Shown one piece after another: positions 1 through 64,000 of a DNA stretch of 64,000 nucleotides (positions are counted from its first letter, which is position 1; each line of letters opens with the position of its first letter). Under the pieces are notes generated by a model that worked only from the letters and a program-made list of their open reading frames with translations, searched no databases and was not told the DNA's origin. The position numbers and the translations under genes are program-made. This DNA comes from Peribacillus simplex (lineage in GTDB: Bacteria > Bacillota > Bacilli > Bacillales > DSM-1321): positions 62,001 through 126,000 of the forward strand of contig NZ_FTMX01000003.1 of the NCBI RefSeq assembly GCF_900156045.1, given 5' to 3'.

Positions 1-202
1 TTTTCGGTGTGACCGTTACAGTCGCTTTTGTGCCTTTTGTGTAATTAACAGTAGGAGCTGTAATGATAAATGGTTCAGTCGTGACAGGTTTCTTATTGGA
101 CTCTTTGGCGGATGTCTCCCCTGGTACGGTAAATGGGGCTGCAACCAAACTCACAGCAAGAATCGGGGCAAGCATCTTATTGACATGCATCTTGAACGAC
201 AT
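1..202 (-). CDS. Secreted protein of unknown function, 5' part only
   Basis: The gene runs off the left edge; only the first 67 codons are present. The ATG at 202 has an AGAAGGG ribosome site ten bases upstream. The N-terminus is a typical Sec signal peptide: a short lysine-containing start (MSFKMHVNKM), a hydrophobic stretch (LAPILAVSLVAAPFTV) and a likely cleavage region near ETSAKES. The mature part is Thr/Pro/Lys rich (KPVTTEPFIITAP, KGTKATVTVTPK), as in linkers or Ig-like cell-surface domains. The family cannot be named from this fragment. Confidence 0.7.
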   Translation of the reverse strand, partial: MSFKMHVNKMLAPILAVSLVAAPFTVPGETSAKESNKKPVTTEPFIITAPTVNYTKGTKATVTVTPK

Positions 203-593
203 ACTTCACAACCCTTCTATTTTTTGTAAAATGCTAGAATAATATATCATGATTTTGTCGAATAAACGCCAAAATTTACCGTAATATTACGAATTTTGAA
301 TAAATGGTACTTTTTAACCATTCCCATTTGGAGCCCATAGCTCGTTATACCTTCAATTATGTATATAATCATCATCGAATCCCATTGAATCCTTAGGGAG
401 AAAGTTCCTTTTATTTGGAGGACATAATAAAGTGGGGAAACCACCCTCGTGGCTTCCCCATCAAGCAGTACCTGTCCTATTCAGGCATACAGCTTTTATA
501 TATTTATCTAGAGGAGATAGGAGATGCAGTACTAGATTGATAGAAAATAGATAACTGCCAATATAGCATATCTAACCACGTTGGCTTAGCTGA
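203..593. other. Intergenic region
   Basis: No gene is supported here. It holds the ribosome site of the leftmost gene, the hairpin at 434-459, and an imperfect pairing between TCCTAT near 475 and ATAGGA near 517. A 65-codon minus-strand reading frame at 247-444 has no ribosome site and low-complexity composition and is not called. Confidence 0.6.
434..459 (-). terminator. Hairpin downstream of the OPT transporter gene
   Basis: GGGGAA-A-CCAC pairs with GTGG-C-TTCCCC across a CCTC loop. On the minus strand it is followed by the T-rich ACTTTATTA. It lies about 135 bases past the transporter stop and may end the hydantoinase operon transcript. The T tract is weak. Confidence 0.5.
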
Positions 594-2180
594 TCATTTT
601 CCAGCTTTAAAAATGGAGTTGCAGAAACTGTATATTGCATCACCGGCAATGATACCTGCGGCCATTATCGTCATTTGTTGTTCATATTTACCGTTACTTC
701 TTCTCATAATGATGATTCGTAAGACAATACCTGTCAATACGGCCCATCCCGCAATTGGAGTCAATAAAAGTAGACCAGTAGCAAATAAAATTCCCATTTG
801 CCTTTTTGAACCACCGATTAATTGAAGAATGGCACCTGGGATAGCCCAAATCATTAAGTCTCTTGCAATACCATTCGAAATTCCAGATTCAATAGTTGTT
901 GCATACACAAGGTCAACCGGTGGAATCAGCCCTTGGGAGAAATAGGATTCAAATGACACCACTACGACAATTGCCGCTACGAAAAAACCAACTAAACCGG
1001 CATACAGTTGATTCCGACGCCCTTTTCTTTCAAACTCCATATCTTGGCCATTTCCCCGAAGGATATAACCCGTCTTCAAATCATATCCCAAATCAGCAAA
1101 TGCAACTCCAGTACATGCACTGAATCCCACCAATAATGCCAATGCTTCTGCCGGAAATCCGATTAATATCCCAATGATCAATGTAATGAGTGCTACAGCA
1201 AAAGCAGGGAACCAACCTGCGTGCATGGCTGCAATACCAACAATCAATTCATGGGCAAATGCCGCAACCATTGTAAAAAGGACGAAGCCGATTAACATGC
1301 CAACTGACATTTGCGTGTATATTCCGCCCAAAACTGCCAGCAGGATCGATATGGCAGTATAAGCAATAAAACCATAGCCAAATGCTTGACCCAACTCTTT
1401 GTTAGGTTTAGAGAATTCATCAGCTTGCACTGCCACTTCTTTCTTTTTATTGAAAATCAAAACTATCACTTGAATTAACGCAACAATGCCCGCTCCGATC
1501 ATAAATCCATGAGGGATATACAATTCATTGATATCTATTCCAAACAACGGAACCGAGTAACCTCTCAATAAAAGCCCTATGCCGAACATCGTTAACGCCC
1601 ATATATTCCCTATGAATGCAACACCGAACGCCGACATGGGAATTTTCAAAATGGCACCAATTATTCCAATTCCAATTCCGGTAAGTAAATACTTTGCCCG
1701 GTTCCCGCCTTCATCTCCAGCTTTAATTGCTTCAGCGGTTGCAATCCCTGGTGGCCAGGCTTGTTTTGCAGGGAATACTTTCGTGTCGAACATTTTATAA
1801 AGCAGTAGAGCATCAACAATCATGGCAAGAGTCACACCGATAAACAATGGCATAATTAAATGGTGCATCCCAAGCACATAAGGTATCCCAATTGGTAACA
1901 TCAAACTGCTGGCAGCTCCGAAAGTTGCTGACGAGATAGAAGTTTGCACCAAGTTCTGGCTATGGATTGACTTGAATTTAAATAAAAATTTCAATGGAAT
2001 CCGAGCCAGGATCATGGCGAATACAGCTCCAACGATTGAAGTATTTGCGGAAATACCTAAAGAGGTAATAAGTTGGACACCTATCATGGCCCCAATGACG
2101 GCCATTAATACAATTACAAAAAAAATCGCAGGATTAAATACGGTCGGATGGTTTTTTCCTGTTTGATTTTTATTCGCCAT
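594..2180 (-). CDS. OPT/YSL family oligopeptide-type transporter
   Basis: A 528-residue polytopic membrane protein with a dozen or more hydrophobic segments, of the OPT (oligopeptide transporter) family. Family-like features are a hydrophobic first segment after a short polar N-terminus (MANKNQTGKNHPT) and the WPPGIATAEAI stretch near residue 142, which matches the OPT PxGxAxAE signature. GGGGAG lies seven bases before the ATG. It is the last gene of hyuA-hyuB-iclR-OPT, 29 bases after iclR. The likely job is import of the compound hydrolysed by HyuA/HyuB, such as a peptide-like or cyclic amide substrate; the substrate is inferred from context only. Confidence 0.85.
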   Translation of the reverse strand: MANKNQTGKNHPTVFNPAIFFVIVLMAVIGAMIGVQLITSLGISANTSIVGAVFAMILARIPLKFLFKFKSIHSQNLVQTSISSATFGAASSLMLPIGIPYVLGMHHLIMPLFIGVTLAMIVDALLLYKMFDTKVFPAKQAWPPGIATAEAIKAGDEGGNRAKYLLTGIGIGIIGAILKIPMSAFGVAFIGNIWALTMFGIGLLLRGYSVPLFGIDINELYIPHGFMIGAGIVALIQVIVLIFNKKKEVAVQADEFSKPNKELGQAFGYGFIAYTAISILLAVLGGIYTQMSVGMLIGFVLFTMVAAFAHELIVGIAAMHAGWFPAFAVALITLIIGILIGFPAEALALLVGFSACTGVAFADLGYDLKTGYILRGNGQDMEFERKGRRNQLYAGLVGFFVAAIVVVVSFESYFSQGLIPPVDLVYATTIESGISNGIARDLMIWAIPGAILQLIGGSKRQMGILFATGLLLLTPIAGWAVLTGIVLRIIIMRRSNGKYEQQMTIMAAGIIAGDAIYSFCNSIFKAGK

Positions 2181-2209
2181 TTGATATCTCCCCTATTTGC
2201 GTATTTATA

Positions 2210-2974
2210 TTAATTGTATAAGTTTCCGAACTTATTAAAGTATTGCTGGATGATATCCGTTTTCTTTCTCAGGATTTCCAAAGTCTCGGCAAACCTATCT
2301 TCCGGCATCCTGTAGGAAGGTCCCGCTATCGTCAGTGATCCAATTACTTTGCCTGAGCCATTGAATAGCGGTGTGCCCATCCCAAAGACAGCATCCGAGA
2401 ACTCCCCTTTCGTAAAACTCCAACCTTGTTCTTTGATGACTTTTAAATCTTCCAACAGTTCCCGTTTGTCGGTCATGGTTTTCTCGGTAAAGACTTTCAT
2501 ACCTTTTTTCGTTATTTCCAATTGTTCTTCCTCAGGAAGAAAAGCCATAATTGTTTTACAAGAAGCCCCCACATAAAGGGGGGTGCGTGTACCCACCATT
2601 ACATTAAATTTGATTTGCTGCTCATATTCCGCTATTTCAACAGTTACACCATCATCTCCATCTTTTAGCGTTAGGAAAACCGTTTCATTCACGACGTCCG
2701 CCAATTCCTTCATGACTGGCTGGATAAATTCCGAGAGTTTCATTTTTTGTTTAATCACACTGGAAAACTCTAAAAATTTCAAACCCAATTCATAGTTTTT
2801 TGTACTTTCGTTTTGAATGAGATACCCTTTATTCTCATATGTCTTCAGTATTCGGTGTAAAACGGTATGATTCATCTCCATTTTACGGGCTAAATCTCTT
2901 AATCCCCATTCCGGAGTTTCCGCAGTGAAATAGGACAGCACATCCAGTGCATTCTCCAAAGTTTTTAAAGTCAT
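2210..2974 (-). CDS. IclR family transcriptional regulator
   Basis: 254 residues in the usual IclR layout: an N-terminal winged helix-turn-helix (about residues 5-65, with LRDLARKMEMNHTVLHRILK as the helix-turn-helix core) and a C-terminal effector-binding domain. The latter is recognised by GTRTPLYVGASCKTIMAFLP and the late GSLTIAGPSYRM. The gene lies 16 bases after hyuB and before the transporter, so it probably controls its own operon. The three half-sites upstream of hyuA at 6782-6811 fit an IclR operator. The ligand is probably the pathway substrate or product; whether it represses or activates cannot be told from sequence. Confidence 0.92.
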   Translation of the reverse strand: MTLKTLENALDVLSYFTAETPEWGLRDLARKMEMNHTVLHRILKTYENKGYLIQNESTKNYELGLKFLEFSSVIKQKMKLSEFIQPVMKELADVVNETVFLTLKDGDDGVTVEIAEYEQQIKFNVMVGTRTPLYVGASCKTIMAFLPEEEQLEITKKGMKVFTEKTMTDKRELLEDLKVIKEQGWSFTKGEFSDAVFGMGTPLFNGSGKVIGSLTIAGPSYRMPEDRFAETLEILRKKTDIIQQYFNKFGNLYN

Positions 2975-2990
2975 ATCTCCATCTCCCTAG

Positions 2991-4718
2991 CTACTGGCGT
3001 ATTTCTGTATAGCCGATTATGCTATCGTATTTATCATTTACTATGACCCCGAATTTTTCTTTTGCTTGTTCAACTGTGATATAACCGTTCTTGACATCCC
3101 TTAACACAGCCTGTTCATCCCTTTTAGCAGGATCCCCATATCCTCCACCAGTGGCAGTGACCAGTTGGATTGTATCTCCTTTATCCAATTTCAATCTTGA
3201 CGTGACACCAAAGGGCCCGATGACCTCACCGTTTTCTTTATGGATTTTTATATAGCTTGATGATCCGTTTTCTCCTTTATTCATTCCCCAAGGCTGAAAT
3301 TGATGTCTTCCAAAACTAACCGTCAGTTCTTGGCCATCACTTAAAGTTTTATACGATCGTATTACACCTGAACCGCCAATATGCTGCCCCGCTCCTTCTC
3401 CATCACATCTAAGTCCATAGTTTTCAACTCTCACTCCATACCTGGCTTCCGCTATTTCAATCGGCATATTGTATGTCTCACCGTTACCCATACAAAATTG
3501 TCCTCTTTGACCATCTTGGCTTTCACCTGCTCCCCATCCACCTAAAGTAGGTTCAACAATAAGGAACGGCTCTTTTGTCTCAGGTTTTTTTCCAGACAAT
3601 AAAAATGAGCAGACAGATAAAAGATGGCCGGAAGTTAAGCGGTCGGGAAGCAATGGAGCTAATGCTTTCCAAATCAGTTCTGCACCGCCGATTCGCGCTT
3701 CGAAGTTCATCGATACTGGCGATGGCCTTGTTGCAGAAACAATTGAATGATCATCAGTGATGATTCTCAGTGGTTTGAATAGGCCCTCATTGACATTGAA
3801 CTTCGGTCTGATGATTGCTAAAAACATGACCCTGACACTGGATAGCAAGCCATAATAAGAACAATTAACGGGGTTCATCACTTGTTGATGGGAGCCTCTG
3901 AAATCACAGATGAATTCGTCGTCCGTAATCGTAACCTTCACTTTTATAGGATATGGCCCTCCTTTTGAAGGATCACCCTCGATGAAATCTTGGGCTTCAA
4001 AAGTTCCTTTTGGCAGTTCCCCCAACTCTTTCAATGAATATTTTTCCGCCTGTTCAATCAGGTTATCCATCGTGGAGGACACGGTACTTTTTCCATATTT
4101 CGTGCAAAGTTCTTTCATTCTTTTTTCACCAGTTCTAAGCGCAGCCACTTGCGCCCACATATCTCCAAGAGATAATTGAGGCAATCTCACATTTGTAGCA
4201 ATCATTTCTATAATGCCTTCATTCACTTTTCCAGCTTCAAAGAGTTTGATACCAGGCATTTGCAATCCTTCTTGATAAATCTCAGTTGAATTATTGGTAA
4301 AGGAACCGGGATCTTTTCCTCCCACTTCTGTCCAATGTCCTTTATTGGCCGAGAAAGCAATAAGCTCACCTTCAAAATATATCGGCATCACAAGACCGAC
4401 ATCCGACAAATGTGATCCCCCGCCTACATATGGATCATTTATGATGATGATGTCTCCTTCTGACAATTTGTTTCCATCATCATATTTATCAAGTATGTGC
4501 TGAACCATCGGACTTAGCATGCCGATAAAACTAGTGACACCGTTTCCTTGGCTGATTAAGTTCCCTTTTGCATCGGTCAGGCCACACGCATAATCCAATA
4601 CTTCGTAAAACATCGGGCTCATAGAAGTTCTTGCCAAAGCGATGAACATCTCTTCACCGATGGACAGCAGTGAATCCTTGATAACTTCTAAAGCAAACGG
4701 ATTGGCAGTTTTCATCAT
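2991..4718 (-). CDS. hyuB: Hydantoinase B/oxoprolinase family protein
   Basis: 575 residues, the usual length for HyuB. The family start NPFALEVIKDSLLSIGEEM, the SQGNGVTSFIG region and the C-terminal glycine-rich ATGGGYGDP stretch are all present. HyuB pairs with HyuA for ATP-dependent opening of hydantoin or 5-oxoproline rings; acetone carboxylases and N-methylhydantoinases are relatives. Its ATG overlaps the hyuA stop in a TAATG junction, which implies coupled translation and a complex. GGGGTG precedes the start. The exact ring substrate cannot be assigned from sequence. Confidence 0.9.
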   Translation of the reverse strand: MMKTANPFALEVIKDSLLSIGEEMFIALARTSMSPMFYEVLDYACGLTDAKGNLISQGNGVTSFIGMLSPMVQHILDKYDDGNKLSEGDIIIINDPYVGGGSHLSDVGLVMPIYFEGELIAFSANKGHWTEVGGKDPGSFTNNSTEIYQEGLQMPGIKLFEAGKVNEGIIEMIATNVRLPQLSLGDMWAQVAALRTGEKRMKELCTKYGKSTVSSTMDNLIEQAEKYSLKELGELPKGTFEAQDFIEGDPSKGGPYPIKVKVTITDDEFICDFRGSHQQVMNPVNCSYYGLLSSVRVMFLAIIRPKFNVNEGLFKPLRIITDDHSIVSATRPSPVSMNFEARIGGAELIWKALAPLLPDRLTSGHLLSVCSFLLSGKKPETKEPFLIVEPTLGGWGAGESQDGQRGQFCMGNGETYNMPIEIAEARYGVRVENYGLRCDGEGAGQHIGGSGVIRSYKTLSDGQELTVSFGRHQFQPWGMNKGENGSSSYIKIHKENGEVIGPFGVTSRLKLDKGDTIQLVTATGGGYGDPAKRDEQAVLRDVKNGYITVEQAKEKFGVIVNDKYDSIIGYTEIRQ

Positions 4719-6763
4719 TATTTCACCCCAGTTTCAATGATTAAATTTCCATAAGCATCAACAGATAATTTTTGCCCTTCCATAACGACAGTGGAAGCGG
4801 ATTGTTCTTCGACAATTGCCGGCCCGGTCACTTCATGTCCTCTGGCCAATTTTTTCCGTTCGTATACAGGGGTACGACACCATCCGGCCTGATTGAAAAA
4901 TACATTTCGCTCTTCAATTTTTGCATCCTCCACAGCCGATTCACTTTCTTTCATTTCAGAGATGACGGGTTTGTCCACTATACCGAAACTGGTGAGATGC
5001 AAATTAACGATTTCAATTGCACTTTCCGGTAAGTTGAACGAATATACTTGTTCATGCATTTGATGGAATTGATGGATGATGTCCGCTATAGCTTGATCAT
5101 TCCATTCCCCATTCGGGACAGGAACTTTCACCGTATGCTCTTGGCCGATATACCTTAAATCTGCGAATCGGCTGAATATAATCTTCCCGTCATCCACATT
5201 CTCTTTAGCAAATTGTCTTTTGGAATTGAGCTCCATATCTTCCCATTTCAGATTCATTTCCGTTAAATCCAAGGTATTCAGCAATTTTATATAGGTATGG
5301 ATATAATCATGCCGTAAATCTGTCATCAACATGCCCCAAGCGGAGAAAACTGATGAAGCCAATGGAATGACCACTTTTTTCACTCCAAGGTCTCTGGCAA
5401 GTTCTGCCGCATGCATTGGGCCTCCGCCACCGAATGCCAACAATGTAAAATCTTGTGGATCATATCCTTTTCTCACTGATATAAGCTTTAATGCGTTAAG
5501 CATATTTGAATTCGCGATATCGATGATTCCGAGAGCCCCTTCTTCAGTGGATGTTTGAAATGGCTTAGCGACATTTTCATCAATTGCCGCTTTTACTTTT
5601 TCCATGTCCACCTCGTAATCGAAGTTTTTCCCTGAAAGCCTCCCAACAAACAAATTCGCATCTGTCGTAGTCGGCAGTGTCCCGCCTTGTCCGTATGCCA
5701 CAGGGCCCGGTAATGAGCCTGCCGATTGGGGCCCCACTTTCAAAGAGCCGATTTCATCAATCCAAGCTATGGAACCGCCGCCATTTCCAATTTCAACAAT
5801 ATCGACGACTGGCACTTTAATCGGGTATCCTGCTGTTTTTTCGGACTTTTCAATGTAATAGTTCGTTGACACTTTCACTTCACCGTCACTGATTAATGAA
5901 CACTTTGCAGTTGTTCCGCCTATATCAAAAGCGATGATATTCTCTTCACCGATCATTTTCCCTAAAATGGCGGCACCGAAAATCCCAGCTACCGGCCCTG
6001 ACTCAACCATGTTGATTGGAATGTTTTTCGCATTTTCGAATGTCGTGACACCGCCATTGGATTGCATGATGTATCGGTTCTCTTTGATGTTAAAATCACT
6101 TAACTTATTCGATAGATTGTCAATGTATGAATTCGCAGTCGGTTTAACGTATGCATTCAGCACCGTCGTATTCGTCCTTTCATACTCACGCCATTCTTTA
6201 GTGATATCACTAGAAACGCTGACAGATACTTCAGGCCACAAATCCTCCACGATTTTAAGCGCTTTCATTTCATGCTCGGGATTCAGGTAAGAATGCAAAA
6301 AGCAAATGGCGATTGCTTCAACCTGTTCCTCCTTAAAATACTTTATCGCTTTTTCAATATCGTCTTGAACCAACGAAGTAACGACGTTTCCTTTGTAATC
6401 CAACCGTTCTGTCACTTCTAGACGCAAATGCCTTTCCACAAAGGCCTCTGGTTTTTTATATTTAAAGTTGTATAAATCCGGGCGGTTTCCTCGAGCAATT
6501 TCCAAGACATCTTTAGTTCCCTTTGTCGTAAGTAATCCTACTTTTACACCTTTTCTTTCGGTTAATGCATTAATCACCACGGTAGATCCATGAATGAACA
6601 TGTCGATATTCTCTACGCTGACCCCACTTTGTTTAATTACGTCAATTACGCCATTCTCAAACTGGGGCGGAGTTGTGTGTGATTTGGCATATCCAAATTC
6701 CCCATTGTCATCCACATATACTAAATCAGTGAACGTTCCACCGATATCTGTTGCAATCCTCAT
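4718..6763 (-). CDS. hyuA: Hydantoinase A/oxoprolinase family protein
   Basis: 681 residues and full length. The N-terminal phosphate-binding motif DIGGTFTD (residues 6-13) and a second actin-fold phosphate loop, AFDIGGTTAKCSLI, place it in the HyuA/acetone carboxylase beta/5-oxoprolinase ATPase family. It supplies the ATP-using half of the HyuA-HyuB ring-opening enzyme in the cytoplasm. It is the first gene of the operon, with GGGGGAAG eight bases before the ATG, a sigma-A promoter at 6821-6849 and a palindromic operator between promoter and start. Expression is therefore probably switched by the operon's IclR protein. Confidence 0.9.
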   Translation of the reverse strand: MRIATDIGGTFTDLVYVDDNGEFGYAKSHTTPPQFENGVIDVIKQSGVSVENIDMFIHGSTVVINALTERKGVKVGLLTTKGTKDVLEIARGNRPDLYNFKYKKPEAFVERHLRLEVTERLDYKGNVVTSLVQDDIEKAIKYFKEEQVEAIAICFLHSYLNPEHEMKALKIVEDLWPEVSVSVSSDITKEWREYERTNTTVLNAYVKPTANSYIDNLSNKLSDFNIKENRYIMQSNGGVTTFENAKNIPINMVESGPVAGIFGAAILGKMIGEENIIAFDIGGTTAKCSLISDGEVKVSTNYYIEKSEKTAGYPIKVPVVDIVEIGNGGGSIAWIDEIGSLKVGPQSAGSLPGPVAYGQGGTLPTTTDANLFVGRLSGKNFDYEVDMEKVKAAIDENVAKPFQTSTEEGALGIIDIANSNMLNALKLISVRKGYDPQDFTLLAFGGGGPMHAAELARDLGVKKVVIPLASSVFSAWGMLMTDLRHDYIHTYIKLLNTLDLTEMNLKWEDMELNSKRQFAKENVDDGKIIFSRFADLRYIGQEHTVKVPVPNGEWNDQAIADIIHQFHQMHEQVYSFNLPESAIEIVNLHLTSFGIVDKPVISEMKESESAVEDAKIEERNVFFNQAGWCRTPVYERKKLARGHEVTGPAIVEEQSASTVVMEGQKLSVDAYGNLIIETGVK

Positions 6764-6781
6764 GCAATCTTCCCCCTTTTT

Positions 6782-6811
6782 GTGGTTCTATAATAGAACC
6801 ACTGGTTCTTA
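6782..6811. promoter_or_regulatory. Three-half-site operator of the hyu operon
   Basis: A perfect palindrome has arms GTGGTTCTA (6782-6790) and TAGAACCAC (6794-6802) around TAA. A third copy of the half-site, TGGTTCTT, follows directly at 6803-6810. The site covers roughly +3 to +33 of the predicted transcript. A palindrome plus one direct repeat is the arrangement known for PcaU/PobR-type IclR regulators. Binding by the downstream IclR protein is inferred. Confidence 0.65.
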
Positions 6812-6820
6812 ACTAGAAAT

Positions 6821-6849
6821 ATATTAATTTAACAAGTTAGAATTGTCAA
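6821..6849 (-). promoter_or_regulatory. Sigma-A promoter of the hyu operon
   Basis: Read on the minus strand, TTGACA (6849-6844) is separated by exactly 17 bases from TAATAT (6826-6821). Transcription should begin near 6814, just ahead of the operator and about 50 bases before the hyuA ATG. Confidence 0.75.
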
Positions 6850-7288
6850 ACTATTTATTATTCATTCTTTTTTGGCTATTAAAACTTCCCTTGTATCTTC
6901 GAAAAAAACCTTATATCAACCTTCCGACTGCCTCTAGCTGTGGGAAAAACCGAACTATCACCCGGACACTATAAAAAGAACTTGATTCAGGCATTATCTA
7001 AGGAAAAATAAGAATGGCCTATGCCCGCTTGAGGAAAATTGGCAAGGCAGGTGACCCCAATAGATTTTCTAAGAGAATTTTAAAAAACTCGAAGTTGGAT
7101 AAGAGAGCGATAGTAATGTAGCATATCCTAAGCTGGTCGGGCTGATAATATGGAAATGCGGTCTGGGCACGCGGGGCGTTTCGCTGAAAAAGGGGAGAAC
7201 TGAAAAATTCGGCGCCTGACTCCAAAGAACTTGGGGACAGGGCAGCCGAATTGATGGAATTTTATTTATTTCAAATCAAAACGGCAGT
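6850..7288. other. Intergenic region with no convincing gene
   Basis: About 440 bases without a supported gene. The minus-strand frame at 7019-7225 lacks a ribosome site and resembles no family known to me. GGCGCCTGACTCCAAAGAAC followed by TTGGGGACAGG near 7210-7240 resembles short GGGGACAGG-type intergenic repeats seen in other Bacillaceae, but there is no second copy here to confirm it. Confidence 0.4.
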
Positions 7289-8485
7289 CTATCTTTCCTT
7301 CTTTTTTTGTAAAGATTTAATGTATGAAACGGCCGAGTCGATTTCCTCTTCAGTGTTAAAATAGTGAGGGGACAGCCTTGCCATTTTATCAATACCATAT
7401 TGTTGAAGCAGCGCGTTCGCCATGAAGGTGCCGGATTCAATAATGATCTTTTTCTCTTCTAAATAACCTGTAATTCTATCCGGATGAAGTCCCTTTACAT
7501 TAAATGGAATGATGCCCAGCCGATTTTTGATATCTAGAGGTCCGTAGATGGAGATTCCCTCTATAGTGGAAAATTGATTAACAGCATACTCTGTTAATGC
7601 TGCCACTTTTTTAAATATATTTTCCAGACCTATATTTTGAGCATAATCGACGGCTGCGCCCAGCCCAAGTATGGAAGGAACAATCGGGCATCCCGCCTCA
7701 ACTCTTTTGGCGGTTGATGAATGGTTATAGTCATTCGTTTCAAAATCCCAAGTGGTTCCTCCCCAGCCAATTAAAGTAGGTTCAATGGAATCCACCAACG
7801 ATTCTCTAATATACAATATCCCTGATCCTTCGGGACCTCTCAGCCATTTCCGTCCACAAGCTGTCAGAAAATCACAATCAAGCTCTTTAACATCAATAGG
7901 AACCAATCCTAGGGTTTGAGATGCATTGATAAGAGTTAACGCATCATTTTCTTTTGCGAGTTTACATATTTTTTCTACTTCCTGTAGCGCTCCAGAAGCA
8001 TTAGGTAAATGGGAAACGGTTATAAGCTTGGTCCGTTTTGTAATTTGCTTTGCTATTAAATCCACATCAATAACACCTGATTTATCAGTCTCGATAATCC
8101 TTAAGCTGACCTTTCTTTTATCTCTTAATTTCAGCCAAGGTGTATAATTACTATGAAATTCAATGTCAGCAAGAATTATTTCATCTCCTTCTTCCCACGG
8201 AAGTCCATTTGCAACGAAATTAATGCCTTCTGTCCCGTTTTTTACAAAAGCAATTTCCGATGCCTTAGCTCCAATGAAGCTTCCTGCCTTTACTCTTGTT
8301 TCATCTATCTTTTGATAAACCTCTTTTCTAAATGCAGGCAAGTATGGACCTAAACTAGCTGTCTTTTGTAAATAATCTATGATCGCATTAACAACTTGTC
8401 GAGGTGGGGGAGATGCAGCGGCTGTATTCATATAAATGTAATTCTCGTGAAAAGGATTATCCTTTTGAATCTGTTCAATATCCAT
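7289..8485 (-). CDS. Class V aminotransferase family PLP enzyme (cysteine desulfurase-like fold)
   Basis: 398 residues from the ATG at 8485, which is placed nine bases after GGGAGGGG; the ATG at 8494 abuts the ribosome site. The fold is that of class V aminotransferases. It has the cofactor-stacking histidine in IEFHSNY (H111), the NASQTLG segment, and the Schiff-base lysine in CGRKWLRGPEGSG (K213). The residue that normally salt-bridges the pyridine nitrogen is Asn187 rather than Asp (LINASQ for the usual VDxxQ). It follows the M24 peptidase gene with a short gap, so the two are probably co-transcribed. Reaction and substrate are unknown; cysteine or selenocysteine lyase-like activity is only one possibility. 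Confidence 0.82.
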   Translation of the reverse strand: MDIEQIQKDNPFHENYIYMNTAAASPPPRQVVNAIIDYLQKTASLGPYLPAFRKEVYQKIDETRVKAGSFIGAKASEIAFVKNGTEGINFVANGLPWEEGDEIILADIEFHSNYTPWLKLRDKRKVSLRIIETDKSGVIDVDLIAKQITKRTKLITVSHLPNASGALQEVEKICKLAKENDALTLINASQTLGLVPIDVKELDCDFLTACGRKWLRGPEGSGILYIRESLVDSIEPTLIGWGGTTWDFETNDYNHSSTAKRVEAGCPIVPSILGLGAAVDYAQNIGLENIFKKVAALTEYAVNQFSTIEGISIYGPLDIKNRLGIIPFNVKGLHPDRITGYLEEKKIIIESGTFMANALLQQYGIDKMARLSPHYFNTEEEIDSAVSYIKSLQKKKER

Positions 8486-8501
8486 ACTCGGCATCCCCTC
8501 C

Positions 8502-9587
8502 CTATACAGTAATAAGATCTTTTTGAAGCGACATCAAATTGATAAAGCCATCTTCTGTCATGATAATATTATCCTCTATTCGGACTCCACCTTTACCAGG
8601 CACATAAATCCCTGGCTCAACCGTAAAAGCCATTCCGGGCTGTAACCTTAGGTTACTATTCATCATGATATATGGTTCTTCATGGGAATTCAGTCCTAAC
8701 CCATGTCCTGTACGGTGGGTAAAATACTCTCCATAACCTTTGTTTTGTATAACGGCACGTGCAATTTCATCTACTTCATGTGCTGTCACACCCGGTTTAA
8801 TAATGTCAATTGCCGCCTGCTGTGCTTCTTTGACAGTTTCATAGATTTCCTTTAATTCATGAGAAACGTCCCCTACCGCTACCGTACGGCAAATATCCCC
8901 TACGTACCCGTTGATTATGGACCCGAAATCAATCACAACAAGTTCCCCTGATTCAATTTTCTTGCCGCCAGCACGTCCATGTGGACTGGCTCCTCTATAT
9001 CCAGAGGCAACGACCGTTCCAAACGGTGTTCCTTCAGAACCTCTTTTTCTCATTTCATACTCCAGCTGTGCTGCCACTTCCACTTCGGTTACTCCAGGCT
9101 TAATATATGGGATCGTAGCTTCGAAACTTTCTTCCAGTACTTTCACAGCCTGTTGCATCTGTTCAATTTCTTGTTTATCTTTATAAATTCTCAGAGTATC
9201 AATCAATGCACTTATATCTTCAGCTGCTGTCGATAAGGTCTCTGCACCTTTTAACTCCATGATTCTCATTAAGTTGTATTCAACTCCGATTTTCGTAAAA
9301 GCACCTGCTGCATTTTTCAATTCATCCAAAGCCCCGCTTGGTCCCTTTTCATCTGTATACCAAAACACATTTTCATCCGTTACTTCCTGAACTTTACTCA
9401 ACTCCACTTGTGGTGAAATAAAAAACATCTTGGATTCCTGGGTAATAACAACAAGTGTAAGCCGTTCACTTTGTTTAAGCTTCAGCCCCGTAAAATAATG
9501 CATATTCGATCCCGGTACAATAACAGCCGCATCTATATTATTTTGCTTTAATAATCGAGTAAGTTTTTTCCTCCGTTGTTCAAACAT
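8502..9587 (-). CDS. M24 family metallopeptidase (Xaa-Pro dipeptidase-like)
   Basis: 361 residues: an N-terminal creatinase-like domain (about 1-130) and a C-terminal pita-bread catalytic domain. All five metal ligands are visible: D220 (VVIDFG), D231 (GYVGDICR), H295 (HRTGHGLG), E324 (FTVEPGIY) and E338 (GVRIEDN). It should be a dinuclear metal peptidase acting on Xaa-Pro or similar dipeptides rather than a true creatinase, which lacks these ligands. AGGGGG lies ten bases before the ATG. The aminotransferase gene follows closely. The MITE copy at 9727-9935 lies about 140 bases upstream of the start. Confidence 0.88.
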   Translation of the reverse strand: MFEQRRKKLTRLLKQNNIDAAVIVPGSNMHYFTGLKLKQSERLTLVVITQESKMFFISPQVELSKVQEVTDENVFWYTDEKGPSGALDELKNAAGAFTKIGVEYNLMRIMELKGAETLSTAAEDISALIDTLRIYKDKQEIEQMQQAVKVLEESFEATIPYIKPGVTEVEVAAQLEYEMRKRGSEGTPFGTVVASGYRGASPHGRAGGKKIESGELVVIDFGSIINGYVGDICRTVAVGDVSHELKEIYETVKEAQQAAIDIIKPGVTAHEVDEIARAVIQNKGYGEYFTHRTGHGLGLNSHEEPYIMMNSNLRLQPGMAFTVEPGIYVPGKGGVRIEDNIIMTEDGFINLMSLQKDLITV

Positions 9588-9717
9588 CGAAATGATACCC
9601 CCTATGAATATTTTGATTTTTCAATGTTTTCATTCTATAGCATGTCAACACTAAGTCAAATTAATTTTATTGATCGGCTAAATTTCGCCCCTGCTTGCCC
9701 TCCCTCCATAATCACCA

Positions 9718-9944
9718 TTTTTTTAAGGCTGTTTTCACATACTTTGTTGCTATTCACCAAGTAATGCGGTGTGGTTGATTTCCCCTCGCTTTCCGCGGGG
9801 CGGGCGGTGAGCCTCCTCTGCGTGAACGCCTGTGGGATTTCACCTGTCCCGTTGCTCCCGCAGGAGTCTCGCACTTGCGCTCCAATCAACCTTAAATCGT
9901 TTCGTTTTAAAACAACAATCTTTACGAAAAGTGCCTTTTTTTAA
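9718..9944 (-). mobile_element. MITE-like element, copy 1, with 9-bp target duplication
   Basis: The element itself is 9727-9935 (209 bp). It is bounded on both sides by the identical 9-bp direct repeat TTTTTTTAA (9718-9726 and 9936-9944). Its ends are imperfect inverted repeats (GGCTGTTTTCACA and, inverted, GGCACTTTTCGTA). The core is much richer in GC than the flanks and can form several hairpins, for example CTCC-TGCG-GGAG. It is nearly identical to the inverted copy at 59990-60208 and lacks 10 bp (CATCTGGAGG) present there. It encodes no protein; frames inside it are not genes. Confidence 0.85.
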
Positions 9945-9972
9945 AAAACCTGCTGAATTCCTTTCGAAATAA

Positions 9973-10005
9973 AAAACTGGTAATGCAGGTTGCATTACCA
10001 GTTTT
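9973..10005 (-). terminator. Terminator after the DinB gene
   Basis: AAAACTGGTAATGCA pairs perfectly with TGCATTACCAGTTTT around a GGT loop, with T-rich sequence on both strands. It ends the dinB-like gene, whose stop is 13 bases away. Confidence 0.85.
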
Positions 10006-10017
10006 AAAGTTTGAAGC

Positions 10018-10479
10018 CTATAAAGCCCGATTTATTAAACTGGCTGATACCGGTTCGATGCCCATCTCCCTCGACCAGATGGATAGCTGGCCTATATGGT
10101 GAATTTCGTGCGCTATAATATGGCGCAGTATCATGCCTTTTTCGTATGTCCCCTCCATCCAAGATGGCTGTACCATTCCTTGCTCATCTTCAATGGAATG
10201 GGAATTCAAATAGTCCATGACCTCAGAATGATAACGAATGGATAAATCTTCCACTTTTTCAATTGTATTATAGGTGTCCAAATCGATCGCTACATCAGGC
10301 TTTCCTTGTATCGCCTTGATCCAGCTGCATTCGACATCGATAATATGGGCAAGTGTCCTCAATATATTGCCCATTCCTCCTGTGCGCTGCCGTTTCAGTT
10401 CCTCACTCGGTAAGTCCCGGCACCATTTGAACCACTCACTTCGCACCTGCCAGTTATAAATGAATAATGTCAACATCAT
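10018..10479 (-). CDS. DinB/YfiT-like metal-binding four-helix protein
   Basis: 153 residues from the ATG at 10479; the ATG at 10476 is equally possible. AGGGG lies five or eight bases before them. An upstream ATG at 10551 would start inside the preceding gene. DinB proteins are four-helix bundles with three metal-binding histidines, seen here in TLAHIIDVE and in HIIAHEIHHIGQLSIW near the C-terminus. Family members include bacillithiol- and mycothiol-dependent transferases, but many are uncharacterised. The gene follows the double-GNAT gene with an eight-base gap, so the two probably form an operon. Confidence 0.82.
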   Translation of the reverse strand: MMLTLFIYNWQVRSEWFKWCRDLPSEELKRQRTGGMGNILRTLAHIIDVECSWIKAIQGKPDVAIDLDTYNTIEKVEDLSIRYHSEVMDYLNSHSIEDEQGMVQPSWMEGTYEKGMILRHIIAHEIHHIGQLSIWSREMGIEPVSASLINRAL

Positions 10480-10487
10480 TCCAGCCC

Positions 10488-11318
10488 CTAACTCTTTGTC
10501 GTCCCTTTGTATTGATAATAATCCTGCCTTTGAATGGTTTTGAATCCACAAGATTCATAGAGTCTTAATGCATGATCATTAGTCGCCTCGACCTCGAGAA
10601 AAATATCATATCCCAGCTGGCATTGTTCGGCTACGACCTTTTTCAATGCCTTTCTGCCAAGTCCTTTTCCCTGGTATTTTGGCAAAATGGAAAATCCATA
10701 AATCCATGCTTCCCCGCCTGAGTGATCAACACGGATCTTACCGACCGCACGGCCATCCTTTTCAATCATCATGGTTTTCAGAGTATCCTCATATAGGATG
10801 CGCTGATAATAATCCTTCGCCTCTTGTTTCGTAAATTGGAAACATTGAATATCCAGCTGAATTTCTGTTTCCTCATCATCTCTCCGTGAAGGACGAATGA
10901 CTGCATCGCCATAATCGTCAAGCTCCGTTTCGGACCACTTCATTTGAAACTCAGAAAAGGCGAACTTACATGGGAGCTGTTTCAAAAATCCTGTCCCTGA
11001 ATGGGATTGAGCAGGTGAGTTCAAGAGAATCAACTTATAGTTGCGCTCCGCTGCACTCCTTATAGCCTCTTCCAGAAGCGTGGTAAAAATGCATTGCCTC
11101 CGGTAATCAGGATGCACCATCCCGCACATCTCCGCTTTGTTTCCAAAATCGTAAAGACCAATGAAACCAATAAGCTTCGATCCATCATAGTGAAAAAAGT
11201 CATTCTTATGCACACCATTTCGACTGCGAAGCGTTTCCCAGTTCAGCTTTAAAGAAAAACCTTCCCGTTCACATTCTTGCTGTAGGATTCGAATATCTTC
11301 TAGCTGTTTATCCTTCAA
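10488..11318 (-). CDS. Two-domain GNAT acetyltransferase
   Basis: 276 residues from the TTG at 11318, preceded by AGGGGTGG with a five-base gap; the GTG at 11327 lies within that site. There are two GNAT folds. The N-terminal one (about 1-130) has a degenerate acetyl-CoA loop, HPDYRRQCIFTTLL. The C-terminal one (about 140-275) has the canonical PKYQGKGLGRKAL and the late NDHALRLYESCGF. Typically only the C-terminal unit of such proteins is catalytic. The acceptor substrate is unknown. It is co-directional with dinB just downstream. Confidence 0.85.
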   Translation of the reverse strand: MKDKQLEDIRILQQECEREGFSLKLNWETLRSRNGVHKNDFFHYDGSKLIGFIGLYDFGNKAEMCGMVHPDYRRQCIFTTLLEEAIRSAAERNYKLILLNSPAQSHSGTGFLKQLPCKFAFSEFQMKWSETELDDYGDAVIRPSRRDDEETEIQLDIQCFQFTKQEAKDYYQRILYEDTLKTMMIEKDGRAVGKIRVDHSGGEAWIYGFSILPKYQGKGLGRKALKKVVAEQCQLGYDIFLEVEATNDHALRLYESCGFKTIQRQDYYQYKGTTKS

Positions 11319-11354
11319 ATTCTCCACCCCTTTTCCATATTATCAGTTTATTAC

Positions 11355-11395
11355 CAAAAAATAAGAAAAGCAGCACCCTTTTACTTGGATGCCGC
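11355..11395 (-). terminator. Probable terminator of the yvrJ-like transcript
   Basis: On the minus strand GCGGCATCC pairs with GGGTGCTGC (two wobble pairs) around AAGTAAAA, followed by TTTTCTTATTTTTT. It would end transcription from the small gene at 11730-11894 before the GNAT gene. Confidence 0.7.
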
Positions 11396-11729
11396 ATACT
11401 ATTCATAAGTTTATTGATGAATGTTGTTTTTTTAAAAGTATTTTCACTTTATTCCATAAAACTAAAATCGTACGAGGGGAGGATTTCCTATCTAATTCCA
11501 TTGTCGGATGAATTATAGTAGTAAAATGATTCCAAATGACGATTATTTTTTACCTATTTTGTGCTATATTCCAAATAATGGTTTACCATTATTTTACTTG
11601 AATGTAAAGGAGGGATTTAACTAAGGCTTGATTTTCAGAGTACCCATTTCTTTATACCCGAATTCCGGACCCTTTTTAGAATAGAATCCGAAATTCGGTG
11701 TTTATCACCTGGCACATTACGTCCTGAGG
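11396..11729. other. Intergenic region downstream of the yvrJ-like gene
   Basis: No gene is supported. An isolated AAAGGAGG near 11608 on the plus strand is followed only by a TTG-initiated frame of 18 codons (MIFRVPISLYPNSGPFLE). The remainder is AT-rich with no clear structure. Confidence 0.5.
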
Positions 11730-11894
11730 TTATCGTTTTTTCGTTTTATGAGCGGACTTTTTTAAGTTCTCTACGTCCGTTGTCAGTTCTTTTAATTGTT
11801 TACCGAAGCGGAAGAGCAAAAACATAGAAACGACGAATGGATAGCCAAATTCGCTAACTAATGAAACCCACATAGTAGCATCCTCAATCATCAT
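11730..11894 (-). CDS. yvrJ: YvrJ family small membrane protein
   Basis: A 54-residue protein with one membrane segment (FGYPFVVSMFLLFRF) followed by a charged tail (GKQLKELTTDVENLKKSAHK). The pattern of a short N-terminus, a G-P-V membrane helix and a Lys/Glu amphipathic tail fits YvrJ of B. subtilis. AAAAGGGG with a GAAGAG extension precedes ATGATG at 11894. In B. subtilis yvrJ sits beside and is controlled by the SigO/RsoA two-subunit sigma factor; here it is divergent from a SigO-like gene, which supports the call. Its function is unknown. Confidence 0.72.
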   Translation of the reverse strand: MMIEDATMWVSLVSEFGYPFVVSMFLLFRFGKQLKELTTDVENLKKSAHKTKKR

Positions 11895-11979
11895 CCTCTT
11901 CACCCCTTTTCTTGTATCTGATATCTAAAGTGAAACTTGTCAAAAAAAATCAATCTAGCACTATTGATTTATGGAAAAA

Positions 11980-11993
11980 AGAACGAATGTTCC
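11980..11993. promoter_or_regulatory. LexA (DinR) box-like palindrome upstream of the sigO-like gene
   Basis: AGAACGAATGTTCC matches the Bacillus DinR consensus CGAACRNRYGTTYC at 13 of 14 positions; only the first C differs. A TATAAT (11996-12001) follows directly and the sigO-like ATG is 58 bases downstream. No good -35 hexamer is visible, so control by LexA is a hypothesis. Confidence 0.45.
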
Positions 11994-12050
11994 TATATAA
12001 TTGATTTATTCCCCTTGTCTATCACTTTATTAATAAAAGGAGGGATAACA

Positions 12051-12674
12051 ATGAACCACTTAACTTCTCATTTTTTTTCTCATTCATTGGAGTTTCTGCA
12101 GCAACAGTACTCATCTTTCTTTGCACAGCCGATCATTCATTTATTTTTACAGAACCCAGAGCATTTAAAGATTTTCACTGAAACTCTTGATTCCCCTTCT
12201 TCCCACAACATTGATCATCTCAACGAGACTTTCAAAATTTTCTATTACCGGGCTAAAGTATACAAATACATGTGCTCCTTAATTTACTTTTTCTCTGTTG
12301 ATTTTGATAAAAGGGCACGGAAGCAGCGGGAACGCTATCGAATGGTACTTGATGCGACACCAATGGATACCGGCGGATTGATCGATCGAATCGGCACGTT
12401 GGACGTTCAACTTGAAAAGATGGGGGAAACGAACGAACTCGCTTCACACATAAGTGATGAAGAGATGATAAAAGCCTTGAGGACGTTAACTACCAAACAA
12501 AACTTGGTGCTGACCATGATCTTTTCCTACGGCCTATCCAACAAGGAAATTGCAGCCTATTTCCATGAGTCGCCGCAAAATATATCAAGTATCCGTAAAC
12601 AAGCTTTAAAAAAACTTCGAAAGCACTATATGGATGAGGTATATGTTAGAAAGGAGAAAAGCCATTGTGGATAA
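12051..12674 (+). CDS. sigO: SigO-like sigma-70 family factor (YvrI type)
   Basis: 207 residues from the ATG at 12051, which has AAGGAGGG seven bases upstream; earlier in-frame codons lack a ribosome site. The C-terminal 60 residues are a clear sigma region 4: LRTLTTKQNLVLTMIF, then the helix-turn-helix LSNKEIAAYFHESPQNISSI and RKQALKKLRKH. The N-terminal 100 residues are only weakly like region 2. Together with the overlapping small RsoA-like gene and the divergent yvrJ-like gene this matches the B. subtilis SigO-RsoA system, where two proteins act as one sigma factor. No oxdC/yvrL target operon is present here. A generic phage-like sigma regulator is the alternative. Confidence 0.72.
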   Translation: MNHLTSHFFSHSLEFLQQQYSSFFAQPIIHLFLQNPEHLKIFTETLDSPSSHNIDHLNETFKIFYYRAKVYKYMCSLIYFFSVDFDKRARKQRERYRMVLDATPMDTGGLIDRIGTLDVQLEKMGETNELASHISDEEMIKALRTLTTKQNLVLTMIFSYGLSNKEIAAYFHESPQNISSIRKQALKKLRKHYMDEVYVRKEKSHCG

Positions 12675-12885
12675 AAAACTGTCAAAAGAAGAATTGTTGG
12701 ATCTCATAGACTCTTTGAATCCTAAAATAAAAAAATCGTTAAAAAACACGAACTATCAAGACCGGAATGATCTGGAGCAAGAAATTAAACTCAAGATCAT
12801 TGAATCATATGAAAAAATCGCAGCAATCGAGGCCCCTAATTTCGAGGAGTTTCTTGCAGAATTCTTTACTAAGCAAAAACAATGA
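12667..12885 (+). CDS. rsoA: RsoA-like sigma co-factor
   Basis: 72 residues from the GTG at 12667, with AAAGGAG ten bases upstream. It overlaps the end of the sigO-like gene by eight bases, so the two are translationally coupled. The sequence is helical and charged: KKLSKEELLDLIDSLNPKIKK, TNYQDRNDLEQEIKLKIIES. The DRNDLEQEIKLKII stretch resembles sigma region 2 (D-x-x-D-L-x-Q-E), as expected of RsoA, which supplies the -10 recognition half to SigO in B. subtilis. RsoA there is about 79 residues. The assignment rests on gene pairing and this motif. Confidence 0.7.
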   Translation: MDKKLSKEELLDLIDSLNPKIKKSLKNTNYQDRNDLEQEIKLKIIESYEKIAAIEAPNFEEFLAEFFTKQKQ

Positions 12886-12932
12886 AAAAGTACCAAGTCC
12901 AGAGCAAGGATGCTGGGCTTGGTACTTTTTTT
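12885..12932. terminator. Bidirectional terminator between rsoA and penicillin acylase
   Basis: AAGTACCAAGTCCAG pairs with CTGGGCTTGGTACTT (one wobble), with TTTTTTT on the plus side and TTTTTC on the minus side. It begins at the rsoA stop and ends eight bases before the acylase stop, serving both convergent genes. Confidence 0.9.
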
Positions 12933-12939
12933 CTGGATA

Positions 12940-15309
12940 TCAGTATGATGGTTTCAATGTCAGCTTATCCCCTTTTGGATCGTCCATTGTGGTTTTGTGA
13001 TAAGTACCTTCTGCCCAATCATCAAGCTGATCGTGGTACCACTTACTTTTTACATTACCTGATTGACCAGGGCCGACTAGGTGATATCCTTGATTCATGT
13101 CGGATAGGTCGATGACGAATCTCCAGGAGCCACCGTGATTAACGGTTCCATCATCTAAAAATGCCGCTGCCTGTACGGTGACACTGCTACCGCCTACCGG
13201 TATTCCGCCGCCGCTGTTAAATAAATAATTTAACGGGACGACACTCGATAGCGGGTGGTTAAACCTGACCTGATGATAGTCTCCCCATTCCCAATCGGCT
13301 ATATCGTCACCTTGTGATTCTTCAAGTTCCATTAACGTCATCTGTAACGACTTGGCAAGCACCTGCTCAAGTCCGCCTGCCTCTTCAATCCAAGGGCCCG
13401 GCTTACCGTCCAGTGCCCTCCTTAATAGTTCATCAACGGCCGATCGCCTTCCATTAAAGAGGTTAAGGGTTTCCTCCGGTATTTCTTCCGTAAGCAGAAC
13501 ATCCCCTATTTTTTTCATCCAGACATTAAAAATCATCGGTGCCGCTTCATCAACGGAATCAATATGATTCCATTTCTTCAGAATCGTAAGTGCCTGGTCT
13601 TCCTGTTCCCCCCATGGACCCTTCAATACATCCACGAATTGAGGAACAAACTCCTTGGCTTGCAAATTCACCTTATCCATCTGCAGGCTTTGCATATCCT
13701 CGGCAGTAAGCTTTTTGTTGGCTTTTAAAAACTCCTGTATCCTCATCTGACGGTACGGCTGTGCCCAGTTATTGCTGATGTGGTAAGGATAATCATCCGA
13801 GATGACTTTATTATTCGCCGTCGAAATGAAGCCCTCTTCCGGATTCACCGTTTTTGGAAGTTCATCAAAGGGAATAAAGCCTTCCCACTCAAATTCATCC
13901 GTCCAGCCAGGTACAGGCAGCATACTATCGCCTTTTTTCCGAATTGGGATTTTCCCATTCGCCTTATAGGCAATGGTCCCATCGGCTGAGGCAAAGACGA
14001 AATTCTGTGCCGGCGTTTCGAATTTCAAGAGGGCCTTTTCGAATTCTTTCCAACTTCCCGCTTTATTCATATTCAGTACCGCTTCAAGCTCGGCGGATGG
14101 ATCAAGTGCCGTCCACCTTAATGCAAGCACGGTATCTTTTCCGCTTTTCCCGGCAAACTCGGAGACCACAGGTCCATGGCGGGTAACCGTCACTTGATAA
14201 TCAAGTGTTTCACCATCCTTCACCTTGATGGGTTCGTCCAAGATATCAGCTTTTTCCCATTTACCCTTGTAAGAGAATTCTTTCTCGTTTCCCGGGTTTC
14301 TCCTCTCGATATACAGATCCTGAACATCCGGGCCGGTATTGGTCACACCCCAAGCGACCTTTTCGTTATGACCTAGTATGATTCCCGGAATCCCGGCAAA
14401 AATCACACCGCTCACATTGACTGACGGGGCCTCCAAATGCATTTGATACCAAACGGACGGTGTAGCCAATCCCAGATGGGGATCATCCGCCAATAATGGC
14501 TGACCGGAATCCGTTTTCTTGCCTGAAACGACCCAGTTATTGCTGCCGTTGAATTCATAAGGAATAACGGCCCCGGCAAAACTTTTTTCAATATCAAGTT
14601 CTTCCTTGCTGATGATATATGGGGCGCTGTTTGGATAATCAGGAAATAAATCATATGCTTTTTCCTTTGGGAACGTTTGCAGCAAATACTGCCTAAACGC
14701 CTGATCCTCCCAGTTCCCGCCTAAATCAAAGGCCATATATTTACCGATGGTCAGCGAATCGACGGGTGTCCAAGACTCTGGTTCGTATCCAAGCAGTGTA
14801 AACTCCGCCGGCCATTTTCCATTCTCCTTCAATTCATCGATATAAAGATTTACTCCCTCGGCAAACACATCCAAGGCTTCTTTCCCGTCACTTGAATATG
14901 CTGCATAAGAGGCTTCAGCCGCCCGCCTCAAGCCAAGTGTGCGGAAATACTTATCATTTTTGACGGTTTTCTCACCAATCACTTCACTCAATCTTCCTGA
15001 TGCCTGACGCCTGCTTAAATCCATTTGGAATAAGCGGTCCTGTGCTTGAATATACCCTTGGGCTAAATACAAATCATGTTCATTCGCTGCGTTGATATGC
15101 GGGACCCCACTTGAATCCCTCACCACCGTAACCGGTTTCAAAAGACCTGGAAGGGATATTTCCCCCTTTGTTTCCGGCAAGGATCTTGAAAGAAATACAT
15201 TTGCAGCAATCAAAACGGACAGCAAAAGAATAATCAGGATACCAAAACTCCATAGCGCACGCTTTCTCCACTTCCGTTTTGGCTTTTGCTGAGGTATGGC
15301 AACTTCCAT
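12940..15309 (-). CDS. Membrane-anchored penicillin acylase family protein
   Basis: 789 residues from the ATG at 15309; the open frame extends 77 codons further upstream but through a degenerate repeat and without a ribosome site. A basic N-terminus (KPKRKWRKR) is followed by a membrane anchor (about 23-40), so the enzyme faces the outside. It is an Ntn-hydrolase precursor: the alpha chain ends before the conserved GSNNWVV, whose Ser256 becomes the catalytic N-terminus of the beta chain after autocleavage. Relatives cleave penicillins, acyl-homoserine lactones or other amides; the substrate is unknown. GGGGAGAGG precedes the start at a somewhat long spacing. Confidence 0.9.
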   Translation of the reverse strand: MEVAIPQQKPKRKWRKRALWSFGILIILLLSVLIAANVFLSRSLPETKGEISLPGLLKPVTVVRDSSGVPHINAANEHDLYLAQGYIQAQDRLFQMDLSRRQASGRLSEVIGEKTVKNDKYFRTLGLRRAAEASYAAYSSDGKEALDVFAEGVNLYIDELKENGKWPAEFTLLGYEPESWTPVDSLTIGKYMAFDLGGNWEDQAFRQYLLQTFPKEKAYDLFPDYPNSAPYIISKEELDIEKSFAGAVIPYEFNGSNNWVVSGKKTDSGQPLLADDPHLGLATPSVWYQMHLEAPSVNVSGVIFAGIPGIILGHNEKVAWGVTNTGPDVQDLYIERRNPGNEKEFSYKGKWEKADILDEPIKVKDGETLDYQVTVTRHGPVVSEFAGKSGKDTVLALRWTALDPSAELEAVLNMNKAGSWKEFEKALLKFETPAQNFVFASADGTIAYKANGKIPIRKKGDSMLPVPGWTDEFEWEGFIPFDELPKTVNPEEGFISTANNKVISDDYPYHISNNWAQPYRQMRIQEFLKANKKLTAEDMQSLQMDKVNLQAKEFVPQFVDVLKGPWGEQEDQALTILKKWNHIDSVDEAAPMIFNVWMKKIGDVLLTEEIPEETLNLFNGRRSAVDELLRRALDGKPGPWIEEAGGLEQVLAKSLQMTLMELEESQGDDIADWEWGDYHQVRFNHPLSSVVPLNYLFNSGGGIPVGGSSVTVQAAAFLDDGTVNHGGSWRFVIDLSDMNQGYHLVGPGQSGNVKSKWYHDQLDDWAEGTYHKTTMDDPKGDKLTLKPSY

Positions 15310-15430
15310 CGATTCATCTTCCTCTCCCCTTAAAACTCTCTTTCTTTCTATTTTAGATATTCCGCGTTTATCCCCATCTTTCCTACCAACTTCCTTACAT
15401 TCTCTCTTTTTATTTCCGAAAGATTGGAAA

Positions 15431-15520
15431 GGCGCAAGGACGGATTTTACTCGCACAAGGACGGAAAGTCGAATCATCCCGCGCATGGCCGAATTACATC
15501 CGCGAAATTGCCCCGATAAA
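15431..15520. repeat. Degenerate short tandem repeat, about four units
   Basis: Related units of roughly 20-26 bases lie head to tail: GGCGCAAGGACGGATTTTACT, then CGCACAAGGACGGAAAGTC, then CCGCGCATGGCCGAATTACA, then CCGCGAAATTGCCCC. They share CGCRCAAGGACGGA-type cores. The array sits between the acylase gene and the gene at 15571. Its core bases (TTACTCGC) recall the TTTACTCGTGAG unit of the large array at 34998. Confidence 0.5.
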
Positions 15521-15540
15521 CATATCAAATACAAAAACAC

Positions 15541-15555
15541 CGATACACTGTATCG
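15541..15555. promoter_or_regulatory. Perfect 15-bp palindrome
   Basis: CGATACA-C-TGTATCG is a perfect inverted repeat with one central base. It lies 16 bases beyond the stop of the 15571-16008 gene and upstream of the acylase gene. It has no T tract, so it looks more like a protein-binding site than a terminator. Confidence 0.35.
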
Positions 15556-15570
15556 ATGTGGCAGGTGAAG

Positions 15571-16008
15571 CTAGCTATTTGCAAGAATGTATTCAATCAC
15601 TTTATCTGCTTCGTCTGTATAAAAGAGGGCTTTATCAAAGTCATGGGCCGCCTTCGTCTCGGCTTCCATGTATTCAATCGGGGAGAGGAGACCAAAGAGC
15701 CTCTTCCATTTATGAGTTTTCTCCAGAAGTTTTCTTTCCCGTTTTATATCCTCTGGTATGAATTCATTAATGATAAAACATGGGTCGGAAAATGAAGGAT
15801 CCTGAAAACGTCCGTTCAGGGCTCGCAATTTATCCCGATCCCATTCCACCCTTACCAAGTCCGATATGACCGAGACATTTTGGACCGAGTCGAGGATGCG
15901 TTTGGACAAAACATCATATTCTTCATCCTCCAACCCTTTATCCGTCATGATTCCAACACAATACCATTTTTCGTTATGATCAGGTTCTTCACTTTTCTTG
16001 AAAAACAC
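15571..16008 (-). CDS. Conserved-looking cytoplasmic protein of unknown function
   Basis: 145 residues from a GTG at 16008 with AAGGTGG seven bases upstream. There is no signal peptide or membrane segment. The sequence is acidic and mixed alpha/beta in appearance: EKWYCVGIMTDKGLEDEEYDVL, FSDPCFIINEFIPEDIKRE, and a C-terminal helix DFDKALFYTDEADKVIEYIL. I do not recognise the family. It is followed by the palindrome at 15541 and the acylase gene on the same strand. Codon use and the ribosome site look genuine. Confidence 0.65.
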   Translation of the reverse strand: MFFKKSEEPDHNEKWYCVGIMTDKGLEDEEYDVLSKRILDSVQNVSVISDLVRVEWDRDKLRALNGRFQDPSFSDPCFIINEFIPEDIKRERKLLEKTHKWKRLFGLLSPIEYMEAETKAAHDFDKALFYTDEADKVIEYILANS

Positions 16009-16180
16009 TCTTCATCCACCTTCCTTACACGCTTTACATGTCCTGTTTAATACAAATCAACATGTCCGCCCACGTCATTTCACTATAACATGGAGAAATG
16101 GAGATGGGCGATAAAATATGAATGCTGCAGGAATGTTAGCCTGAAATAAAAAAAAGATACCCTGAAAAAGGATACCTCCA

Positions 16181-17044
16181 TCATTCTGGCTGAACAGCCA
16201 GTCCCCTTTGTTTAAACAGATATTCCAGAGCCTGTCTGAACGTTAGAAAGGCTTTTACCCGATTTGCAAAATCAAGTTTGACGATTTCTTTCACGACATC
16301 AGGGGTAAAGCCGACAAAAATCGTTTCCGTACCCATCAACGCCAGTGCCCCCACTAATTGATCCAGCAGGGAGAGCATATTGTTTTCCTTCGTAAAGGTA
16401 ATTCCCGAGAAATCCATGATCAATACTTCCGCATGCAAATCTGCACATTTTTGCAGTACAGTCGATTGCATCGACTCCATTCTCCAATCGTCAATGCGTC
16501 CGATCAATGGCAAGAGCAGCACATCCTTTAATACAGTCTGAACAATCGGGGTGGACAGTTCTTCCATGACTTCTTGATTTTCTTTTATCTTCCGCAAAGA
16601 ATCGTTTGCCATTTTCGCCATTTCTTTATAATGGTTCACGTAACTGATACTCACACAGTGTATGAATTGGTCCAGGATTGCATCTATTATCGAGCTTGCC
16701 TTTAGCAAAATTTCAATGGAGTAATAGCGATTGCTTACCTCTTCTTCAATGAAACTCCAGAAAAGATTACGTATCAGCTGAGCTTCCTCAATATTCTTAT
16801 CCAAAGGAATGCCCATATCCACAATGCGCTTACCTATTTCCATACCCGTTATTTTCATACTTTCCATCGCTTGTGCCTTTCCATGAATCAAGGCATCTGC
16901 ATGTATTTGAATTAGCTTTGACCGTACCTCTTTACTCGTTTCAAAATCATAGAGCGGTTCCTCTTCTTCAAACAACTCGATATGCTCCACTAAGATATAT
17001 TTAAATTTTTCAATTTTTTCACCGATCATTCTTAATTCTTCCAT
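16181..17044 (-). CDS. RsbR-family STAS domain protein (stressosome-type)
   Basis: 287 residues from the ATG at 17044, with GGAGG five bases upstream. The N-terminal half (about 1-150) is a helical globin-like non-haem sensor region as in RsbR paralogs. The C-terminal STAS domain (about 165-275) begins STPIVQTVLKDVLLLPLIGRID and contains LIMDFSGITF and MGTETIFVGFTPDVVKEIV. The Ser in DFSG and the Thr in GTETI occupy the positions phosphorylated by RsbT in RsbRA (Thr171/Thr205). Such proteins form the stressosome that feeds SigB. The divergent small gene at 17190 carries a SigB-type promoter, consistent with a stress-response locus. Confidence 0.87.
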   Translation of the reverse strand: MEELRMIGEKIEKFKYILVEHIELFEEEEPLYDFETSKEVRSKLIQIHADALIHGKAQAMESMKITGMEIGKRIVDMGIPLDKNIEEAQLIRNLFWSFIEEEVSNRYYSIEILLKASSIIDAILDQFIHCVSISYVNHYKEMAKMANDSLRKIKENQEVMEELSTPIVQTVLKDVLLLPLIGRIDDWRMESMQSTVLQKCADLHAEVLIMDFSGITFTKENNMLSLLDQLVGALALMGTETIFVGFTPDVVKEIVKLDFANRVKAFLTFRQALEYLFKQRGLAVQPE

Positions 17045-17136
17045 ATGGACCTCCCATACAGGGCTTTTATCACATTTTATCAAATAATGAATGGTTAATG
17101 ATATAAAATCCTTCTATTACCAATATGATAATAGAC

Positions 17137-17162
17137 GTTTACCCTTTTCTACATAAGGGTAT
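17137..17162 (+). promoter_or_regulatory. SigB-type promoter of the 47-residue protein gene
   Basis: GTTTAC (17137-17142) and GGGTAT (17157-17162) are separated by 14 bases, an almost exact match to the SigB consensus GTTTAA-N12-15-GGGTAT. The start codon is 27 bases beyond the -10 element. The two elements also contain a TACCCTT/AAGGGTA inverted repeat. Confidence 0.75.
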
Positions 17163-17189
17163 TATGATATATGACTTGGAGGGATTATC

Positions 17190-17333
17190 ATGAAAAAAGA
17201 TCAACAAGACTTTGAATCTGAAAACATGAGCGATTTAGTCGAACTCATAAACAGTAAAAATAACAGCCGCAGAATCTTGGATGTACTTCGGCGTAATAAA
17301 AAGGATAAAAGCAAAACCAAAGATAAAAAATGA
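17190..17333 (+). CDS. Small charged protein, probably SigB-dependent
   Basis: 47 residues from the ATG at 17190, with TTGGAGGG five bases upstream. Acidic first half (DQQDFESENMSDLVELIN), strongly basic end (RRILDVLRRNKKDKSKTKDKK), no membrane segment. A terminator follows at once. The SigB-type promoter and the neighbouring RsbR paralog suggest a general-stress protein. The sequence matches no family I know. Promoter, ribosome site, frame and terminator are all correctly ordered, so the gene is probably real despite its size. Confidence 0.72.
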   Translation: MKKDQQDFESENMSDLVELINSKNNSRRILDVLRRNKKDKSKTKDKK

Positions 17334-17334
17334 A

Positions 17335-17364
17335 AAAGCCCAGTCCAAAAAGGTCTGGGTTTTT
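17335..17364 (+). terminator. Terminator of the 47-residue protein gene
   Basis: AAGCCCAGTCC pairs with GGTCTGGGTTT around AAAAA with one mismatch, followed by TTTT. It begins right after the TGA. Confidence 0.8.
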
Positions 17365-17379
17365 GAGTGGATAAAAATA

Positions 17380-17415
17380 AAGAGCTGAGTTGCTTTATTA
17401 AGCAAATCCAGCTCT
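17380..17415 (-). terminator. Terminator of the gene at 17440-17769
   Basis: On the minus strand AGAGCTGG-ATTTGCTT pairs with AAGCAACT-CAGCTCT, followed by TTATTTTTATC. It is about 25 bases past the stop. Confidence 0.75.
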
Positions 17416-17439
17416 TCCGTCATTAAATATTGATTGCCT

Positions 17440-17769
17440 CTACCTTTTTCTCCGGATTTCCTTCACATGGTTCCCTTCAGTAGTAATATAGACTGTTTCA
17501 TCAATTTTGTATGTTAAATAACGGTCACAATCAATTTCCAACGTTTCCCCATTGTTGAATTTCATTGCGCAATTGGATCCCTCTTCGGTTTCCGTCACAT
17601 CAATGACTTCGTTCGTCTTAAAACCGATTGCCTTGCCATCGGAGAAATGAGGATAGTATTTTTCAACAATCTCCACCTTTTTCAATCTGCCCGGACTTGT
17701 TAAGTATACAACGAATAATATAATTAAAACGGCTATTAACCCAATGAGAATTACTGCTTTTCGTTTCAC
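17440..17769 (-). CDS. Small membrane-anchored protein of unknown function
   Basis: 109 residues from a GTG at 17769 (GAGGG 11 bases upstream). A basic start (MKRK) leads into one membrane helix (VILIGLIAVLIILFVVYL), then a mostly beta-strand extracytoplasmic part with two cysteines (GSNCAMKF, LEIDCDRYL) that could form a disulphide. It could be a membrane-tethered or secreted small protein. No family recognised. It stands alone with its own terminator. Confidence 0.7.
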   Translation of the reverse strand: MKRKAVILIGLIAVLIILFVVYLTSPGRLKKVEIVEKYYPHFSDGKAIGFKTNEVIDVTETEEGSNCAMKFNNGETLEIDCDRYLTYKIDETVYITTEGNHVKEIRRKR

Positions 17770-17872
17770 TCTATCTATTACCCTCTTCTCTTATCAATCT
17801 ATTATTCAATATCCATTTTCACTAGATTATATTCAGGATTCCGGAAAAACATGATAGAAAAGATCATTTTAT

Positions 17873-19063
17873 TTAAACGGTTTTCACCTTTCCAGCCATC
17901 ATCGCACAAACGGCGGCCAGGATGATCAGAATGGATACAGCCGAGATGACCCCTCCCCAGCCGAACTTCATCAGGAATAAACCGCCTGATGCCCCCACTA
18001 CACTTGATCCCGCATAGTAAAACAGGAGATATAAAGCCGATGCTTGTGCCTTTTCACTCTTATCAGCCAATCTTCCGACCCAGCTGCTCGCAATTGAATG
18101 AGCTCCAAAAAAACCAAATGTAAACAGTGCAAGCCCCATTATTTTAAGCAAAAGCGGATCCAATAAGGTTAAAAGGGCGCCCATCAGCATGATAGCGATT
18201 CCGATAAGAAGTACATGCCTCCGACCATATTGATCGGCAAGCTTCCCCATCCATGTTGAACTGAATGTCCCCACAAGATAGATGATGAAAATGAAGCCTA
18301 TCAATGTTTGTGATAAATGATATGGCGGTCCCATTAAAGGTATGCCGACAAAGTTATAGACGGTAACGAACGAGCCCATTAATAGGAAGGCCATGCCGAA
18401 TAAGAGTACTAGCCTGCCATTCCTTAAGTTATTGATAAGGGATGTTTTGATTCTCGAAAATGTGGCCCCTACACGGATGGCATGCTGCGAAGGAGGAAGC
18501 ATCCACCAAAAAGCCAGACTGATGATCAAACTTAAAGCCCCAAGGCTTCCAATCGCTATGTTCCATGAGAAATGGTCGGTCAGCACCCCGACAATCAGCC
18601 TGCCTGCCAATCCGCCGATACTCGAACCACTCACATAGATCCCCATCACATAGCCCAGGCTTTTCGGATGGAACTCTTCATTGATATAGGCCATCGCAAT
18701 TGCCGGGAAACCCGCAAGCACCGCTCCTTGAATCGCCCGTATTGCAATAAGGATGTATAGGTCATCCTGGATGAAACTCACGCATATGGATAACAATGCA
18801 GACAGAGTGAGGGCCGTCCCCATTATTTTTTTCCTATCGATATTTTCTGAGAAAAAGGAAACAAGCAATAAACAGATGGCAAGCGTTCCTGTTGCGAATG
18901 ATAATGTAAGACTTGCCATTGCAGGAGAGACTCCGAATTGCTTTGCGAAAACCGGAATGACCGGTTGGGTACTATACAGATCCGCAAACGTTACAAAGCT
19001 ACCAAGAAATAAAGCCAAGATTGTTTTCCTGAATGATTTACCAGCAGGCTCGATATAATTCAC
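17873..19063 (-). CDS. MFS transporter, YnfM/arabinose-efflux-like
   Basis: 396 residues with about 12 membrane helices. MFS signatures are ENIDRKKIMG between helices 2 and 3 (a variant of the G-x-x-x-D-R-x-G-R-R loop) and the repeat-half equivalent ADQYGRRHVL. The start TFADLYSTQPVIPVFAKQFG and the total length match the YnfM subfamily of drug/solute efflux pumps. A GTG at 19063 is used; the ribosome site is weak. The substrate is unknown. It stands alone, convergent with nothing, and ends near 17873 without an obvious hairpin. Confidence 0.85.
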   Translation of the reverse strand: MNYIEPAGKSFRKTILALFLGSFVTFADLYSTQPVIPVFAKQFGVSPAMASLTLSFATGTLAICLLLVSFFSENIDRKKIMGTALTLSALLSICVSFIQDDLYILIAIRAIQGAVLAGFPAIAMAYINEEFHPKSLGYVMGIYVSGSSIGGLAGRLIVGVLTDHFSWNIAIGSLGALSLIISLAFWWMLPPSQHAIRVGATFSRIKTSLINNLRNGRLVLLFGMAFLLMGSFVTVYNFVGIPLMGPPYHLSQTLIGFIFIIYLVGTFSSTWMGKLADQYGRRHVLLIGIAIMLMGALLTLLDPLLLKIMGLALFTFGFFGAHSIASSWVGRLADKSEKAQASALYLLFYYAGSSVVGASGGLFLMKFGWGGVISAVSILIILAAVCAMMAGKVKTV

Positions 19064-19174
19064 TTTTGTTCAGACCCTTCACTATTTAACTTTCCCCCTA
19101 TGTTAATACGAACTTCCCGAGTTGTCTATTTCGCCACTTTTGTCCATAGGGAAAGTTTTATACCAGAAATCCAC

Positions 19175-19209
19175 AAAAAACCCTTCACTGCATGCAGTGA
19201 AGGGTTTTT
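19175..19209. terminator. Palindromic terminator after the APC permease
   Basis: AAAACCCTTCACTGCA is followed directly by its perfect complement TGCAGTGAAGGGTTTT, with A and T tracts on both sides. It lies two bases past the permease stop. Confidence 0.85.
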
Positions 19210-19211
19210 CA

Positions 19212-20534
19212 TTAATATGAACGTTCATCATCCCGTTCACTTTTTTTAAGGAGCCAGTACACTGGCATACCTATGATGAGGATGATCACCGAGTACAAGG
19301 CATTTAAAGGTGTAGCGATTAAGGTGCTTACAACAATGTATATTGCTCCAGCAATCGCCACGATGGGGATGAATGGGTAAAACGGCACTTTATAAGTTTT
19401 CGCATCCGGATCTTTTTTGCGTAAGATGAAGACCGCGAAGAATGCTAATCCATAAAAACAGAAGACAGAGAATACAGCCATATTGGTAAGTTTGTCAGGG
19501 TCTGTTGCAACCATCATGATAATTGCAATGATCACTTGCAATACCGTAGCATTTATTGGCGTTTTAAACTTAGGCGATATTTTCCCGATTTGTTTATGGC
19601 CTGGCATCATTTTATCAGTCGCCATCGCCAAGGTAATGCGCGGAAAGGTCAAAAGCTTTCCGTTCAAGCAACCGAAGATTGAAATCGCTATTCCGATTGA
19701 TATCAATTTCCCGCCCAATTCACCAAATAGAAGCGTTGCCGCAACATTCGCTGCATTCGTACCATGAGCTATGACTCCCTCCGCCCCCAATACATGAAGC
19801 ATGGCAAGGTTCACAGCCAAGTAAGCGACCATGACCACGACTAATCCCGTTATGATTGCACGCGGCAATGTTTTCTGCGGGTTTTTCATTTCCCCAGCCA
19901 TGAAGCCGACATTCATCCAGCCATCATACGCCCAGAGCGTAGCCAAAATCGCACCTGCCATACTGATTTTCATTGAACTTTCACTATCGATATTGAATAC
20001 AGGCATATCACCTTGTGCGATACCGAACACCGCTATGAAAATGATGGGGATCAGTTTAGCAACGGTCGATAAAGTTTGTATGATACCGCCGTATTTTGTC
20101 CCCAGAAGATTCATGCCCGCAATAAATACGATCGTAAAAATCCCTATCGCCAAAGTGTAGCCAGAAGCGATATTAAATATTCCGGCGACTAATAACCCGA
20201 AGTATAAACTAAGTGCGCCCATGACTGCAGGTCCATATACTAATGTCTGAACCCAGCCGCATAGGAATCCCCATGCTTTTCCGTACACTTCTTCCATATA
20301 AACATATAAGCCTCCCGTTTTAGGGATCCGTGTACTCACTTCCGCAATCGTCAACCCGCTTGCAAGGGTGATCAAGCCGCCTATCAGCCAAGCTAATAAG
20401 GCCATGGTTGAATTACCGCTTAACTCAAGCACGTCACCAGGTCTCATGAAAATACCAGAACCGATAACTGTACCAACTACAATTGATGTTCCAACCCAAA
20501 AGCCAATCGTTTTCTTCAATTGGTCATTTCTCAT
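19212..20534 (-). CDS. APC family amino acid permease (SteT/LAT-like)
   Basis: 440 residues from the ATG at 20534, preceded by GGGGAGG at five bases; the ATG at 20558 overlaps that site. About 12 membrane helices. The first helix contains the APC substrate-binding motif GTVIGSGIFMRPG, and the loop IPKTGGLYVYMEEVYG is typical of the L-amino acid transporter group, which includes the serine/threonine exchanger SteT. It should exchange or import neutral amino acids; specificity is not determined by sequence here. The upstream region has an AT-rich leader and a GTACA-CA-TGTAC palindrome. Confidence 0.87.
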   Translation of the reverse strand: MRNDQLKKTIGFWVGTSIVVGTVIGSGIFMRPGDVLELSGNSTMALLAWLIGGLITLASGLTIAEVSTRIPKTGGLYVYMEEVYGKAWGFLCGWVQTLVYGPAVMGALSLYFGLLVAGIFNIASGYTLAIGIFTIVFIAGMNLLGTKYGGIIQTLSTVAKLIPIIFIAVFGIAQGDMPVFNIDSESSMKISMAGAILATLWAYDGWMNVGFMAGEMKNPQKTLPRAIITGLVVVMVAYLAVNLAMLHVLGAEGVIAHGTNAANVAATLLFGELGGKLISIGIAISIFGCLNGKLLTFPRITLAMATDKMMPGHKQIGKISPKFKTPINATVLQVIIAIIMMVATDPDKLTNMAVFSVFCFYGLAFFAVFILRKKDPDAKTYKVPFYPFIPIVAIAGAIYIVVSTLIATPLNALYSVIILIIGMPVYWLLKKSERDDERSY

Positions 20535-20846
20535 GATGTCCTCCCCAGGTGTACACATGTACTTTATTTATACTAAAATTATATCATATAAATTATATGA
20601 GAATAGTTTATGCAATCATTTGAATATTACAAAAAATACTAAAACACGTTGGTATCACTACGCTCAGGGAGCTTTTTTACTTTTATATTTTTTTTACTAA
20701 TTATATTTGAAACCGCACCAAAAACCGAATATTTTTTTATTATCAAAAGAATTATCGACAATTAACTCGATAATCACGAATTAAAAACACCAAAAATAAA
20801 TTAACATTCGTAATTATTTTTCTAGGATTCCGGCTTTTTTTCAGCC
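20535..20846. other. Intergenic region upstream of the APC permease
   Basis: No gene. It contains the GTACA-CA-TGTAC palindrome at about 20551-20562, several TATAAT-like boxes on the minus strand, and a small GCTC-AGG-GAGC stem followed by TTTTTT on the plus strand near 20663-20679. I see no known riboswitch class. Confidence 0.45.
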
Positions 20847-20880
20847 AAAAAAAAAGCCACCCCGAATCAACGGGGTGGCT
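20847..20880 (-). terminator. Terminator of uppP
   Basis: On the minus strand GCCACCCCG pairs with CGGGGTGGC across TTGATT, followed by TTTTTTTTT. It is about 28 bases past the uppP stop. Confidence 0.9.
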
Positions 20881-20908
20881 CCTCTCCTATTTCACGCTTC
20901 ATTTCGTT

Positions 20909-21736
20909 TTACCAAATAATGAATAGAAGCACAACCGCCAAGACGATCCGGTAAATGGCAAAAGGAGTCAATTTCACTTTATTGATTAAAATCAAGAAAA
21001 AGCGGATACAGAATAACGCAAAGATAAATGCACTGATGAAACCTGCAATAAAGAATGGCAGAACTTCAGGCGTGAAGAATTCCCAGTATTTCACGATTTT
21101 CAACAGACTGGCACCAGCCATGATCGGCACTGCCATGATGAACGTGAAATCGGAAGCAGCGCGATAGCTCATTCCTAAAAGAACTCCTCCGGAAATGGTT
21201 GAACCTGAACGCGAGAATCCCGGCCACAGTGACAAACATTGAATTAACCCTACACCAAAAGCTTGTTTATAAGTGATTTGGTCAACCGTTTCTGCTGTCA
21301 GCTTTGGACGAAATTTATCCGCAGCAATCATCAAAAACGCACCAAGGAACAATCCGACGATAACCGTCTTCATCGTAAATAAATGTTCGTCAATGTAATC
21401 TTCGAATAATAGACCTAAAACGCCTGCCGGCAGCAATCCGACAAAGATCTGCAATAGGTTAAGCTTCGGGCCGCTCGCAACGGATGTGCCCTTCAGCTTC
21501 CTTAAACCAAGCAAGTCCATGAACCGTCCCCAGAAGAGCACGACAACGGCGAGTATCGAACCAAGCTGGATGACCACCTTAAAAGCATTGGCCACTTCAC
21601 TCCCGAAAAGCTCAGTTGATTTCAGCCATAGATCATCAACGATGATCATATGCCCAGTAGACGATACAGGAGCAAATTCAGTTAATCCTTCTACAAGACC
21701 AAGGATAACCGCAACAAAAATTTCCCACATATTCAT
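20909..21736 (-). CDS. uppP: Undecaprenyl-diphosphatase UppP (BacA)
   Basis: 275 residues from the ATG at 21736, which has AGGTG six bases upstream; the GTG nine bases earlier lies within that site. It dephosphorylates undecaprenyl pyrophosphate at the membrane to recycle the carrier lipid for wall synthesis and can confer bacitracin resistance. Both family motifs are intact: GLVEGLTEFAPVSSTGH (E16, E20, S26, H29) and LWPGFSRSGSTISGG (R176). About eight membrane helices. Monocistronic, with its own terminator, divergent from the phosphodiesterase gene. Confidence 0.96.
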   Translation of the reverse strand: MNMWEIFVAVILGLVEGLTEFAPVSSTGHMIIVDDLWLKSTELFGSEVANAFKVVIQLGSILAVVVLFWGRFMDLLGLRKLKGTSVASGPKLNLLQIFVGLLPAGVLGLLFEDYIDEHLFTMKTVIVGLFLGAFLMIAADKFRPKLTAETVDQITYKQAFGVGLIQCLSLWPGFSRSGSTISGGVLLGMSYRAASDFTFIMAVPIMAGASLLKIVKYWEFFTPEVLPFFIAGFISAFIFALFCIRFFLILINKVKLTPFAIYRIVLAVVLLFIIW

Positions 21737-21883
21737 TTTATTCACCTCATATTTCGAACACCTATTTATGGAAATACCATATGTATTTTACTCGTTGTTT
21801 AAAATATTGTCTATTAAACATTGCTGAAACAATTCAGTGATACATGTATGATAGGGTTCAAGATAAAGTTTAAAGGGGATGTG

Positions 21884-22633
21884 ATGATTTTGCAAAACAT
21901 ACTTATTTTCGCCCATAGGGGATCCAAGGGGACGCATCCTGAAAATACCATGGCCGCATTTCAAAAGGCGGCAGAAATCGGGGCCGACGGGATCGAGTTC
22001 GATGTCCATCTCAGTTCTGATGGGGAATTGGTCATCATTCATGACGAAACACTTGATCGAACGACCACCCTTACTGGTTATGTAAAAGAGCATTCGGCAC
22101 AAAGGCTGAAAACGGCTGATGCCGGGAGCAAGTTTTCCAAGGAATTCCTTGGGGAGCGGATTCCTTTTTTAATCGACGTTTTCGACTGGGCTAAGGGAAA
22201 TGCTTTATGGATGAATATCGAAATCAAAACGGATAAACTCGCTTACGAAGGAATCGAACAGAAGATCATTGATCTAATTCGTCAATATCAAATGGAAAAG
22301 CGGGTGATCCTCTCTTCCTTCAACCATCAATCCATTGAAAAAGTGAAGATGCTTGCCCCAGACCTTGAACGTGCATTACTGTTCGAGGGGGTTCCTGAAA
22401 ACTACGAAGAGATCTTACGTGATAAAAAAGAAGCGGGTTTTCATCCGGATAAAAACAGCCTGACCCCGGAAGTTAATGAAAAAGCGAAAAAACTTGGATA
22501 TAAAATCCGGCCTTGGGTCGCCAATGATGAAGCCGACATCGTCAAGCTGGCAGAGTTGGGAGTCGACGTCATCATGACCGATTTCCCTGAAAAGGCAATC
22601 AAGATTTTAAAGGCATGGCAGTCACATGCCTGA
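21884..22633 (+). CDS. Glycerophosphodiester phosphodiesterase
   Basis: 249 residues from the ATG at 21884, with AAGGGG five bases upstream; earlier in-frame codons lack a ribosome site. It is a TIM-barrel GDPD: FAHRGSKGTHPENT near the start, GIEFDVHLSSDGELVIIHD with the metal-binding Glu and Asp, and IEIKTD later. It hydrolyses glycerophosphodiesters to glycerol-3-phosphate and an alcohol. There is no signal peptide, so it is the cytoplasmic UgpQ type rather than secreted GlpQ. A perfect terminator follows. Confidence 0.93.
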   Translation: MILQNILIFAHRGSKGTHPENTMAAFQKAAEIGADGIEFDVHLSSDGELVIIHDETLDRTTTLTGYVKEHSAQRLKTADAGSKFSKEFLGERIPFLIDVFDWAKGNALWMNIEIKTDKLAYEGIEQKIIDLIRQYQMEKRVILSSFNHQSIEKVKMLAPDLERALLFEGVPENYEEILRDKKEAGFHPDKNSLTPEVNEKAKKLGYKIRPWVANDEADIVKLAELGVDVIMTDFPEKAIKILKAWQSHA

Positions 22634-22641
22634 ACAATGCG

Positions 22642-22670
22642 AAAGAGAAGGAGCGATGCTCCTTCTCTTT
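22642..22670. terminator. Terminator after the phosphodiesterase gene
   Basis: AAAGAGAAGGAGC pairs perfectly with GCTCCTTCTCTTT around GAT. It serves the plus-strand gene and possibly the SASP gene from the other side. Confidence 0.85.
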
Positions 22671-22693
22671 CAAATCCATATTTATTCAATTAA

Positions 22694-22903
22694 TTAACGA
22701 GAAAAGTTTGAACCGCCTAATTGTTGTTCAGCCATTTGAACCAAACGTTTTGTGATTTCCCCACCAACAGATCCGTTAGCGCGAGAAGTAGTGTCAGCAC
22801 CTAGGTTTACACCAAATTCACTAGCGATTTCATTCTTCATTTGTTGTAGGGCTTGCTCTGCACCAGCTACTACTAGTTGATTGCTGTTATTGTTGTTTGC
22901 CAT
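22694..22903 (-). CDS. Small acid-soluble spore protein, alpha/beta type
   Basis: 69 residues with all hallmarks of alpha/beta SASPs. The germination protease site lies in NEIASEFG, which the GPR protease cleaves, and two conserved blocks follow: [21 protein letters not shown] and an N-terminal [16 protein letters not shown]. These proteins coat DNA in the forespore and protect it from UV and heat, then serve as amino acid stores. TAGGAGGTG is seven bases before the ATG. SigG control is expected from the family; I could only find a weak match to the SigG consensus upstream. Confidence 0.97.
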
Positions 22904-23068
22904 GTGTTTTCACCTCCTACTAATATTAATTAGCATTTTAAGCTTAAATTATTATTGCCAATTTATTGAATTTTTTTGTTTGCGATCCTCTTAATCCTAA
23001 GCTCTTTATCATGAATTTCTTTTTATGCTCATAAACTGTTAGGAAACTTTCAGTAGGAGGGAAAAGAA

Positions 23069-24352
23069 TTGCAAATACATGTGGTTAGGCCAGGCCAGAC
23101 GTTATATGGCATCGCCCAGACATACAGCGTAACCGTTGACAGGCTCGTCGAATCAAATAAGATCCCTAACCCAAATAATCTTGTTTCGGGGCAGGCCCTT
23201 GTCATTCCAATCGTCGGCAGTTATTATTTCGTTCAACCGGGTGATAGTTTATATTCGATATCTCAAAGAGTTGATGTCCCTGTTCAAGAATTGGCAAGAA
23301 TAAATGGCATTTCCGAAAATCAAATCCTATCCGTTGGATACCGGCTCTATATTCCGGCACGAAAGAAAAGGACCGCCGAATTCAACGGTTATGTCGAGCC
23401 GCGGGGTACATCGGTTGCACCGGCCCTTGAAACGGCCGCCAGGGAAGCTGGGCCCTATTTAACCTATTTAGCCCCTTTCAGCTTCCAGGCGCTTCGTGAC
23501 GGCTCTTTAAAAGAGCCTTTGCTCAATGATTTCCCTGCCATCGCCAGAGAAAATAAAAATGTCCTGATGATGGTCATCACGAATCAGGAAAATGACCAAT
23601 TCAGCGATGAGCTTGGGCGAATCATTTTAACGAATACTTCCGTTCAAAATAAGTTCCTGAACAATATCGTTACAACGGCAAAGAAATATGGATTCCGGGA
23701 TATTCACTTTGACTTTGAGTTTTTAAGGCCGGCCGATAAAGAAGCGTATAATCAATTTCTCCGAAAAGCCAAGGAACGATTCAAGAAAGAAGGATGGTTC
23801 ATTTCCACGGCACTTGCCCCTAAAACAAGTGCAGAGCAAAAAGGCCGTTGGTATGAGGCACATGACTATAAAGCACATGGTGAAATCGTCGACTTCGTTA
23901 TCATCATGACTTATGAATGGGGATATAGCGGAGGACCGGCAATGGCTGTGTCACCTATCGGACCTGTTCGGGAAGTTCTCGAATATGCCGTCACCGATAT
24001 TCCCTCCAACAAGATCCTGATGGGGCAGAATCTATATGGCTATGATTGGACTCTGCCTTTTGTACAGGGATCCACTGCCAGGGCCGTGAGTCCGCAGCAG
24101 GCTATCCAGATTGCGGCGGCCAATAATGTGGCCATCGAGTATGATGAAACTGCCCAGGCCCCGCACTTCAACTATACTGTAGAGGATAGGCAGCATGAAG
24201 TGTGGTTTGAAGATGCCAGATCCATTCAGGCAAAATTCGATTTAATCAAAGAACTGAATCTAAGGGGAATGAGTTATTGGAAGCTCGGCTTAGCCTTCCC
24301 TCAAAACTGGCTGCTCATCAGCGATAACTTTAACGTACGGAGAAGGGTCTAA
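23069..24352 (+). CDS. sleL: Cortical fragment-lytic N-acetylglucosaminidase SleL (YaaH)
   Basis: 427 residues, the same length as B. subtilis YaaH, from a TTG at 23069 with TAGGAGGG eight bases upstream. Two LysM domains (about 2-46 and 51-95: VVRPGQTLYGIAQTYSVTV, YFVQPGDSLYSISQRVDV) bind peptidoglycan. A GH18 domain follows, with the catalytic DIHFDFE (D211, D215, E217). It lies in the spore coat and degrades cortex muropeptides during germination. ATGAATT and CATAAACT upstream are plausible SigE elements, in keeping with mother-cell expression. Confidence 0.94.
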   Translation: MQIHVVRPGQTLYGIAQTYSVTVDRLVESNKIPNPNNLVSGQALVIPIVGSYYFVQPGDSLYSISQRVDVPVQELARINGISENQILSVGYRLYIPARKKRTAEFNGYVEPRGTSVAPALETAAREAGPYLTYLAPFSFQALRDGSLKEPLLNDFPAIARENKNVLMMVITNQENDQFSDELGRIILTNTSVQNKFLNNIVTTAKKYGFRDIHFDFEFLRPADKEAYNQFLRKAKERFKKEGWFISTALAPKTSAEQKGRWYEAHDYKAHGEIVDFVIIMTYEWGYSGGPAMAVSPIGPVREVLEYAVTDIPSNKILMGQNLYGYDWTLPFVQGSTARAVSPQQAIQIAAANNVAIEYDETAQAPHFNYTVEDRQHEVWFEDARSIQAKFDLIKELNLRGMSYWKLGLAFPQNWLLISDNFNVRRRV

Positions 24353-24438
24353 AAAAAGATGAAGGAATACCTAAAGGCAAACGGGCATATAATCAATCAT
24401 CGAGCATGAAGTCCAGTTCAGGATACGTGACTCAACCA

Positions 24439-24472
24439 TAAAAGCCTTCCGACATCATCCGGAAGGCTTTTA
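24439..24472 (+). terminator. Terminator after sleL
   Basis: AAAAGCCTTCCG pairs perfectly with CGGAAGGCTTTT across ACATCATC, followed by T-rich sequence, about 90 bases past the sleL stop. Confidence 0.85.
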
Positions 24473-24586
24473 TCATTTACCCGAAACTTTCCAATATTCA
24501 TCATTCAAAGTTTGTCTGGCCGCACCCTTATGAGCCAAGCCTTTTTTGACCATACTAAAAGGAACAGCTTAAGGGATGTGAAAAAC

Positions 24587-25579
24587 ATGATTCGAATCGG
24601 TCCATACACCAGCATCGTTCCCAGATTTCCGCGTTTCATCAGATTGCTTTCCACCATCGCATTATTTTTACTTTCATTCGGGGTCTTGATACACTTTGTG
24701 GAGCCGGAGAGATTCCCTACGTTACTTGATGGCATCTGGTGGGCAATCGTGACTATGTCAACGGTGGGTTACGGAGATTTCACTCCCGTGACAAGTCTTG
24801 GAAAAGTCATTGGAATTGTCCTCATTTTGTCGGGCGCCGGCCTGATTACCTCTTATTTTGCGTACATTGCAAAGATTTCCATTTCCAATGAACAGCAATT
24901 TCTATCAGGAAAGAAAGTATTCGTCGGCGGCGGTCATATCATCATTGTGGGCTGGAATGGCCGTTCCCAGAGAATCATCGAAAACATTCATGATCGTAAA
25001 CATCATCAACCCATTGTCCTTATAGATGATACGCTGCAAAAGCACCCGCTTCCAAGAACGAATATCCACTTTATCCAAGGAAAGGCTACATTGGATTCCG
25101 TTTTGCAGAAGGCAAATGTAAAACAAGCCATACGCGTCCTGATCACGGCTGACCTTAAGCAAGACGAGCTGCAAACGGATATGTTCTCGATATTAACATT
25201 ACTGGCAGTCAAAGGGCTGAATCCTCATGTATATTGTCTTGTGGAAATATTAACGCAGGAACAAAAGGAAAATGCTTTACGGGCAGGGGCGGACGGTATC
25301 GTGGAAACGAATAAATTTGCGAGTGAATATATGCAGGATTGCTTATCGAAGGGGATCCTTGCGGAAGCCGAAGAGCAAAATGAACGGGATGGATTGAACA
25401 TCAAGCAGCTGCCCATCCAGGATGACTGGGTTGAATTGACGTTTAAACAGTTGAAAGTTAAGCTATTCGATCAAGACATTTTATTGGTCGGCATCATTTC
25501 AGGAGGCAAGAAATTAATCAAGCCCCCTGGAAATGTAATCATACATCGTGATGACACCTTGCTAATCATTGAAGATTAA
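24587..25579 (+). CDS. yugO: Potassium channel YugO (two-helix pore plus RCK domain)
   Basis: 330 residues from the ATG at 24587, close to the 328 of YugO and placed after AAGGGATGTG; the longer frame from 24512 adds a poorly supported N-terminus. Two membrane helices flank a pore loop with the K+ selectivity filter TVGYGD (59-64). A TrkA-N/RCK nucleotide-binding domain begins at IIIVGWNGRSQRI (118-130), and a C-terminal regulatory part follows. YugO is the channel behind electrical signalling in B. subtilis biofilms. Its last four bases overlap the convergent yugN stop. Confidence 0.93.
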   Translation: MIRIGPYTSIVPRFPRFIRLLSTIALFLLSFGVLIHFVEPERFPTLLDGIWWAIVTMSTVGYGDFTPVTSLGKVIGIVLILSGAGLITSYFAYIAKISISNEQQFLSGKKVFVGGGHIIIVGWNGRSQRIIENIHDRKHHQPIVLIDDTLQKHPLPRTNIHFIQGKATLDSVLQKANVKQAIRVLITADLKQDELQTDMFSILTLLAVKGLNPHVYCLVEILTQEQKENALRAGADGIVETNKFASEYMQDCLSKGILAEAEEQNERDGLNIKQLPIQDDWVELTFKQLKVKLFDQDILLVGIISGGKKLIKPPGNVIIHRDDTLLIIED

Positions 25580-25980
25580 TGTAATAAAAGCTTTTCCAAA
25601 TCACGGACAAGCGCTTTTCCTAATGAGATATAGTTTTCTGGAAATTCGGCATCCGGATCTTCAGGCTCGGCAAACTGATTGAAGGAAGCGGAGAGGTTTC
25701 CGATATTTCCTTCATCATCCATCCCGTCCTCATACTTATGAGATAACAAAAACGGTTGTAATAGTTCGACCATTACCCCATCCTTATCGAGTGAACCATC
25801 AACAGCCTTGAAAGGGACTCGCAAGAATTGGTAGCCATCACTGTCATCAATCTTATAATCAAAAGACCCGTGGTCATAATCCCATCCCCCGCCTATCACA
25901 TATCCTTCCGGTTTTAACTTCGTCTCCAGATCGAACAAACCGAACGTTTTCCCTTCCAACTGAGAAGAAATTTTAATCAT
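25576..25980 (-). CDS. yugN: YugN-like family protein
   Basis: 134 residues. The start MIKISSQLEGKTFGLFDLE, the GGGWDYDHGSFDYKIDD segment and the acidic C-terminal half match the YugN family of cytoplasmic proteins with no known function. AAAGAGG lies nine bases before the ATG. As in B. subtilis it sits between yugO and pgi. The stop overlaps the yugO stop on the other strand, so neither gene has a separate terminator there. Confidence 0.88.
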   Translation of the reverse strand: MIKISSQLEGKTFGLFDLETKLKPEGYVIGGGWDYDHGSFDYKIDDSDGYQFLRVPFKAVDGSLDKDGVMVELLQPFLLSHKYEDGMDDEGNIGNLSASFNQFAEPEDPDAEFPENYISLGKALVRDLEKLLLH

Positions 25981-26152
25981 TGTATAAAACCTCTTTCGCT
26001 AATTTTCTATTAGCTTAACCAAAGTGCCTTAAAAAAAACCCGGAATGCCTCTATTGTTCTCTCGATTGGCGTAAGGCCGGCTTCCAAGCCATGCTTTTGT
26101 GAAGTTTCCCTCTCTTCGTCGCTTCCTTGATGGCACTGCCTTAGCTTTCAAC

Positions 26153-26198
26153 AAAAAAAGGCATCAAGCAGGATGTTATTCCGGCTTGATGCCTTTTT
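26153..26198 (-). terminator. Terminator of pgi
   Basis: AAAGGCATCAAGC pairs with GCTTGATGCCTTT, with T tracts on both strands. It lies three bases past the pgi stop. Confidence 0.88.
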
Positions 26199-26200
26199 TA

Positions 26201-27547
26201 TTATAAGCGCTGTTCGAGCTCCGCTTTTTTCTTTTCATAACCCGGCTTTCCTAAAAGGGCAAACATGTTCACCTTATAGGCTTCCACTCCAGGCTGATCA
26301 AATGGATTTACACCCAGTAAGTATCCGCTCATTGCACAAGCTTTCTCGAAGAAATATACAAGGTAGCCAAAAGTATAAGCATCGAGCTGGGGAACCGTTA
26401 CGATCAGGTTGGGAACGCCACCGTCCGTATGGGCTAACAGCGTACCCTCAAATGCTTTATCATTCACGAATTGCACCGTTTTGCCTGATAGGTAATTCAG
26501 GCCATCCAAGTCATTGGCCGCTTCTTCAATCAAGATTTCATGACGGGCCTTTTCCACTTTGATGACTGTTTCAAAAAGATCACGCCGTCCTTCCTGAACA
26601 TACTGCCCCAATGAATGAAGGTCAGTCGAGAAGTTAGCCGATGAAGGGAATATCCCTTTTTGATCCTTTCCTTCACTTTCCCCAAATAATTGTTTCCACC
26701 ACTCAGAGAAATATTGAAGTCCAGGCTCATAGTTTATCAGCATTTCAATCGTTTTCCCTTTATTGTATAGGATATTCCGAACCGCAGCATATTGGTATGC
26801 CTGATTCTCGCCTAACTCGGAAGAACTGAAGTCCACCCTGGCGCGCTCGGCTCCCTCCATGATTTGATCGATATCCGCCCCGCTGACCGCAATCGGAAGC
26901 AGCCCTACAGCCGTTAAGACCGAGTAACGTCCGCCAACATCATCAGGAATGACGAAAGTTTGGAAGCCTTCCTCAGTCGCTACCGTTTTTAATGCACCCT
27001 TCTCTTTATCAGTGGTGGCATAAATGCGGCCCTTAGCTTCTTCAACGCCGTATTTTTGTTCCAACAGCTTCCGGAAAATCCTGAAAGCCAGTGCAGGCTC
27101 CGTGGTCGTACCGGATTTAGAGATGACATTAATCGAGAAATCCCTATTTTCCAATAGGTCCATCAAGTCCTGCATATATGTAGAGCTTATATTATTACCC
27201 ACAAATAAAATTTGCGGTGCATTTCTTTTATCCGAAGGTAAAATGTTATAAAAACTATGTTGAAGCATCTCAACTGCTGCCCGCGCTCCCAGATATGATC
27301 CACCGATTCCGATAACCAGCAGCACTTCTGAATCTTCTTTTATTTTGGCGGCCGCTTTTTTGATTCTTGAGAACTCTTCTTTATCATAATTGGCGGGTAA
27401 ATCAAGCCAGCCAAGATATTCATTGCCTGCCCCTGTCTGCTCATGCAGAGAATGGTGTGCCACTTTTACAGCATCCTGTAAATAGGTAATTTCATGCTCC
27501 CCGAAAAACGGCAGGGCTTTTGAATAATCAAAACGAATATGGGCCAT
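26201..27547 (-). CDS. pgi: Glucose-6-phosphate isomerase
   Basis: 448 residues, the size of the Gram-positive Pgi. It interconverts glucose-6-phosphate and fructose-6-phosphate in glycolysis and gluconeogenesis. Phosphate-binding segments are clear: [30 protein letters not shown] and [15 protein letters not shown], plus the late QPGVEAYK with the base lysine. AAGGAGG precedes the ATG at seven bases. Monocistronic with its own terminator, between yugN and yugJ as in related species. Confidence 0.97.
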
Positions 27548-27652
27548 TCAAATTCCTCCTTGAATTCTTAGTTTCCCTTTCACTTTATCTGATGTAATTC
27601 TCATAATCAAGAAATCGATCAAGTAAATAATGAATTATGCATATAAAGTAAT

Positions 27653-27674
27653 CTCCCACCTGACAAGGCGGGAG
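27653..27674 (-). terminator. Weak terminator after yugJ
   Basis: On the minus strand CTCCCGCC pairs with GGTGGGAG (one wobble) across TTGTCA, followed by ATTACTTTAT. The T tract is poor. Confidence 0.5.
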
Positions 27675-27693
27675 AAAGGATCATATCACTTGT

Positions 27694-28857
27694 TTATAAT
27701 GATGCCCGTAAAATGGCAAGGACATCTTCACGGTTCAGGACTTTGAATCTTCCAAATTCCCCTCTGCTCATCGCTTTATCAGCCATGACTTCCAATTGTG
27801 AGTCATCGATGCCATAATCCGAAAGATTGGTCGGCGCCCCTAAGCTGCTCCAAAATGACCTAAGTCTTTCAATGCCTTCAAGGGCCGCTTCCTCATCTGT
27901 CTTACCTTCAGGATCTACATGGAATACACGGACTGCCACTTGTTTAAAGCGTGCGACATTTTCATGCAGCACATGCTTCATCCAATTTGGGAATAAGATG
28001 GCCAATCCTCCTGCATGCGGGATGTCATAAACAGCTGAAACGGCATGTTCAATGTTATGCGTTGCCCAATCACCGCTGTAACCGACCCCAAGCGACCCAT
28101 TCAAGGCCAGGTTTCCGGCATACAGGATAGTAGCCCGGTGCTCATAATTCCCCAGGTCTTCCAATAGTTTAGGTGCCGTTTCAATCACCGTCGATAACAG
28201 CGATTCACAAAAACGGTCCTGAAGCGGCGCATGCGTTTCCGGATGGAAATAAGTTTCGAACACATGTGACATCATATCGACCATTCCGTATACCGTTTGG
28301 TCTTTTGGTACTGAAAAAGTATTTTCAGGATCCAAAATGGAGAATTGCGGAAATACCAATGGACTTCCCCATCCATATTTCTCTTTCGTTTCCCAGTTTG
28401 TTATGACAGATCCGGAATTCGCCTCAGAGCCGGTTGCAGCTAAAGTCAGCACCGTTCCGAATGGAAGCGCCTCTTCGACTGGTGCCTTCTTAATGACAAG
28501 ATCCCATGGATCCCCCTCATATTTAGCACCCGCAACGATGGCCTTTGTAGCGTCGATGACGCTTCCTCCCCCAACAGCAAGGACAAAGTCGATACCGTGT
28601 TCTTTACAAAGATCAACACCTTTTCGGACTGTCGAGATGCGTGGATTCGGTTCAACTCCGGAAAGTTCGTGCACTTCTGCATCGATCACCTTCAAGGTAT
28701 TGACCACTTTTTCATATAAGCCATTTTTCTTTATGCTTCCTCCACCATATACAAGTAAAACTTTATCACCATACGCAGGAATTTCAGTTTTTAGGCTTTC
28801 AAGCTGACCTTTCCCGAAAATGACTTTAGTAGGATTTTTATATGTGAAATTCTCCAA
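27694..28857 (-). CDS. yugJ: Iron-containing alcohol dehydrogenase YugJ (butanol dehydrogenase-like)
   Basis: 387 residues from a TTG at 28857 with AGGAG eight bases upstream; this reproduces the length and start ([10 protein letters not shown]) of YugJ, while the longer frame has no ribosome site. Group III Fe-dependent ADH: the NAD(P)-binding GGGS ([26 protein letters not shown]) and the metal site with His residues in [12 protein letters not shown] and [16 protein letters not shown]. It reduces aldehydes such as butyraldehyde with NAD(P)H. The physiological substrate is unknown. Confidence 0.93.
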
Positions 28858-29059
28858 TGGTATCTCTCCTTTAATGCCACATTGACTCCGTTTTTGAATT
28901 ATCGACAGAGCCAAGTGCTAGTTTTTCTTTTATTCATTATGACCAATGTTCCATTTAAATACAAAATATCCGCCCGGAACTTTTGAGTGGATGTATATTA
29001 ACGTGATGAAAAAGCATGATAAGTAAAGAACTGATTTTTTCAAAAAAGGAGGCTGTACA

Positions 29060-29293
29060 ATGAGTGGAATACAAAGAACTGCACTTGTTCTTACAATAAT
29101 TGGGGCAATCAACTGGGGATTAATAGGTTTTTTCCAATTTGACTTGGTCGCTTCGATTTTCGGAGGGCAAGATGCTGGAATGGCCCGTATCGTTTATGGA
29201 TTGGTTGGAATTGCCGGTCTCATTAATCTTGGTCTTCTCTTTAAACCAAGCCCTGAAATTTCCAGAGAGCCTGAAACTAAACCGACTCGTTGA
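29060..29293 (+). CDS. yuzA: DUF378 small membrane protein YuzA
   Basis: 77 residues with two membrane helices (ALVLTIIGAINWGLIGFF and MARIVYGLVGIAGLINLGLLF) around a short FGGQDAG loop. INWGLIGFFQFDLVA is the DUF378 signature. AAGGAGG is seven bases before the ATG. Function unknown. Flanked by yugJ and yugI as in B. subtilis. Confidence 0.92.
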   Translation: MSGIQRTALVLTIIGAINWGLIGFFQFDLVASIFGGQDAGMARIVYGLVGIAGLINLGLLFKPSPEISREPETKPTR

Positions 29294-29323
29294 TGTCATC
29301 GACATTGTTTATGTTTTATATAA

Positions 29324-29363
29324 TAAAGCCGGACCATGGATAAACACATGACCCGGCTTTATT
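29324..29363 (+). terminator. Terminator after yuzA
   Basis: AAAGCCGG pairs with CCGGCTTT, with an extra CATG/CATG pairing in the loop, followed by ATTTC. The T tract is modest. Confidence 0.65.
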
Positions 29364-29400
29364 TCATTCATATGCCCAACTGCCGTCCATGAAATGGACA

Positions 29401-29434
29401 AAAAAAACCGGCTGATCGAAGGATCTGCCGGTTC
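29401..29434 (-). terminator. Terminator of yugI
   Basis: On the minus strand AACCGGC pairs with GCCGGTT, followed by TTTTTT. It is within ten bases of the yugI stop. A GTCCAT-GAA-ATGGAC palindrome adjoins it at 29385-29399. Confidence 0.8.
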
Positions 29435-29440
29435 CCAAAA

Positions 29441-29845
29441 TTATTTTTTGATTAAGTCTTCGCGTTGAGATTGTTCGATCCACTCTTGAAGTTTGTCTTT
29501 CAATGTGTTGAAACCTTCAGTAGATTCGATGTGAGATGTCGCTTTAACAGAAGCTTGGCGTTTTTTCGGAGCTTTTTTCGGAGCTTCAGTACGCTCAGGA
29601 GCTTCTTCTGTAGCGCGGATCGATAAGCCGATTTTTCCAGCAGCTGAATCGATGGAAAGCACTTTAACTTTCACTTCATCGCCCACTTTTAAATGTTCGT
29701 TGATATCTTTAACGAATCCGTGAGTAATTTCAGAAATATGAACTAAACCTTGAGTTGAATCATCTAGAGCAACAAATGCACCGTATGGTTGAATACCAGT
29801 TACTTTACCAGCAACTACCGCACCAATTTCGAATTTTTCAGACAT
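29441..29845 (-). CDS. yugI: General stress protein 13 (YugI), S1 RNA-binding domain
   Basis: 134 residues: an S1 OB-fold domain (about 5-75: IGAVVAGKVTGIQPYGAFVAL, GLVHISEIT, VGDEVKVKVLSID) followed by a basic, Lys/Ala/Pro-rich linker and a short helical tail (TLKDKLQEWIEQSQREDLIKK). It associates with RNA or ribosomes; the B. subtilis protein is known as GSP13. A strong sigma-A promoter lies at 29898-29926. Confidence 0.93.
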   Translation of the reverse strand: MSEKFEIGAVVAGKVTGIQPYGAFVALDDSTQGLVHISEITHGFVKDINEHLKVGDEVKVKVLSIDSAAGKIGLSIRATEEAPERTEAPKKAPKKRQASVKATSHIESTEGFNTLKDKLQEWIEQSQREDLIKK

Positions 29846-30191
29846 GGTAACACTCCTATTTTATATATATTTTTTCGTCTTTTCACGCAATAAAAAATTA
29901 TATCACATAGTTGGAAAATAATCAAAGTTAAGTATACCATACTTTTTGGGATTTTACTCATTAAAAATGTTTGTTTTTTGGAAATAATAAATATTATAAG
30001 TTCTTTATTTATAACTTATCCTAAAAATTTGCAAATAACCTCTATTCCCCTTAAAATATTCACTCATTTTTCTAAAGAGTGCAATAGTGTAAAACTATCC
30101 AATTCCCCATAATCATAGTAAGATGAGAAAATGTTTTACAAAAAGTAATATACAGCTAGATATTCTTTACATCTAAAGGAGTTTTTCCATC
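29846..30191. other. AT-rich divergent intergenic region
   Basis: Apart from the yugI promoter it holds no gene. TTTACA near 30135 and GATATT 18 bases on could be a promoter for the NSS transporter gene. No riboswitch or operator is recognised. Confidence 0.4.
29898..29926 (-). promoter_or_regulatory. Sigma-A promoter of yugI
   Basis: On the minus strand TTGATT (29926-29921) is 17 bases from a perfect TATAAT (29903-29898). The yugI ATG is about 50 bases downstream. Confidence 0.75.
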
Positions 30192-31535
30192 ATGTCAAAA
30201 CAAGATCAATGGACTTCAAAACTTGGGTTCATCCTGGCAGCCGCGGGATCCGCTATTGGATTGGGCGCCATCTGGAAGCTCCCATATATGACTGGGGCAA
30301 ATGGCGGAGGGGTATTCTTCCTTCTCTTCGTTTTATTTACAGTACTTATCGGTGCGCCTATATTAATAGCGGAATTCACGATTGGCCGCAATGCCCAGAA
30401 AGATGCCATTAGCGCATATAAACATATCGCCCCTGGAAAGCCTTGGGCGTTGATTGGATATGGCGGTGTCGTCGCTTCAATCATTCTTCTTTCCTTCTTC
30501 AGTGTTGTTGGAGGCTGGATCATCTCCTATTTAGCAAGAAGCTTTACAGGTTCTCTCTCAAACTTGACGCAAGAAGAATATGGTAACTTCTTCAATACGA
30601 TAATCAGTAATCAATATGAAACGGTTATCGCTCAGTTATTATTCATGGTCTTTACCATTTGGGTCGTGCAAGGCGGCGTTTCCAAGGGAATTGAAAAGGC
30701 TAATAAATATATGATGCCTTCCTTGTTCATACTTTTCATCATTCTTCTTATCCGTTCCTTGACTCTGGATGGAGCGATGGAAGGTGTTAAATTCTTCTTG
30801 AAGCCGGACTTTTCCGCATTAACAGGGGAAACGATCCTATTGGCACTTGGCCAATCCTTCTTTGCACTAAGTGTCGGTGTTTCCGTGATGGTAACCTACG
30901 CATCCTATTTAAGTAAAAAAGAAGATATTACAAAATCGGCCTTTTCGGTAGTTGGACTGAATATCTTCATTTCCTTGCTGGCAGGTTTGGTCATCTTCCC
31001 GGCTGTTTTCGCACTGGGTTTCAGCCCTTCAAGCGGGCCTGGACTGGTTTTTGTCGTGTTGCCTGCCGTATTCAATGAAATGGCGCTTGGCGGGATCTTC
31101 ATGTTCATTTTCTTCATATTATTATTATTTGCCACCCTTACGACGGCATTCTCCATTCTCGAAATCACCGTTGCAGCCATGATCAAGGGTGATGCTGCAA
31201 AGCGGAAGAAGGCTTCTTGGATAGCTGGTATCACCGTTTTCCTGATTGGGATTCCTAGCGCATTATCATTTGGAGTGCTTTCGGATGTGAAGATTTTCAA
31301 TTTATCCATATTCGATTTCGCCGATTATCTGACAAGCAATATCGCGCTGCCAGTCGGTGCCTTGTTCATATCCCTTTTCATCGGTTATCAAATGAAAAGG
31401 ATCGAGGTACAAAAGGAGTTCGAATCTGGCGCAGATTCCGGCCGATCACTTTTTAAACTTTGGTATTTCCTGATTCGCTACATCGTGCCGATCATGATCA
31501 TACTCGTATTCCTTAAGTCCACTAATCTCATTTAA
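30192..31535 (+). CDS. Sodium:neurotransmitter symporter (NSS) family transporter
   Basis: 447 residues and about 11-12 membrane helices. The first helix carries the LeuT-type sodium and substrate site: SKLGFILAAAGSAIGLGAIWKLPY, with the unwound GSAIGLG motif. It imports amino acids or related amines with Na+; the substrate is not predictable. AAAGGAG lies ahead of the ATG. It is inserted between yugI and the XRE gene, which I do not recall from B. subtilis at this place. Confidence 0.93.
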   Translation: MSKQDQWTSKLGFILAAAGSAIGLGAIWKLPYMTGANGGGVFFLLFVLFTVLIGAPILIAEFTIGRNAQKDAISAYKHIAPGKPWALIGYGGVVASIILLSFFSVVGGWIISYLARSFTGSLSNLTQEEYGNFFNTIISNQYETVIAQLLFMVFTIWVVQGGVSKGIEKANKYMMPSLFILFIILLIRSLTLDGAMEGVKFFLKPDFSALTGETILLALGQSFFALSVGVSVMVTYASYLSKKEDITKSAFSVVGLNIFISLLAGLVIFPAVFALGFSPSSGPGLVFVVLPAVFNEMALGGIFMFIFFILLLFATLTTAFSILEITVAAMIKGDAAKRKKASWIAGITVFLIGIPSALSFGVLSDVKIFNLSIFDFADYLTSNIALPVGALFISLFIGYQMKRIEVQKEFESGADSGRSLFKLWYFLIRYIVPIMIILVFLKSTNLI

Positions 31536-31544
31536 CATCTTACG

Positions 31545-31578
31545 TGCCGTTTCGATATTTCTCGATACGGCATTTTTT
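31545..31578 (+). terminator. Terminator after the NSS transporter
   Basis: TGCCGT pairs with ACGGCA, extended by TCGA/TCGA, followed by TTTTTTT. It is ten bases past the stop. Confidence 0.85.
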
Positions 31579-31675
31579 TCACAAAACCTACATATTCCGT
31601 GACTTACCTTAAGTAATAATATGGTAAAATAATGACATAAAGAAAATATATTTCCTGAAAAAGGAGTGTCTGACT

Positions 31676-32029
31676 ATGTCAAATATCGCGAAGAATATCC
31701 GGCAATACCGAGAGAATCATAACCTCACTCAACAGGAACTGGCTTTGAAATTACGAATCGGTACGAAGAAGCTAGAAAAGTATGAATCGGGTGTATCAGT
31801 TCCTGATACTCAAACCATCCTACGGCTTTCCACCGTTCTTGACATTCCCGCTTCAGAATTCCTGAAGGATGCCCAAGCTGGGAACGCTGCCGGTATCGAC
31901 GAGGACATAAAAAAACTGATTGAAGAAATCGGAACAAAAAAAGCGGAGCTCATTCTAAGAACAGCCAAGGACTTTAGCGAAGACCAAATTCTGAATGTTA
32001 TGCATACTTTATATAATACACAAGCTTAA
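31676..32029 (+). CDS. XRE family transcriptional regulator
   Basis: 117 residues. An N-terminal Cro/C1 helix-turn-helix (about 5-60: IRQYRENHNLTQQELALKLR, IGTKKLEKYESGVSVPD, TILRLSTVLDI) is followed by a helical C-terminal part (EDIKKLIEEIGTKKAELILRTAKDF) likely used for oligomerisation. AAAGGAG precedes the ATG. Its targets are unknown; neighbours are an NSS transporter and alaT. The 3' region carries competing hairpins at 32084-32126. Confidence 0.9.
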   Translation: MSNIAKNIRQYRENHNLTQQELALKLRIGTKKLEKYESGVSVPDTQTILRLSTVLDIPASEFLKDAQAGNAAGIDEDIKKLIEEIGTKKAELILRTAKDFSEDQILNVMHTLYNTQA

Positions 32030-32083
32030 TTCAAAAAAAGGTCGTAGTATGTGTATTTTTTTTCAGGGTACTGGATATACTAT

Positions 32084-32126
32084 GATTAACACTTTCTATG
32101 TTAATCCATTAGATTAACTCTTTTTT
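32084..32126 (+). terminator. Three-arm alternative hairpin with T tract
   Basis: GATTAAC (32084-32090), GTTAATC (32100-32106) and GATTAAC (32112-32118) are exact complements of one another. The middle arm can pair with either outer arm. Only the second pairing is followed by TTTTTT (32121-32126). This looks like a terminator/antiterminator choice at the end of the XRE gene. Confidence 0.5.
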
Positions 32127-32143
32127 CTAATTCCCCCTATGGA

Positions 32144-32186
32144 AAGGGATCCGGCTGCTTGGAACGGCCGGATCCCTATTTTTTTG
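32144..32186. terminator. Terminator between the XRE gene and alaT
   Basis: AGGGATCCGGC pairs perfectly with GCCGGATCCCT, followed by ATTTTTTT on the plus strand. It ends 3 bases from the convergent alaT stop. Confidence 0.85.
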
Positions 32187-32189
32187 CTT

Positions 32190-33359
32190 TTATTTGCAAT
32201 GGTTCTTCATGAAACGTTCCATCCTTCTAAGCGCTTCTTGAAGCTGTTCCATGGAGGATGCATAGGAACAGCGGATATGACCTTCACCGCTTTCCCCGAA
32301 CACATCACCCGGCACAACGGCTACAAGTTCTTCCGTCAGAAGTTTTTCAGCAAATTCCATTGAAGTCATCCCCGTTTTCTCGATTGAAGGGAATGCATAA
32401 AAAGCCCCGCCAGGATTATGGCAATCCAGTCCAATCTCGTTAAATGATTTCACGATATAATTTCGCCTTCTCCGATAACTGCGACGCATTTCCTCCACAT
32501 CCTGCATTCCGTGCTTTAAAGCTTCCAATGCAGCATGCTGCGCAACGGTCGGCGCACACATCATCGCATATTGATGAAGCTTAAGCATCGCCTCGGAAAT
32601 TTCCTTAGGTGCACAAACGAACCCAAGACGCCATCCAGTCATCGCAAACCCTTTCGAAAACCCATTGATGACGATTGTCCGCTCAAGCATGCCGTCAATG
32701 GCAGCAAAAGAAGTGAATGTCTCATCATAAGCAAGTTCTGCATATATTTCATCGGAAATCACCAGTAAGTCATGCTTTTTAACGATGTCAGCAAGCATCA
32801 CTAATTCTTCCTGCCCAAGCTGGGTTCCCGTCGGGTTATTCGGTGAACAGATTAAAACGGCCTTCGTTTTAGGCGTGATCGCCGCCTCGAGTTGTTGGGG
32901 AGTCAACTTAAAGTCATCTTCCTTGGATGTTTGGACCGTGACCGGTATTCCCCCTGCCATGGTCACAAGCGGTGCATAGGCGACGAAACAAGGTTCGACG
33001 ACAATGACTTCTTCACCCGGATTCAAGATGGTCCTCAGGGCAATATCGAGGGCTTGGCTCGCTCCGACCGTGACAATGATTTGATCCTCCGGTCTATACG
33101 AAACATGGAACTGCTTCTCCATATACCCGCTGATTTCCGACCTTAATTCATATAATCCGGCATTGGCGGTATAAGAGGTATACCCTTCCTCCAAGGAGTT
33201 GATCGCCGCTTCCCTTACTGCCCAAGATGTAACGAAATCCGGTTCACCCACACCAAGGGAGACGACCCCTTCCAAATTGGCTGCCAAGTCGAAAAAGCGG
33301 CGGATGCCTGATGGCTTAAGCTCTGCAATCGTTTTTGAAACATAACTCGTTTTAATCAT
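32190..33359 (-). CDS. alaT: Alanine-type aminotransferase AlaT (YugH)
   Basis: 389 residues, class I aminotransferase. PLP-binding features: SPNNPTG (172-178), SDEIYAEL with Asp203, and the Schiff-base lysine K236 in INGFSKGFAMTGWRLG. The B. subtilis orthologue was shown to be an alanine transaminase. The start ATG overlaps the alaR stop by four bases, so alaR and alaT form a coupled operon. Confidence 0.93.
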   Translation of the reverse strand: MIKTSYVSKTIAELKPSGIRRFFDLAANLEGVVSLGVGEPDFVTSWAVREAAINSLEEGYTSYTANAGLYELRSEISGYMEKQFHVSYRPEDQIIVTVGASQALDIALRTILNPGEEVIVVEPCFVAYAPLVTMAGGIPVTVQTSKEDDFKLTPQQLEAAITPKTKAVLICSPNNPTGTQLGQEELVMLADIVKKHDLLVISDEIYAELAYDETFTSFAAIDGMLERTIVINGFSKGFAMTGWRLGFVCAPKEISEAMLKLHQYAMMCAPTVAQHAALEALKHGMQDVEEMRRSYRRRRNYIVKSFNEIGLDCHNPGGAFYAFPSIEKTGMTSMEFAEKLLTEELVAVVPGDVFGESGEGHIRCSYASSMEQLQEALRRMERFMKNHCK

Positions 33360-33856
33360 GGTGACACCACTATCCTTTTATCTTCTTCAGTTTGTTCGAA
33401 AATTGTGCCATCATGCTTGTATTTTTTCATAATGAAGTGAGTCGTCGTAGAAATGACGGAATCCAGTGTAGAAAGTTTCTCCGAAACAAAGCTTGCCACT
33501 TCGTTCATCGAACGTCCTTCGACAATGACCGAAAGATCATAAGCCCCAGACATTAAATAAACGGACTGGACTTCTTTGAATTTGTAAATCCTTTTTGCGA
33601 CCTCATCGAAACCGACGCCGCGTTTTGGAGTGACTTTTACATCGATCATCGCTGTGACACCGTGGTATTCATCCACTTTAGCCCAGTTAATGACTGTTAA
33701 ATAACGGACTATGACCCGCATATCTTCTAATTTCTTCAAAGTAATTTCAATGTCCGATTCTGATTGATCGGTCATTTTAGCCAAATCCTTCATATCAATC
33801 CGGCTGTTATTTTCAATGATTCTCAAGACTTCCAATTCCTCTTCATTCAAGTGCAT
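33356..33856 (-). CDS. alaR: Lrp/AsnC family regulator AlaR (YugG)
   Basis: 166 residues: an N-terminal helix-turn-helix (LRIIENNSRIDMKDLAKMTDQSESDIEITLKKLEDM, about 9-45) and a C-terminal RAM domain (VTAMIDVKVTPKRGVGFDEVAKRIYKFKEVQSVYLMSGAYDLSV split across the middle). Lrp-type proteins sense amino acids; AlaR controls the alaR-alaT operon in B. subtilis. GGGGGG lies ahead of the ATG. It is the first gene of the pair. Confidence 0.92.
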   Translation of the reverse strand: MHLNEEELEVLRIIENNSRIDMKDLAKMTDQSESDIEITLKKLEDMRVIVRYLTVINWAKVDEYHGVTAMIDVKVTPKRGVGFDEVAKRIYKFKEVQSVYLMSGAYDLSVIVEGRSMNEVASFVSEKLSTLDSVISTTTHFIMKKYKHDGTIFEQTEEDKRIVVSP

Positions 33857-34062
33857 TGGAAAACCCCCCTTTTGGAATTCACTAATTTAGATGTGATGGT
33901 TTGGCTGGCAGATAGTCTCACGAATTACCTTATTAGACTTTATTTAAAAACCTATATGACAATATAATTTAATAAGTCCTATTCTGTCAGGATAAACTTA
34001 CACTATTATATCAAAATTGGTTGGTGACCTGTTATAGTAATTGTCTTTTTTCATCGTTATTA

Positions 34063-34091
34063 TTACAATTACTGTTATGCAACAGTATTAA
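34063..34091 (+). promoter_or_regulatory. Probable yugF promoter containing a palindrome
   Basis: TTACAA (34063-34068) and TATTAA (34086-34091) are 17 bases apart. The spacer holds a perfect inverted repeat, ACTGTT-ATGC-AACAGT (34071-34086), which would place a regulator between the -35 and -10 elements. Confidence 0.5.
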
Positions 34092-34154
34092 AGGACCTTT
34101 TTTGGGATTTTAAGGGAAGCACGGTTATTGACCAATAACGGAGGAGGAGCTTAT

Positions 34155-34997
34155 ATGGAAAGTCATACAATCAAAGGTGTCGAACGGGTGGGTAATATGG
34201 ATATCTATTTCGAATATGACCGAATCGATAATTCCCTCCCCACCCTTGTCCTGCTTCATGGATTTTTGTCGTCGAGCTTCAGTTTCCGTAAATTAGTGCC
34301 CTATTTAATCAAGGAATATAATGTGATTTCCATAGACCTCCCGCCATTCGGGCAAAGCGGAAAAGATTATCGATATACATATTCATTCCGGAACATCGCT
34401 AAGTCAGTCGTTATGTTCTTAGAGGGAAAAGACATCAGGAAATTCAGCATCATCGGCCATTCCATGGGCGGGCAGATTTCCCTTCAGCTCATCAAATCAT
34501 ATCCTGACCTTGTCGAACATGCCATTCTTCTTGCCGGTTCAGGCTATCAGCCTGGCTATTCGGAGAAAATGAAGATGGTCAGTTACCTGCCTTTCTTTTC
34601 TTTCGGTATAAAACGGTATCTACAAAAATCAGGTATCGAAAAGAATTTGAAAAATGTCGTCCATGACCCGGCCATGATCGACGATGAAATGCGGCAGGGA
34701 TATCTAGGGCCATTCATAAAGAAGCATGATATTTTCCGGGCATTAGGTAGGATGCTTCGAGATAAGGAAGTCGATTTGTTGAAGGAGGACCTTAGTGATA
34801 TTCATACACCATGCCTGCTTATTTGGGGAAGGCATGATCGAGTGGTGCCATTGAATATTGGCCAAAGGCTCCATGAAGACCTGCCTAATTCCAAGCTTGT
34901 TGTACTTGAGGATACCGGGCACCTTCTTCCAGAGGAGAAGCCGGAAGAAGTGTATCAATTAATTAAAGGGTTTATTGGAGTGGTCGCCCCAACGTAA
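34155..34997 (+). CDS. yugF: Alpha/beta hydrolase YugF
   Basis: 280 residues from the ATG at 34155, with GGAGGAGGAG four bases upstream. Alpha/beta hydrolase fold: the oxyanion region LVLLHGFLSS, the nucleophile elbow GHSMGG (Ser103), the acid region LIWGRHDRVVP and the catalytic His in DTGHLLPEEKP. The substrate is unknown. The 21-bp tandem array begins at its stop codon. Confidence 0.92.
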   Translation: MESHTIKGVERVGNMDIYFEYDRIDNSLPTLVLLHGFLSSSFSFRKLVPYLIKEYNVISIDLPPFGQSGKDYRYTYSFRNIAKSVVMFLEGKDIRKFSIIGHSMGGQISLQLIKSYPDLVEHAILLAGSGYQPGYSEKMKMVSYLPFFSFGIKRYLQKSGIEKNLKNVVHDPAMIDDEMRQGYLGPFIKKHDIFRALGRMLRDKEVDLLKEDLSDIHTPCLLIWGRHDRVVPLNIGQRLHEDLPNSKLVVLEDTGHLLPEEKPEEVYQLIKGFIGVVAPT

Positions 34998-35715
34998 TTC
35001 ACGAGTAAATGGATGGAACTCACGAGTAAATCGCGCAAACTCACGAGTAAACGGCATAAACTCACGAGTAAATTGCGCAAACTTACGAGTAAACGGCATA
35101 AACTCACGAGTAAATTGCGCAAACTTACGAGTAAACCGCGCAAACTCACGAGTAAACCGCACAAACTCACGAGTAAACCGCACAAACTCACGAGTAACGG
35201 CATAAACTCACGAGTAAACCGCACAAATTCACGAGTAAACCGCACAAACTCACGAGTAAACCGCGCAAACTCACGAGTAAACCGCACAAACTCACGAATA
35301 AACCGCGCAAACTCACGAGTAAATCGCGCAAACTCACGAGTAAACCGCATAAACTCACGAGTAAATTGCGCAAACTTACGAGTAAAAGCCATTTCACGAG
35401 TAAACCGCGCAAACTCACGAGTAAACCGCACAAACTCACGAGTAAATCGCGCAAACTCACGAGTAAACCGCACAAATTCACGAGTAAACCGCACAAACTC
35501 ACGAGTAAATTGCGCAAACTTACGAGTAAAATCCATTTCACGAGTAAATCGCGCAAATTCACGAGTAAACCGCACAAACTCACGAGTAAACGGCATAAAC
35601 TCACGAGTAAATCGCGCAAACTCACGAGTAAATCGCGCAAACTCACGAGTAAACCGCCAAACTTACGAGTAAACCGCACAAACTACAAGTCAACGGCACA
35701 AACTATGAGTATGGA
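34998..35715. repeat. 21-bp tandem array, about 35 units
   Basis: Consensus unit AACTCACGAGTAAACCGCRCA, period 21 with a few 19-20 base units. About 33 units are well conserved and the last two are decayed. Each unit contains the inverted repeat ACTC-AC-GAGT. Higher-order structure exists: the run ending TTACGAGTAAAAGCCATTTC near 35375-35400 recurs near 35520-35540. The period is a multiple of three, so all six frames stay open for long stretches (LTSKPHK, NSRVNRT, RFTREFV), but no frame has a ribosome site; I regard the array as non-coding. It fills the space between convergent yugF and yugE. Confidence 0.92.
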
Positions 35716-35728
35716 GCAAAAAACAACG

Positions 35729-35767
35729 TAAAAAAGGTGCCCCTGATTTCTGGGTACACCCTTTTTC
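35729..35767. terminator. Terminator between the array and yugE
   Basis: AAAAAGGTG-CCC pairs with GGG-TACACCCTTTTT across a CTGATTTCT loop. It is usable from both sides. Confidence 0.75.
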
Positions 35768-35770
35768 ACC

Positions 35771-36031
35771 TTAGATCGAACAGCTGGCATCATTTTTTAT
35801 GATGAGCAGCTTTTTTGCAACTTCCAGGCACTTTTCCATCTGAACGGATTCATCGAACGAGAACTCGTAAATGGATTTTATTTTTTCCGCCAGTACCTTT
35901 GGTTCATCTATATCTCGGATCGCTACGACCGTATCTGCAATTTCGGGCTCATAAAAATCCCATCCTATTTTGAATGGGTCCCATTCTTGTAAAACGGCAA
36001 CCAACGCTAAATTCATTTGCTGTGTATCCAT
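35771..36031 (-). CDS. yugE: DUF1871 family protein YugE
   Basis: 86 residues, small helical cytoplasmic protein: VLQEWDPFKIGWDFYEPEIADTV followed by AEKIKSIYEFSFDESV. It matches YugE/DUF1871 in length and in position next to patB. The ATG has an AGGTGAT site. Function unknown. Confidence 0.88.
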   Translation of the reverse strand: MDTQQMNLALVAVLQEWDPFKIGWDFYEPEIADTVVAIRDIDEPKVLAEKIKSIYEFSFDESVQMEKCLEVAKKLLIIKNDASCSI

Positions 36032-36131
36032 TTAATCATCACCTGCTCAATATTTTCAAAGAACATGATTTCATAGTATCATAACAACAGGCTTTTCGCG
36101 AAATGACAAATTTTATTCGGTGGTGGATATT

Positions 36132-37307
36132 TTGAACAAGTCAATATTCGAAGAACAAATAAACAGGGAAAATTCAGGGTCTGCAAAATGGGATAAAAAC
36201 TCGCTCACATCATTGTACGGGCGCGAAGATGTTCTCCCGATGTGGGTTGCCGATATGGACTTCCCATCTCCTGAGGGCATTCAAAAGGCATTGATGGAAC
36301 GTTTGAACCATCCAATTTTCGGCTATACGGTCCCTTCTGAAACGGTTTTTACCGAAATTCAAAGTTGGCTTAAAGACCGGCACTCCTGGCAAATCGATAA
36401 AGAGTGGATCTCATTTAGCTCTGGCGTCGTTTCTGCAATCGGTACAACGATCCAAGCATTCACGAACCCAGGCGATAAAATATTGTTACAATCTCCAGTC
36501 TATACCCCATTTTTTGATATGATCAAAAATAATGACCGGGTAGTGGTCAATAGTCCCCTTATCATGAAAGAGGACCGCTTCGAGATTGATTTCACTGATT
36601 TTGAGGACAAGCTGAAAGGCGGAGTGAAGCTATTCCTTTTTTGCAGTCCGCATAACCCTGGCGGACGCGTTTGGGCAAAGGACGAACTGTTACGAATCGG
36701 GGAGTTATGTGAAAAATATAATGTAGTCATCGTCAGTGATGAGATACACGCCGACTTATTCCATAAATCATCAAGGCATTATCCGATCGGCTCACTTTCA
36801 AAAAATTTAGCGGACATAACCGTTACATTGATGGCACCAAGCAAAACATTCAATATTGCCGGCCTTCAGGCTTCATTCCTGATCGCCAGTAATGAAAAAT
36901 TGCAGAAGCAACTGCAAAAGGCGCAAACGAAACTGGCCTTCCATGGTCTTAACATCTTTGCCTTAACAGCAATGGAAGCCGCGTATCGAGAGGGCCTGGA
37001 ATGGCTTGAAGACATGATTGGCTACATTGAGGAAAATATAAAAGTGGCAGAGGAATTCATTGCTGCTGAAATTCCTTCACTGCATGTCATGCATCCGGAA
37101 GCCTCTTACCTTTTATGGATTGACTGCCGTGACCTTGGATTGACCGACAAGGAAATTAAGGATCGACTGATCCATCAAGGGAAGCTCGCATTGGAGCCTG
37201 GTTCTAAATACGGACCTGGCGGAGAAGGTTTCGTCCGAATGAACCTCGGTTGTTCACGCAGCGTCCTGATGGATGGGCTAAACCGTTTGAAATTGGCGTT
37301 TTCATAA
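36132..37307 (+). CDS. patB: Cystathionine beta-lyase/C-S lyase PatB
   Basis: 391 residues from the TTG at 36132 (GGTGGTGG upstream), chosen because MNKSIFEEQINRENSGSAKW aligns with the PatB start; a GTG at 36120 is the alternative. MalY/PatB-type PLP enzyme: LPMWVADMDF, CSPHNPGGRVW, SDEIHADL and the cofactor lysine K238 in APSKTFNIAGLQ. It splits cystathionine and other C-S bonds, releasing homocysteine, pyruvate and ammonia. Confidence 0.92.
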   Translation: MNKSIFEEQINRENSGSAKWDKNSLTSLYGREDVLPMWVADMDFPSPEGIQKALMERLNHPIFGYTVPSETVFTEIQSWLKDRHSWQIDKEWISFSSGVVSAIGTTIQAFTNPGDKILLQSPVYTPFFDMIKNNDRVVVNSPLIMKEDRFEIDFTDFEDKLKGGVKLFLFCSPHNPGGRVWAKDELLRIGELCEKYNVVIVSDEIHADLFHKSSRHYPIGSLSKNLADITVTLMAPSKTFNIAGLQASFLIASNEKLQKQLQKAQTKLAFHGLNIFALTAMEAAYREGLEWLEDMIGYIEENIKVAEEFIAAEIPSLHVMHPEASYLLWIDCRDLGLTDKEIKDRLIHQGKLALEPGSKYGPGGEGFVRMNLGCSRSVLMDGLNRLKLAFS

Positions 37308-37309
37308 AT

Positions 37310-37349
37310 AAAAGAAGAACCAGGCCTAGAATCCTGGTTCTTCTTTTTC
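37310..37349. terminator. Bidirectional terminator of patB and yteA
   Basis: AAAAGAAGAACCAGG pairs perfectly with CCTGGTTCTTCTTTT, with A and T tracts on both sides. It abuts the stops of both convergent genes. Confidence 0.92.
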
Positions 37350-38103
37350 AATCTTTTTCTTCATCGACATAAGGATCATGCTCATATCGAGGCAAATCCC
37401 CAAACGAGGTTTGAATATTTTCTTCAAAAAGTTCTTCCTTCAATTCTTGATATTGGGAGTTCGGATAAACCGTTATCTCTTTACCGTATATATCGACACC
37501 CACGAAATTTTCATAATCTTCGACATATCCGATATTTTCTTCGGACTCGACATACATATCTTCGTAATCGTTTGGCGGATTTACAAAATCGGATGGCGAT
37601 TCAGATGTTCCATAACTGGCAACATCCTGCCAAGAATCCTCCGCATCGTATGCAACCGATTCGTGACGGTCATCATAATCGAACTTTCCAAATGGAGGTC
37701 CCAGGACCTCCTCTTCCACCGGCCGATTGTCCGAAGTTTCCTGTGATGGGGTGTGCTCGACACAATAAGTCGTGGTAGGAATGGCTTTCAAACGTTCAAG
37801 AGGTATTTCCTTTGAACAAACCTCACACTTTCCATACTCACCTGCCTCGATGGCGGAAAGCGCTCGTTCAATATCCCTTATTTCATCGCGATCATGCTCG
37901 GAAAGGGCCAAATCCTTTTCCCGTTCATATAACTCGGTTCCTTCATCTCCGGGATGATTATCGTAACTCGATAACTCACCTGTCGAATCCTCCAAACTTC
38001 TTCTTAAATCGTAGTTGCCTGAATCATTTAATCGCTCTTCCAACTCTTGCTTCGATTGCTGCAATTGCTGTTGAAATTCTTTAAGCTGCTGATTGGATAG
38101 CAT
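37348..38103 (-). CDS. yteA: DksA/TraR-type zinc finger protein YteA
   Basis: 251 residues from the ATG at 38103, with AAAGGA eight bases upstream. A coiled-coil N-terminus (QLKEFQQQLQQSKQELEERL) precedes a zinc finger with KCEVCSKEIPLERLKAIPTT and YCVEH. The fourth ligand is His where DksA has Cys, as in YteA relatives. A long, acidic and tyrosine-rich C-terminal tail follows. YteA-type proteins are associated with sporulation in Bacillus. The real role is unknown. Confidence 0.88.
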   Translation of the reverse strand: MLSNQQLKEFQQQLQQSKQELEERLNDSGNYDLRRSLEDSTGELSSYDNHPGDEGTELYEREKDLALSEHDRDEIRDIERALSAIEAGEYGKCEVCSKEIPLERLKAIPTTTYCVEHTPSQETSDNRPVEEEVLGPPFGKFDYDDRHESVAYDAEDSWQDVASYGTSESPSDFVNPPNDYEDMYVESEENIGYVEDYENFVGVDIYGKEITVYPNSQYQELKEELFEENIQTSFGDLPRYEHDPYVDEEKD

Positions 38104-38246
38104 GTGCAACATCCTTTCAAAATCGTTCTTCCCTCTAGTATTTCTCTCATCCCGCCATTCCATAAAGGTACTTTTTACCTTAGGGATAATTTATTTCAGA
38201 TAACAGAAGCTAACTTAGAAATATTAACTCCAAGGAGGGCATCCAA

Positions 38247-39104
38247 TTGTATTTCTATAAAGAAGACTTAATCAATATGATTGTTCCCGATAAGCCTGAT
38301 CCGAATGCAGCAAAAGTACTTCAGGAAACGCTTGGAGGACAATTTGGTGAAATGCGGACGATGATGCAGTATTCTTTCCAAAGCGCAAACTTCCGCGGCA
38401 AGGCTAAACCATATCGTGATTTACTCCGTGGAGTTTTCTTGGAGGAACTTAGCCACATTGAACTTGTCCAATCAACCATCAACCAGCTTCTGAATGGTGC
38501 TGGCGGGAATATGCCTGGGGATTCCGCTAGCGATGGCGCCCCATTGGACGAAGTCATCAACGGCGGCGCAAACCCCCATCACTTCATCATTGGTGCGAAA
38601 GCATCCCTTCCCGTCGATGCTGGCGGAAATCCATGGAATGGATCATGGGTTTATGATCACGGAAACCTTGTGGCTAACCTTTTGAACAATGTCATGCTTG
38701 AATCCACGGGGGTCCTGCAAAAGTCCAGGATATATGAAATGAGTTCCAATAAATCGATGCGCGAAACACTGGCATTTTTAATGGTTCGCGACAATGCCCA
38801 CCAAAATGCATTTGCCAAGGCATTAGAAACTCTTGGGGTTGACTGGGGGAAAGTCTTCCCTGTACCTAATTATGATTTGAACAAATATCCTGAATGCCGC
38901 AAATATGTGGATTTAGGCTACCATAATGCCCAATTCAACTTCCGGTTGGACCAAACTCAAATCGGCGAGATTTTCAAAGGGGAGACACCGAGCCGAAATG
39001 GCGGAAACCTTGCTGTTACCGATCCGCCAAAAGGATTCCCTGTCCCTGAAATGCCGGATATGCCAAATGAACATAGCCCTGGCTTGAGTGATTTGAACAA
39101 TTAA
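38247..39104 (+). CDS. Manganese catalase
   Basis: 285 residues from a TTG at 38247 with AAGGAGG eight bases upstream. A four-helix dimanganese enzyme: the metal ligands lie in GQFGEMRTMMQY (E35), FLEELSHIEL (E66, H70), VMLESTGVL and RDNAHQNAF. It removes hydrogen peroxide in the cytoplasm or spore coat; relatives are YdbD, YjqC and CotJC. An acidic or proline-rich tail (PEMPDMPNEHSPG) ends the protein. Confidence 0.94.
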   Translation: MYFYKEDLINMIVPDKPDPNAAKVLQETLGGQFGEMRTMMQYSFQSANFRGKAKPYRDLLRGVFLEELSHIELVQSTINQLLNGAGGNMPGDSASDGAPLDEVINGGANPHHFIIGAKASLPVDAGGNPWNGSWVYDHGNLVANLLNNVMLESTGVLQKSRIYEMSSNKSMRETLAFLMVRDNAHQNAFAKALETLGVDWGKVFPVPNYDLNKYPECRKYVDLGYHNAQFNFRLDQTQIGEIFKGETPSRNGGNLAVTDPPKGFPVPEMPDMPNEHSPGLSDLNN

Positions 39105-39143
39105 AAAAGAAGGCGGACACATTCCGTGTCCGCCTCCTTTTTT
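39104..39143. terminator. Bidirectional terminator after Mn catalase
   Basis: AAAAGAAGGCGGACAC pairs with GTGTCCGCCTCCTTTT (one mismatch) across ATTCC. It overlaps the end of the convergent yvbH gene by two bases. Confidence 0.9.
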
Positions 39144-39756
39144 AATTATTGATATATTTCTCAAAAACATAGCCAAAATCTTTAACATGGTACTTTTTCC
39201 GGCTATCCATCAACCATTCGAAAGCTGCGGAATTAATTTCCTTGAAACTTGCAGCCATTTGGCTTCCATCAGTGCGAACCTGGTTCAAAGTGGAAGAAGC
39301 AAGGTTTACGCTTTGCTGAGCATATTGAAGGGCATACTCATTCTCATGGCAAATTTCCGATATTTTCACGAGTGATTTGAATAAGTCTTTTAATTCTTCA
39401 ATGAATTTCTTATGGACATCAATCGAGAAAGTCTTCGCCCCGATCGAAAATTTAATTTCCGCATCCAAATCCACGGTCCCTGCGGTTTCAAGCGTAGCGT
39501 TGGAAATATTATGCTGGCTGTAGCTATATCTTGTAAGTGTACGCTTTTTGCTTATGGCACTTGTGCCGTCCAAATGTATGAACGCTTGATTCGTAAAACA
39601 ATACTCATCGGTTTTAGATTTGATCAGGAAATAAATTTTTTCCCCATCTTCATGCATGATATAATCATCTGCATCCACCTTGTCATAATCGGTAGGATTA
39701 ATCACACTTCCAATATCACTAAGACCAAGGGCATCCGCCGCCATTTTCTTGAACAT
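39142..39756 (-). CDS. yvbH: Bacterial PH domain protein YvbH
   Basis: 204 residues from the ATG at 39756 (GGGGGAA upstream), matching YvbH in length. The N-terminal two thirds form a PH-like domain beginning MFKKMAADALGLSDIGSVI, with DADDYIMHEDGEKIYFLIK. The C-terminal part is helical and ends in HVKDFGYVFEKYINN. Cytoplasmic, function unknown. Confidence 0.9.
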   Translation of the reverse strand: MFKKMAADALGLSDIGSVINPTDYDKVDADDYIMHEDGEKIYFLIKSKTDEYCFTNQAFIHLDGTSAISKKRTLTRYSYSQHNISNATLETAGTVDLDAEIKFSIGAKTFSIDVHKKFIEELKDLFKSLVKISEICHENEYALQYAQQSVNLASSTLNQVRTDGSQMAASFKEINSAAFEWLMDSRKKYHVKDFGYVFEKYINN

Positions 39757-39796
39757 CCCTATTCCCCCTATCAAAATCCAGGTGAATTACACCCTA

Positions 39797-40273
39797 TTAT
39801 AAGTATTTCTCCAATATTATCTCGTCTCTGATCGGAATTCCATCAAAACTGTAAAATGGTATTTCGGGCTTGATTTTCCGTGATTCTTCAACGGCATTTT
39901 TAACGATTTCCGAAATGACATAACCACGCTTTTGAAAAAACTTCAATGCCTGTAAATTATCGTTCGTTGTAATCGCTTTAATAGTATGGCAATTTTTTTC
40001 CTTAGCGATATTTTCCATCACATAAAGCAACGATGAGCCCACACCCTGATTCTCATGCTCACTATTCAAAGAGATGATCTGACAAACATGGTCGGATAAT
40101 TTGTATGTTCCCAACCCCGCGATTTTTTCATTCTCGTCCATCACCCCAACACCCTCAAGTTCCGCATAATGAAACAAGCCTCGTGAAAAAACCACTTGAG
40201 TCGTCTCCCAGTGCTGAATGAAAAAATCCTTAACCGTATCTGCCGCAATCATTCTTTTCGCTATGATTTGCAT
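39797..40273 (-). CDS. GNAT family N-acetyltransferase
   Basis: 158 residues from the ATG at 40273; a TTG six bases earlier is possible, with GGGGG serving either. One GNAT domain: the acetyl-CoA loop is NSEHENQGVGSSLLYVMEN, and the later NDNLQALKFFQKRGY is the usual beta5 region. The substrate is unknown. Monocistronic. Confidence 0.87.
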   Translation of the reverse strand: MQIIAKRMIAADTVKDFFIQHWETTQVVFSRGLFHYAELEGVGVMDENEKIAGLGTYKLSDHVCQIISLNSEHENQGVGSSLLYVMENIAKEKNCHTIKAITTNDNLQALKFFQKRGYVISEIVKNAVEESRKIKPEIPFYSFDGIPIRDEIILEKYL

Positions 40274-40440
40274 AACCAATTACGCCCCCAAAATTTCTAT
40301 CTCTATGTTTATAGTATAAAATGCTTATGCTGATAAGGGAACATTTAATTCTTCACGACCTTCTAACAAAACATAATACCATTCATATTCAGATAATCAA
40401 TATTAAAAAACGGGGCTCGCGATGCACGGCACTTCCGGGA

Positions 40441-40665
40441 TCAAGAAATGGTATCATCCTTAATTCGCTGGTTCCTTCTGGTGACCTCATCTTCGAATTG
40501 CTTGGTTTTCATTTCTTCCTTCTTTGAATATCTTATAATTGCCCTCATCGTCAAAACGGCCGCCACTAAAAAAATGAAGCAAGTTATACCAGCCGAGATA
40601 TATTCAGTCTTGTCTTCTGGAAAGTAAAGAAACAAACCCAGTAACGCATGATTGAGAAAGTCCAT
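40441..40665 (-). CDS. Small membrane protein of unknown function
   Basis: 74 residues from the ATG at 40665, with AGGAAGG nine bases upstream. Two hydrophobic segments (LNHALLGLFLYF and YISAGITCFIFLVAAVLTM) precede a charged cytoplasmic tail (KKEEMKTKQFEDEVTRRNQRIKDD). No family recognised. It faces the cyclophilin gene's terminator on the same strand. Confidence 0.6.
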   Translation of the reverse strand: MDFLNHALLGLFLYFPEDKTEYISAGITCFIFLVAAVLTMRAIIRYSKKEEMKTKQFEDEVTRRNQRIKDDTIS

Positions 40666-40761
40666 CCGATACATCCTTCCTGATAGGGAATTAAACTGCA
40701 TTATCCCATTATATCAATTACCAGAACAATCCACTAGTGGGCCTAATCCACTAAAACCTAA

Positions 40762-40798
40762 AAAAACGAGAGGCAATAAGCCCCCCGCTTCTCTTTTA
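40762..40798 (-). terminator. Terminator of the cyclophilin gene
   Basis: On the minus strand GAGAAGC pairs with GCCTCTC (one wobble) and is followed by GTTTTTTT, two bases past the stop. Confidence 0.7.
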
Positions 40799-40800
40799 TA

Positions 40801-41391
40801 TTATAGAATGGTGATCCCTTTAATGACTACGTCCACTGCTGGCTTGTCTCCCGCAACTGTCTCCACGTTAGCAATCGTATCAACAACGTCCATGCCTTCG
40901 ACCACTTGTCCAAAAACAGAGTGTTTATGATCCAGCCATGGTGTGCCTCCTTGTTCCATATAAGCACTGATGATTTCCTCCGGATAACCTGCTTGCTTCA
41001 TTTGCTCACCCATCCTGCTGTCCACATGCGGTGCTTGTACGACGAAGAATTGGCTGCCGTTTGTTCCCGGGCCTGCATTAGCCATGGAAAGAGCTCCGCG
41101 CAAATTGAATAATTGCATGGAGAACTCGTCTTCAAATGTAGTGCCCCAGATACTTTCTCCACCCATTCCAGTCCCTGTCGGATCTCCTCCTTGAAGCATG
41201 AAATCCTTGATGACACGGTGGAAGATGATTCCTTCGTAATAACCGTTTTCAGCATGTGTCAAGAAATTCTCCACTGTCTTTGGAGCCAGTTCAGGGAATA
41301 GTTTAATTTTAATATCGCCCATCGTCGTTTGCATGATGACCGCTTTTTCATTTTCCAAAACTTCACTTGTTAATTGTGGAAAGTTTGTCAT
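40801..41391 (-). CDS. Cyclophilin-type peptidyl-prolyl isomerase
   Basis: 196 residues from the ATG at 41391, with AAAGAGG nine bases upstream. Cyclophilin fold: [20 protein letters not shown], the catalytic [19 protein letters not shown] (Arg and Phe), GTNGSQFFV and the late [15 protein letters not shown]. It is longer than the 143-residue PpiB because of an N-terminal extension and an insertion (PGYPEE-like loop before [14 protein letters not shown]). It speeds proline cis-trans folding in the cytoplasm. Confidence 0.93.
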
Positions 41392-41570
41392 GGTACATAA
41401 CCTCTTTCTTTTTAAAAATAAAATGGCATGAAACACCATTTTTCATCTTCATTTGTACACTTTACACGATTTTCATAAAAAAAGCATCTTTACGAAATTG
41501 AACAAATTCGCTGTGAAAAATCGTTGTTCTTATGTATCATGAAGGAAGTTAAAAGAAAGGTGGTAGGGAA

Positions 41571-41957
41571 ATGTCAGAACAGGATTTTAAAATCGGCGAT
41601 AGGGTCACCGCCATATATAAAACTGGAAAATACATCGGGGAAGTCACCGATATCAGACCTGCTGCATATCTTGTTAAAGTGTTGGCTGTATTGAAGCATC
41701 CCATGCAGGGAGATCTTCATAACCCTAAGCAAACGGAAGTGTCCATGTTCCATCAGCGGCGTGCTCTTGCATTCCGGGAGCAAACCAATGTACCAAAGAA
41801 CATGGTAAGGAACTTTGATGAGGAGATTCCTGATTATAAGGAATCCTTAAGAGAAGCTGTTGAGAAAATGAAAAGCACTTTAAGCGAAGCCCATACAGAG
41901 TGGAATGATAAAAGCTTACAGTTGCTTGAAGATCTAGCGGCAGACTATTTCAAATAA
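41571..41957 (+). CDS. kapB: KinB-associated activator KapB
   Basis: 128 residues: FKIGDRVTAIYKTGKYIGEVTDI opens a small SH3-like barrel, then HPMQGDLHNPKQTEVSMFHQRRAL and a helical end. It matches KapB, which is needed for KinB to feed the sporulation phosphorelay. AAAGGTGG precedes the ATG. In B. subtilis kapB follows kinB; here the upstream gene is a cyclophilin on the other strand and kinB is absent from the window. Confidence 0.92.
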   Translation: MSEQDFKIGDRVTAIYKTGKYIGEVTDIRPAAYLVKVLAVLKHPMQGDLHNPKQTEVSMFHQRRALAFREQTNVPKNMVRNFDEEIPDYKESLREAVEKMKSTLSEAHTEWNDKSLQLLEDLAADYFK

Positions 41958-41963
41958 AGCATG

Positions 41964-42001
41964 ATAAAAGCCAAATCAGTAGTATATGATTTGGCTTTTA
42001 T
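41964..42001. terminator. Bidirectional terminator between kapB and kapD
   Basis: AAAAGCCAAATCA pairs perfectly with TGATTTGGCTTTT around GTAGTATA, serving both convergent genes. Confidence 0.9.
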
Positions 42002-42621
42002 AACGCTAAATGATTCAATACCTTTGATAAATCAATGCGATCGCCAATTGTCGTCGGTTCATGATTTTTCATATAACTTTTATCTTTCTCTACTAACTTA
42101 AAGATATTATATGTCGTAATGGCATCATCCAGCGCCCTGTGATGCTTGCCTGTCCCTTCTTTGCCATAGGCCTGTACAGCTTTCCAAAGTCCGGTTTGGT
42201 TTTGATCCCCGAAAAAGCGTTTATACTCCAGGCAAAGATCAATTTGTTTCCCTGAAAAAGGGAAATCCAACCCTGCTTTCTGACAGTTCTGGCGAAGCAC
42301 CTTCATGTCCATATTTCCCCATGTAACAATCGTCGTCGGGTGCTGCTCATCTATTTTCTTCAATAAAGTGACCAGCTCTTCAAATGAAATCCCCCGGTCC
42401 ACCTGATCCTGTGCAATGTTCAAGAACTTCTTGCATCTTCCCGTCAAAACTGGAAATTTCATTGGGTTAACAAAAGATGAGAATTGTTCCTGAATGGTCT
42501 CATTAATGACGGTGACTAAACCAACCTCAATGATTTCCGGATAAAACCCTACTGGATTGGCTTTTCCTTCCGGCATCGTAAATTCAAAATCAATGAATAC
42601 AAATTGCTGTTGTTCCTCCAT
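41998..42621 (-). CDS. kapD: DEDDh 3'-5' exonuclease-like KapD
   Basis: 207 residues from the ATG at 42621 (AAGGGGG eight bases upstream). The exonuclease motifs are intact: VFIDFEFTMPEG (D11, E13), TWGNMDMKVLR and KHHRALDDAITTYNIF. In B. subtilis KapD inhibits the KinA pathway to sporulation. Function is carried over from that protein. Confidence 0.92.
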   Translation of the reverse strand: MEEQQQFVFIDFEFTMPEGKANPVGFYPEIIEVGLVTVINETIQEQFSSFVNPMKFPVLTGRCKKFLNIAQDQVDRGISFEELVTLLKKIDEQHPTTIVTWGNMDMKVLRQNCQKAGLDFPFSGKQIDLCLEYKRFFGDQNQTGLWKAVQAYGKEGTGKHHRALDDAITTYNIFKLVEKDKSYMKNHEPTTIGDRIDLSKVLNHLAL

Positions 42622-42884
42622 TTTTATGACCCCCTTCATATTCTTGACATCAACATATAAACAAAAAATGGTTTTTTCTCATTATAACAGAAGATTTAGA
42701 AAGTTATTTTCTTGGAATCGTAATACACCATCCGGATACCGATCCTGACATATACCTAATTTACCCAAAAATATTTATCGTCTACATTATTTGGATTATT
42801 ATGGATGAATGAACCAAAAGTACCATTTTTTCATCCCTTCAATCCAAGGACATACTAAAAATATATTTGTTAGGAAGTTGAACT

Positions 42885-44440
42885 ATGCGCACGTATCTTG
42901 GTTATATCACGATTTTCCCCTTAGTTCCCATATCGATCCTTTTCATTTTCCTTTCTTATCAGGAGTGGTCCTTAGCGCAATCTCCCTATCATGTACTCGA
43001 CGAGCGAATTCCCATTGAATCGATAAAACTGGCTCAGAATAGTTACATGAAGGCCGCAAATGGAAAGGTCATCAGTGAAATTTTCCACTGGTGAGAAAAA
43101 CTTGAAGACATCCCCCTTTTCCTGGAAAACCTGTTCATCGTTACAGAGGCTCAGAAATTTTATGATCATGCAGGCGTTGACATATCCGGCATAAGCAGGG
43201 CGCTTCTTATCAATTCACAAAATAAAACAATCGAACAAGGCGGCAGTACCATTACCCAGCAACTCGCCAGGAATGTTTATCTCTCACATGATAGGACGTA
43301 TGACCGACAACTCAGTCATCTCATTTACGCCTATCAGATAGAGAGGAAAAAATCAAAACCGGAAATCATGGAGCTGTATTTGAATGCCATATATTTCAGT
43401 AATGGAGCTTATGGAATCGAAGCGGCTTCCCAGTATTATTTCAGTAAACCGACTGGAGAGTTATCCAAGGCGGAACTTGCCTTCCTGGCCGCAATCCCTA
43501 ATAATCCGGAAAACTATAATCCTCTTAAACATTTCGATGCTATGAAAAATCGTCAGGAGAGATTACTGAAACAAAATGGTGGCCGAAGGTGATTTAAAAC
43601 AGGACGAGTACGAAAAGCTTATCAAAAGTACGATTAAATTAGACTTGTCCACCCCCGTCGACTTATATCACGATTACGTGACGTATGTTCATCAGGAATT
43701 GAAAAACCTGGTTGCATCCCACCAGGGTCTCGACAAATCTCCTCAAAGTCCCGATGTCGCTATACGTAAGCAGGCGGAAGCCGTGCTGGATGAAAAGGTA
43801 AAAAAGCTTTTGAATTCCGGTGTAACCATCCATACCGCCCTCGATACTAACTGCAAACACAGTCAACGACTGTAGTTCAATCAAAAATTAGTGTCAATGA
43901 TATCAAGGGAGCTTTAGTGGTTATACAGCATCATACGCACGAGCTTGTCTCTTTGATTGGGGGAAAGGATTATAAAAAAAATTCTTTCAATCGGGCATAC
44001 CAAAGCTATAGGCATCCAGGCTCAGCCATTAAGCCACTTCTCGATTATGCTACCTATTTAGAAGAAACGAATGCTGACATCAATCAGCTCGTTAGCGGAG
44101 CAAGCTATTGCAGCAATAGCTATTGCCCAAAGAACTATAGCGGCGACAGCTACGGAATGGTCACACTAAGAAATGCATTCGCTCAATCCTATAACACACC
44201 CGCCATAAGGCTTTTTGAAAAGACGGGGGTGGAAACGAGTTTCAAGTACCTGGATGCTTTCGACTTTAAAAGGTAAGCAAAAAAGACCACCATACAAGTT
44301 CGTCCATAGGCGGATTCGAATATGGCATGAGTCCCCTTGAACTGACGAATGCCTATACTTCCTTCAATGATGGAAACTATCAGCCAGCGCGTGCCATTAC
44401 TAAAGTCACCGAAAAAAATTTTTTAATAAATTTTTCAGGT
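42885..44440 (+). pseudogene. pbpD: Decayed penicillin-binding protein 4 gene (pbpD)
   Basis: A class A PBP is readable only in pieces. Frame 1 (42885-43575) has an N-terminal membrane anchor, an in-frame TGA at 43092, and the glycosyltransferase motifs FYDHAGVDISG, GGSTITQQLARN and ELYLNAIYFSNGAYG. Frameshifts near 43575, 43850 and 44270 are needed to go on through LDEKVKKLLNSGVTIHTALD, the transpeptidase SxxK in HPGSAIKPL and GGFEYGMSPLELTNAYTSFND. The C-terminal KTG region and all that should follow are missing. It lies between kapD and mrpA, as the intact gene does in B. subtilis. Confidence 0.93.
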
Positions 44441-44658
44441 CGGTTTCCCCTCCTTTTCTACCTATATATAAAACTTCATTCAAGTTGGCCTTCACCGTTT
44501 TCAAAGCCATGCAAACCCACATAAATTGCGTTATACTTTTAAGCGAGGCAAGCATTCGATAAAAAATTACATATTCAGCGAAGATTTCCTAACGTCTAGG
44601 ATTGGTCAAAAAAAGCATAATAAGACGACTGACTTCGTTTTAAAAAAGGGGGGATTTT

Positions 44659-47064
44659 ATGTCTTTACTTCATTGGGCGGTATTATCACCGTTTCTATTA
44701 GCAATTATTGTACCAATATTATACAAACTATTTCGACAAATACATACAGGATGGTTTGTACTGATTTTACCGATTCTCCTTTTCACCTATTTTTCAAGGT
44801 TCATTTCCTTGACCAAACAAGGGGATAACATTATGGAGAGCGCTACATGGATTCCTTCTCTCGGAATTCATGTTGATTTCTATGTAGATGGACTAGGGCT
44901 TTTGTTCGCCTTGCTCATTACAGGTATAGGTTCGCTCGTCGTTCTGTATTCAATTTTCTATTTATCGAAAGAGAAGGAAAAGCTGAACCAATTTTACGTC
45001 TTCCTTTTGCTTTTCATGGGAGCGATGCTTGGTGTCGTCCTATCCGATAATCTAATTGTCCTTTATACATTTTGGGAATTCACGAGTTTATCTTCTTTTC
45101 TATTGATAGGATATTGGAATGAAAGGGAGCGTTCACGTTATGGGGCGCAGAAATCCCTGCTGATCACTGTGCTTGGCGGCTTAAGCATGCTTGGCGGCAT
45201 CATTCTCCTTTCCATTATGGGGAACACATTCAGCATTCGTGAACTGATTGCCCAAAGCGGGGAACTTATGGACCACTCGCTCTTCATTCCTGCACTTTTG
45301 CTTGTGCTGCTTGGCGCGTTCACCAAATCCGCACAGTTCCCGTTCCATATCTGGCTGCCTGACGCGATGGAAGCCCCGACACCGGTCAGTGCTTACCTTC
45401 ATTCCGCCACAATGGTCAAGGCCGGAATTTATTTGGTAGCCCGATTAAGCCCTGTTTTTGCAGAATCGGGATTATGGTTCTGGCTCGTTTCGATCGCCGG
45501 ATTAATCACCCTGTTCTGGGGCTCATTCTCTGCAATCAAGCAGACTGATTTAAAGGGGATTCTCGCTTTTTCCACCATCAGTCAGCTCGGATTGATCATG
45601 TCGCTTTTGGGACTTGGTGCGGCGGCCCTTCACTATGAATCTTTTGGGGAAAATATATACTTGGCAGCCACGGTTGCTGCAGTTTTCCACTTGATTAATC
45701 ATGCGACCTTTAAAGGCAGCCTTTTCATGGTTGCAGGCATCATTGACCATGAAACCGGTACACGCGATATCAGAAAGCTTGGCGGATTGATGCAGTTGAT
45801 GCCGATCACTTTCACGGTCGCTGTCATAGGTGCTTTTTCAATGGCCGGACTTCCGCCCTTCAATGGTTTTTTGAGCAAGGAAATGTTCTTGGCCAGCATG
45901 GTGAATGTATTGGAATTGAATATCTTCAATATGGAGACATGGGGGGTCCTTTTCCCTGTGGTGGCATGGGTAGCCAGTGTATTCACTTTTATATATAGCA
46001 TGATCGTCGTGCTCAAACCCTTTACAGGCAAACTTCAGTTGCAACTATTGGACAAGAAGCCCCACGAGGCACCGGTCGGGATGCTGATATCCCCGATCAT
46101 CCTTGCTTCGTTGGTCATCGTTTTCGGTATTTTTCCAAACTTGCTATCTTCACGAATCATTGAACCTGCGGTTGCCGGCATACAGCCAAGCTTGACGGGG
46201 GCCGATTTCAAAGTCCATATCGCCTTCTGGCATGGATTCAATACTGAAGTATGGATGACCGTCGGCATCATAGCATTTGGAATCCTTTTATACAAAACGC
46301 TCCCGAAGTGGCAGAAGATCACTCAGTGGATTCCTGAGCGTATCTCCCTGAATGCTATGTATGATAACGGGGTTAGAGGGCTCGAACGCTCAGCATCTTC
46401 CGTCATGAAATTTTTAATGACAGGTTATATTCGGACATATCTGCTGTCAATCTTCCTTTTCTTCATTCTCTCATTGGGCTTTACACTCTATTGGAAGGAT
46501 GCATTTAAATTGGATACAGGGAATTTTGCCCCGATTGGCATATATGAATTGGTATTAGCAGCGATCATCGTGATTGGCTCGATCGCCATTCTGTTTGCAA
46601 GATCCCGTTTAACTTCCATTATCATTTTAGGAGCGGTCGGTTATGCGATTTCCTTATTTTTCGTTTTGCTGCGGGCACCGGATTTAGCCCTGACTCAACT
46701 AGTCATCGAAACGATTTCGGTATCCCTGTTTTTGCTCTGTTTCTTCCACCTTCCGTTAATGGCAAGCAGAAAGGAAGATCGGATGACATTCAAGTTGAAT
46801 AACGCCTTGATATCCATCGGTGTAGGAGTCATCGTGACATTGATCGCCTTATCGGCACATAGCAATAAACTATTTGGTTCCATATCAAATTACTATCTTG
46901 AAAATGCTTATAAGGAAGCAGGCGGAAAAAACGTCGTAAATGTCATTCTCGTAGACTTCCGCGGACTTGATACGATGTTTGAAATCAGTGTCCTTTCCAT
47001 CGCTGCGCTCGGAATATTCGCGATGATCAAATTGCGTTTGACTGGGGGGAAAGATAAATCATGA
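44659..47064 (+). CDS. mrpA: Na+/H+ antiporter subunit MrpA
   Basis: 801 residues, about 20 membrane helices. The N-terminal two thirds resemble NuoL/ND5 (YTFWEFTSLSSFLLIGYW, HIWLPDAMEAPTPVSAYLHSATMVKAG, INHATFKGSLFMVAG). The C-terminal part is the MrpA-specific extension, with ARSRLTSIIILGAVGYAISLFFVLLRAPDLALTQ near its end. It is the largest subunit of the seven-protein Mrp antiporter that exports Na+ in exchange for H+ and supports growth in alkali and salt. GGGGGG precedes the ATG. First gene of the operon. Confidence 0.95.
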   Translation: MSLLHWAVLSPFLLAIIVPILYKLFRQIHTGWFVLILPILLFTYFSRFISLTKQGDNIMESATWIPSLGIHVDFYVDGLGLLFALLITGIGSLVVLYSIFYLSKEKEKLNQFYVFLLLFMGAMLGVVLSDNLIVLYTFWEFTSLSSFLLIGYWNERERSRYGAQKSLLITVLGGLSMLGGIILLSIMGNTFSIRELIAQSGELMDHSLFIPALLLVLLGAFTKSAQFPFHIWLPDAMEAPTPVSAYLHSATMVKAGIYLVARLSPVFAESGLWFWLVSIAGLITLFWGSFSAIKQTDLKGILAFSTISQLGLIMSLLGLGAAALHYESFGENIYLAATVAAVFHLINHATFKGSLFMVAGIIDHETGTRDIRKLGGLMQLMPITFTVAVIGAFSMAGLPPFNGFLSKEMFLASMVNVLELNIFNMETWGVLFPVVAWVASVFTFIYSMIVVLKPFTGKLQLQLLDKKPHEAPVGMLISPIILASLVIVFGIFPNLLSSRIIEPAVAGIQPSLTGADFKVHIAFWHGFNTEVWMTVGIIAFGILLYKTLPKWQKITQWIPERISLNAMYDNGVRGLERSASSVMKFLMTGYIRTYLLSIFLFFILSLGFTLYWKDAFKLDTGNFAPIGIYELVLAAIIVIGSIAILFARSRLTSIIILGAVGYAISLFFVLLRAPDLALTQLVIETISVSLFLLCFFHLPLMASRKEDRMTFKLNNALISIGVGVIVTLIALSAHSNKLFGSISNYYLENAYKEAGGKNVVNVILVDFRGLDTMFEISVLSIAALGIFAMIKLRLTGGKDKS

Positions 47065-47483
47065 AGCAAAATGACCTGATTCTCCAAACGGTTACGAAAG
47101 TCGCCGCCTTTGTTATCCTGCTGTTCGCGGTTGCCATCTTTTTAGGCGGGCATTATTCTCCAGGAGGCGGGTTTGTCGGGGGTTTAATGACATCAGCCGC
47201 CATAGTCCTGCTGTTGCTCGCTTTCGACATTAAGACCGTTACCGGCATCTTGCCGATTGACTATAAGTTAATGATCGGTTCAGGCTTGTTCATATCAAGC
47301 CTGACCGTAGCCGGTGGGCTGGTGTTCGGGGTGCCCCTCATGACACATGTTTATCATTATATTGATGTACCGCTTCTTGGGCACATTTCGCTTCATACCG
47401 CGGTACTTTTTGATCTGGGAGTTTATCTTGTGGTTGTTGGTGTAACGATGACCATTATTCAAACGATAGGAGAGAGTGAATAA
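47061..47483 (+). CDS. mrpB: Na+/H+ antiporter subunit MrpB
   Basis: 140 residues with four membrane helices. [23 protein letters not shown] is the conserved MrpB segment. The start overlaps the mrpA stop (ATGA) and the stop overlaps the mrpC start (TAATG), so translation is coupled through the operon. Confidence 0.94.
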
Positions 47484-47824
47484 TGGAACTTTTAATGGCC
47501 ATTGTCATTGGAATACTATTTATGTGTGCGACATATTTAATGCTTTCCAAAAGCATTTTAAGAATCATAATCGGTACTGGTCTGCTCAGTCACGGCGCCC
47601 ACCTTTTGATTTTGACGATGGGCGGTTTGAAAGGCGGTTCCGTTCCATTGCTGAGTGATGAAGCTGCATCCTATGTCGATCCGCTTCCGCAAGCGCTAAT
47701 CTTGACGGCGATCGTCATCAGTTTCGGGGTCACATCATTTCTGCTGGTACTTGCTTATCGGACCTACCAGGAACTCGGTACGGATGACATGGAAGAAATG
47801 AGAGGTACGGAAGCGAATGAATAA
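47483..47824 (+). CDS. mrpC: Na+/H+ antiporter subunit MrpC
   Basis: 113 residues, three membrane helices, homologous to Nuo[19 protein letters not shown] and the conserved [21 protein letters not shown]. It overlaps mrpB and mrpD. Confidence 0.95.
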
Positions 47825-49298
47825 TCTTACTTTCATGCCTGTTTTATGGCCGCTTTTCACAGGCATCTTTCTCATTTTCTTTGCAAAAAAAATCAAGCTG
47901 CAAAGAGGGATATCCCTTTTTTCCTCTCTTATGGGAATTGCGATTTCCCTTTATCTGGTGTTTACGGTCCATACTCAAGGGATCTTGACTTTAGGTGTCG
48001 GCAGCTGGGACGCGCCATTCGGGATCGTGATCGTCGCAGATATGCTTTCTTCACTGCTGGTACTGACCACGAATATCATTGGATTGGCCATACTGCTGTA
48101 CTCGTTTCACTCCATAGGGGAGGAACGTGAAAGACATTATTATTATCCTGTTTTTCAATTTTTGCTGATTGGTGTAAACGGTGCCTTCCTTACGGGGGAT
48201 CTTTTCAATCTATTCGTTTTCTTCGAAGTCATGCTGATGGCTTCCTACGTGCTGCTTGTACTGGGAGGGACGAAAATCCAGCTGAGGGAATCATTGAAGT
48301 ATATCATCGTCAATGTGCTTTCCTCTTCCTTTTTCGTCATCATGGTGGCGTACCTTTATTCAGTTCTAGGAACATTGAACATGGCAGACATCAGCCAAAG
48401 GATAGCGGAAGTCCACCAGCCTGGAATCGTCTCGGTGATAGCGATTGGCTTTCTGATCGTATTCGGTTTGAAGGGAGCCATTTTCCCGCTCTTCCAATGG
48501 CTTCCTGGGTCCTATTATGCTCCACCCATTCCAGTGATGGCCCTATTCGGGGCATTGCTGACAAAGGTCGGGATATATTCCATTTTCAGGAGCTATACAA
48601 TCATGTTTTATCATGACCAGGATTTCACCCATACTTTCCTTGCGATACTTGCAATCTTGACCATCATCATCGGTGTCATTGGTGCGATAGCTTATTGGGA
48701 TGTAAAAAAAATCATCATTTACAATATCATCATCGCAGTCGGGGTTATCCTGTTCGGCATCTCCGTCATGAATGAACAGGCTTTATCAGGCTCCATTCTA
48801 TATATCATTCATGACATGCTGATCAAGGCTGCACTCTTCCTGCTGGTGGGAATCATGATCAAAATCAGCGGATCGGATGATTTACGGGACATGGGCGGCT
48901 TGATCAAGCAATACCCGGCCGTTGCATGGACCTTCTTCATAGCCGCCATATCATTGGCTGGTATCCCTCCGTTCAGCGGTTTTGCCGGCAAGCTCCTGAT
49001 TCTTCAGGGAGCTGCCGAAAAAGGGGCCTACCTTGGAATGGCCATTGTCTTACTTTCAAGTTTGATGGTCCTATATTCCGTCATGAAAATATTCATGAAT
49101 GGCTTTTGGGGAACTCCGAAAGCTGATTATGGCTTAACTAATCAAACGGTTAATCAAATGCTGGTCCCTGCCGTCATACTTGTGATCATTTCCGTTTTAT
49201 TCGGAGTGGGAACCGAATCGATTTACCCATTCATTACACAAGCTGTGGATTCATTAATGAATCCCGAAATCTATAACAAAGCGGTTTTAAAGGAGTAG
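47817..49298 (+). CDS. mrpD: Na+/H+ antiporter subunit MrpD
   Basis: 493 residues, about 14 membrane helices, NuoM/NuoN-like. Conserved proton-path segments: [40 protein letters not shown] (with the lysine and the broken helix), [16 protein letters not shown] and [15 protein letters not shown]. Eight-base overlap with mrpC. Confidence 0.95.
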
Positions 49299-49304
49299 TG
49301 CCTG

Positions 49305-49781
49305 ATGTCATTCCAAATTTTACTGAATGTGTTCCTTGCGGTTATCTGGATGTTTTTGAAAAATGAGTTTAACGGGAGCACTTTTATCATCGGATATATA
49401 TTGGGGCTAGGCATCATGTTCGTCTTCCGTCATTTTTTCAATGAACGTTTTTATTTGAAAAGGGTGAATGCCGTCGTTCTATTGCTCCTCATATTCGCAA
49501 GGGAACTCATACTTTCCAACATTAGCGTCCTTAAGGCCGTGCTTAAACCGAGCCTGGATATGAGACCTGGCATATTCGCATTTGAAACCGTGCTGACTAA
49601 GGATTGGGAAATTACGATACTATCAAATTTAATTACACTTACACCAGGAACACTTGTCGTTGAAGTATCAGAAGATAATCGGATTCTTTATATCCACGCG
49701 ATGGATATTGCCGACAAAGATGAGGCTGTGGACAGCATTAAGAATACATTTGAAAAAGCGATTATGGAGGTGGGCAAATAA
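49305..49781 (+). CDS. mrpE: Na+/H+ antiporter subunit MrpE
   Basis: 158 residues: N-terminal membrane helices and a C-terminal cytoplasmic part with ITLTPGTLVVEVSEDNRILYIHAMD, the family signature. Six bases after mrpD; its last base overlaps the mrpF start. Confidence 0.95.
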   Translation: MSFQILLNVFLAVIWMFLKNEFNGSTFIIGYILGLGIMFVFRHFFNERFYLKRVNAVVLLLLIFARELILSNISVLKAVLKPSLDMRPGIFAFETVLTKDWEITILSNLITLTPGTLVVEVSEDNRILYIHAMDIADKDEAVDSIKNTFEKAIMEVGK

Positions 49782-50065
49782 TGTTCGATCTAATGCTTAA
49801 AATCGCGTTGCTAGGTGTTTCGCTTTCCATGATTGGATTCTTATACCGTTTAATCAAAGGGCCTTCCGTACCGGATCGGGTCATCGCACTCGATGCAATG
49901 GGAATCAATCTTATCGCAATAGTTGCACTTGCCTCCATTGTCATGGATACAAGCGCATATCTGGAGGCCATTCTTCTGCTCGGGATCCTATCTTTCATCG
50001 GAACGGTCGCTTTCGCCAAATTCCTTGAGAAAGGGGAGATAATCGAAGATGACCGCAATCGTTGA
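49781..50065 (+). CDS. mrpF: Na+/H+ antiporter subunit MrpF
   Basis: 94 residues, three membrane helices: RLIKGPSVPDRVIALDAMGINLIA and TSAYLEAILLLGILSFIGTVAFAKF are the MrpF motifs. It overlaps mrpE and, by 17 bases, mrpG. Confidence 0.95.
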   Translation: MFDLMLKIALLGVSLSMIGFLYRLIKGPSVPDRVIALDAMGINLIAIVALASIVMDTSAYLEAILLLGILSFIGTVAFAKFLEKGEIIEDDRNR

Positions 50066-50387
50066 AATCCTATCGGCCCTATTCCTATTAATGGGAGTCT
50101 TTCTCTTTTTAGTCTCGGCTTTCGGCATCATCCGGCTGCCCGACGTCTATACCAGAAATCACGCTGCCTCTAAGAGCTCGACACTTGGAATCATGTTCAT
50201 CCTGATCGGCACCTTGTTATATTTTTACTATGAACATGGCCATTTCGATTTCCGGGTCGTGCTCGCGATCATCTTTATCTTCATGACCAGTCCTGTTGCC
50301 GGACATTTAATCATGCGCTCGGCTTATCATACTGGCGTAAAAATGTGGGATCGGAGTGTCCAGGATGATTTAAAGAAAACCCGGTGA
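50049..50387 (+). CDS. mrpG: Na+/H+ antiporter subunit MrpG
   Basis: 112 residues, three membrane helices. AFGIIRLPDVYTRNHAASKSSTLGIM and FMTSPVAGHLIMRSAYHTG are conserved MrpG segments. Last gene of the operon; a terminator follows. Confidence 0.95.
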   Translation: MTAIVEILSALFLLMGVFLFLVSAFGIIRLPDVYTRNHAASKSSTLGIMFILIGTLLYFYYEHGHFDFRVVLAIIFIFMTSPVAGHLIMRSAYHTGVKMWDRSVQDDLKKTR

Positions 50388-50399
50388 TCCCTGCCATGC

Positions 50400-50435
50400 A
50401 AAAGAGCTGCCCTGAATACAGGAGCAGCTCTTTTC
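50400..50435. terminator. Bidirectional terminator of the mrp operon and MOSC gene
   Basis: AAAAGAGCTGC-CCTG pairs with CAGG-AGCAGCTCTTTT around AATA. Confidence 0.88.
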
Positions 50436-50439
50436 TGTT

Positions 50440-51159
50440 TCAATCTTTTAAAAATACCTGGTCGCCCACTCTGATTTCACCTGTTTGCATGACCGAGGCA
50501 TATACGCCAAAATGATTGTTCCTTTCCTTGACGACAGTTTTCAGTAATGATGGATCTCTGTGTGAATCACTTGGATCGACAGTTATGATCATACAGCGCT
50601 CACAATGCCTTTTGATCTCCAATTCCACTTCATTTCCGATTAGAATCCTTTTTCCGAACCATTGCTCTTCTAAAAAGGGCGTTTTGTTCACTAAAGATAG
50701 CACCAAGTTTTGCCTGAATCTCCTGCCATCCAGCTCTTTTCCCCAAAGCTTTGACAATTCGCCAATCGAAGCATCACTGACAAGCAGGATGTTTTCTTCT
50801 TCAATCGCACCTAACGGAATATGTGCAGGATGATAAACAACTGGTGCTGCCTCCTGTTTCAACAACCGCTCCATTTCCTCCTGAAAGGCTTCCTCTCCCC
50901 ATGTCAGCACCTGTCCTGTTGGTGTCTTCACCTTGATTTCCGGATATTGGCCAAGGGTTTCCTCACCGGCAAAAGCAGCTTGATAACGGACCATTTCCGG
51001 GACTTGGGTTATCGTAAGGAACTTCCCATTTTTGCCTTTAAAGGCATGACTGCGATCTCCATATAGTCCATAATCCATCACCCTCGTTTTCTGTACCTGT
51101 TCACCAGTGAATGATTTTACAGGATGACGGGTGATTTCTTGTATATGACCAATCAGCAT
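50440..51159 (-). CDS. MOSC domain protein (YcbX/YiiM-like)
   Basis: 239 residues from the ATG at 51159, with AAAGAGG seven bases upstream; an earlier ATG at 51195 lacks a site. A beta-barrel N-terminal part (IGHIQEITRHPVKSFTGE, GLYGDRSHAF) leads into a MOSC domain with the conserved cysteine in KRHCERCMIITVDP, which would carry the transferred sulfur or bind molybdenum cofactor. The partner is unknown. Confidence 0.88.
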   Translation of the reverse strand: MLIGHIQEITRHPVKSFTGEQVQKTRVMDYGLYGDRSHAFKGKNGKFLTITQVPEMVRYQAAFAGEETLGQYPEIKVKTPTGQVLTWGEEAFQEEMERLLKQEAAPVVYHPAHIPLGAIEEENILLVSDASIGELSKLWGKELDGRRFRQNLVLSLVNKTPFLEEQWFGKRILIGNEVELEIKRHCERCMIITVDPSDSHRDPSLLKTVVKERNNHFGVYASVMQTGEIRVGDQVFLKD

Positions 51160-51257
51160 AAAAAAACCTCTTTTCATACAATAATCTTCTGCCATTTTAT
51201 AATTAAACCGGACATTGTAGAATCATTATCCAGCTTTATTGCGATTGTTCCTTAGAT

Positions 51258-51656
51258 TCACTTTGGCTTTGGTAAGTCGATAACGGCCAATGTACAGCGT
51301 GAAACGCAGATAAGATGATCCTCTTCATCACGGATTTTCACGTCCCACACCATCGTCGTCCTCCCGCGATGGATGATGTTCCCTTCTGCGGTAACAAAAC
51401 CGGAACGGACGCCCCTTACATGATTGGCATTGATTTCAAGGCCGACGACAGCTTGTTTTGCACTATCCACCAGCTGCATGCCGCCAAAACTTGCAACAGA
51501 TTCGGCAAGGGCAACGGATGCTCCCCCATGCAATAAACCATAAGGCTGCCTAGTCCGTTCATCCACAGGCATCGTTGCAATGACTTTCCCATCACCGACT
51601 TCTTTCATTTCTATCCCAAGCGTGCCTATCAATGACTTTTCAATATTTCTCTCCAT
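51258..51656 (-). CDS. yuxO: Hotdog-fold thioesterase YuxO
   Basis: 132 residues from the ATG at 51656 (GGGGG seven bases upstream). PaaI/MenI-type hotdog: QPYGLLHGGASVALAESVAS holds the HGG and the catalytic Glu, then VGLEINANHVRGVRSG. It hydrolyses acyl-CoA, possibly 1,4-dihydroxy-2-naphthoyl-CoA in menaquinone synthesis. In B. subtilis yuxO is between comA and mrpA; here it is on the far side of mrp and inverted, without comQXPA. Confidence 0.88.
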   Translation of the reverse strand: MERNIEKSLIGTLGIEMKEVGDGKVIATMPVDERTRQPYGLLHGGASVALAESVASFGGMQLVDSAKQAVVGLEINANHVRGVRSGFVTAEGNIIHRGRTTMVWDVKIRDEEDHLICVSRCTLAVIDLPKPK

Positions 51657-51731
51657 CCCATTACCCCCAACTCTCATGTTTTTTCTTGCCATGTACATCA
51701 AAAAAATGAATCACTATTCATATCAGTATAC

Positions 51732-51766
51732 AAAAAAAGGATGACCCAAGTCTATCAAGTCATCCG
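51732..51766 (-). terminator. Terminator of the ribA-ribD-FAD-HAD operon
   Basis: On the minus strand GGATGAC pairs with GTCATCC, followed by TTTTTTTG. It lies about 20 bases past the HAD gene stop. Confidence 0.78.
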
Positions 51767-51784
51767 TCAATAATGTGAATTGTA

Positions 51785-52348
51785 TTATTTGGAGAGGATT
51801 TCTTTTAATTCAAGCCAGCTTGTCAATCTTGGAATATCCAATTCCCTATTATAGGAGTTATCCATTGCATACACTTTCGTCGGAAGATCCAATAAAGTTT
51901 CCAGCACTGCCGGTTTATCATCAAAATAATAATCCAATTCCAATTTGCGGATCGTATCAATTTTTTCATGATCCTTCATACCGCAGTAAAAGTGGTCATC
52001 CTTAACCGGAAAGCCGTTTTCAATCAGCCATTTTTTCGTCCGTTCACCATGCTCAGCTTTTCTGGCGGTGATGTAATAGATTTCATGACCATCGCGTTCA
52101 AGCTCCTGCAGCGTTTCCACTGCGCCCTCGAAGGCTGGACAGGATGAATAATACACTTCCTCGGCAAGGCTGTTCCACATCTTGCCTCCAGCCTCTTTAT
52201 CAAGCCCGAAAGCTTCATGGATCTCCAAAGTCTTTAAAGCTCTGAATTTCGTTATCTCTATGTTCGTATTAAGCTTTTCATTATAAAGATGGAACGCGAA
52301 CTCCCTCAAGTTAATAAGGGTATCGTCAATATCAAAACCGAATTTCAT
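51785..52348 (-). CDS. HAD superfamily 5'-nucleotidase-like phosphatase
   Basis: 187 residues from the ATG at 52348 (GGGAG eight bases upstream). HAD motif I is FDIDDT (D6, D8), motif II ITARK and the acidic motif IV YYFDDKPAV. It resembles the NT5C/YqfW nucleotidase group. It is the last gene of the GTP cyclohydrolase-RibD-monooxygenase unit, 15 bases after the monooxygenase. A role in dephosphorylating a ribityl- or ribosylaminopyrimidine made by its neighbours is inferred from context. Confidence 0.85.
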   Translation of the reverse strand: MKFGFDIDDTLINLREFAFHLYNEKLNTNIEITKFRALKTLEIHEAFGLDKEAGGKMWNSLAEEVYYSSCPAFEGAVETLQELERDGHEIYYITARKAEHGERTKKWLIENGFPVKDDHFYCGMKDHEKIDTIRKLELDYYFDDKPAVLETLLDLPTKVYAMDNSYNRELDIPRLTSWLELKEILSK

Positions 52349-52363
52349 ATCCTTCACTCCCAT

Positions 52364-53461
52364 TCAAACATAAGCGGCGGCAAACTGTGATGCGAAGGAA
52401 ATTTCCTTGTCCACCTGAATGGCCTGTAATCTTTCAATTTCGGCTTTTCTTTTTGGCTCAGCCATTTTAAGCCCAAGGAAACCAATATCCCCCTGCCGGA
52501 TGCATCCAGAAATAAGCTCGGCTAATATATCGGCATCCTTCATGGCACAATTGAGTCCAAACGCACCTGTAGGTGTCATCGTATGGGCTGCATCACCTAA
52601 TAAAGCAACGCCATCCTTTGTCCATGTTTCACAATAGCTGCTGTAAACATCCAATAAAATGAAGTCATGCCAAGAGCGGATATTTTCACTCACAACCTTT
52701 TTTAATTCAGGAAAGGCAAAAAGCAAATCTTCAATGAATGGCTCAAAATGCTGTTTTCGCAAATGGGGGAACGAACCATGTTCTATATTCCAGCCAATTT
52801 GGATGAAACCTCCAGACTGAGTGAAGAGGGCAACCTGTGAGCCATTGACCAATGCCATCTTGATCGAAGGCTTCCATCCCTCGGGGGCTGGAATTTTTGC
52901 CCACAGTAAATCATAACCATGATTTTTAATCACGACTGGAATCCCCGCTTTTTTTCGAACGATGGAAAATCTGCCGTCCGCTCCGATTATCAATGAACTT
53001 TGCACTTCCAGGTCATTTCCGCCATTTCGGGCCTTGACACCCGTAAAACGGCCCATTTCATTCTGTATCAAGTCCGTAACCCTCGTATTCATCATCAATT
53101 GAAAAGAGTCCAGCTTTTCGGCTTCATTCAATATAGCTGTAAGCAGATGATTTTGAGGGACATGTATACCAACATGATCGACAGGCCATTCAGGGAAAAT
53201 CCTTTTGAATATTTGGCCGTCATTCCAATATTCAATTTGTTCCATCCTAAGCAAGCCTAGTCTTTCCACACTCTCGAATAAACCATGCTTTTTAAGAATG
53301 CCCTCTCCTTCTTCGTTCAAGAACTCGCCCCTGAACTCCCTTGAAACCTCAGAATGCCTCTCAAGCAATACGACTGAAATGTCCTGCTTGGCCAATAGGT
53401 AGGCCAGCAGGGCTCCTCCAGGTCCTGATCCGACTATGCATACATCTGATTTAACCAACAT
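52364..53461 (-). CDS. FAD-dependent monooxygenase (UbiH/PHBH family)
   Basis: 365 residues. Rossmann motif GSGPGG (11-16) with LERHSEV, the DG motif GADGRFSIVRKKAG, and the GD motif GVALLGDAAHTMTPTGAFGLN. It should hydroxylate an aromatic or heteroaromatic substrate with NAD(P)H and O2. AGGTGA lies six bases before the ATG. It sits 17 bases after ribD in a riboflavin-type operon where a monooxygenase is not part of the standard pathway. Confidence 0.88.
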   Translation of the reverse strand: MLVKSDVCIVGSGPGGALLAYLLAKQDISVVLLERHSEVSREFRGEFLNEEGEGILKKHGLFESVERLGLLRMEQIEYWNDGQIFKRIFPEWPVDHVGIHVPQNHLLTAILNEAEKLDSFQLMMNTRVTDLIQNEMGRFTGVKARNGGNDLEVQSSLIIGADGRFSIVRKKAGIPVVIKNHGYDLLWAKIPAPEGWKPSIKMALVNGSQVALFTQSGGFIQIGWNIEHGSFPHLRKQHFEPFIEDLLFAFPELKKVVSENIRSWHDFILLDVYSSYCETWTKDGVALLGDAAHTMTPTGAFGLNCAMKDADILAELISGCIRQGDIGFLGLKMAEPKRKAEIERLQAIQVDKEISFASQFAAAYV

Positions 53462-53478
53462 GCCTCTTCACCTGTTGT

Positions 53479-54579
53479 CTATTTTAATTTAGGATAAGCC
53501 GTGATGCGTATGTCCTCGCCAAACGTTTCCACGCCAGAGAAGGAAACATCCATCGCTTCATCCATCGTATCCACATTCATTCCAGTAAACGGTGTTAATG
53601 AGTTTCTTCCGCCCAATAGTTTAGGGGCTATATATATCAAGTATTTATCGATGAGCCCTTCCCTAAGGAAAGAGGCATTCACTTCGCTTCCGCCTTCCAG
53701 CAAGACATCCGTAATCCCCTTTTTATACAGCTCTTCCATCAAAGCCCTTAGATTCAGTCCCGTCTCGTTTTTGGGGACGAAAATGAATTCGATCCCTTTT
53801 TCACGTAATAGGTTTAATTTATCCGCAGGTGCATTTTCCTGCGTTACGATCAAGGTTTTCGCATCTGATACTTGTACAACATTGGCATCCAAGGGAACCC
53901 GTAATTCACTGTCTAAAATGATCCGCACCGGATTTTCCCCTCCGCCCTCCGGTAGTCTGGTCGTCAGTGATGGATCATCGGCCAATACTGTCCCGATACC
54001 AACAAGAATGGCATCCACCTCATCACGGAGCAAATGAACGGAGTGACGTGATTCTTCCCCTGTTATCCATTTTGAATGGCCTGTGTGAGTTGCAAGTTTT
54101 CCATCAAGCGTCATCGCATACTTCGATATGACAAATGGACGATTCGTGAGCATATTGTGAATGAAACGCTCATTCAGCCTTTGTGCTTCCTTTTCCAGGA
54201 TGCCAACTTCCACTTCAATGCCCGCATCCTTTATGATCGATATCCCTCTGCCGGCCACTTCCGGATTCGGATCCTGAGTAGCCACAACAACTCTTCGCAC
54301 ACCTGATTCTTTCACCAAATTTGCACAAGGAGGTGTCTTTCCATAATGGGAACAAGGCTCAAGAGTCACATATAGCGTTGCACCTTCTGCATACTCACCA
54401 GCCATTTTGAAAGCATGTACTTCCGCATGCGGTTCACCCGCTTTACGGTGGATTCCTGTCCCGGCTATCACACCGTCTTTGACTATGACTGCACCGACCA
54501 CTGGATTCGGATTCGTCTTTCCTTTTGCACTGGCCGCCAAATCCAGTGCCAGCTTCATGTAATATTGATCATCATTCAT
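53479..54579 (-). CDS. ribD: RibD: pyrimidine deaminase/reductase
   Basis: 366 residues from the ATG at 54579, with AAGGAGA eight bases upstream. The deaminase domain (1-145) has HAE (51-53) and PCSHYGKTPPC (C76, C85) as zinc ligands. The reductase domain follows, with KYAMTLDGKLATHTGHSKWITG and VLADDPSLTTRLP. Both steps convert diaminohydroxyphosphoribosylaminopyrimidine to 5-amino-6-ribitylaminouracil phosphate. Thirteen bases after the cyclohydrolase gene. Confidence 0.95.
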   Translation of the reverse strand: MNDDQYYMKLALDLAASAKGKTNPNPVVGAVIVKDGVIAGTGIHRKAGEPHAEVHAFKMAGEYAEGATLYVTLEPCSHYGKTPPCANLVKESGVRRVVVATQDPNPEVAGRGISIIKDAGIEVEVGILEKEAQRLNERFIHNMLTNRPFVISKYAMTLDGKLATHTGHSKWITGEESRHSVHLLRDEVDAILVGIGTVLADDPSLTTRLPEGGGENPVRIILDSELRVPLDANVVQVSDAKTLIVTQENAPADKLNLLREKGIEFIFVPKNETGLNLRALMEELYKKGITDVLLEGGSEVNASFLREGLIDKYLIYIAPKLLGGRNSLTPFTGMNVDTMDEAMDVSFSGVETFGEDIRITAYPKLK

Positions 54580-54592
54580 ACTATAGCTCTCC

Positions 54593-55342
54593 TTATACAA
54601 TCAAAGTTGGCTTCTTTTGGGGAATATGTCCAGACTTCTTAACCTTTGTATCCAGATAGAAACTATTATCTTCCGTCAAACCGCCCCAAAGCGGAATATG
54701 GTCCTTTGCCGCAAGTCCATGCTTCATGAGGGCGTCCAGCTTTTTCGGGTTGTTCGTGATTAATGTCACCGGATCCTCGCGCAGTTCGCTCAACACGCGA
54801 ATGGCTCCCTCGTAAGATCGCGTATCATCTTCGAATCCTAAAGCCTCATTCGCCTCGACCGTGTCATAACCCTCCTGCTGAAGCAAATAGGCAAGTGATT
54901 TGGAAAACAGGCCAATCCCTCTTCCTTCATGGTCTGCAAGGTAAAAGATGGCCCCGCACCCATGCTCGGCTATCATTTTCATCGATTGGTGGAGCTGGTA
55001 GCCGCAATCACAGCGTTTACTGCCGAAGATATCACCTGTGTGACAGATGCTATGCATCCGGACAAGTGCATCCCCCGAATTCTTAAAATCCCCATACACC
55101 AATACGGAGGATTGCTGTCCAAAAGCGAGGTTGGCTTCCGAAAGCGAATCAAGCACCGCTTCCTTGTCATTGTCCGCGCCGTCAAGCTGAAGCCATGTAT
55201 ACCATTGGAAAACCGTTGAGAAATCTCCTTGTTCAACAGGCAGGTTCACAGGTCCAACAAGACATATATCAGCTTTCCCCGGGGTTTTGATGATATTCAT
55301 TTTATCTATTAAAAGGTTTTTTGTTTCTTCGGTTATTTTCAT
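54593..55342 (-). CDS. ribA: GTP cyclohydrolase II
   Basis: 249 residues. A stand-alone cyclohydrolase: no DHBP synthase domain is fused, unlike RibBA. About 75 N-terminal residues precede the catalytic part with zinc ligands C100, C111 and C113 (SICHTGDIFGSKRCDCGYQL), DHEGRGIGLFSKSLAYLLQ and VTLITNNPKKLDAL. The usual RQEGRGIGL reads DHEGRGIGL. It opens GTP to the first riboflavin-pathway pyrimidine. It is the first gene of the operon and has a good sigma-A promoter, but no FMN riboswitch. Confidence 0.92.
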   Translation of the reverse strand: MKITEETKNLLIDKMNIIKTPGKADICLVGPVNLPVEQGDFSTVFQWYTWLQLDGADNDKEAVLDSLSEANLAFGQQSSVLVYGDFKNSGDALVRMHSICHTGDIFGSKRCDCGYQLHQSMKMIAEHGCGAIFYLADHEGRGIGLFSKSLAYLLQQEGYDTVEANEALGFEDDTRSYEGAIRVLSELREDPVTLITNNPKKLDALMKHGLAAKDHIPLWGGLTEDNSFYLDTKVKKSGHIPQKKPTLIV

Positions 55343-55368
55343 GTTAACATCACCTATTTTATAAATTT

Positions 55369-55459
55369 ATAGTGTGTCTTCTCCTTACTTTAGGTAAGTA
55401 AGTATATTACTATACACTATACCTGTCAATGAAGCAGTTTACAAATAATAGTGTGTCTT
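55369..55459. repeat. Direct repeats flanking the rib promoter
   Basis: ATAGTGTGTCTT occurs at 55369-55380 and 55448-55459, on either side of the promoter at 55401-55429. A related inverted half, ACACTATACC, lies in the promoter spacer. The arrangement suits a regulator that loops or blocks the promoter. Confidence 0.6.
55401..55429 (-). promoter_or_regulatory. Sigma-A promoter of the ribA-ribD operon
   Basis: On the minus strand TTGACA (55429-55424) is 17 bases from TATACT (55406-55401). The ribA ATG is about 60 bases downstream. Confidence 0.78.
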
Positions 55460-55599
55460 TGATCATAATTTTCAAGAAGTTTTTGGTGCATAAGAAAGGT
55501 CATTCACAAACCGCTATCATATCGGCTGGCCTTTATACATATTTTAACGTATAACGAAAACGTGTCTATAGACAGACCTAAGGAAAGGACGGAAACCTT

Positions 55600-55995
55600 T
55601 TGGAGGATTTCCCTTATTTTTTATATGACCCTATCCTATTTCCGCCTCGCGCCGGGGCAATGAATATGAATCGGGGACGGGAAGGAGCATTGCGCCCCTA
55701 CTCGGCACCCAATCCAGATCTGCTGGTTAAATCGGCAAAGACCTCGCAATCTTTAATGCTTGATGTAAAAAAGGTCATGGATACTTTAGCCACATCCAAA
55801 CCTTTCTCGAACCGGTTGATGACTGCTGCCCAAGCATCGCAAAAGAGTGTCGTGATCGATATGATCCGAAAGATAGGAATTACCAACGAACCTGATATCA
55901 CGTATAACCCCGATGGAATCCGGTTTGATTTCTATCCTAAAGCGGGGGAAGAAAATTGTCATATCATCGTCAGCTTGAAATGGAGGGATGTATAA
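55600..55995 (+). CDS. Protein of unknown function
   Basis: 131 residues from a TTG at 55600 with AAGGACGG seven bases upstream. A proline/aromatic-rich start (MEDFPYFLYDPILFPPRAG) is followed by a polar, helical middle (LMLDVKKVMDTLATSKPFSN) and a C-terminal strand (CHIIVSLKWRDV). No signal peptide or membrane helix. I do not recognise the family. The leader contains an AAAGGTCA/TGGCCTTT stem near 55496-55533 and the palindrome GTCTATAGAC near 55564. Confidence 0.65.
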   Translation: MEDFPYFLYDPILFPPRAGAMNMNRGREGALRPYSAPNPDLLVKSAKTSQSLMLDVKKVMDTLATSKPFSNRLMTAAQASQKSVVIDMIRKIGITNEPDITYNPDGIRFDFYPKAGEENCHIIVSLKWRDV

Positions 55996-56013
55996 CGTCC
56001 AGCACCTTTTGGT

Positions 56014-56043
56014 AAAAAAACCGAAGCCTATTTTCGGCTTCGG
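56014..56043 (-). terminator. Terminator of pepA
   Basis: On the minus strand CCGAAGCC pairs with GGCTTCGG around GAAAATA, followed by TTTTTTT. Confidence 0.85.
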
Positions 56044-56054
56044 AATATTTGGGT

Positions 56055-57560
56055 TCATCTTGTTTTCGTTTCAAAGGTTTCAACCAATAGTGCAAGCGTT
56101 CGTGCCATGACACCGGTAGCCCCTGCCGTGCACAATTCGGAGCTGCTCGAGGTTGTTGAAGTTCCGGCAATATCCAGGTGCACCCACGGTGTACCTTCAG
56201 CAAATTCGCCGATGAAGGCCCCGCCCATGATCGCATGTCCTGCCCCTCCAGGTGAATTATTCAAATCCGCTATTTTACTATTGCGTACCCGTTCTTTATC
56301 CTTTTCTGTAATCGGCAATCTCCAAATGGGCTCCCCGGCCTCCTCTGAAGCTTTGACCACTTGTTCATAGAATTCCGTGTCATTTGTCATTGCACCCGTC
56401 ATATCCATGCCCAGTGCCGTTATTACACCACCCGTTAAAGTGGCAACGTCAATAAGATAGTCAGCACCATGATGTTTAGCGTAAGTCATGGCATCCGCCA
56501 AAACCAGCCGGCCTTCCGCATCCGTATTCAATACCTCTATCGTCTTGCCGCTCATGGCAGTGATCACATCATCCGGCTTGAATGCATCACCGCTGATCAT
56601 GTTATCAGTGGAAGGAATGACAGCCACGACATTTTGATCCGGTCCTAATTCGCCGATAATTTCCATTGCACCTAAAACTGCTGCCGCACCGCCCATATCC
56701 GTCTTCATCCCAACGATTCCAGCCTTCGTTTTCAATGAGTATCCACCCGTATCGAATGTGATGCCTTTACCGACCAGGCCGATAACATCCTTCCATTCAT
56801 CCTTACCTTGATACTTCAGGACGATCATTTTCGGAAGCTCAACCGAACCTTTATTGACAGCAAGGAGTGCGCCCATTCCCAACTTGAGCATATCTCCCTT
56901 CTCGAGTATCTCCACTTCAAAACCATAACGTTCGCCCAAGGCTGATGAATAATCCGCCAAATCCGTGGAAGTCAGCAAATTGCCTGGTGTGTTGACCAAT
57001 GTTCTGGCTGAGTTCGTCGCCCTTCCGAAGATTCTCCCTACATGAAGCGCGGCACCGACCTCTTCTTGATCATATTCACTGTAAACCGTAATCGATTCGA
57101 GGCTTTTTTCGACCTGGTTCGATTTTTGCTTGTATCCGTCAAATTTATAGGAAGCAAGTTCGAAAGCCTCGGAACAAGCGTGCGCTGCGTCCAATGCATC
57201 CAGATCTTCAGTCGAGAATGTATCCAAAGCGATCGAAAGAGTCGTAATCTTGGAATCTTCAATCGTCTTACGCGCTTTTCCCAACGCTTCGCGGAGAGTT
57301 TCAAAGGATAGCTCCTTTTCCTTGCCTAACCCTACGAAAATCAATCTCTTTACGCCTAATTTACCTAATGTATGTATTTTGACCACCGATTTTTTCCTGG
57401 AAGAGATTTCTCCGGCCTTCACTAACTCTGTTAGCTGGCCGTCCAATCGTTCATCCGCATCTTTTCCTATGCCTGTAAATTTTACGGGTCTGTCAAATAC
57501 GCCTAGAACCAGGCATTCGTCAATCAAATCTATATTCAGGGAATCTTTTACTGTGAACAT
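56055..57560 (-). CDS. pepA: M17 leucyl aminopeptidase
   Basis: 501 residues. The C-terminal catalytic domain carries all metal and active-site residues: [10 protein letters not shown] (K265, D270), KTDMGGAAA (D288) and NTDAEGRL (D347, E349, R351). The N-terminal part is the usual macro-like domain. A di-zinc cytoplasmic enzyme that removes N-terminal residues from peptides; equivalent to YuiE. Own terminator; divergent from yuiD. Confidence 0.96.
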
Positions 57561-57616
57561 TCTGCTACCTCCTCCATTCGATTACATTCATTATAACGAA
57601 ATCTTCAAAAATTTTC

Positions 57617-57761
57617 GAATAAGGCCCACGTAAATAATAATAAAAAGGGATATTGTTTAGAATGGGTGACTTTAGAGTAATAGTATAAGAAAGATCATAT
57701 TTTACTATTACCAGCAGGGAATCGACAGGACTGAATGGAACTAATAATAAGGGCCTTATTC
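57617..57761. repeat. Nested inverted repeats between pepA and yuiD
   Basis: Outer arms GAATAAGGCCC (57617-57627) and GGGCCTTATTC (57751-57761) are exact complements. Inside them GTAATAGTA (57677-57685) and TACTATTAC (57703-57711) are also exact complements. The whole could fold as a long structured RNA or mark a small insertion. No target duplication was found. Confidence 0.55.
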
Positions 57762-57829
57762 CGAGCAGGATGTATATACCCAGATATGGATTTCATCTTT
57801 ACTTATAACTAGAAAGAAGGCTGATACTC

Positions 57830-58312
57830 TTGGAATTATTACTCAACTTCCCTTTAATCGCAGCATTGATTGCCATCTTCTTTGCTCAATTCATTAAAGT
57901 GCCCATCCACTTCATAGCATTTCGTAAAGTGAACTGGTCACTCATTAACTCCACAGGCGGTATGCCAAGCTCCCACTCTGCGGCCGTGTCAGCCCTAACC
58001 GTAGCGGTAGGGATCGAAACCGGAATGGATTCCCCTGTATTTGCGGTTGCAGTGATCTTTGCAGTCATCACGATGTTCGATGCGACAGGAGTGAGACGGC
58101 AGGCAGGAGAACAGGCAGCCGTCTTGAATCAGCTCGTTACCGACTTCAATACTTTTGTCGAGCAGGCAAAGAACTGGCAGAAAAAGGAAGAGAAACAGAA
58201 ACAGCAACAATTAAAGGAACTGTTGGGCCATAAGCCAATCGAGGTATTTTTCGGAGCCTTGACCGGAGTATTCATTGCACTGGCACTTCACTTTTTCATC
58301 TTTCAAGGGTAG
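57830..58312 (+). CDS. yuiD: Divergent PAP2 family membrane protein YuiD
   Basis: 160 residues from a TTG at 57830 (AAGAAGG nine bases upstream). Four or so membrane helices; INSTGGMPSSHSAAVSALT and DATGVRRQAGEQAAVLN are the DUF212 signatures and resemble acid phosphatase motifs. A lysine/glutamine-rich loop precedes the last helix. Its stop lies nine bases before the next start. Confidence 0.93.
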   Translation: MELLLNFPLIAALIAIFFAQFIKVPIHFIAFRKVNWSLINSTGGMPSSHSAAVSALTVAVGIETGMDSPVFAVAVIFAVITMFDATGVRRQAGEQAAVLNQLVTDFNTFVEQAKNWQKKEEKQKQQQLKELLGHKPIEVFFGALTGVFIALALHFFIFQG

Positions 58313-58321
58313 GTGTTCAAT

Positions 58322-59110
58322 TTGAAAATAATCTCTCTTTGCCCCAGCAATACGGAACTATGCACATATCTAGGGATTGAAGATCAGCTGATCGCCATCG
58401 ATGACTACTCCGATTGGCCTGAAACCATTCAGCACCTTCCTAAGGTCGGGCCCGACTTATCAATCGACATCGATCATGTGGAATCACTAAAACCCGATTT
58501 GGTGCTGGCTTCGCTGAGTGTACCGGGCATGGAAAAAAATATTGAGGGGCTACAAGAACGGAACATCCCCCATATCATCTTCAACCCGCAATCACTTGAA
58601 GAAATCGCAAAAGATTTACTGACCTTGGGCGAAGCCATGGATCTTAAGGAAAAAGCGGAGGAACAGGCTGCCAAATTCCGTGATGCCATCCTTCAATATA
58701 AAAACGTCGCCGACAAAATCGAAACGAAGCCATCCCTGTATTGGGAATGGTGGCCTAATCCCTTATTCAGCCCAGGGGGAGTTAATTGGTTAACCGAGAT
58801 CAGCACGCTTGCGGGAGGATATAACCTTTTCGAAGATGTCGACATGGCCAGCATTCAAGTCACTTCCGAAGAGGTCCAAAAAAAGGATCCCGACCATATT
58901 TGCTTAGCGTGGGTCGGTGTCCCCTTACGAAAAGTAAACCCAGAGCTGGTCAAGAAACGGAAAGGGTGGACTGATATGAAGGCCGTCCGGGATAACAATA
59001 TTCATATCATGGAAGAACCATTATTTTGCCGGCCTTCCCCGCGTTTGCTGGATGGGCTTTCCAAATTGGCAAAGACCCTGCATCCTGAAGCCTACAAAAG
59101 CATGGCCTAA
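58322..59110 (+). CDS. Cobalamin-binding-like (BtuF fold) protein without signal peptide
   Basis: 262 residues from a TTG at 58322, with AGGTG six bases upstream; a GTG at 58313 is too close to that site. Two-lobed periplasmic-binding fold of the BtuF/FecB type: ISLCPSNTELCTYLG, DYSDWPE, VESLKPDLVLAS, YWEWWPNPLFSPGG. Secreted relatives have a lipoprotein signal; here the first strand begins at once, so the protein is cytoplasmic. It may bind a cobalamin-type ligand or another tetrapyrrole. Probably co-transcribed with yuiD. Confidence 0.82.
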   Translation: MKIISLCPSNTELCTYLGIEDQLIAIDDYSDWPETIQHLPKVGPDLSIDIDHVESLKPDLVLASLSVPGMEKNIEGLQERNIPHIIFNPQSLEEIAKDLLTLGEAMDLKEKAEEQAAKFRDAILQYKNVADKIETKPSLYWEWWPNPLFSPGGVNWLTEISTLAGGYNLFEDVDMASIQVTSEEVQKKDPDHICLAWVGVPLRKVNPELVKKRKGWTDMKAVRDNNIHIMEEPLFCRPSPRLLDGLSKLAKTLHPEAYKSMA

Positions 59111-59137
59111 GAGCGTCACAACTTAAACAGACAATCA

Positions 59138-59166
59138 AAAAGGCTGCCTCAATCGAGGCAGCCTTT
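59138..59166. terminator. Bidirectional terminator before yuiC
   Basis: AAAGGCTGCCTC pairs perfectly with GAGGCAGCCTTT around AATC. Confidence 0.9.
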
Positions 59167-59199
59167 CACCTTCACTTTCTCCGATTTGTCCATCAATCA

Positions 59200-59892
59200 T
59201 TAAAAAGCAAAGGAAGCTACATTCTCGTTCAATGTTTTCTCAGCGATTTTCGGCTTGAAAACCTGCTTGATCTTTGTTTCATTCAACTTGCTTAACTGTT
59301 CTTCAGATAACTCGCCATTCCCTTTTTGCACAACATATACTTCAAGGGTTTTCTTGCCCCAGTTCTCGTATACATCTTGTACCGTTTCGTAGTAAAGGTC
59401 CAGGTGGTTTCCTTTGATCGCACCACCCTTGTCCGCTACAACCCCATAGCCATACCCTGGAATCCAAAGGATGGTTCCGAGAGGGAATACGGCAAGATCG
59501 GCGGCAATGGTGGAAAACAGATCCCGTTTCACCTTCACCCCTGAATAAGTGATACCATAGGATGGGCTTTCCGGGTACTTTCCTGTCGATTCATACCCTG
59601 CTGTATATCCTGTAGCCAAAACTTCATGCTTCGGGTATTTCGAGAGCTCGATTGCCTCCGCTATCGTAGTGGGACCATTGCTCGTGGATGCCGATGCCAT
59701 TAGCGTTGCCACTTGACCTCCACTATGGATCGCTTTATATTCGAGACCAAGCATTCGATGTTGTCTCATTGCCTCTTCAAAAGGATGATCTTCAGGCATA
59801 GCCCCAAAAACATGATTTAAGGTTGATTCGATGGCCAAGATAAATAATATGATAATAGCAACCCTCAAAAATAATGCCTTTACAATCTTCAT
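59200..59892 (-). CDS. yuiC: 3D domain stationary-phase survival protein YuiC
   Basis: 230 residues from the ATG at 59892; AGAGGAG lies 14 bases upstream, a long spacing, but the upstream frame has no better start. One N-terminal membrane anchor or signal ([19 protein letters not shown]), then a 3D (three Asp) domain with [39 protein letters not shown]. YuiC-type proteins are lytic transglycosylase-like enzymes related to MltA and Rpf, active on cell wall. The MITE copy at 59990 is about 90 bases upstream. Confidence 0.9.
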
Positions 59893-59980
59893 ATGTATTA
59901 ATTCCACTCCTCTCACAAGGATATTTGTTCCCTTTCCAGAGTGAAAGTATTCATAAAGCATGGAAAGAACCAATTTTTCT

Positions 59981-60217
59981 TACAAAAAAGGCTCTTTTCG
60001 TAAAGATTGTTGTTTTTAAAACGAAACGATTTAAGGTTGATTGGAGCGGAAGTGCGAGACTCCTGCGGGAGCAGCGGGACAGGTGAGACCCCACAGGCGT
60101 TTACGCCGAGGAGGCTCACCGCCCGCCCCGCGGAAAGCGAGCATCTGGAGGGGAAATCAACCACACCGCACTACTTGGTAAATAGCAATAAAGTATGCGA
60201 AAAAAGCCTACAAAGAA
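59981..60217 (+). mobile_element. MITE-like element, copy 2, with near-perfect 9-bp target duplication
   Basis: The element is 59990-60208 (219 bp). Flanking 9-mers TACAAAAAA (59981-59989) and TACAAAGAA (60209-60217) differ by one base. Terminal inverted repeats are GGCTCTTTTCGTA and, inverted, GGCTTTTTTCGCA. The GC-rich core pairs as GGTGAG/CTCACC with an inner GGCG-TTTA-CGCC hairpin. It is in the opposite orientation to copy 1 and lies in the upstream region of yuiC. Confidence 0.85.
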
Positions 60218-60250
60218 AGGACCGTTCATAAATGACGGCCCTTTCCATTA

Positions 60251-60568
60251 TCAAAACATTTGATATCCTTTTTTCCTTAGAACCCTGATAACCACACCCG
60301 CTAAAACCGCGCCAAGCAGCCCGCTTGATAAAATAATGATGTCTGCCGTATGAAGGGATGTAAGGTTCGTTCCAAGATTGGAAAAAGAGATTCCCGGATT
60401 TCTAAAATATTCTATTAGCTTTGTTTCATTGACAATGATGATGAAGACGATTGGAAATAAGATGACCATGATCCACGAAGAACGAAAGAGCATATTCAGC
60501 AAAAAGCCAATTCCGAAAAACAATATGAAAAATAAGAGTATTGAGATAATTAAAACAGGCAATGGCAT
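60251..60568 (-). CDS. yuiB: Membrane protein YuiB
   Basis: 105 residues from the ATG at 60568, the same length as YuiB. AAGGAGGG lies 12 bases upstream. Three membrane helices: PVLIISILLFFILFFGIGFLLN, WIMVILFPIVFIIIV and the last near IIILSSGLLGAVLAGVVI. Function unknown. yuiA, its usual neighbour, was not found. Confidence 0.9.
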   Translation of the reverse strand: MPLPVLIISILLFFILFFGIGFLLNMLFRSSWIMVILFPIVFIIIVNETKLIEYFRNPGISFSNLGTNLTSLHTADIIILSSGLLGAVLAGVVIRVLRKKGYQMF

Positions 60569-60675
60569 GTTATTCTTGACCCTCCTTAAAAGCGACACCT
60601 TTAGTTTACTGAAAAAATAATTGCTGCGTCAACGACTTATACCAAATAATACCGAAGAAAAGATAATTACCCAAA

Positions 60676-61155
60676 TCACATGAATAACTTATATGATGTA
60701 TATCCAAATTGATCTCCCGGATTCAACCCGTCGAGCATTGTTTGCATTCTTTCCTTTTTAAAAGCTAAAAGCTGTTCCAATAGTAAAGATTGCTTCCCCT
60801 CCTGCATGAGTAAATCAGGGTCATAAAATTTTGCTTCATATAATTCATCCAATTGAGCGGTTACTTCAAAACTGACCGGTTTAAGTAAAAATATCAACAT
60901 ATTATCACTTATATCCCCTTTGATGACTCCGCTTCTCACTCCTACAATGCCTTCAATTTCTGTTTGAATGCCCGTCTCCTCCAACACTTCCCTTACGACA
61001 GCTTCATCGACGGTTTCATCATTTTTGACAAAACCTGCCGGAAGCGACCATTGTCCTTTCAATCCGCCATACCTTTTATTCACGACCAGCCACTCACCTT
61101 TATCAGATATCACAAGGCCGGACACTGCCAGCCAAACATTTTTGCATCGTTCCAC
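60676..61155 (-). CDS. NUDIX hydrolase
   Basis: 159 residues from the GTG at 61155; a TTG one codon earlier is possible. The NUDIX box is intact: GFVKNDETVDEAVVREVLEETGI matches GX5EX7REUXEEXGU in segments (GFVKNDE, REVLEETGI). It hydrolyses a nucleoside diphosphate linked to another group. Substrate not predictable. Confidence 0.92.
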   Translation of the reverse strand: MERCKNVWLAVSGLVISDKGEWLVVNKRYGGLKGQWSLPAGFVKNDETVDEAVVREVLEETGIQTEIEGIVGVRSGVIKGDISDNMLIFLLKPVSFEVTAQLDELYEAKFYDPDLLMQEGKQSLLLEQLLAFKKERMQTMLDGLNPGDQFGYTSYKLFM

Positions 61156-61318
61156 CAAAATCCACTTCCCCTACATTCATTATAATTAGTGTAAACTCCA
61201 AACAGCAGAAGAATATGCGATGGTGCCAAAGGTATGCAGCTTCGTCATCCTTATCCCCATTATATTCCATATAAGAAAAGTGCATACTCCACTATGGCAC
61301 ACGAGATGCCAATGAAAA

Positions 61319-61347
61319 GGCCATTCAGGGACGCTCCCCAAATGGCC
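61319..61347 (-). terminator. Terminator of yumB
   Basis: GGCCATT-CA-GGG pairs with CCC-CA-AATGGCC around ACGCT; the minus strand continues TTTTCATT. About 20 bases past the stop. Confidence 0.75.
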
Positions 61348-61368
61348 ATTATTTATATACCGAAAAAA

Positions 61369-62583
61369 TTAAAGGACGTTGAATTTACCTTTTTTAGCAA
61401 CAAGGGATGCTCCGCCAATCAATAACAATGCTCTGTTATCAACCATTTTCTTCATGAATGATGCAGTCTTACCTGTAACTTTCTTACCAAAGACAACACC
61501 AATCGCGTTGTCTTCACCAAGTGAACATACCGTTCCTTTGTTTTCGAAAGTGAACGTTTCAAGGTCGCTTTCATTACGAACCAATTTAGTCAGGTTCTTC
61601 GCAATGACCTCACCTTGCTGCATGGCGATTTGGGCAGTAGGTGGATATGGACGGTTAATTTCCTCGTTGATGATCAAAGCGCAATCCCCCACGATGAAAA
61701 TATCGTCATGACCCGGTGCCCGCATGTCAAGGTTCACTTTGATGCGTCCGCGCATAGCTTCAAAACCGGAAGCCTCTATCACGGAGTTTCCACGTACGCC
61801 AGCTGCCCATACGACGGTCCCCGCTTTGATTTCTTCCACTTCATCTTCGCCTTTTGCCACGATGATGCCTTCGGGAGTCGCTCCCTTGATCGGTGTACCG
61901 ATCTTGAATTCCACACCTTTTTTCTCAAGGTAAGATACTGCATAATCCACCAATTCCGGATCGAAGCCAGGGAGGACGGCAGGTGCTGCCTCCACACAGT
62001 ACATACGGACCTTTTGGAAATCGATGTCGTATTCTTTACAAAGTTCCGGGACACGGTTAGCCAATTCGCCAAGGAATTCGATACCCGTAAATCCTGCTCC
62101 TCCAACAACGATCGTCAAGCGGTCTTCATTCTTCTCGGCCTCAGTACTGTACGTGGCGAATTGCAATTGGATATGGTCACGGATTTTTCGTGCAGTGTTC
62201 ACATTAGAGATAGAGAAAGCATATTCTTTTAGCCCTTGGATTCCGAATGTTTCCGATTCCGGTCCAAGTCCAATCACTAAATAATCATAAGAAATTTCGC
62301 CGTTTTCAAGGATGACTTTTTTGTTCTCTGTTTTCACTTCCAAAACAGAGTCCTGGATGAATTTAACTTTACTGTTAATGACACTTTTGATTGGATAGCG
62401 CACACGATCATGATGTAGAGTTCCAGCGGATGCTTCATGCAGCCATGTTGTTTCATAGTGGTAATCATTTTTGTTAACTAATACGATTTCTGCTTCATTT
62501 TGACCTAATGCCTTCTGTAAGCGAGTAACAGTCATCAATCCACCATAACCTGCTCCCAAAACAACGATTGTTGGCTTTTTCAA
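61369..62583 (-). CDS. yumB: Type II NADH dehydrogenase-like protein YumB
   Basis: 404 residues from a TTG at 62583, with AAAGGTGG ten bases upstream; the longer frame lacks a site. Two dinucleotide-binding domains: [16 protein letters not shown] for FAD at the start and [19 protein letters not shown] for NADH near the middle. The quinone-side QQGEVIAKN region follows. It transfers electrons from NADH to menaquinone without pumping. A Rex-like box lies about 100 bases upstream. Confidence 0.94.
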
Positions 62584-62685
62584 AAGTATTCGTCCACCTT
62601 TACGATATTTTCTTGTGATGCTTTCCATAACTAAAATATATTGTCTATCATATTAATTTCCATTATAAAAAGCACTCTTATACAT

Positions 62686-62703
62686 TTGTGACGTATTTCA
62701 CGT
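62686..62703. promoter_or_regulatory. Rex-like binding site upstream of yumB
   Basis: TTGTGACGTATTTCACGT resembles the Rex consensus TTGTGAA-N4-TTCACAA (11 of 14 fixed positions). It lies 103 bases before the yumB start, near a TATAAT at 62667-62662. Rex controls NADH dehydrogenase genes in related bacteria; the promoter itself is not clear. Confidence 0.4.
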
Positions 62704-63058
62704 AACACTTCATAAATGTCATAAAAAATTCATAAAAATTTTACCAAATGATGTATAAGTAAATATTAGTCTTTTTCCCTACCTTTTTCAAGTAACAAAC
62801 CGAACTTTTTCGGGTTAAAATAAAGCCGAAAATCGTTACTTTTCACCCAGTTCGAGACCATATTTATACAGTATGCTTAACATTGGCAACGAGTAATTTT
62901 ACCCACTTATGAAAGAGAATAAAGAACATTCATCATGAAACCGCCTATATATAGTCAAAACTTTCTCACTTTTCTAACTTTAACCGTTTTTTAAAAGATC
63001 ATCTATGTTAAAATAAGAGAATAAATTTCAGCAAACCTAGTATATCGGAGGGATAACG
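62704..63058. other. AT-rich divergent region between yumB and yumC
   Basis: No gene. CATAAA recurs three times near 62710-62738. AACCGAA-CTT-TTTCGGGTT near 62799-62817 can form a short hairpin. The ribosome site CGGAGGG of yumC is at 63046-63052. Confidence 0.5.
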
Positions 63059-64000
63059 TTGGAAGTTAATGAAAAAGTTTATGATATTACCATCATTGGC
63101 GGAGGCCCAGTTGGATTGTTCACTGCATTTTATGGGGGAATGAGACAGGCATCCGTAAAAATCATCGAGAGCCTACCACAATTAGGCGGACAATTGTCGG
63201 CCCTTTATCCTGAGAAATACATCTATGATATCGCTGGTTTCCCCAAAGTGCGCGCACAGGAGCTAGTGAATAATTTGAAAGAACAAATGGCCAAGTTCGA
63301 ACAGGATGTTGTCCTGGAGCAGGCCGTTCAAGAAGTGGAAAAGCAAGCCGATGGAGTTTTCAAGTTAACGACTGATAAAGAAATCCATTACTCCAAAACG
63401 ATTATCATCACAGCTGGTAATGGGGCTTTCCAACCCCGCCGCATCGAGATTGATGATGCAAAAAAATATGAAAGCGGTAACCTTCACTATTTCATCGATG
63501 ATCTCAATCATTTTGCCGGCAAAAAAGTGGTGGTCTTCGGAGGTGGAGATTCAGCGGTGGACTGGGCCCTGATGCTGGAGCCGATCGCCGAGAAAGTGAG
63601 CATCATACACAGAAGAGATAAATTCCGTGCCCACGAACATAGTGTAGAAACACTTAAAAATTCAAAAGTTGAAATAAAGACTCCTTACATACCTTCAGAG
63701 TTGATTGGTACAGACGGACAGATCCACACAATTGTCATCAAGGATACAAATGGTGAAGATACAGAGACGATGGAGGTAGATGCAGTCATCGTCAACTACG
63801 GATTCGTTTCTTCCCTAGGTCCCATTAAGGAATGGGGACTCGATATCCAGAAGAACAGTATTTTGGTGAATTCCAGAATGGAAACGAATATCCCAGGAAT
63901 TTATGCAGCAGGTGATATTGCAACATATGATGGCAAAGTAAAATTGATTGCAAGTGGTTTTGGTGAGGCACCCACTGCCGTCAATCACGCCAAACAATAT
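63059..64000 (+). CDS. yumC: Ferredoxin-NADP+ reductase YumC, 3' end cut by the window
   Basis: 314 codons from a TTG at 63059 with CGGAGGG six bases upstream; the frame is still open at the right edge. YumC is about 332 residues, so some 18 are missing. Thioredoxin reductase-like flavoprotein: FAD motif [16 protein letters not shown] (from about residue 12), NADPH motif [15 protein letters not shown], and [13 protein letters not shown], without the redox-active CxxC. It passes electrons between NADPH and ferredoxin or flavodoxin. Confidence 0.94.

Follow-up and report, generated by a model that had tools for sequence, protein, structure and literature searches.

The GTP branch of riboflavin synthesis in Peribacillus simplex, predicted to lie under an HxlR/DUF24-type operator together with a flavin monooxygenase

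Most genes for riboflavin biosynthesis in Firmicutes are reported to be controlled by FMN riboswitches (PMC3766115). Redox control of the pathway is described for E. coli, in which GTP cyclohydrolase II (GCHII), specified by ribA, is induced through the redox-stress regulator SoxRS (PMC6092379, citing Koh 1996). The phosphatases acting on 5-amino-6-ribitylaminouracil 5′-phosphate (ARPP) in B. subtilis, E. coli and Arabidopsis are HAD proteins described as nonspecific (PMC12051542). A description of a split, redox-type riboflavin operon was not found in the open-licence PMC literature, as far as its accessible text extends.

The locus analysed here lies in a stretch of 64,000 nucleotides from the soil bacterium P. 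simplex (the window) and consists of four minus-strand genes separated by gaps of 13, 17 and 15 bases (Table 1), specifying GCHII, RibD, an FAD monooxygenase (MO) and an NT5C-type HAD. The first-pass annotation had proposed such a four-gene operon with gaps of 13–17 bases, and both the coordinates and the Pfam matches bore this out: GTP_cyclohydro2 (2.3e-45) for GCHII, RibD_C (1.3e-60) plus a deaminase domain for RibD, FAD_binding_3 (1.3e-41) for the MO and NT5C (5.6e-11) for the HAD. The single promoter and single terminator it had placed around the genes were also found (TTGACA-17-TATACT and a downstream stem-loop); since a promoter/terminator scan of the window gave about as many sites in total as shuffled sequences did, these two calls rest on position and match quality. 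The annotation was likewise right that an FMN riboswitch is missing: an Rfam search of the window at gathering thresholds returned neither this nor any other family, and the genome holds two FMN aptamers, at C9 and C23, and none in the operon leader.

Table 1. Features of the operon (positions refer to the window)
Feature	Coordinates	Strand	Remarks
Sigma-A-type promoter TTGACA-17-TATACT, near-consensus	55401..55429	-	11/12 consensus positions; kept in Peribacillus upstream sequences
Predicted HxlR/DUF24-type operator ACTTACTTACCTAAAGTAAGGAGAA	55379..55403	-	Overlaps -10 end and start region; PWM 19.0 bits; perfect CTTACTTNNNTAAAGTAAG match
Stand-alone GCHII, 249 aa	54593..55342	-	N-terminal extension of ~75 residues; no DHBP synthase domain
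Bifunctional RibD (deaminase + reductase)	53479..54579	-	Likely ATG 54579; end 53479
FAD monooxygenase (MO), 365 aa	52364..53461	-	Pfam FAD_binding_3; AF2 model
NT5C-type HAD, candidate ARPP phosphatase	51785..52348	-	Likely ATG 52348; end 51785; Pfam NT5C
Intrinsic terminator stem-loop, then T tract	51739..51765	-	Promoter/terminator scan

The operon RibD scored above the equivalog cut-off of NCBIfam TIGR00326 (406 bits), and its nearest PDB sequence is B. subtilis RibD (2b3z, E = 1.1e-108). GCHII scored below the cut-off of TIGR00505 and above that of NF001591 (NCBIfam). Its Cys100, Cys111 and Cys113 are invariant across 15 sequences and align with C54, C65 and C67 of E. coli GCHII (2bz0), which we take to be the zinc cysteines. 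A change at the GCHII Tyr105 position alters the product in Streptomyces; as the alignment to 2bz0 shows the Tyr at the position of E. coli Y105, presumably an active-site residue, to be kept in the operon GCHII, a product-changing enzyme of this kind was ruled out.

As the annotation had stated, ribE, ribH and DHBP synthase are absent from the operon. Neither ribE nor DHBP synthase was found among the window ORFs scanned, and the sole ribH of the genome lies on another contig with ribE and DHBP synthase adjoining; these form the FMN-riboswitch operon of the host (locus L006), composed of ribE, a ribB specifying DHBP synthase only, and ribH (domains confirmed), with no RibD. The genome specifies two GCHIIs, both stand-alone, and one full RibD, that of the operon; the complete ribDEAH operon that the annotation had suggested looking for elsewhere was not found in the genome. 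Because the only full RibD is encoded here, and the riboswitch operon holds just ribE, ribB and ribH, the operon must, judging from gene content, be the GTP branch of riboflavin synthesis, with 5-amino-6-ribitylaminouracil (5-A-RU) as its likely product. The annotation had expected 5-A-RU or a derivative, rather than riboflavin; its choice of 5-A-RU stands as likely, while the exclusion of riboflavin does not, the operon RibD being the sole full copy. A main function outside riboflavin synthesis was rejected on the same ground, no other capable rib operon being present as far as the genome sequence goes; to that extent, the outcome is the one that the annotation itself had named as refuting its proposal. 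The annotation had also thought a toxoflavin-type pathway plausible. GCHII and RibD are indeed present, but the methyltransferase, sulfatase-modifying-factor and WD-40 partners listed for toxoflavin/pseudoiodinine-type clusters (PMC9911603) were not found among the 17 window proteins scanned (47817–62628), and a toxoflavin-like cluster was rejected.

A search for this gene order in other genomes, which the annotation had recommended, showed that the arrangement recurs. A full RibD was present in 42 of 43 family genomes, 36 times next to a stand-alone GCHII and six times in a canonical riboswitch operon. A close MO (≥57% identity) was found in 24 of the 43, directly adjoining RibD in 23 and separated from it by the HAD in the 24th; the gene order is therefore not due to chance. 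The MO was absent from 12 of the 36 split operons. Among 53 further genomes, chosen for the MO or the HAD, 52 contained exactly one full RibD, and 22 had no GCHII of RibBA length (RibBA and stand-alone GCHII being told apart by open-frame length, with RibBA set at ≥372 aa). In Neobacillus jeddahensis (G454) and two Cytobacillus genomes (G455 and G456), an MO operon contains the sole GCHII as well as the sole full RibD, and an HxlR gene adjoins it; in G004, a RibD fragment is found in the riboswitch operon and the full RibD in a GCHII-RibD-HAD-MO operon. On a tree of RibD proteins longer than 330 aa (76 of 92 rows after thinning), the MO partner requires at least five changes on well-supported branches, the deep order of the canonical, A and B clades being unsure because of long branches.

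The AF2 model of the HAD (pLDDT 92.7) gave 3bwv as its best fold match; mitochondrial and cytosolic deoxyribonucleotidases were among the other matches. D11, D13, T15, T99, K134 and D148/D149, which we take to be the catalytic motifs, were invariant across 16 sequences. The gene adjoined RibD or GCHII at 30 of 30 loci (the best 30 of 50 matches across the order), and one copy (G223, L242) was seen away from rib genes; of the 16 family genomes in the order sample, all four lacking the HAD carry the canonical operon only. Sequence and context make this HAD a strong candidate for the dedicated phosphatase long sought for ARPP, and its location in the operon makes the question directly testable.

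The MO contains motifs G11-x-G13-x-x-G16, D162-G163 and G289-D290, invariant in 12 sequences, which presumably are the GxGxxG, DG and GD fingerprints of group A flavoprotein monooxygenases. Its AF2 model (pLDDT 86.4) best matched the fold of the Bacillus niacini flavin monooxygenase (8urc/8urd/8uiu), with 31% identity and a TM of 0.89 to 8urc. The context of the MO was followed in the best 80 of at least 489 candidates, a set of named loci that consequently leans to close relatives. In this set, the MO was in a same-strand run with GCHII at 53 loci, eight of them without RibD in the run, and had no GCHII in its run at the other 27; its chemistry therefore need not involve the riboflavin pathway. 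The MO family thus gains a defined genetic context. A VOC protein is encoded as well at seven of the 53 GCHII-linked loci; no solved structure was found for it, and its scores were far below the NCBIfam cut-offs, so that kinship with catechol dioxygenases is only suggested.

Two alternatives give the MO a place in pathway chemistry. GCHII, RibD and the HAD might make 5-A-RU or a relative, which the MO (with the VOC protein in some species) would oxidise to a secreted metabolite resembling toxoflavin or pseudoiodinine. The eight MO-GCHII runs without RibD suit this idea, as does the nearest solved relative of the MO, one PDB entry of which has 2,6-dihydroxypyridine bound, whose ring resembles uracil; the psd cluster likewise contains GCHII, RibD and a VOC protein (PMC9911603). 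With the operon RibD as sole full copy, a ribE-ribB-ribH operon devoid of its own RibD, the cluster partners missing from the neighbours scanned and a third of the family's split operons (12 of 36) lacking the MO, such a specialised pathway nevertheless seems improbable. The MO, with or without VOC, might instead clear oxidised, reactive breakdown products of unstable GCHII and RibD intermediates, which the HxlR protein would sense. The pathway intermediates are mentioned as unstable (PMC12051542), and the MO and GCHII occur together in differing gene orders, with the repeated changes of MO partner on the RibD tree; but many split operons manage without the MO, and 27 of the best 80 of at least 489 MO loci have no GCHII in their run, which leaves damage control improbable too.

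A clue to regulation came from related operons. A divergent gene for a YodB-like HxlR/DUF24 regulator was present at 22 of the 53 GCHII-linked MO loci versus none of the 27 others (best 80 of at least 489). The nearest PDB sequence of this regulator is YodB (E = 8e-29), and the two align at the N-terminal Cys; in YodB, CatR and HypR, such residues are described as sensing HOCl, quinones and diamide (PMC6943732). A PWM trained on these 22 HxlR-adjacent operons, all of other genera (15 distinct boxes), gave only one match above 8 bits on either strand of the window, located at the operon promoter; its 19 bits compare with 31–40 bits for the training boxes. It is predicted to be an HxlR/DUF24-type operator, a type defined by the HxlR-adjacent training boxes. 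No HxlR homologue was found in the 64-kb window; for an operon of this type, an adjoining regulator gene is frequent but not obligatory.

The core of the box was then counted upstream of units delimited by gaps of 200 bases; duplicates among the upstream stretches and any shorter than 100 bases were dropped, and close relatives remained. The pattern was written after viewing upstream sequences and is thus not blind, and the background samples came from the same loci, true boxes included. The core was present in 26 of 30 MO-GCHII-RibD units scored as having no adjoining HxlR gene, none used in training (0.10 expected), and in 12 of 28 GCHII-RibD units scored as having neither the MO nor an adjoining HxlR gene (0.05 expected; two of the 28, L149 and L150, hold RibD remnants). 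Dropping L261, which is internal to an MO operon, and L383, where a small doubtful ORF precedes an HxlR gene, gave 11 of 26. Since the core was absent from 16 of these 28 units, the split branch is not under redox control as a rule. It was found in none of 15 GCHII units without RibD or the MO (two of which have the HAD), nor at any of 16 ribE operon starts (15 operons, L151 being counted twice, and L389 included without a riboswitch check). It was also absent from all six MO-GCHII units without RibD and without an adjoining HxlR gene; three of the six (L300, L319 and L234) face a cupin/HTH regulator instead, identified by BLAST at L300 and by Pfam at L234 and at L233, a second label for locus L319.

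These counts bear on the possibility of a plain genome rearrangement, in which the branch would have moved to a new promoter without functional meaning, the MO would be a bystander and the box would serve an unrelated local regulator. That the GCHII-RibD-HAD core operon occurs without the MO, and often without the box, fits this view; the linkage of the MO and GCHII across several genera and gene orders, in 22 cases with the same regulator family adjoining (best 80 of at least 489), and the box core in 26 of 30 MO-GCHII-RibD units outside the training set do not, and mere rearrangement appears very unlikely.

The best reading of the whole, which we consider probable, is that the GTP branch has been freed from the FMN riboswitch and placed under a redox repressor, with the MO co-induced. 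GCHII would open GTP, RibD would deaminate and reduce the product, and the HAD would most likely strip the phosphate to yield 5-A-RU, which the ribE-ribB-ribH operon, still riboswitch-controlled, would convert to riboflavin. Control of the branch would have passed from FMN to an HxlR-type repressor, which we infer to sense redox changes or electrophiles; since the promoter operator is like those beside YodB-like HxlR/DUF24 genes, electrophile, quinone or disulfide stress probably derepresses the operon, which would otherwise leak enough to cover the basal need for the vitamin. The MO would be a co-regulated flavin-dependent hydroxylase, most likely with a small aromatic or N-heteroaromatic substrate, and co-induction of the GTP branch would raise the flavin supply; a modified pyrimidine may arise as a side product of the MO. 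The gene set, the sole RibD, the split pathway, the recurrent linkage and the common box are plain from sequence; the substrate of the phosphatase, the identity and signal of the repressor and the role of the MO are inferred. A bolder version, which we hold to be unlikely, has the MO oxidise a pathway compound, either 5-A-RU or what GCHII produces, and the repressor sense quinone-like oxidation products of these pyrimidines; if true, the supply of flavin precursors, electrophile signalling and a new oxidised pyrimidine metabolite would be linked in one self-sensing loop. The committed branch lies outside FMN-riboswitch control in the host and many relatives, part of which seem to answer a thiol-redox regulator, and predictions of flavin and 5-A-RU supply from genomes change as a result. 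Ligands recognised by MAIT cells derive from 5-A-RU.

Compared with known systems, the operon resembles toxoflavin/pseudoiodinine-type clusters in holding GCHII and RibD homologues together. The MO model shares its fold with the B. niacini flavin monooxygenase (8uiu, 8urc and 8urd), 8urd being the entry whose title names 2,6-dihydroxypyridine. The HAD would perform the same step as the known ARPP phosphatases (the HADs of B. subtilis, E. coli and Arabidopsis and the histidine phosphatase of Aquifex), but is NT5C-type and co-operonic with GCHII and RibD. The regulators of related operons keep the N-terminal Cys and are nearest in the PDB to YodB, which belongs with CatR and HypR to the MarR/DUF24 proteins governing quinone and disulfide regulons in B. 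subtilis; the VOC protein at seven of the 53 GCHII-linked MO loci (best 80 of at least 489) belongs to the superfamily of ring-cleaving dioxygenases. To our knowledge, no YodB/CatR/HypR-type regulon of B. subtilis holds riboflavin genes. Whereas SoxRS acts on E. coli ribA, the whole branch plus a flavoenzyme would be controlled here, and by a regulator of the HxlR/DUF24 family, not SoxS. With the B. subtilis-type ribDEAH operon, finally, the chemistry is shared, the operon RibD is nearest to B. subtilis RibD in the PDB, and the ribE, ribB and ribH of the host likewise lie behind an FMN riboswitch; what differs is that GCHII, unfused to DHBP synthase, and RibD are encoded away from the riboswitch operon, that the HAD and the MO have been added, and that a predicted operator takes the place of the riboswitch.

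The four genes, short gaps, promoter and terminator that the first-pass annotation had assigned to one operon were all recovered (see table), the intergenic gaps being 13, 17 and 15 bases when counted from the likely ATG starts.

Features of the operon and its flanks in the window
Feature	Coordinates	Strand	Remarks
GTP cyclohydrolase II (GCHII)	54593-55342	-	stand-alone; N-terminal extension, residues 1-75
RibD	ends 53479	-	full-length
MO (PF01494 FAD monooxygenase)	52364-53461	-
HAD (NT5C-type phosphatase)	ends 51785	-
Promoter	55429-55401	-	11/12 consensus positions matched
Terminator	51765-51739	-
Putative operator box	55379-55403		19.0 bits
Repeated promoter elements	55350-55460
Hotdog thioesterase	51258-51701	-	directly past the operon terminator

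What the operon makes was judged from the rest of the genome (6.08 Mb, 31 contigs). Of its two FMN riboswitches, one precedes ribE, a DHBP synthase gene (216 aa, without a GCHII domain) and ribH, and the other the S component of an ECF-type transporter, which has a match to the riboflavin family as well; within the 64 kb, no RNA family reached the Rfam gathering threshold. Both GCHIIs of the genome are stand-alone, namely the operon copy and a lone paralogue 58% identical to it (L007:6824-7588, in the C29:218925 region). Four RibD_C matches were found, but the only full RibD is the window protein, the other three sitting in open frames of 183-201 aa. As far as these searches show, the genome holds no other route from GTP to 5-amino-6-ribitylaminouracil (5-A-RU). 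With one full RibD and no other visible route, this operon must supply ribH; the earlier proposal of a product other than riboflavin falls. The stand-alone GCHIIs have in common an N-terminal extension of ~75 residues, distinct from a DHBP synthase domain and without a separate Pfam match. The hotdog thioesterase, whose top NCBIfam match is MenI (under its cut-off), neighbours the operon at every one of the nine Peribacillus-group loci (L243-L251).

The same split of the pathway prevails among relatives. A full RibD scored above the curated cut-off in 42 of the 43 genomes of the family. In six (G002, G012, G022, G032, G039 and G040) it lies in a canonical riboswitch operon with bifunctional RibBA, and in 36 next to a stand-alone GCHII, away from any FMN-riboswitch match; MO is also present in 24 of these 36, adjoining RibD in 23 and standing behind HAD in one (G004). 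States intermediate between the two arrangements are visible. In G004, the riboswitch operon (L151, contig C16) retains an intact RibBA and only a fragment of RibD, the full RibD having its place in the new operon. The riboswitch operons of G016 and G033 contain RibBA and lack ribD, and G022 combines a canonical operon with a remnant consisting of GCHII, a RibD fragment and HAD. Among 53 further genomes, picked for carrying MO or HAD, a single full RibD was found in 52, the exception being Priestia abyssalis with two; RibBA, judged by open-frame length, is present in 31 and absent from 22. In a RibD tree of 76 rows, the seven canonical proteins group apart (support 88/80) from the split ones, which form two well-supported clades of 31 (100/100) and 38 rows (100/99), with at least five changes of MO partner on well-supported branches; long branches make the deep order uncertain.

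MO was found in 40 of the 397 genomes sampled across the order (E 1e-45), some copies being only 32-34% identical. When one genome per species was scanned and the best 80 of at least 489 relatives kept, the closest named loci were those of Bacillus sp. BA3 and Peribacillus frigoritolerans (94-96% identity). Among these best 80, MO lies in a same-strand run with GCHII in 53 and without it in 27; the 53 also include RibD in 45, HAD in 39 and a VOC-superfamily protein in seven. Gene order varies: GCHII-RibD-MO-HAD in Peribacillus, Lysinibacillus, Ureibacillus, Niallia and Solibacillus, MO-GCHII-RibD-HAD in Gottfriedia, VOC-MO-GCHII-RibD-HAD in Mesobacillus and Cytobacillus, and GCHII-MO or GCHII-MO-VOC in Halalkalibacter and Halalkalibacterium. 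The protein keeps the three flavoprotein fingerprints, and the closest structure to its model (pLDDT 86.4) is that of a Bacillus niacini monooxygenase, for which one entry, by its title, contains 2,6-dihydroxypyridine. In one close relative (L146 of G015, 5132-6231), MO is broken into two overlapping frames and those of GCHII, RibD and HAD are full length; either a dispensable MO or a sequencing error would fit.

A divergent HxlR-family gene directly precedes the run in 22 of the 53 GCHII-linked MO loci, versus none of the other 27 (same best 80 of at least 489). Pfam assignments bear out the family of four regulators, three of them next to MO operons and the fourth, at L140, next to a VOC-GCHII-RibD operon. 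The one compared with the PDB was closest to YodB (E 8e-29), and the HxlR proteins beside these operons keep the N-terminal Cys at the YodB position; in YodB, CatR and HypR, conserved N-terminal Cys are described as sensing HOCl, quinones and diamide (PMC6943732). The sole GCHII and sole full RibD of Neobacillus jeddahensis (G454) lie in an MO operon with an HxlR gene adjoining, as do those of two Cytobacillus genomes (G455 and G456), which places the committed branch itself behind an HxlR regulator in all three.

The intergenic regions of the HxlR-adjacent operons have a box in common; its core is TTACATAAAGTAA, and it follows closely downstream on a well-matched -10. A 25-bp PWM built from the 22 loci (15 distinct boxes) gave a single match above 8 bits on the two strands of the 64-kb window together, at the operon promoter, where it overlaps both the end of the -10 and the start region. 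No HxlR gene lies within the window. The core, a pattern not chosen blind, was scored against shuffles in units classed as lacking an adjacent HxlR gene, none of them used for training. It was present in 26 of 30 MO-GCHII-RibD units (0.10 expected), 12 of 28 GCHII-RibD units without MO (0.05 expected; 11 of 26 minus two doubtful units) and four of 28 MO-only units (0.07 expected), and absent from all six MO-GCHII units without RibD, all 15 GCHII units without RibD or MO (a type that recurs in the group) and all 16 ribE starts. G316 and Priestia aryabhattai (G439) each have MO in one unit and GCHII-RibD in another, the GCHII-RibD unit lying near an HxlR gene in both; the box scores 15.9 bits before MO in G316 and 14.8 bits before GCHII-RibD in G439, and GCHII-RibD in G316 has the core pattern only.

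Other upstream regions differ. No box of at least 12 bits occurs in the 14 kb around the lone GCHII paralogue. The GCHII-MO units at L300, L319 (the L233 locus) and L234 lack the box; their neighbour is instead a cupin/HTH_3 regulator, so that this pair has switched regulator families. A VOC gene (L137 of G003, 6534-7534) has a strong box of its own (38.8 bits) near a divergent HxlR/GCHII-RibD-HAD operon, so that the VOC protein may belong to this regulon in its own right. Peribacillus operon promoters (the window and L243-L251) carry repeated TATAGTGT/ACACTATA-like elements near the -10 and further upstream, possibly a second operator; none was seen by eye in the upstream sequences of the other genera compared.

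HAD, present in 50 of the 397 genomes, is tied to the same pathway. Among its best 30 matches, 29 adjoin a RibD match (one a fragment) and one adjoins GCHII only; of four more, those in G055, G337 and G411 are linked to GCHII and RibD, and the G223 copy lies away from rib genes. Sixteen family members fall in this sample, and the four without HAD are those with the canonical operon only. Its catalytic motifs do not vary across 16 sequences; its model (pLDDT 92.7) best matches deoxyribonucleotidase-type HADs. For dephosphorylation of the 5-A-RU 5'-phosphate, a 2025 paper describes the HAD phosphatases reported so far as nonspecific and a dedicated one as yet to be identified, and itself identifies a histidine phosphatase in Aquifex (PMC12051542). 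Given the operon context, HAD is a good candidate to be such a dedicated phosphatase.

The repressor, its signal and the MO substrate are inferences, and the mechanism proposed is as follows. As long as the redox state is normal, the start region would be covered by an HxlR/DUF24 repressor bound to the box, the operon leaking enough for basal 5-A-RU. Electrophile or disulfide stress would modify the repressor Cys and derepress the operon, and the additional 5-A-RU would yield more flavin via the FMN-controlled ribE-ribB-ribH; the presumed flavin-dependent hydroxylase, MO, would be induced alongside, as would the VOC protein in some species. The operon enzymes are of known kinds. The variant lies in how they are arranged: the pathway is split and its committed branch freed from the FMN riboswitch, a putative operator of redox type is shared, and HAD is bound to the operon. 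Searches of the open-licence literature yielded no description of this arrangement; for redox-induced GCHII, a known parallel is E. coli ribA, noted as being under SoxRS (PMC6092379).
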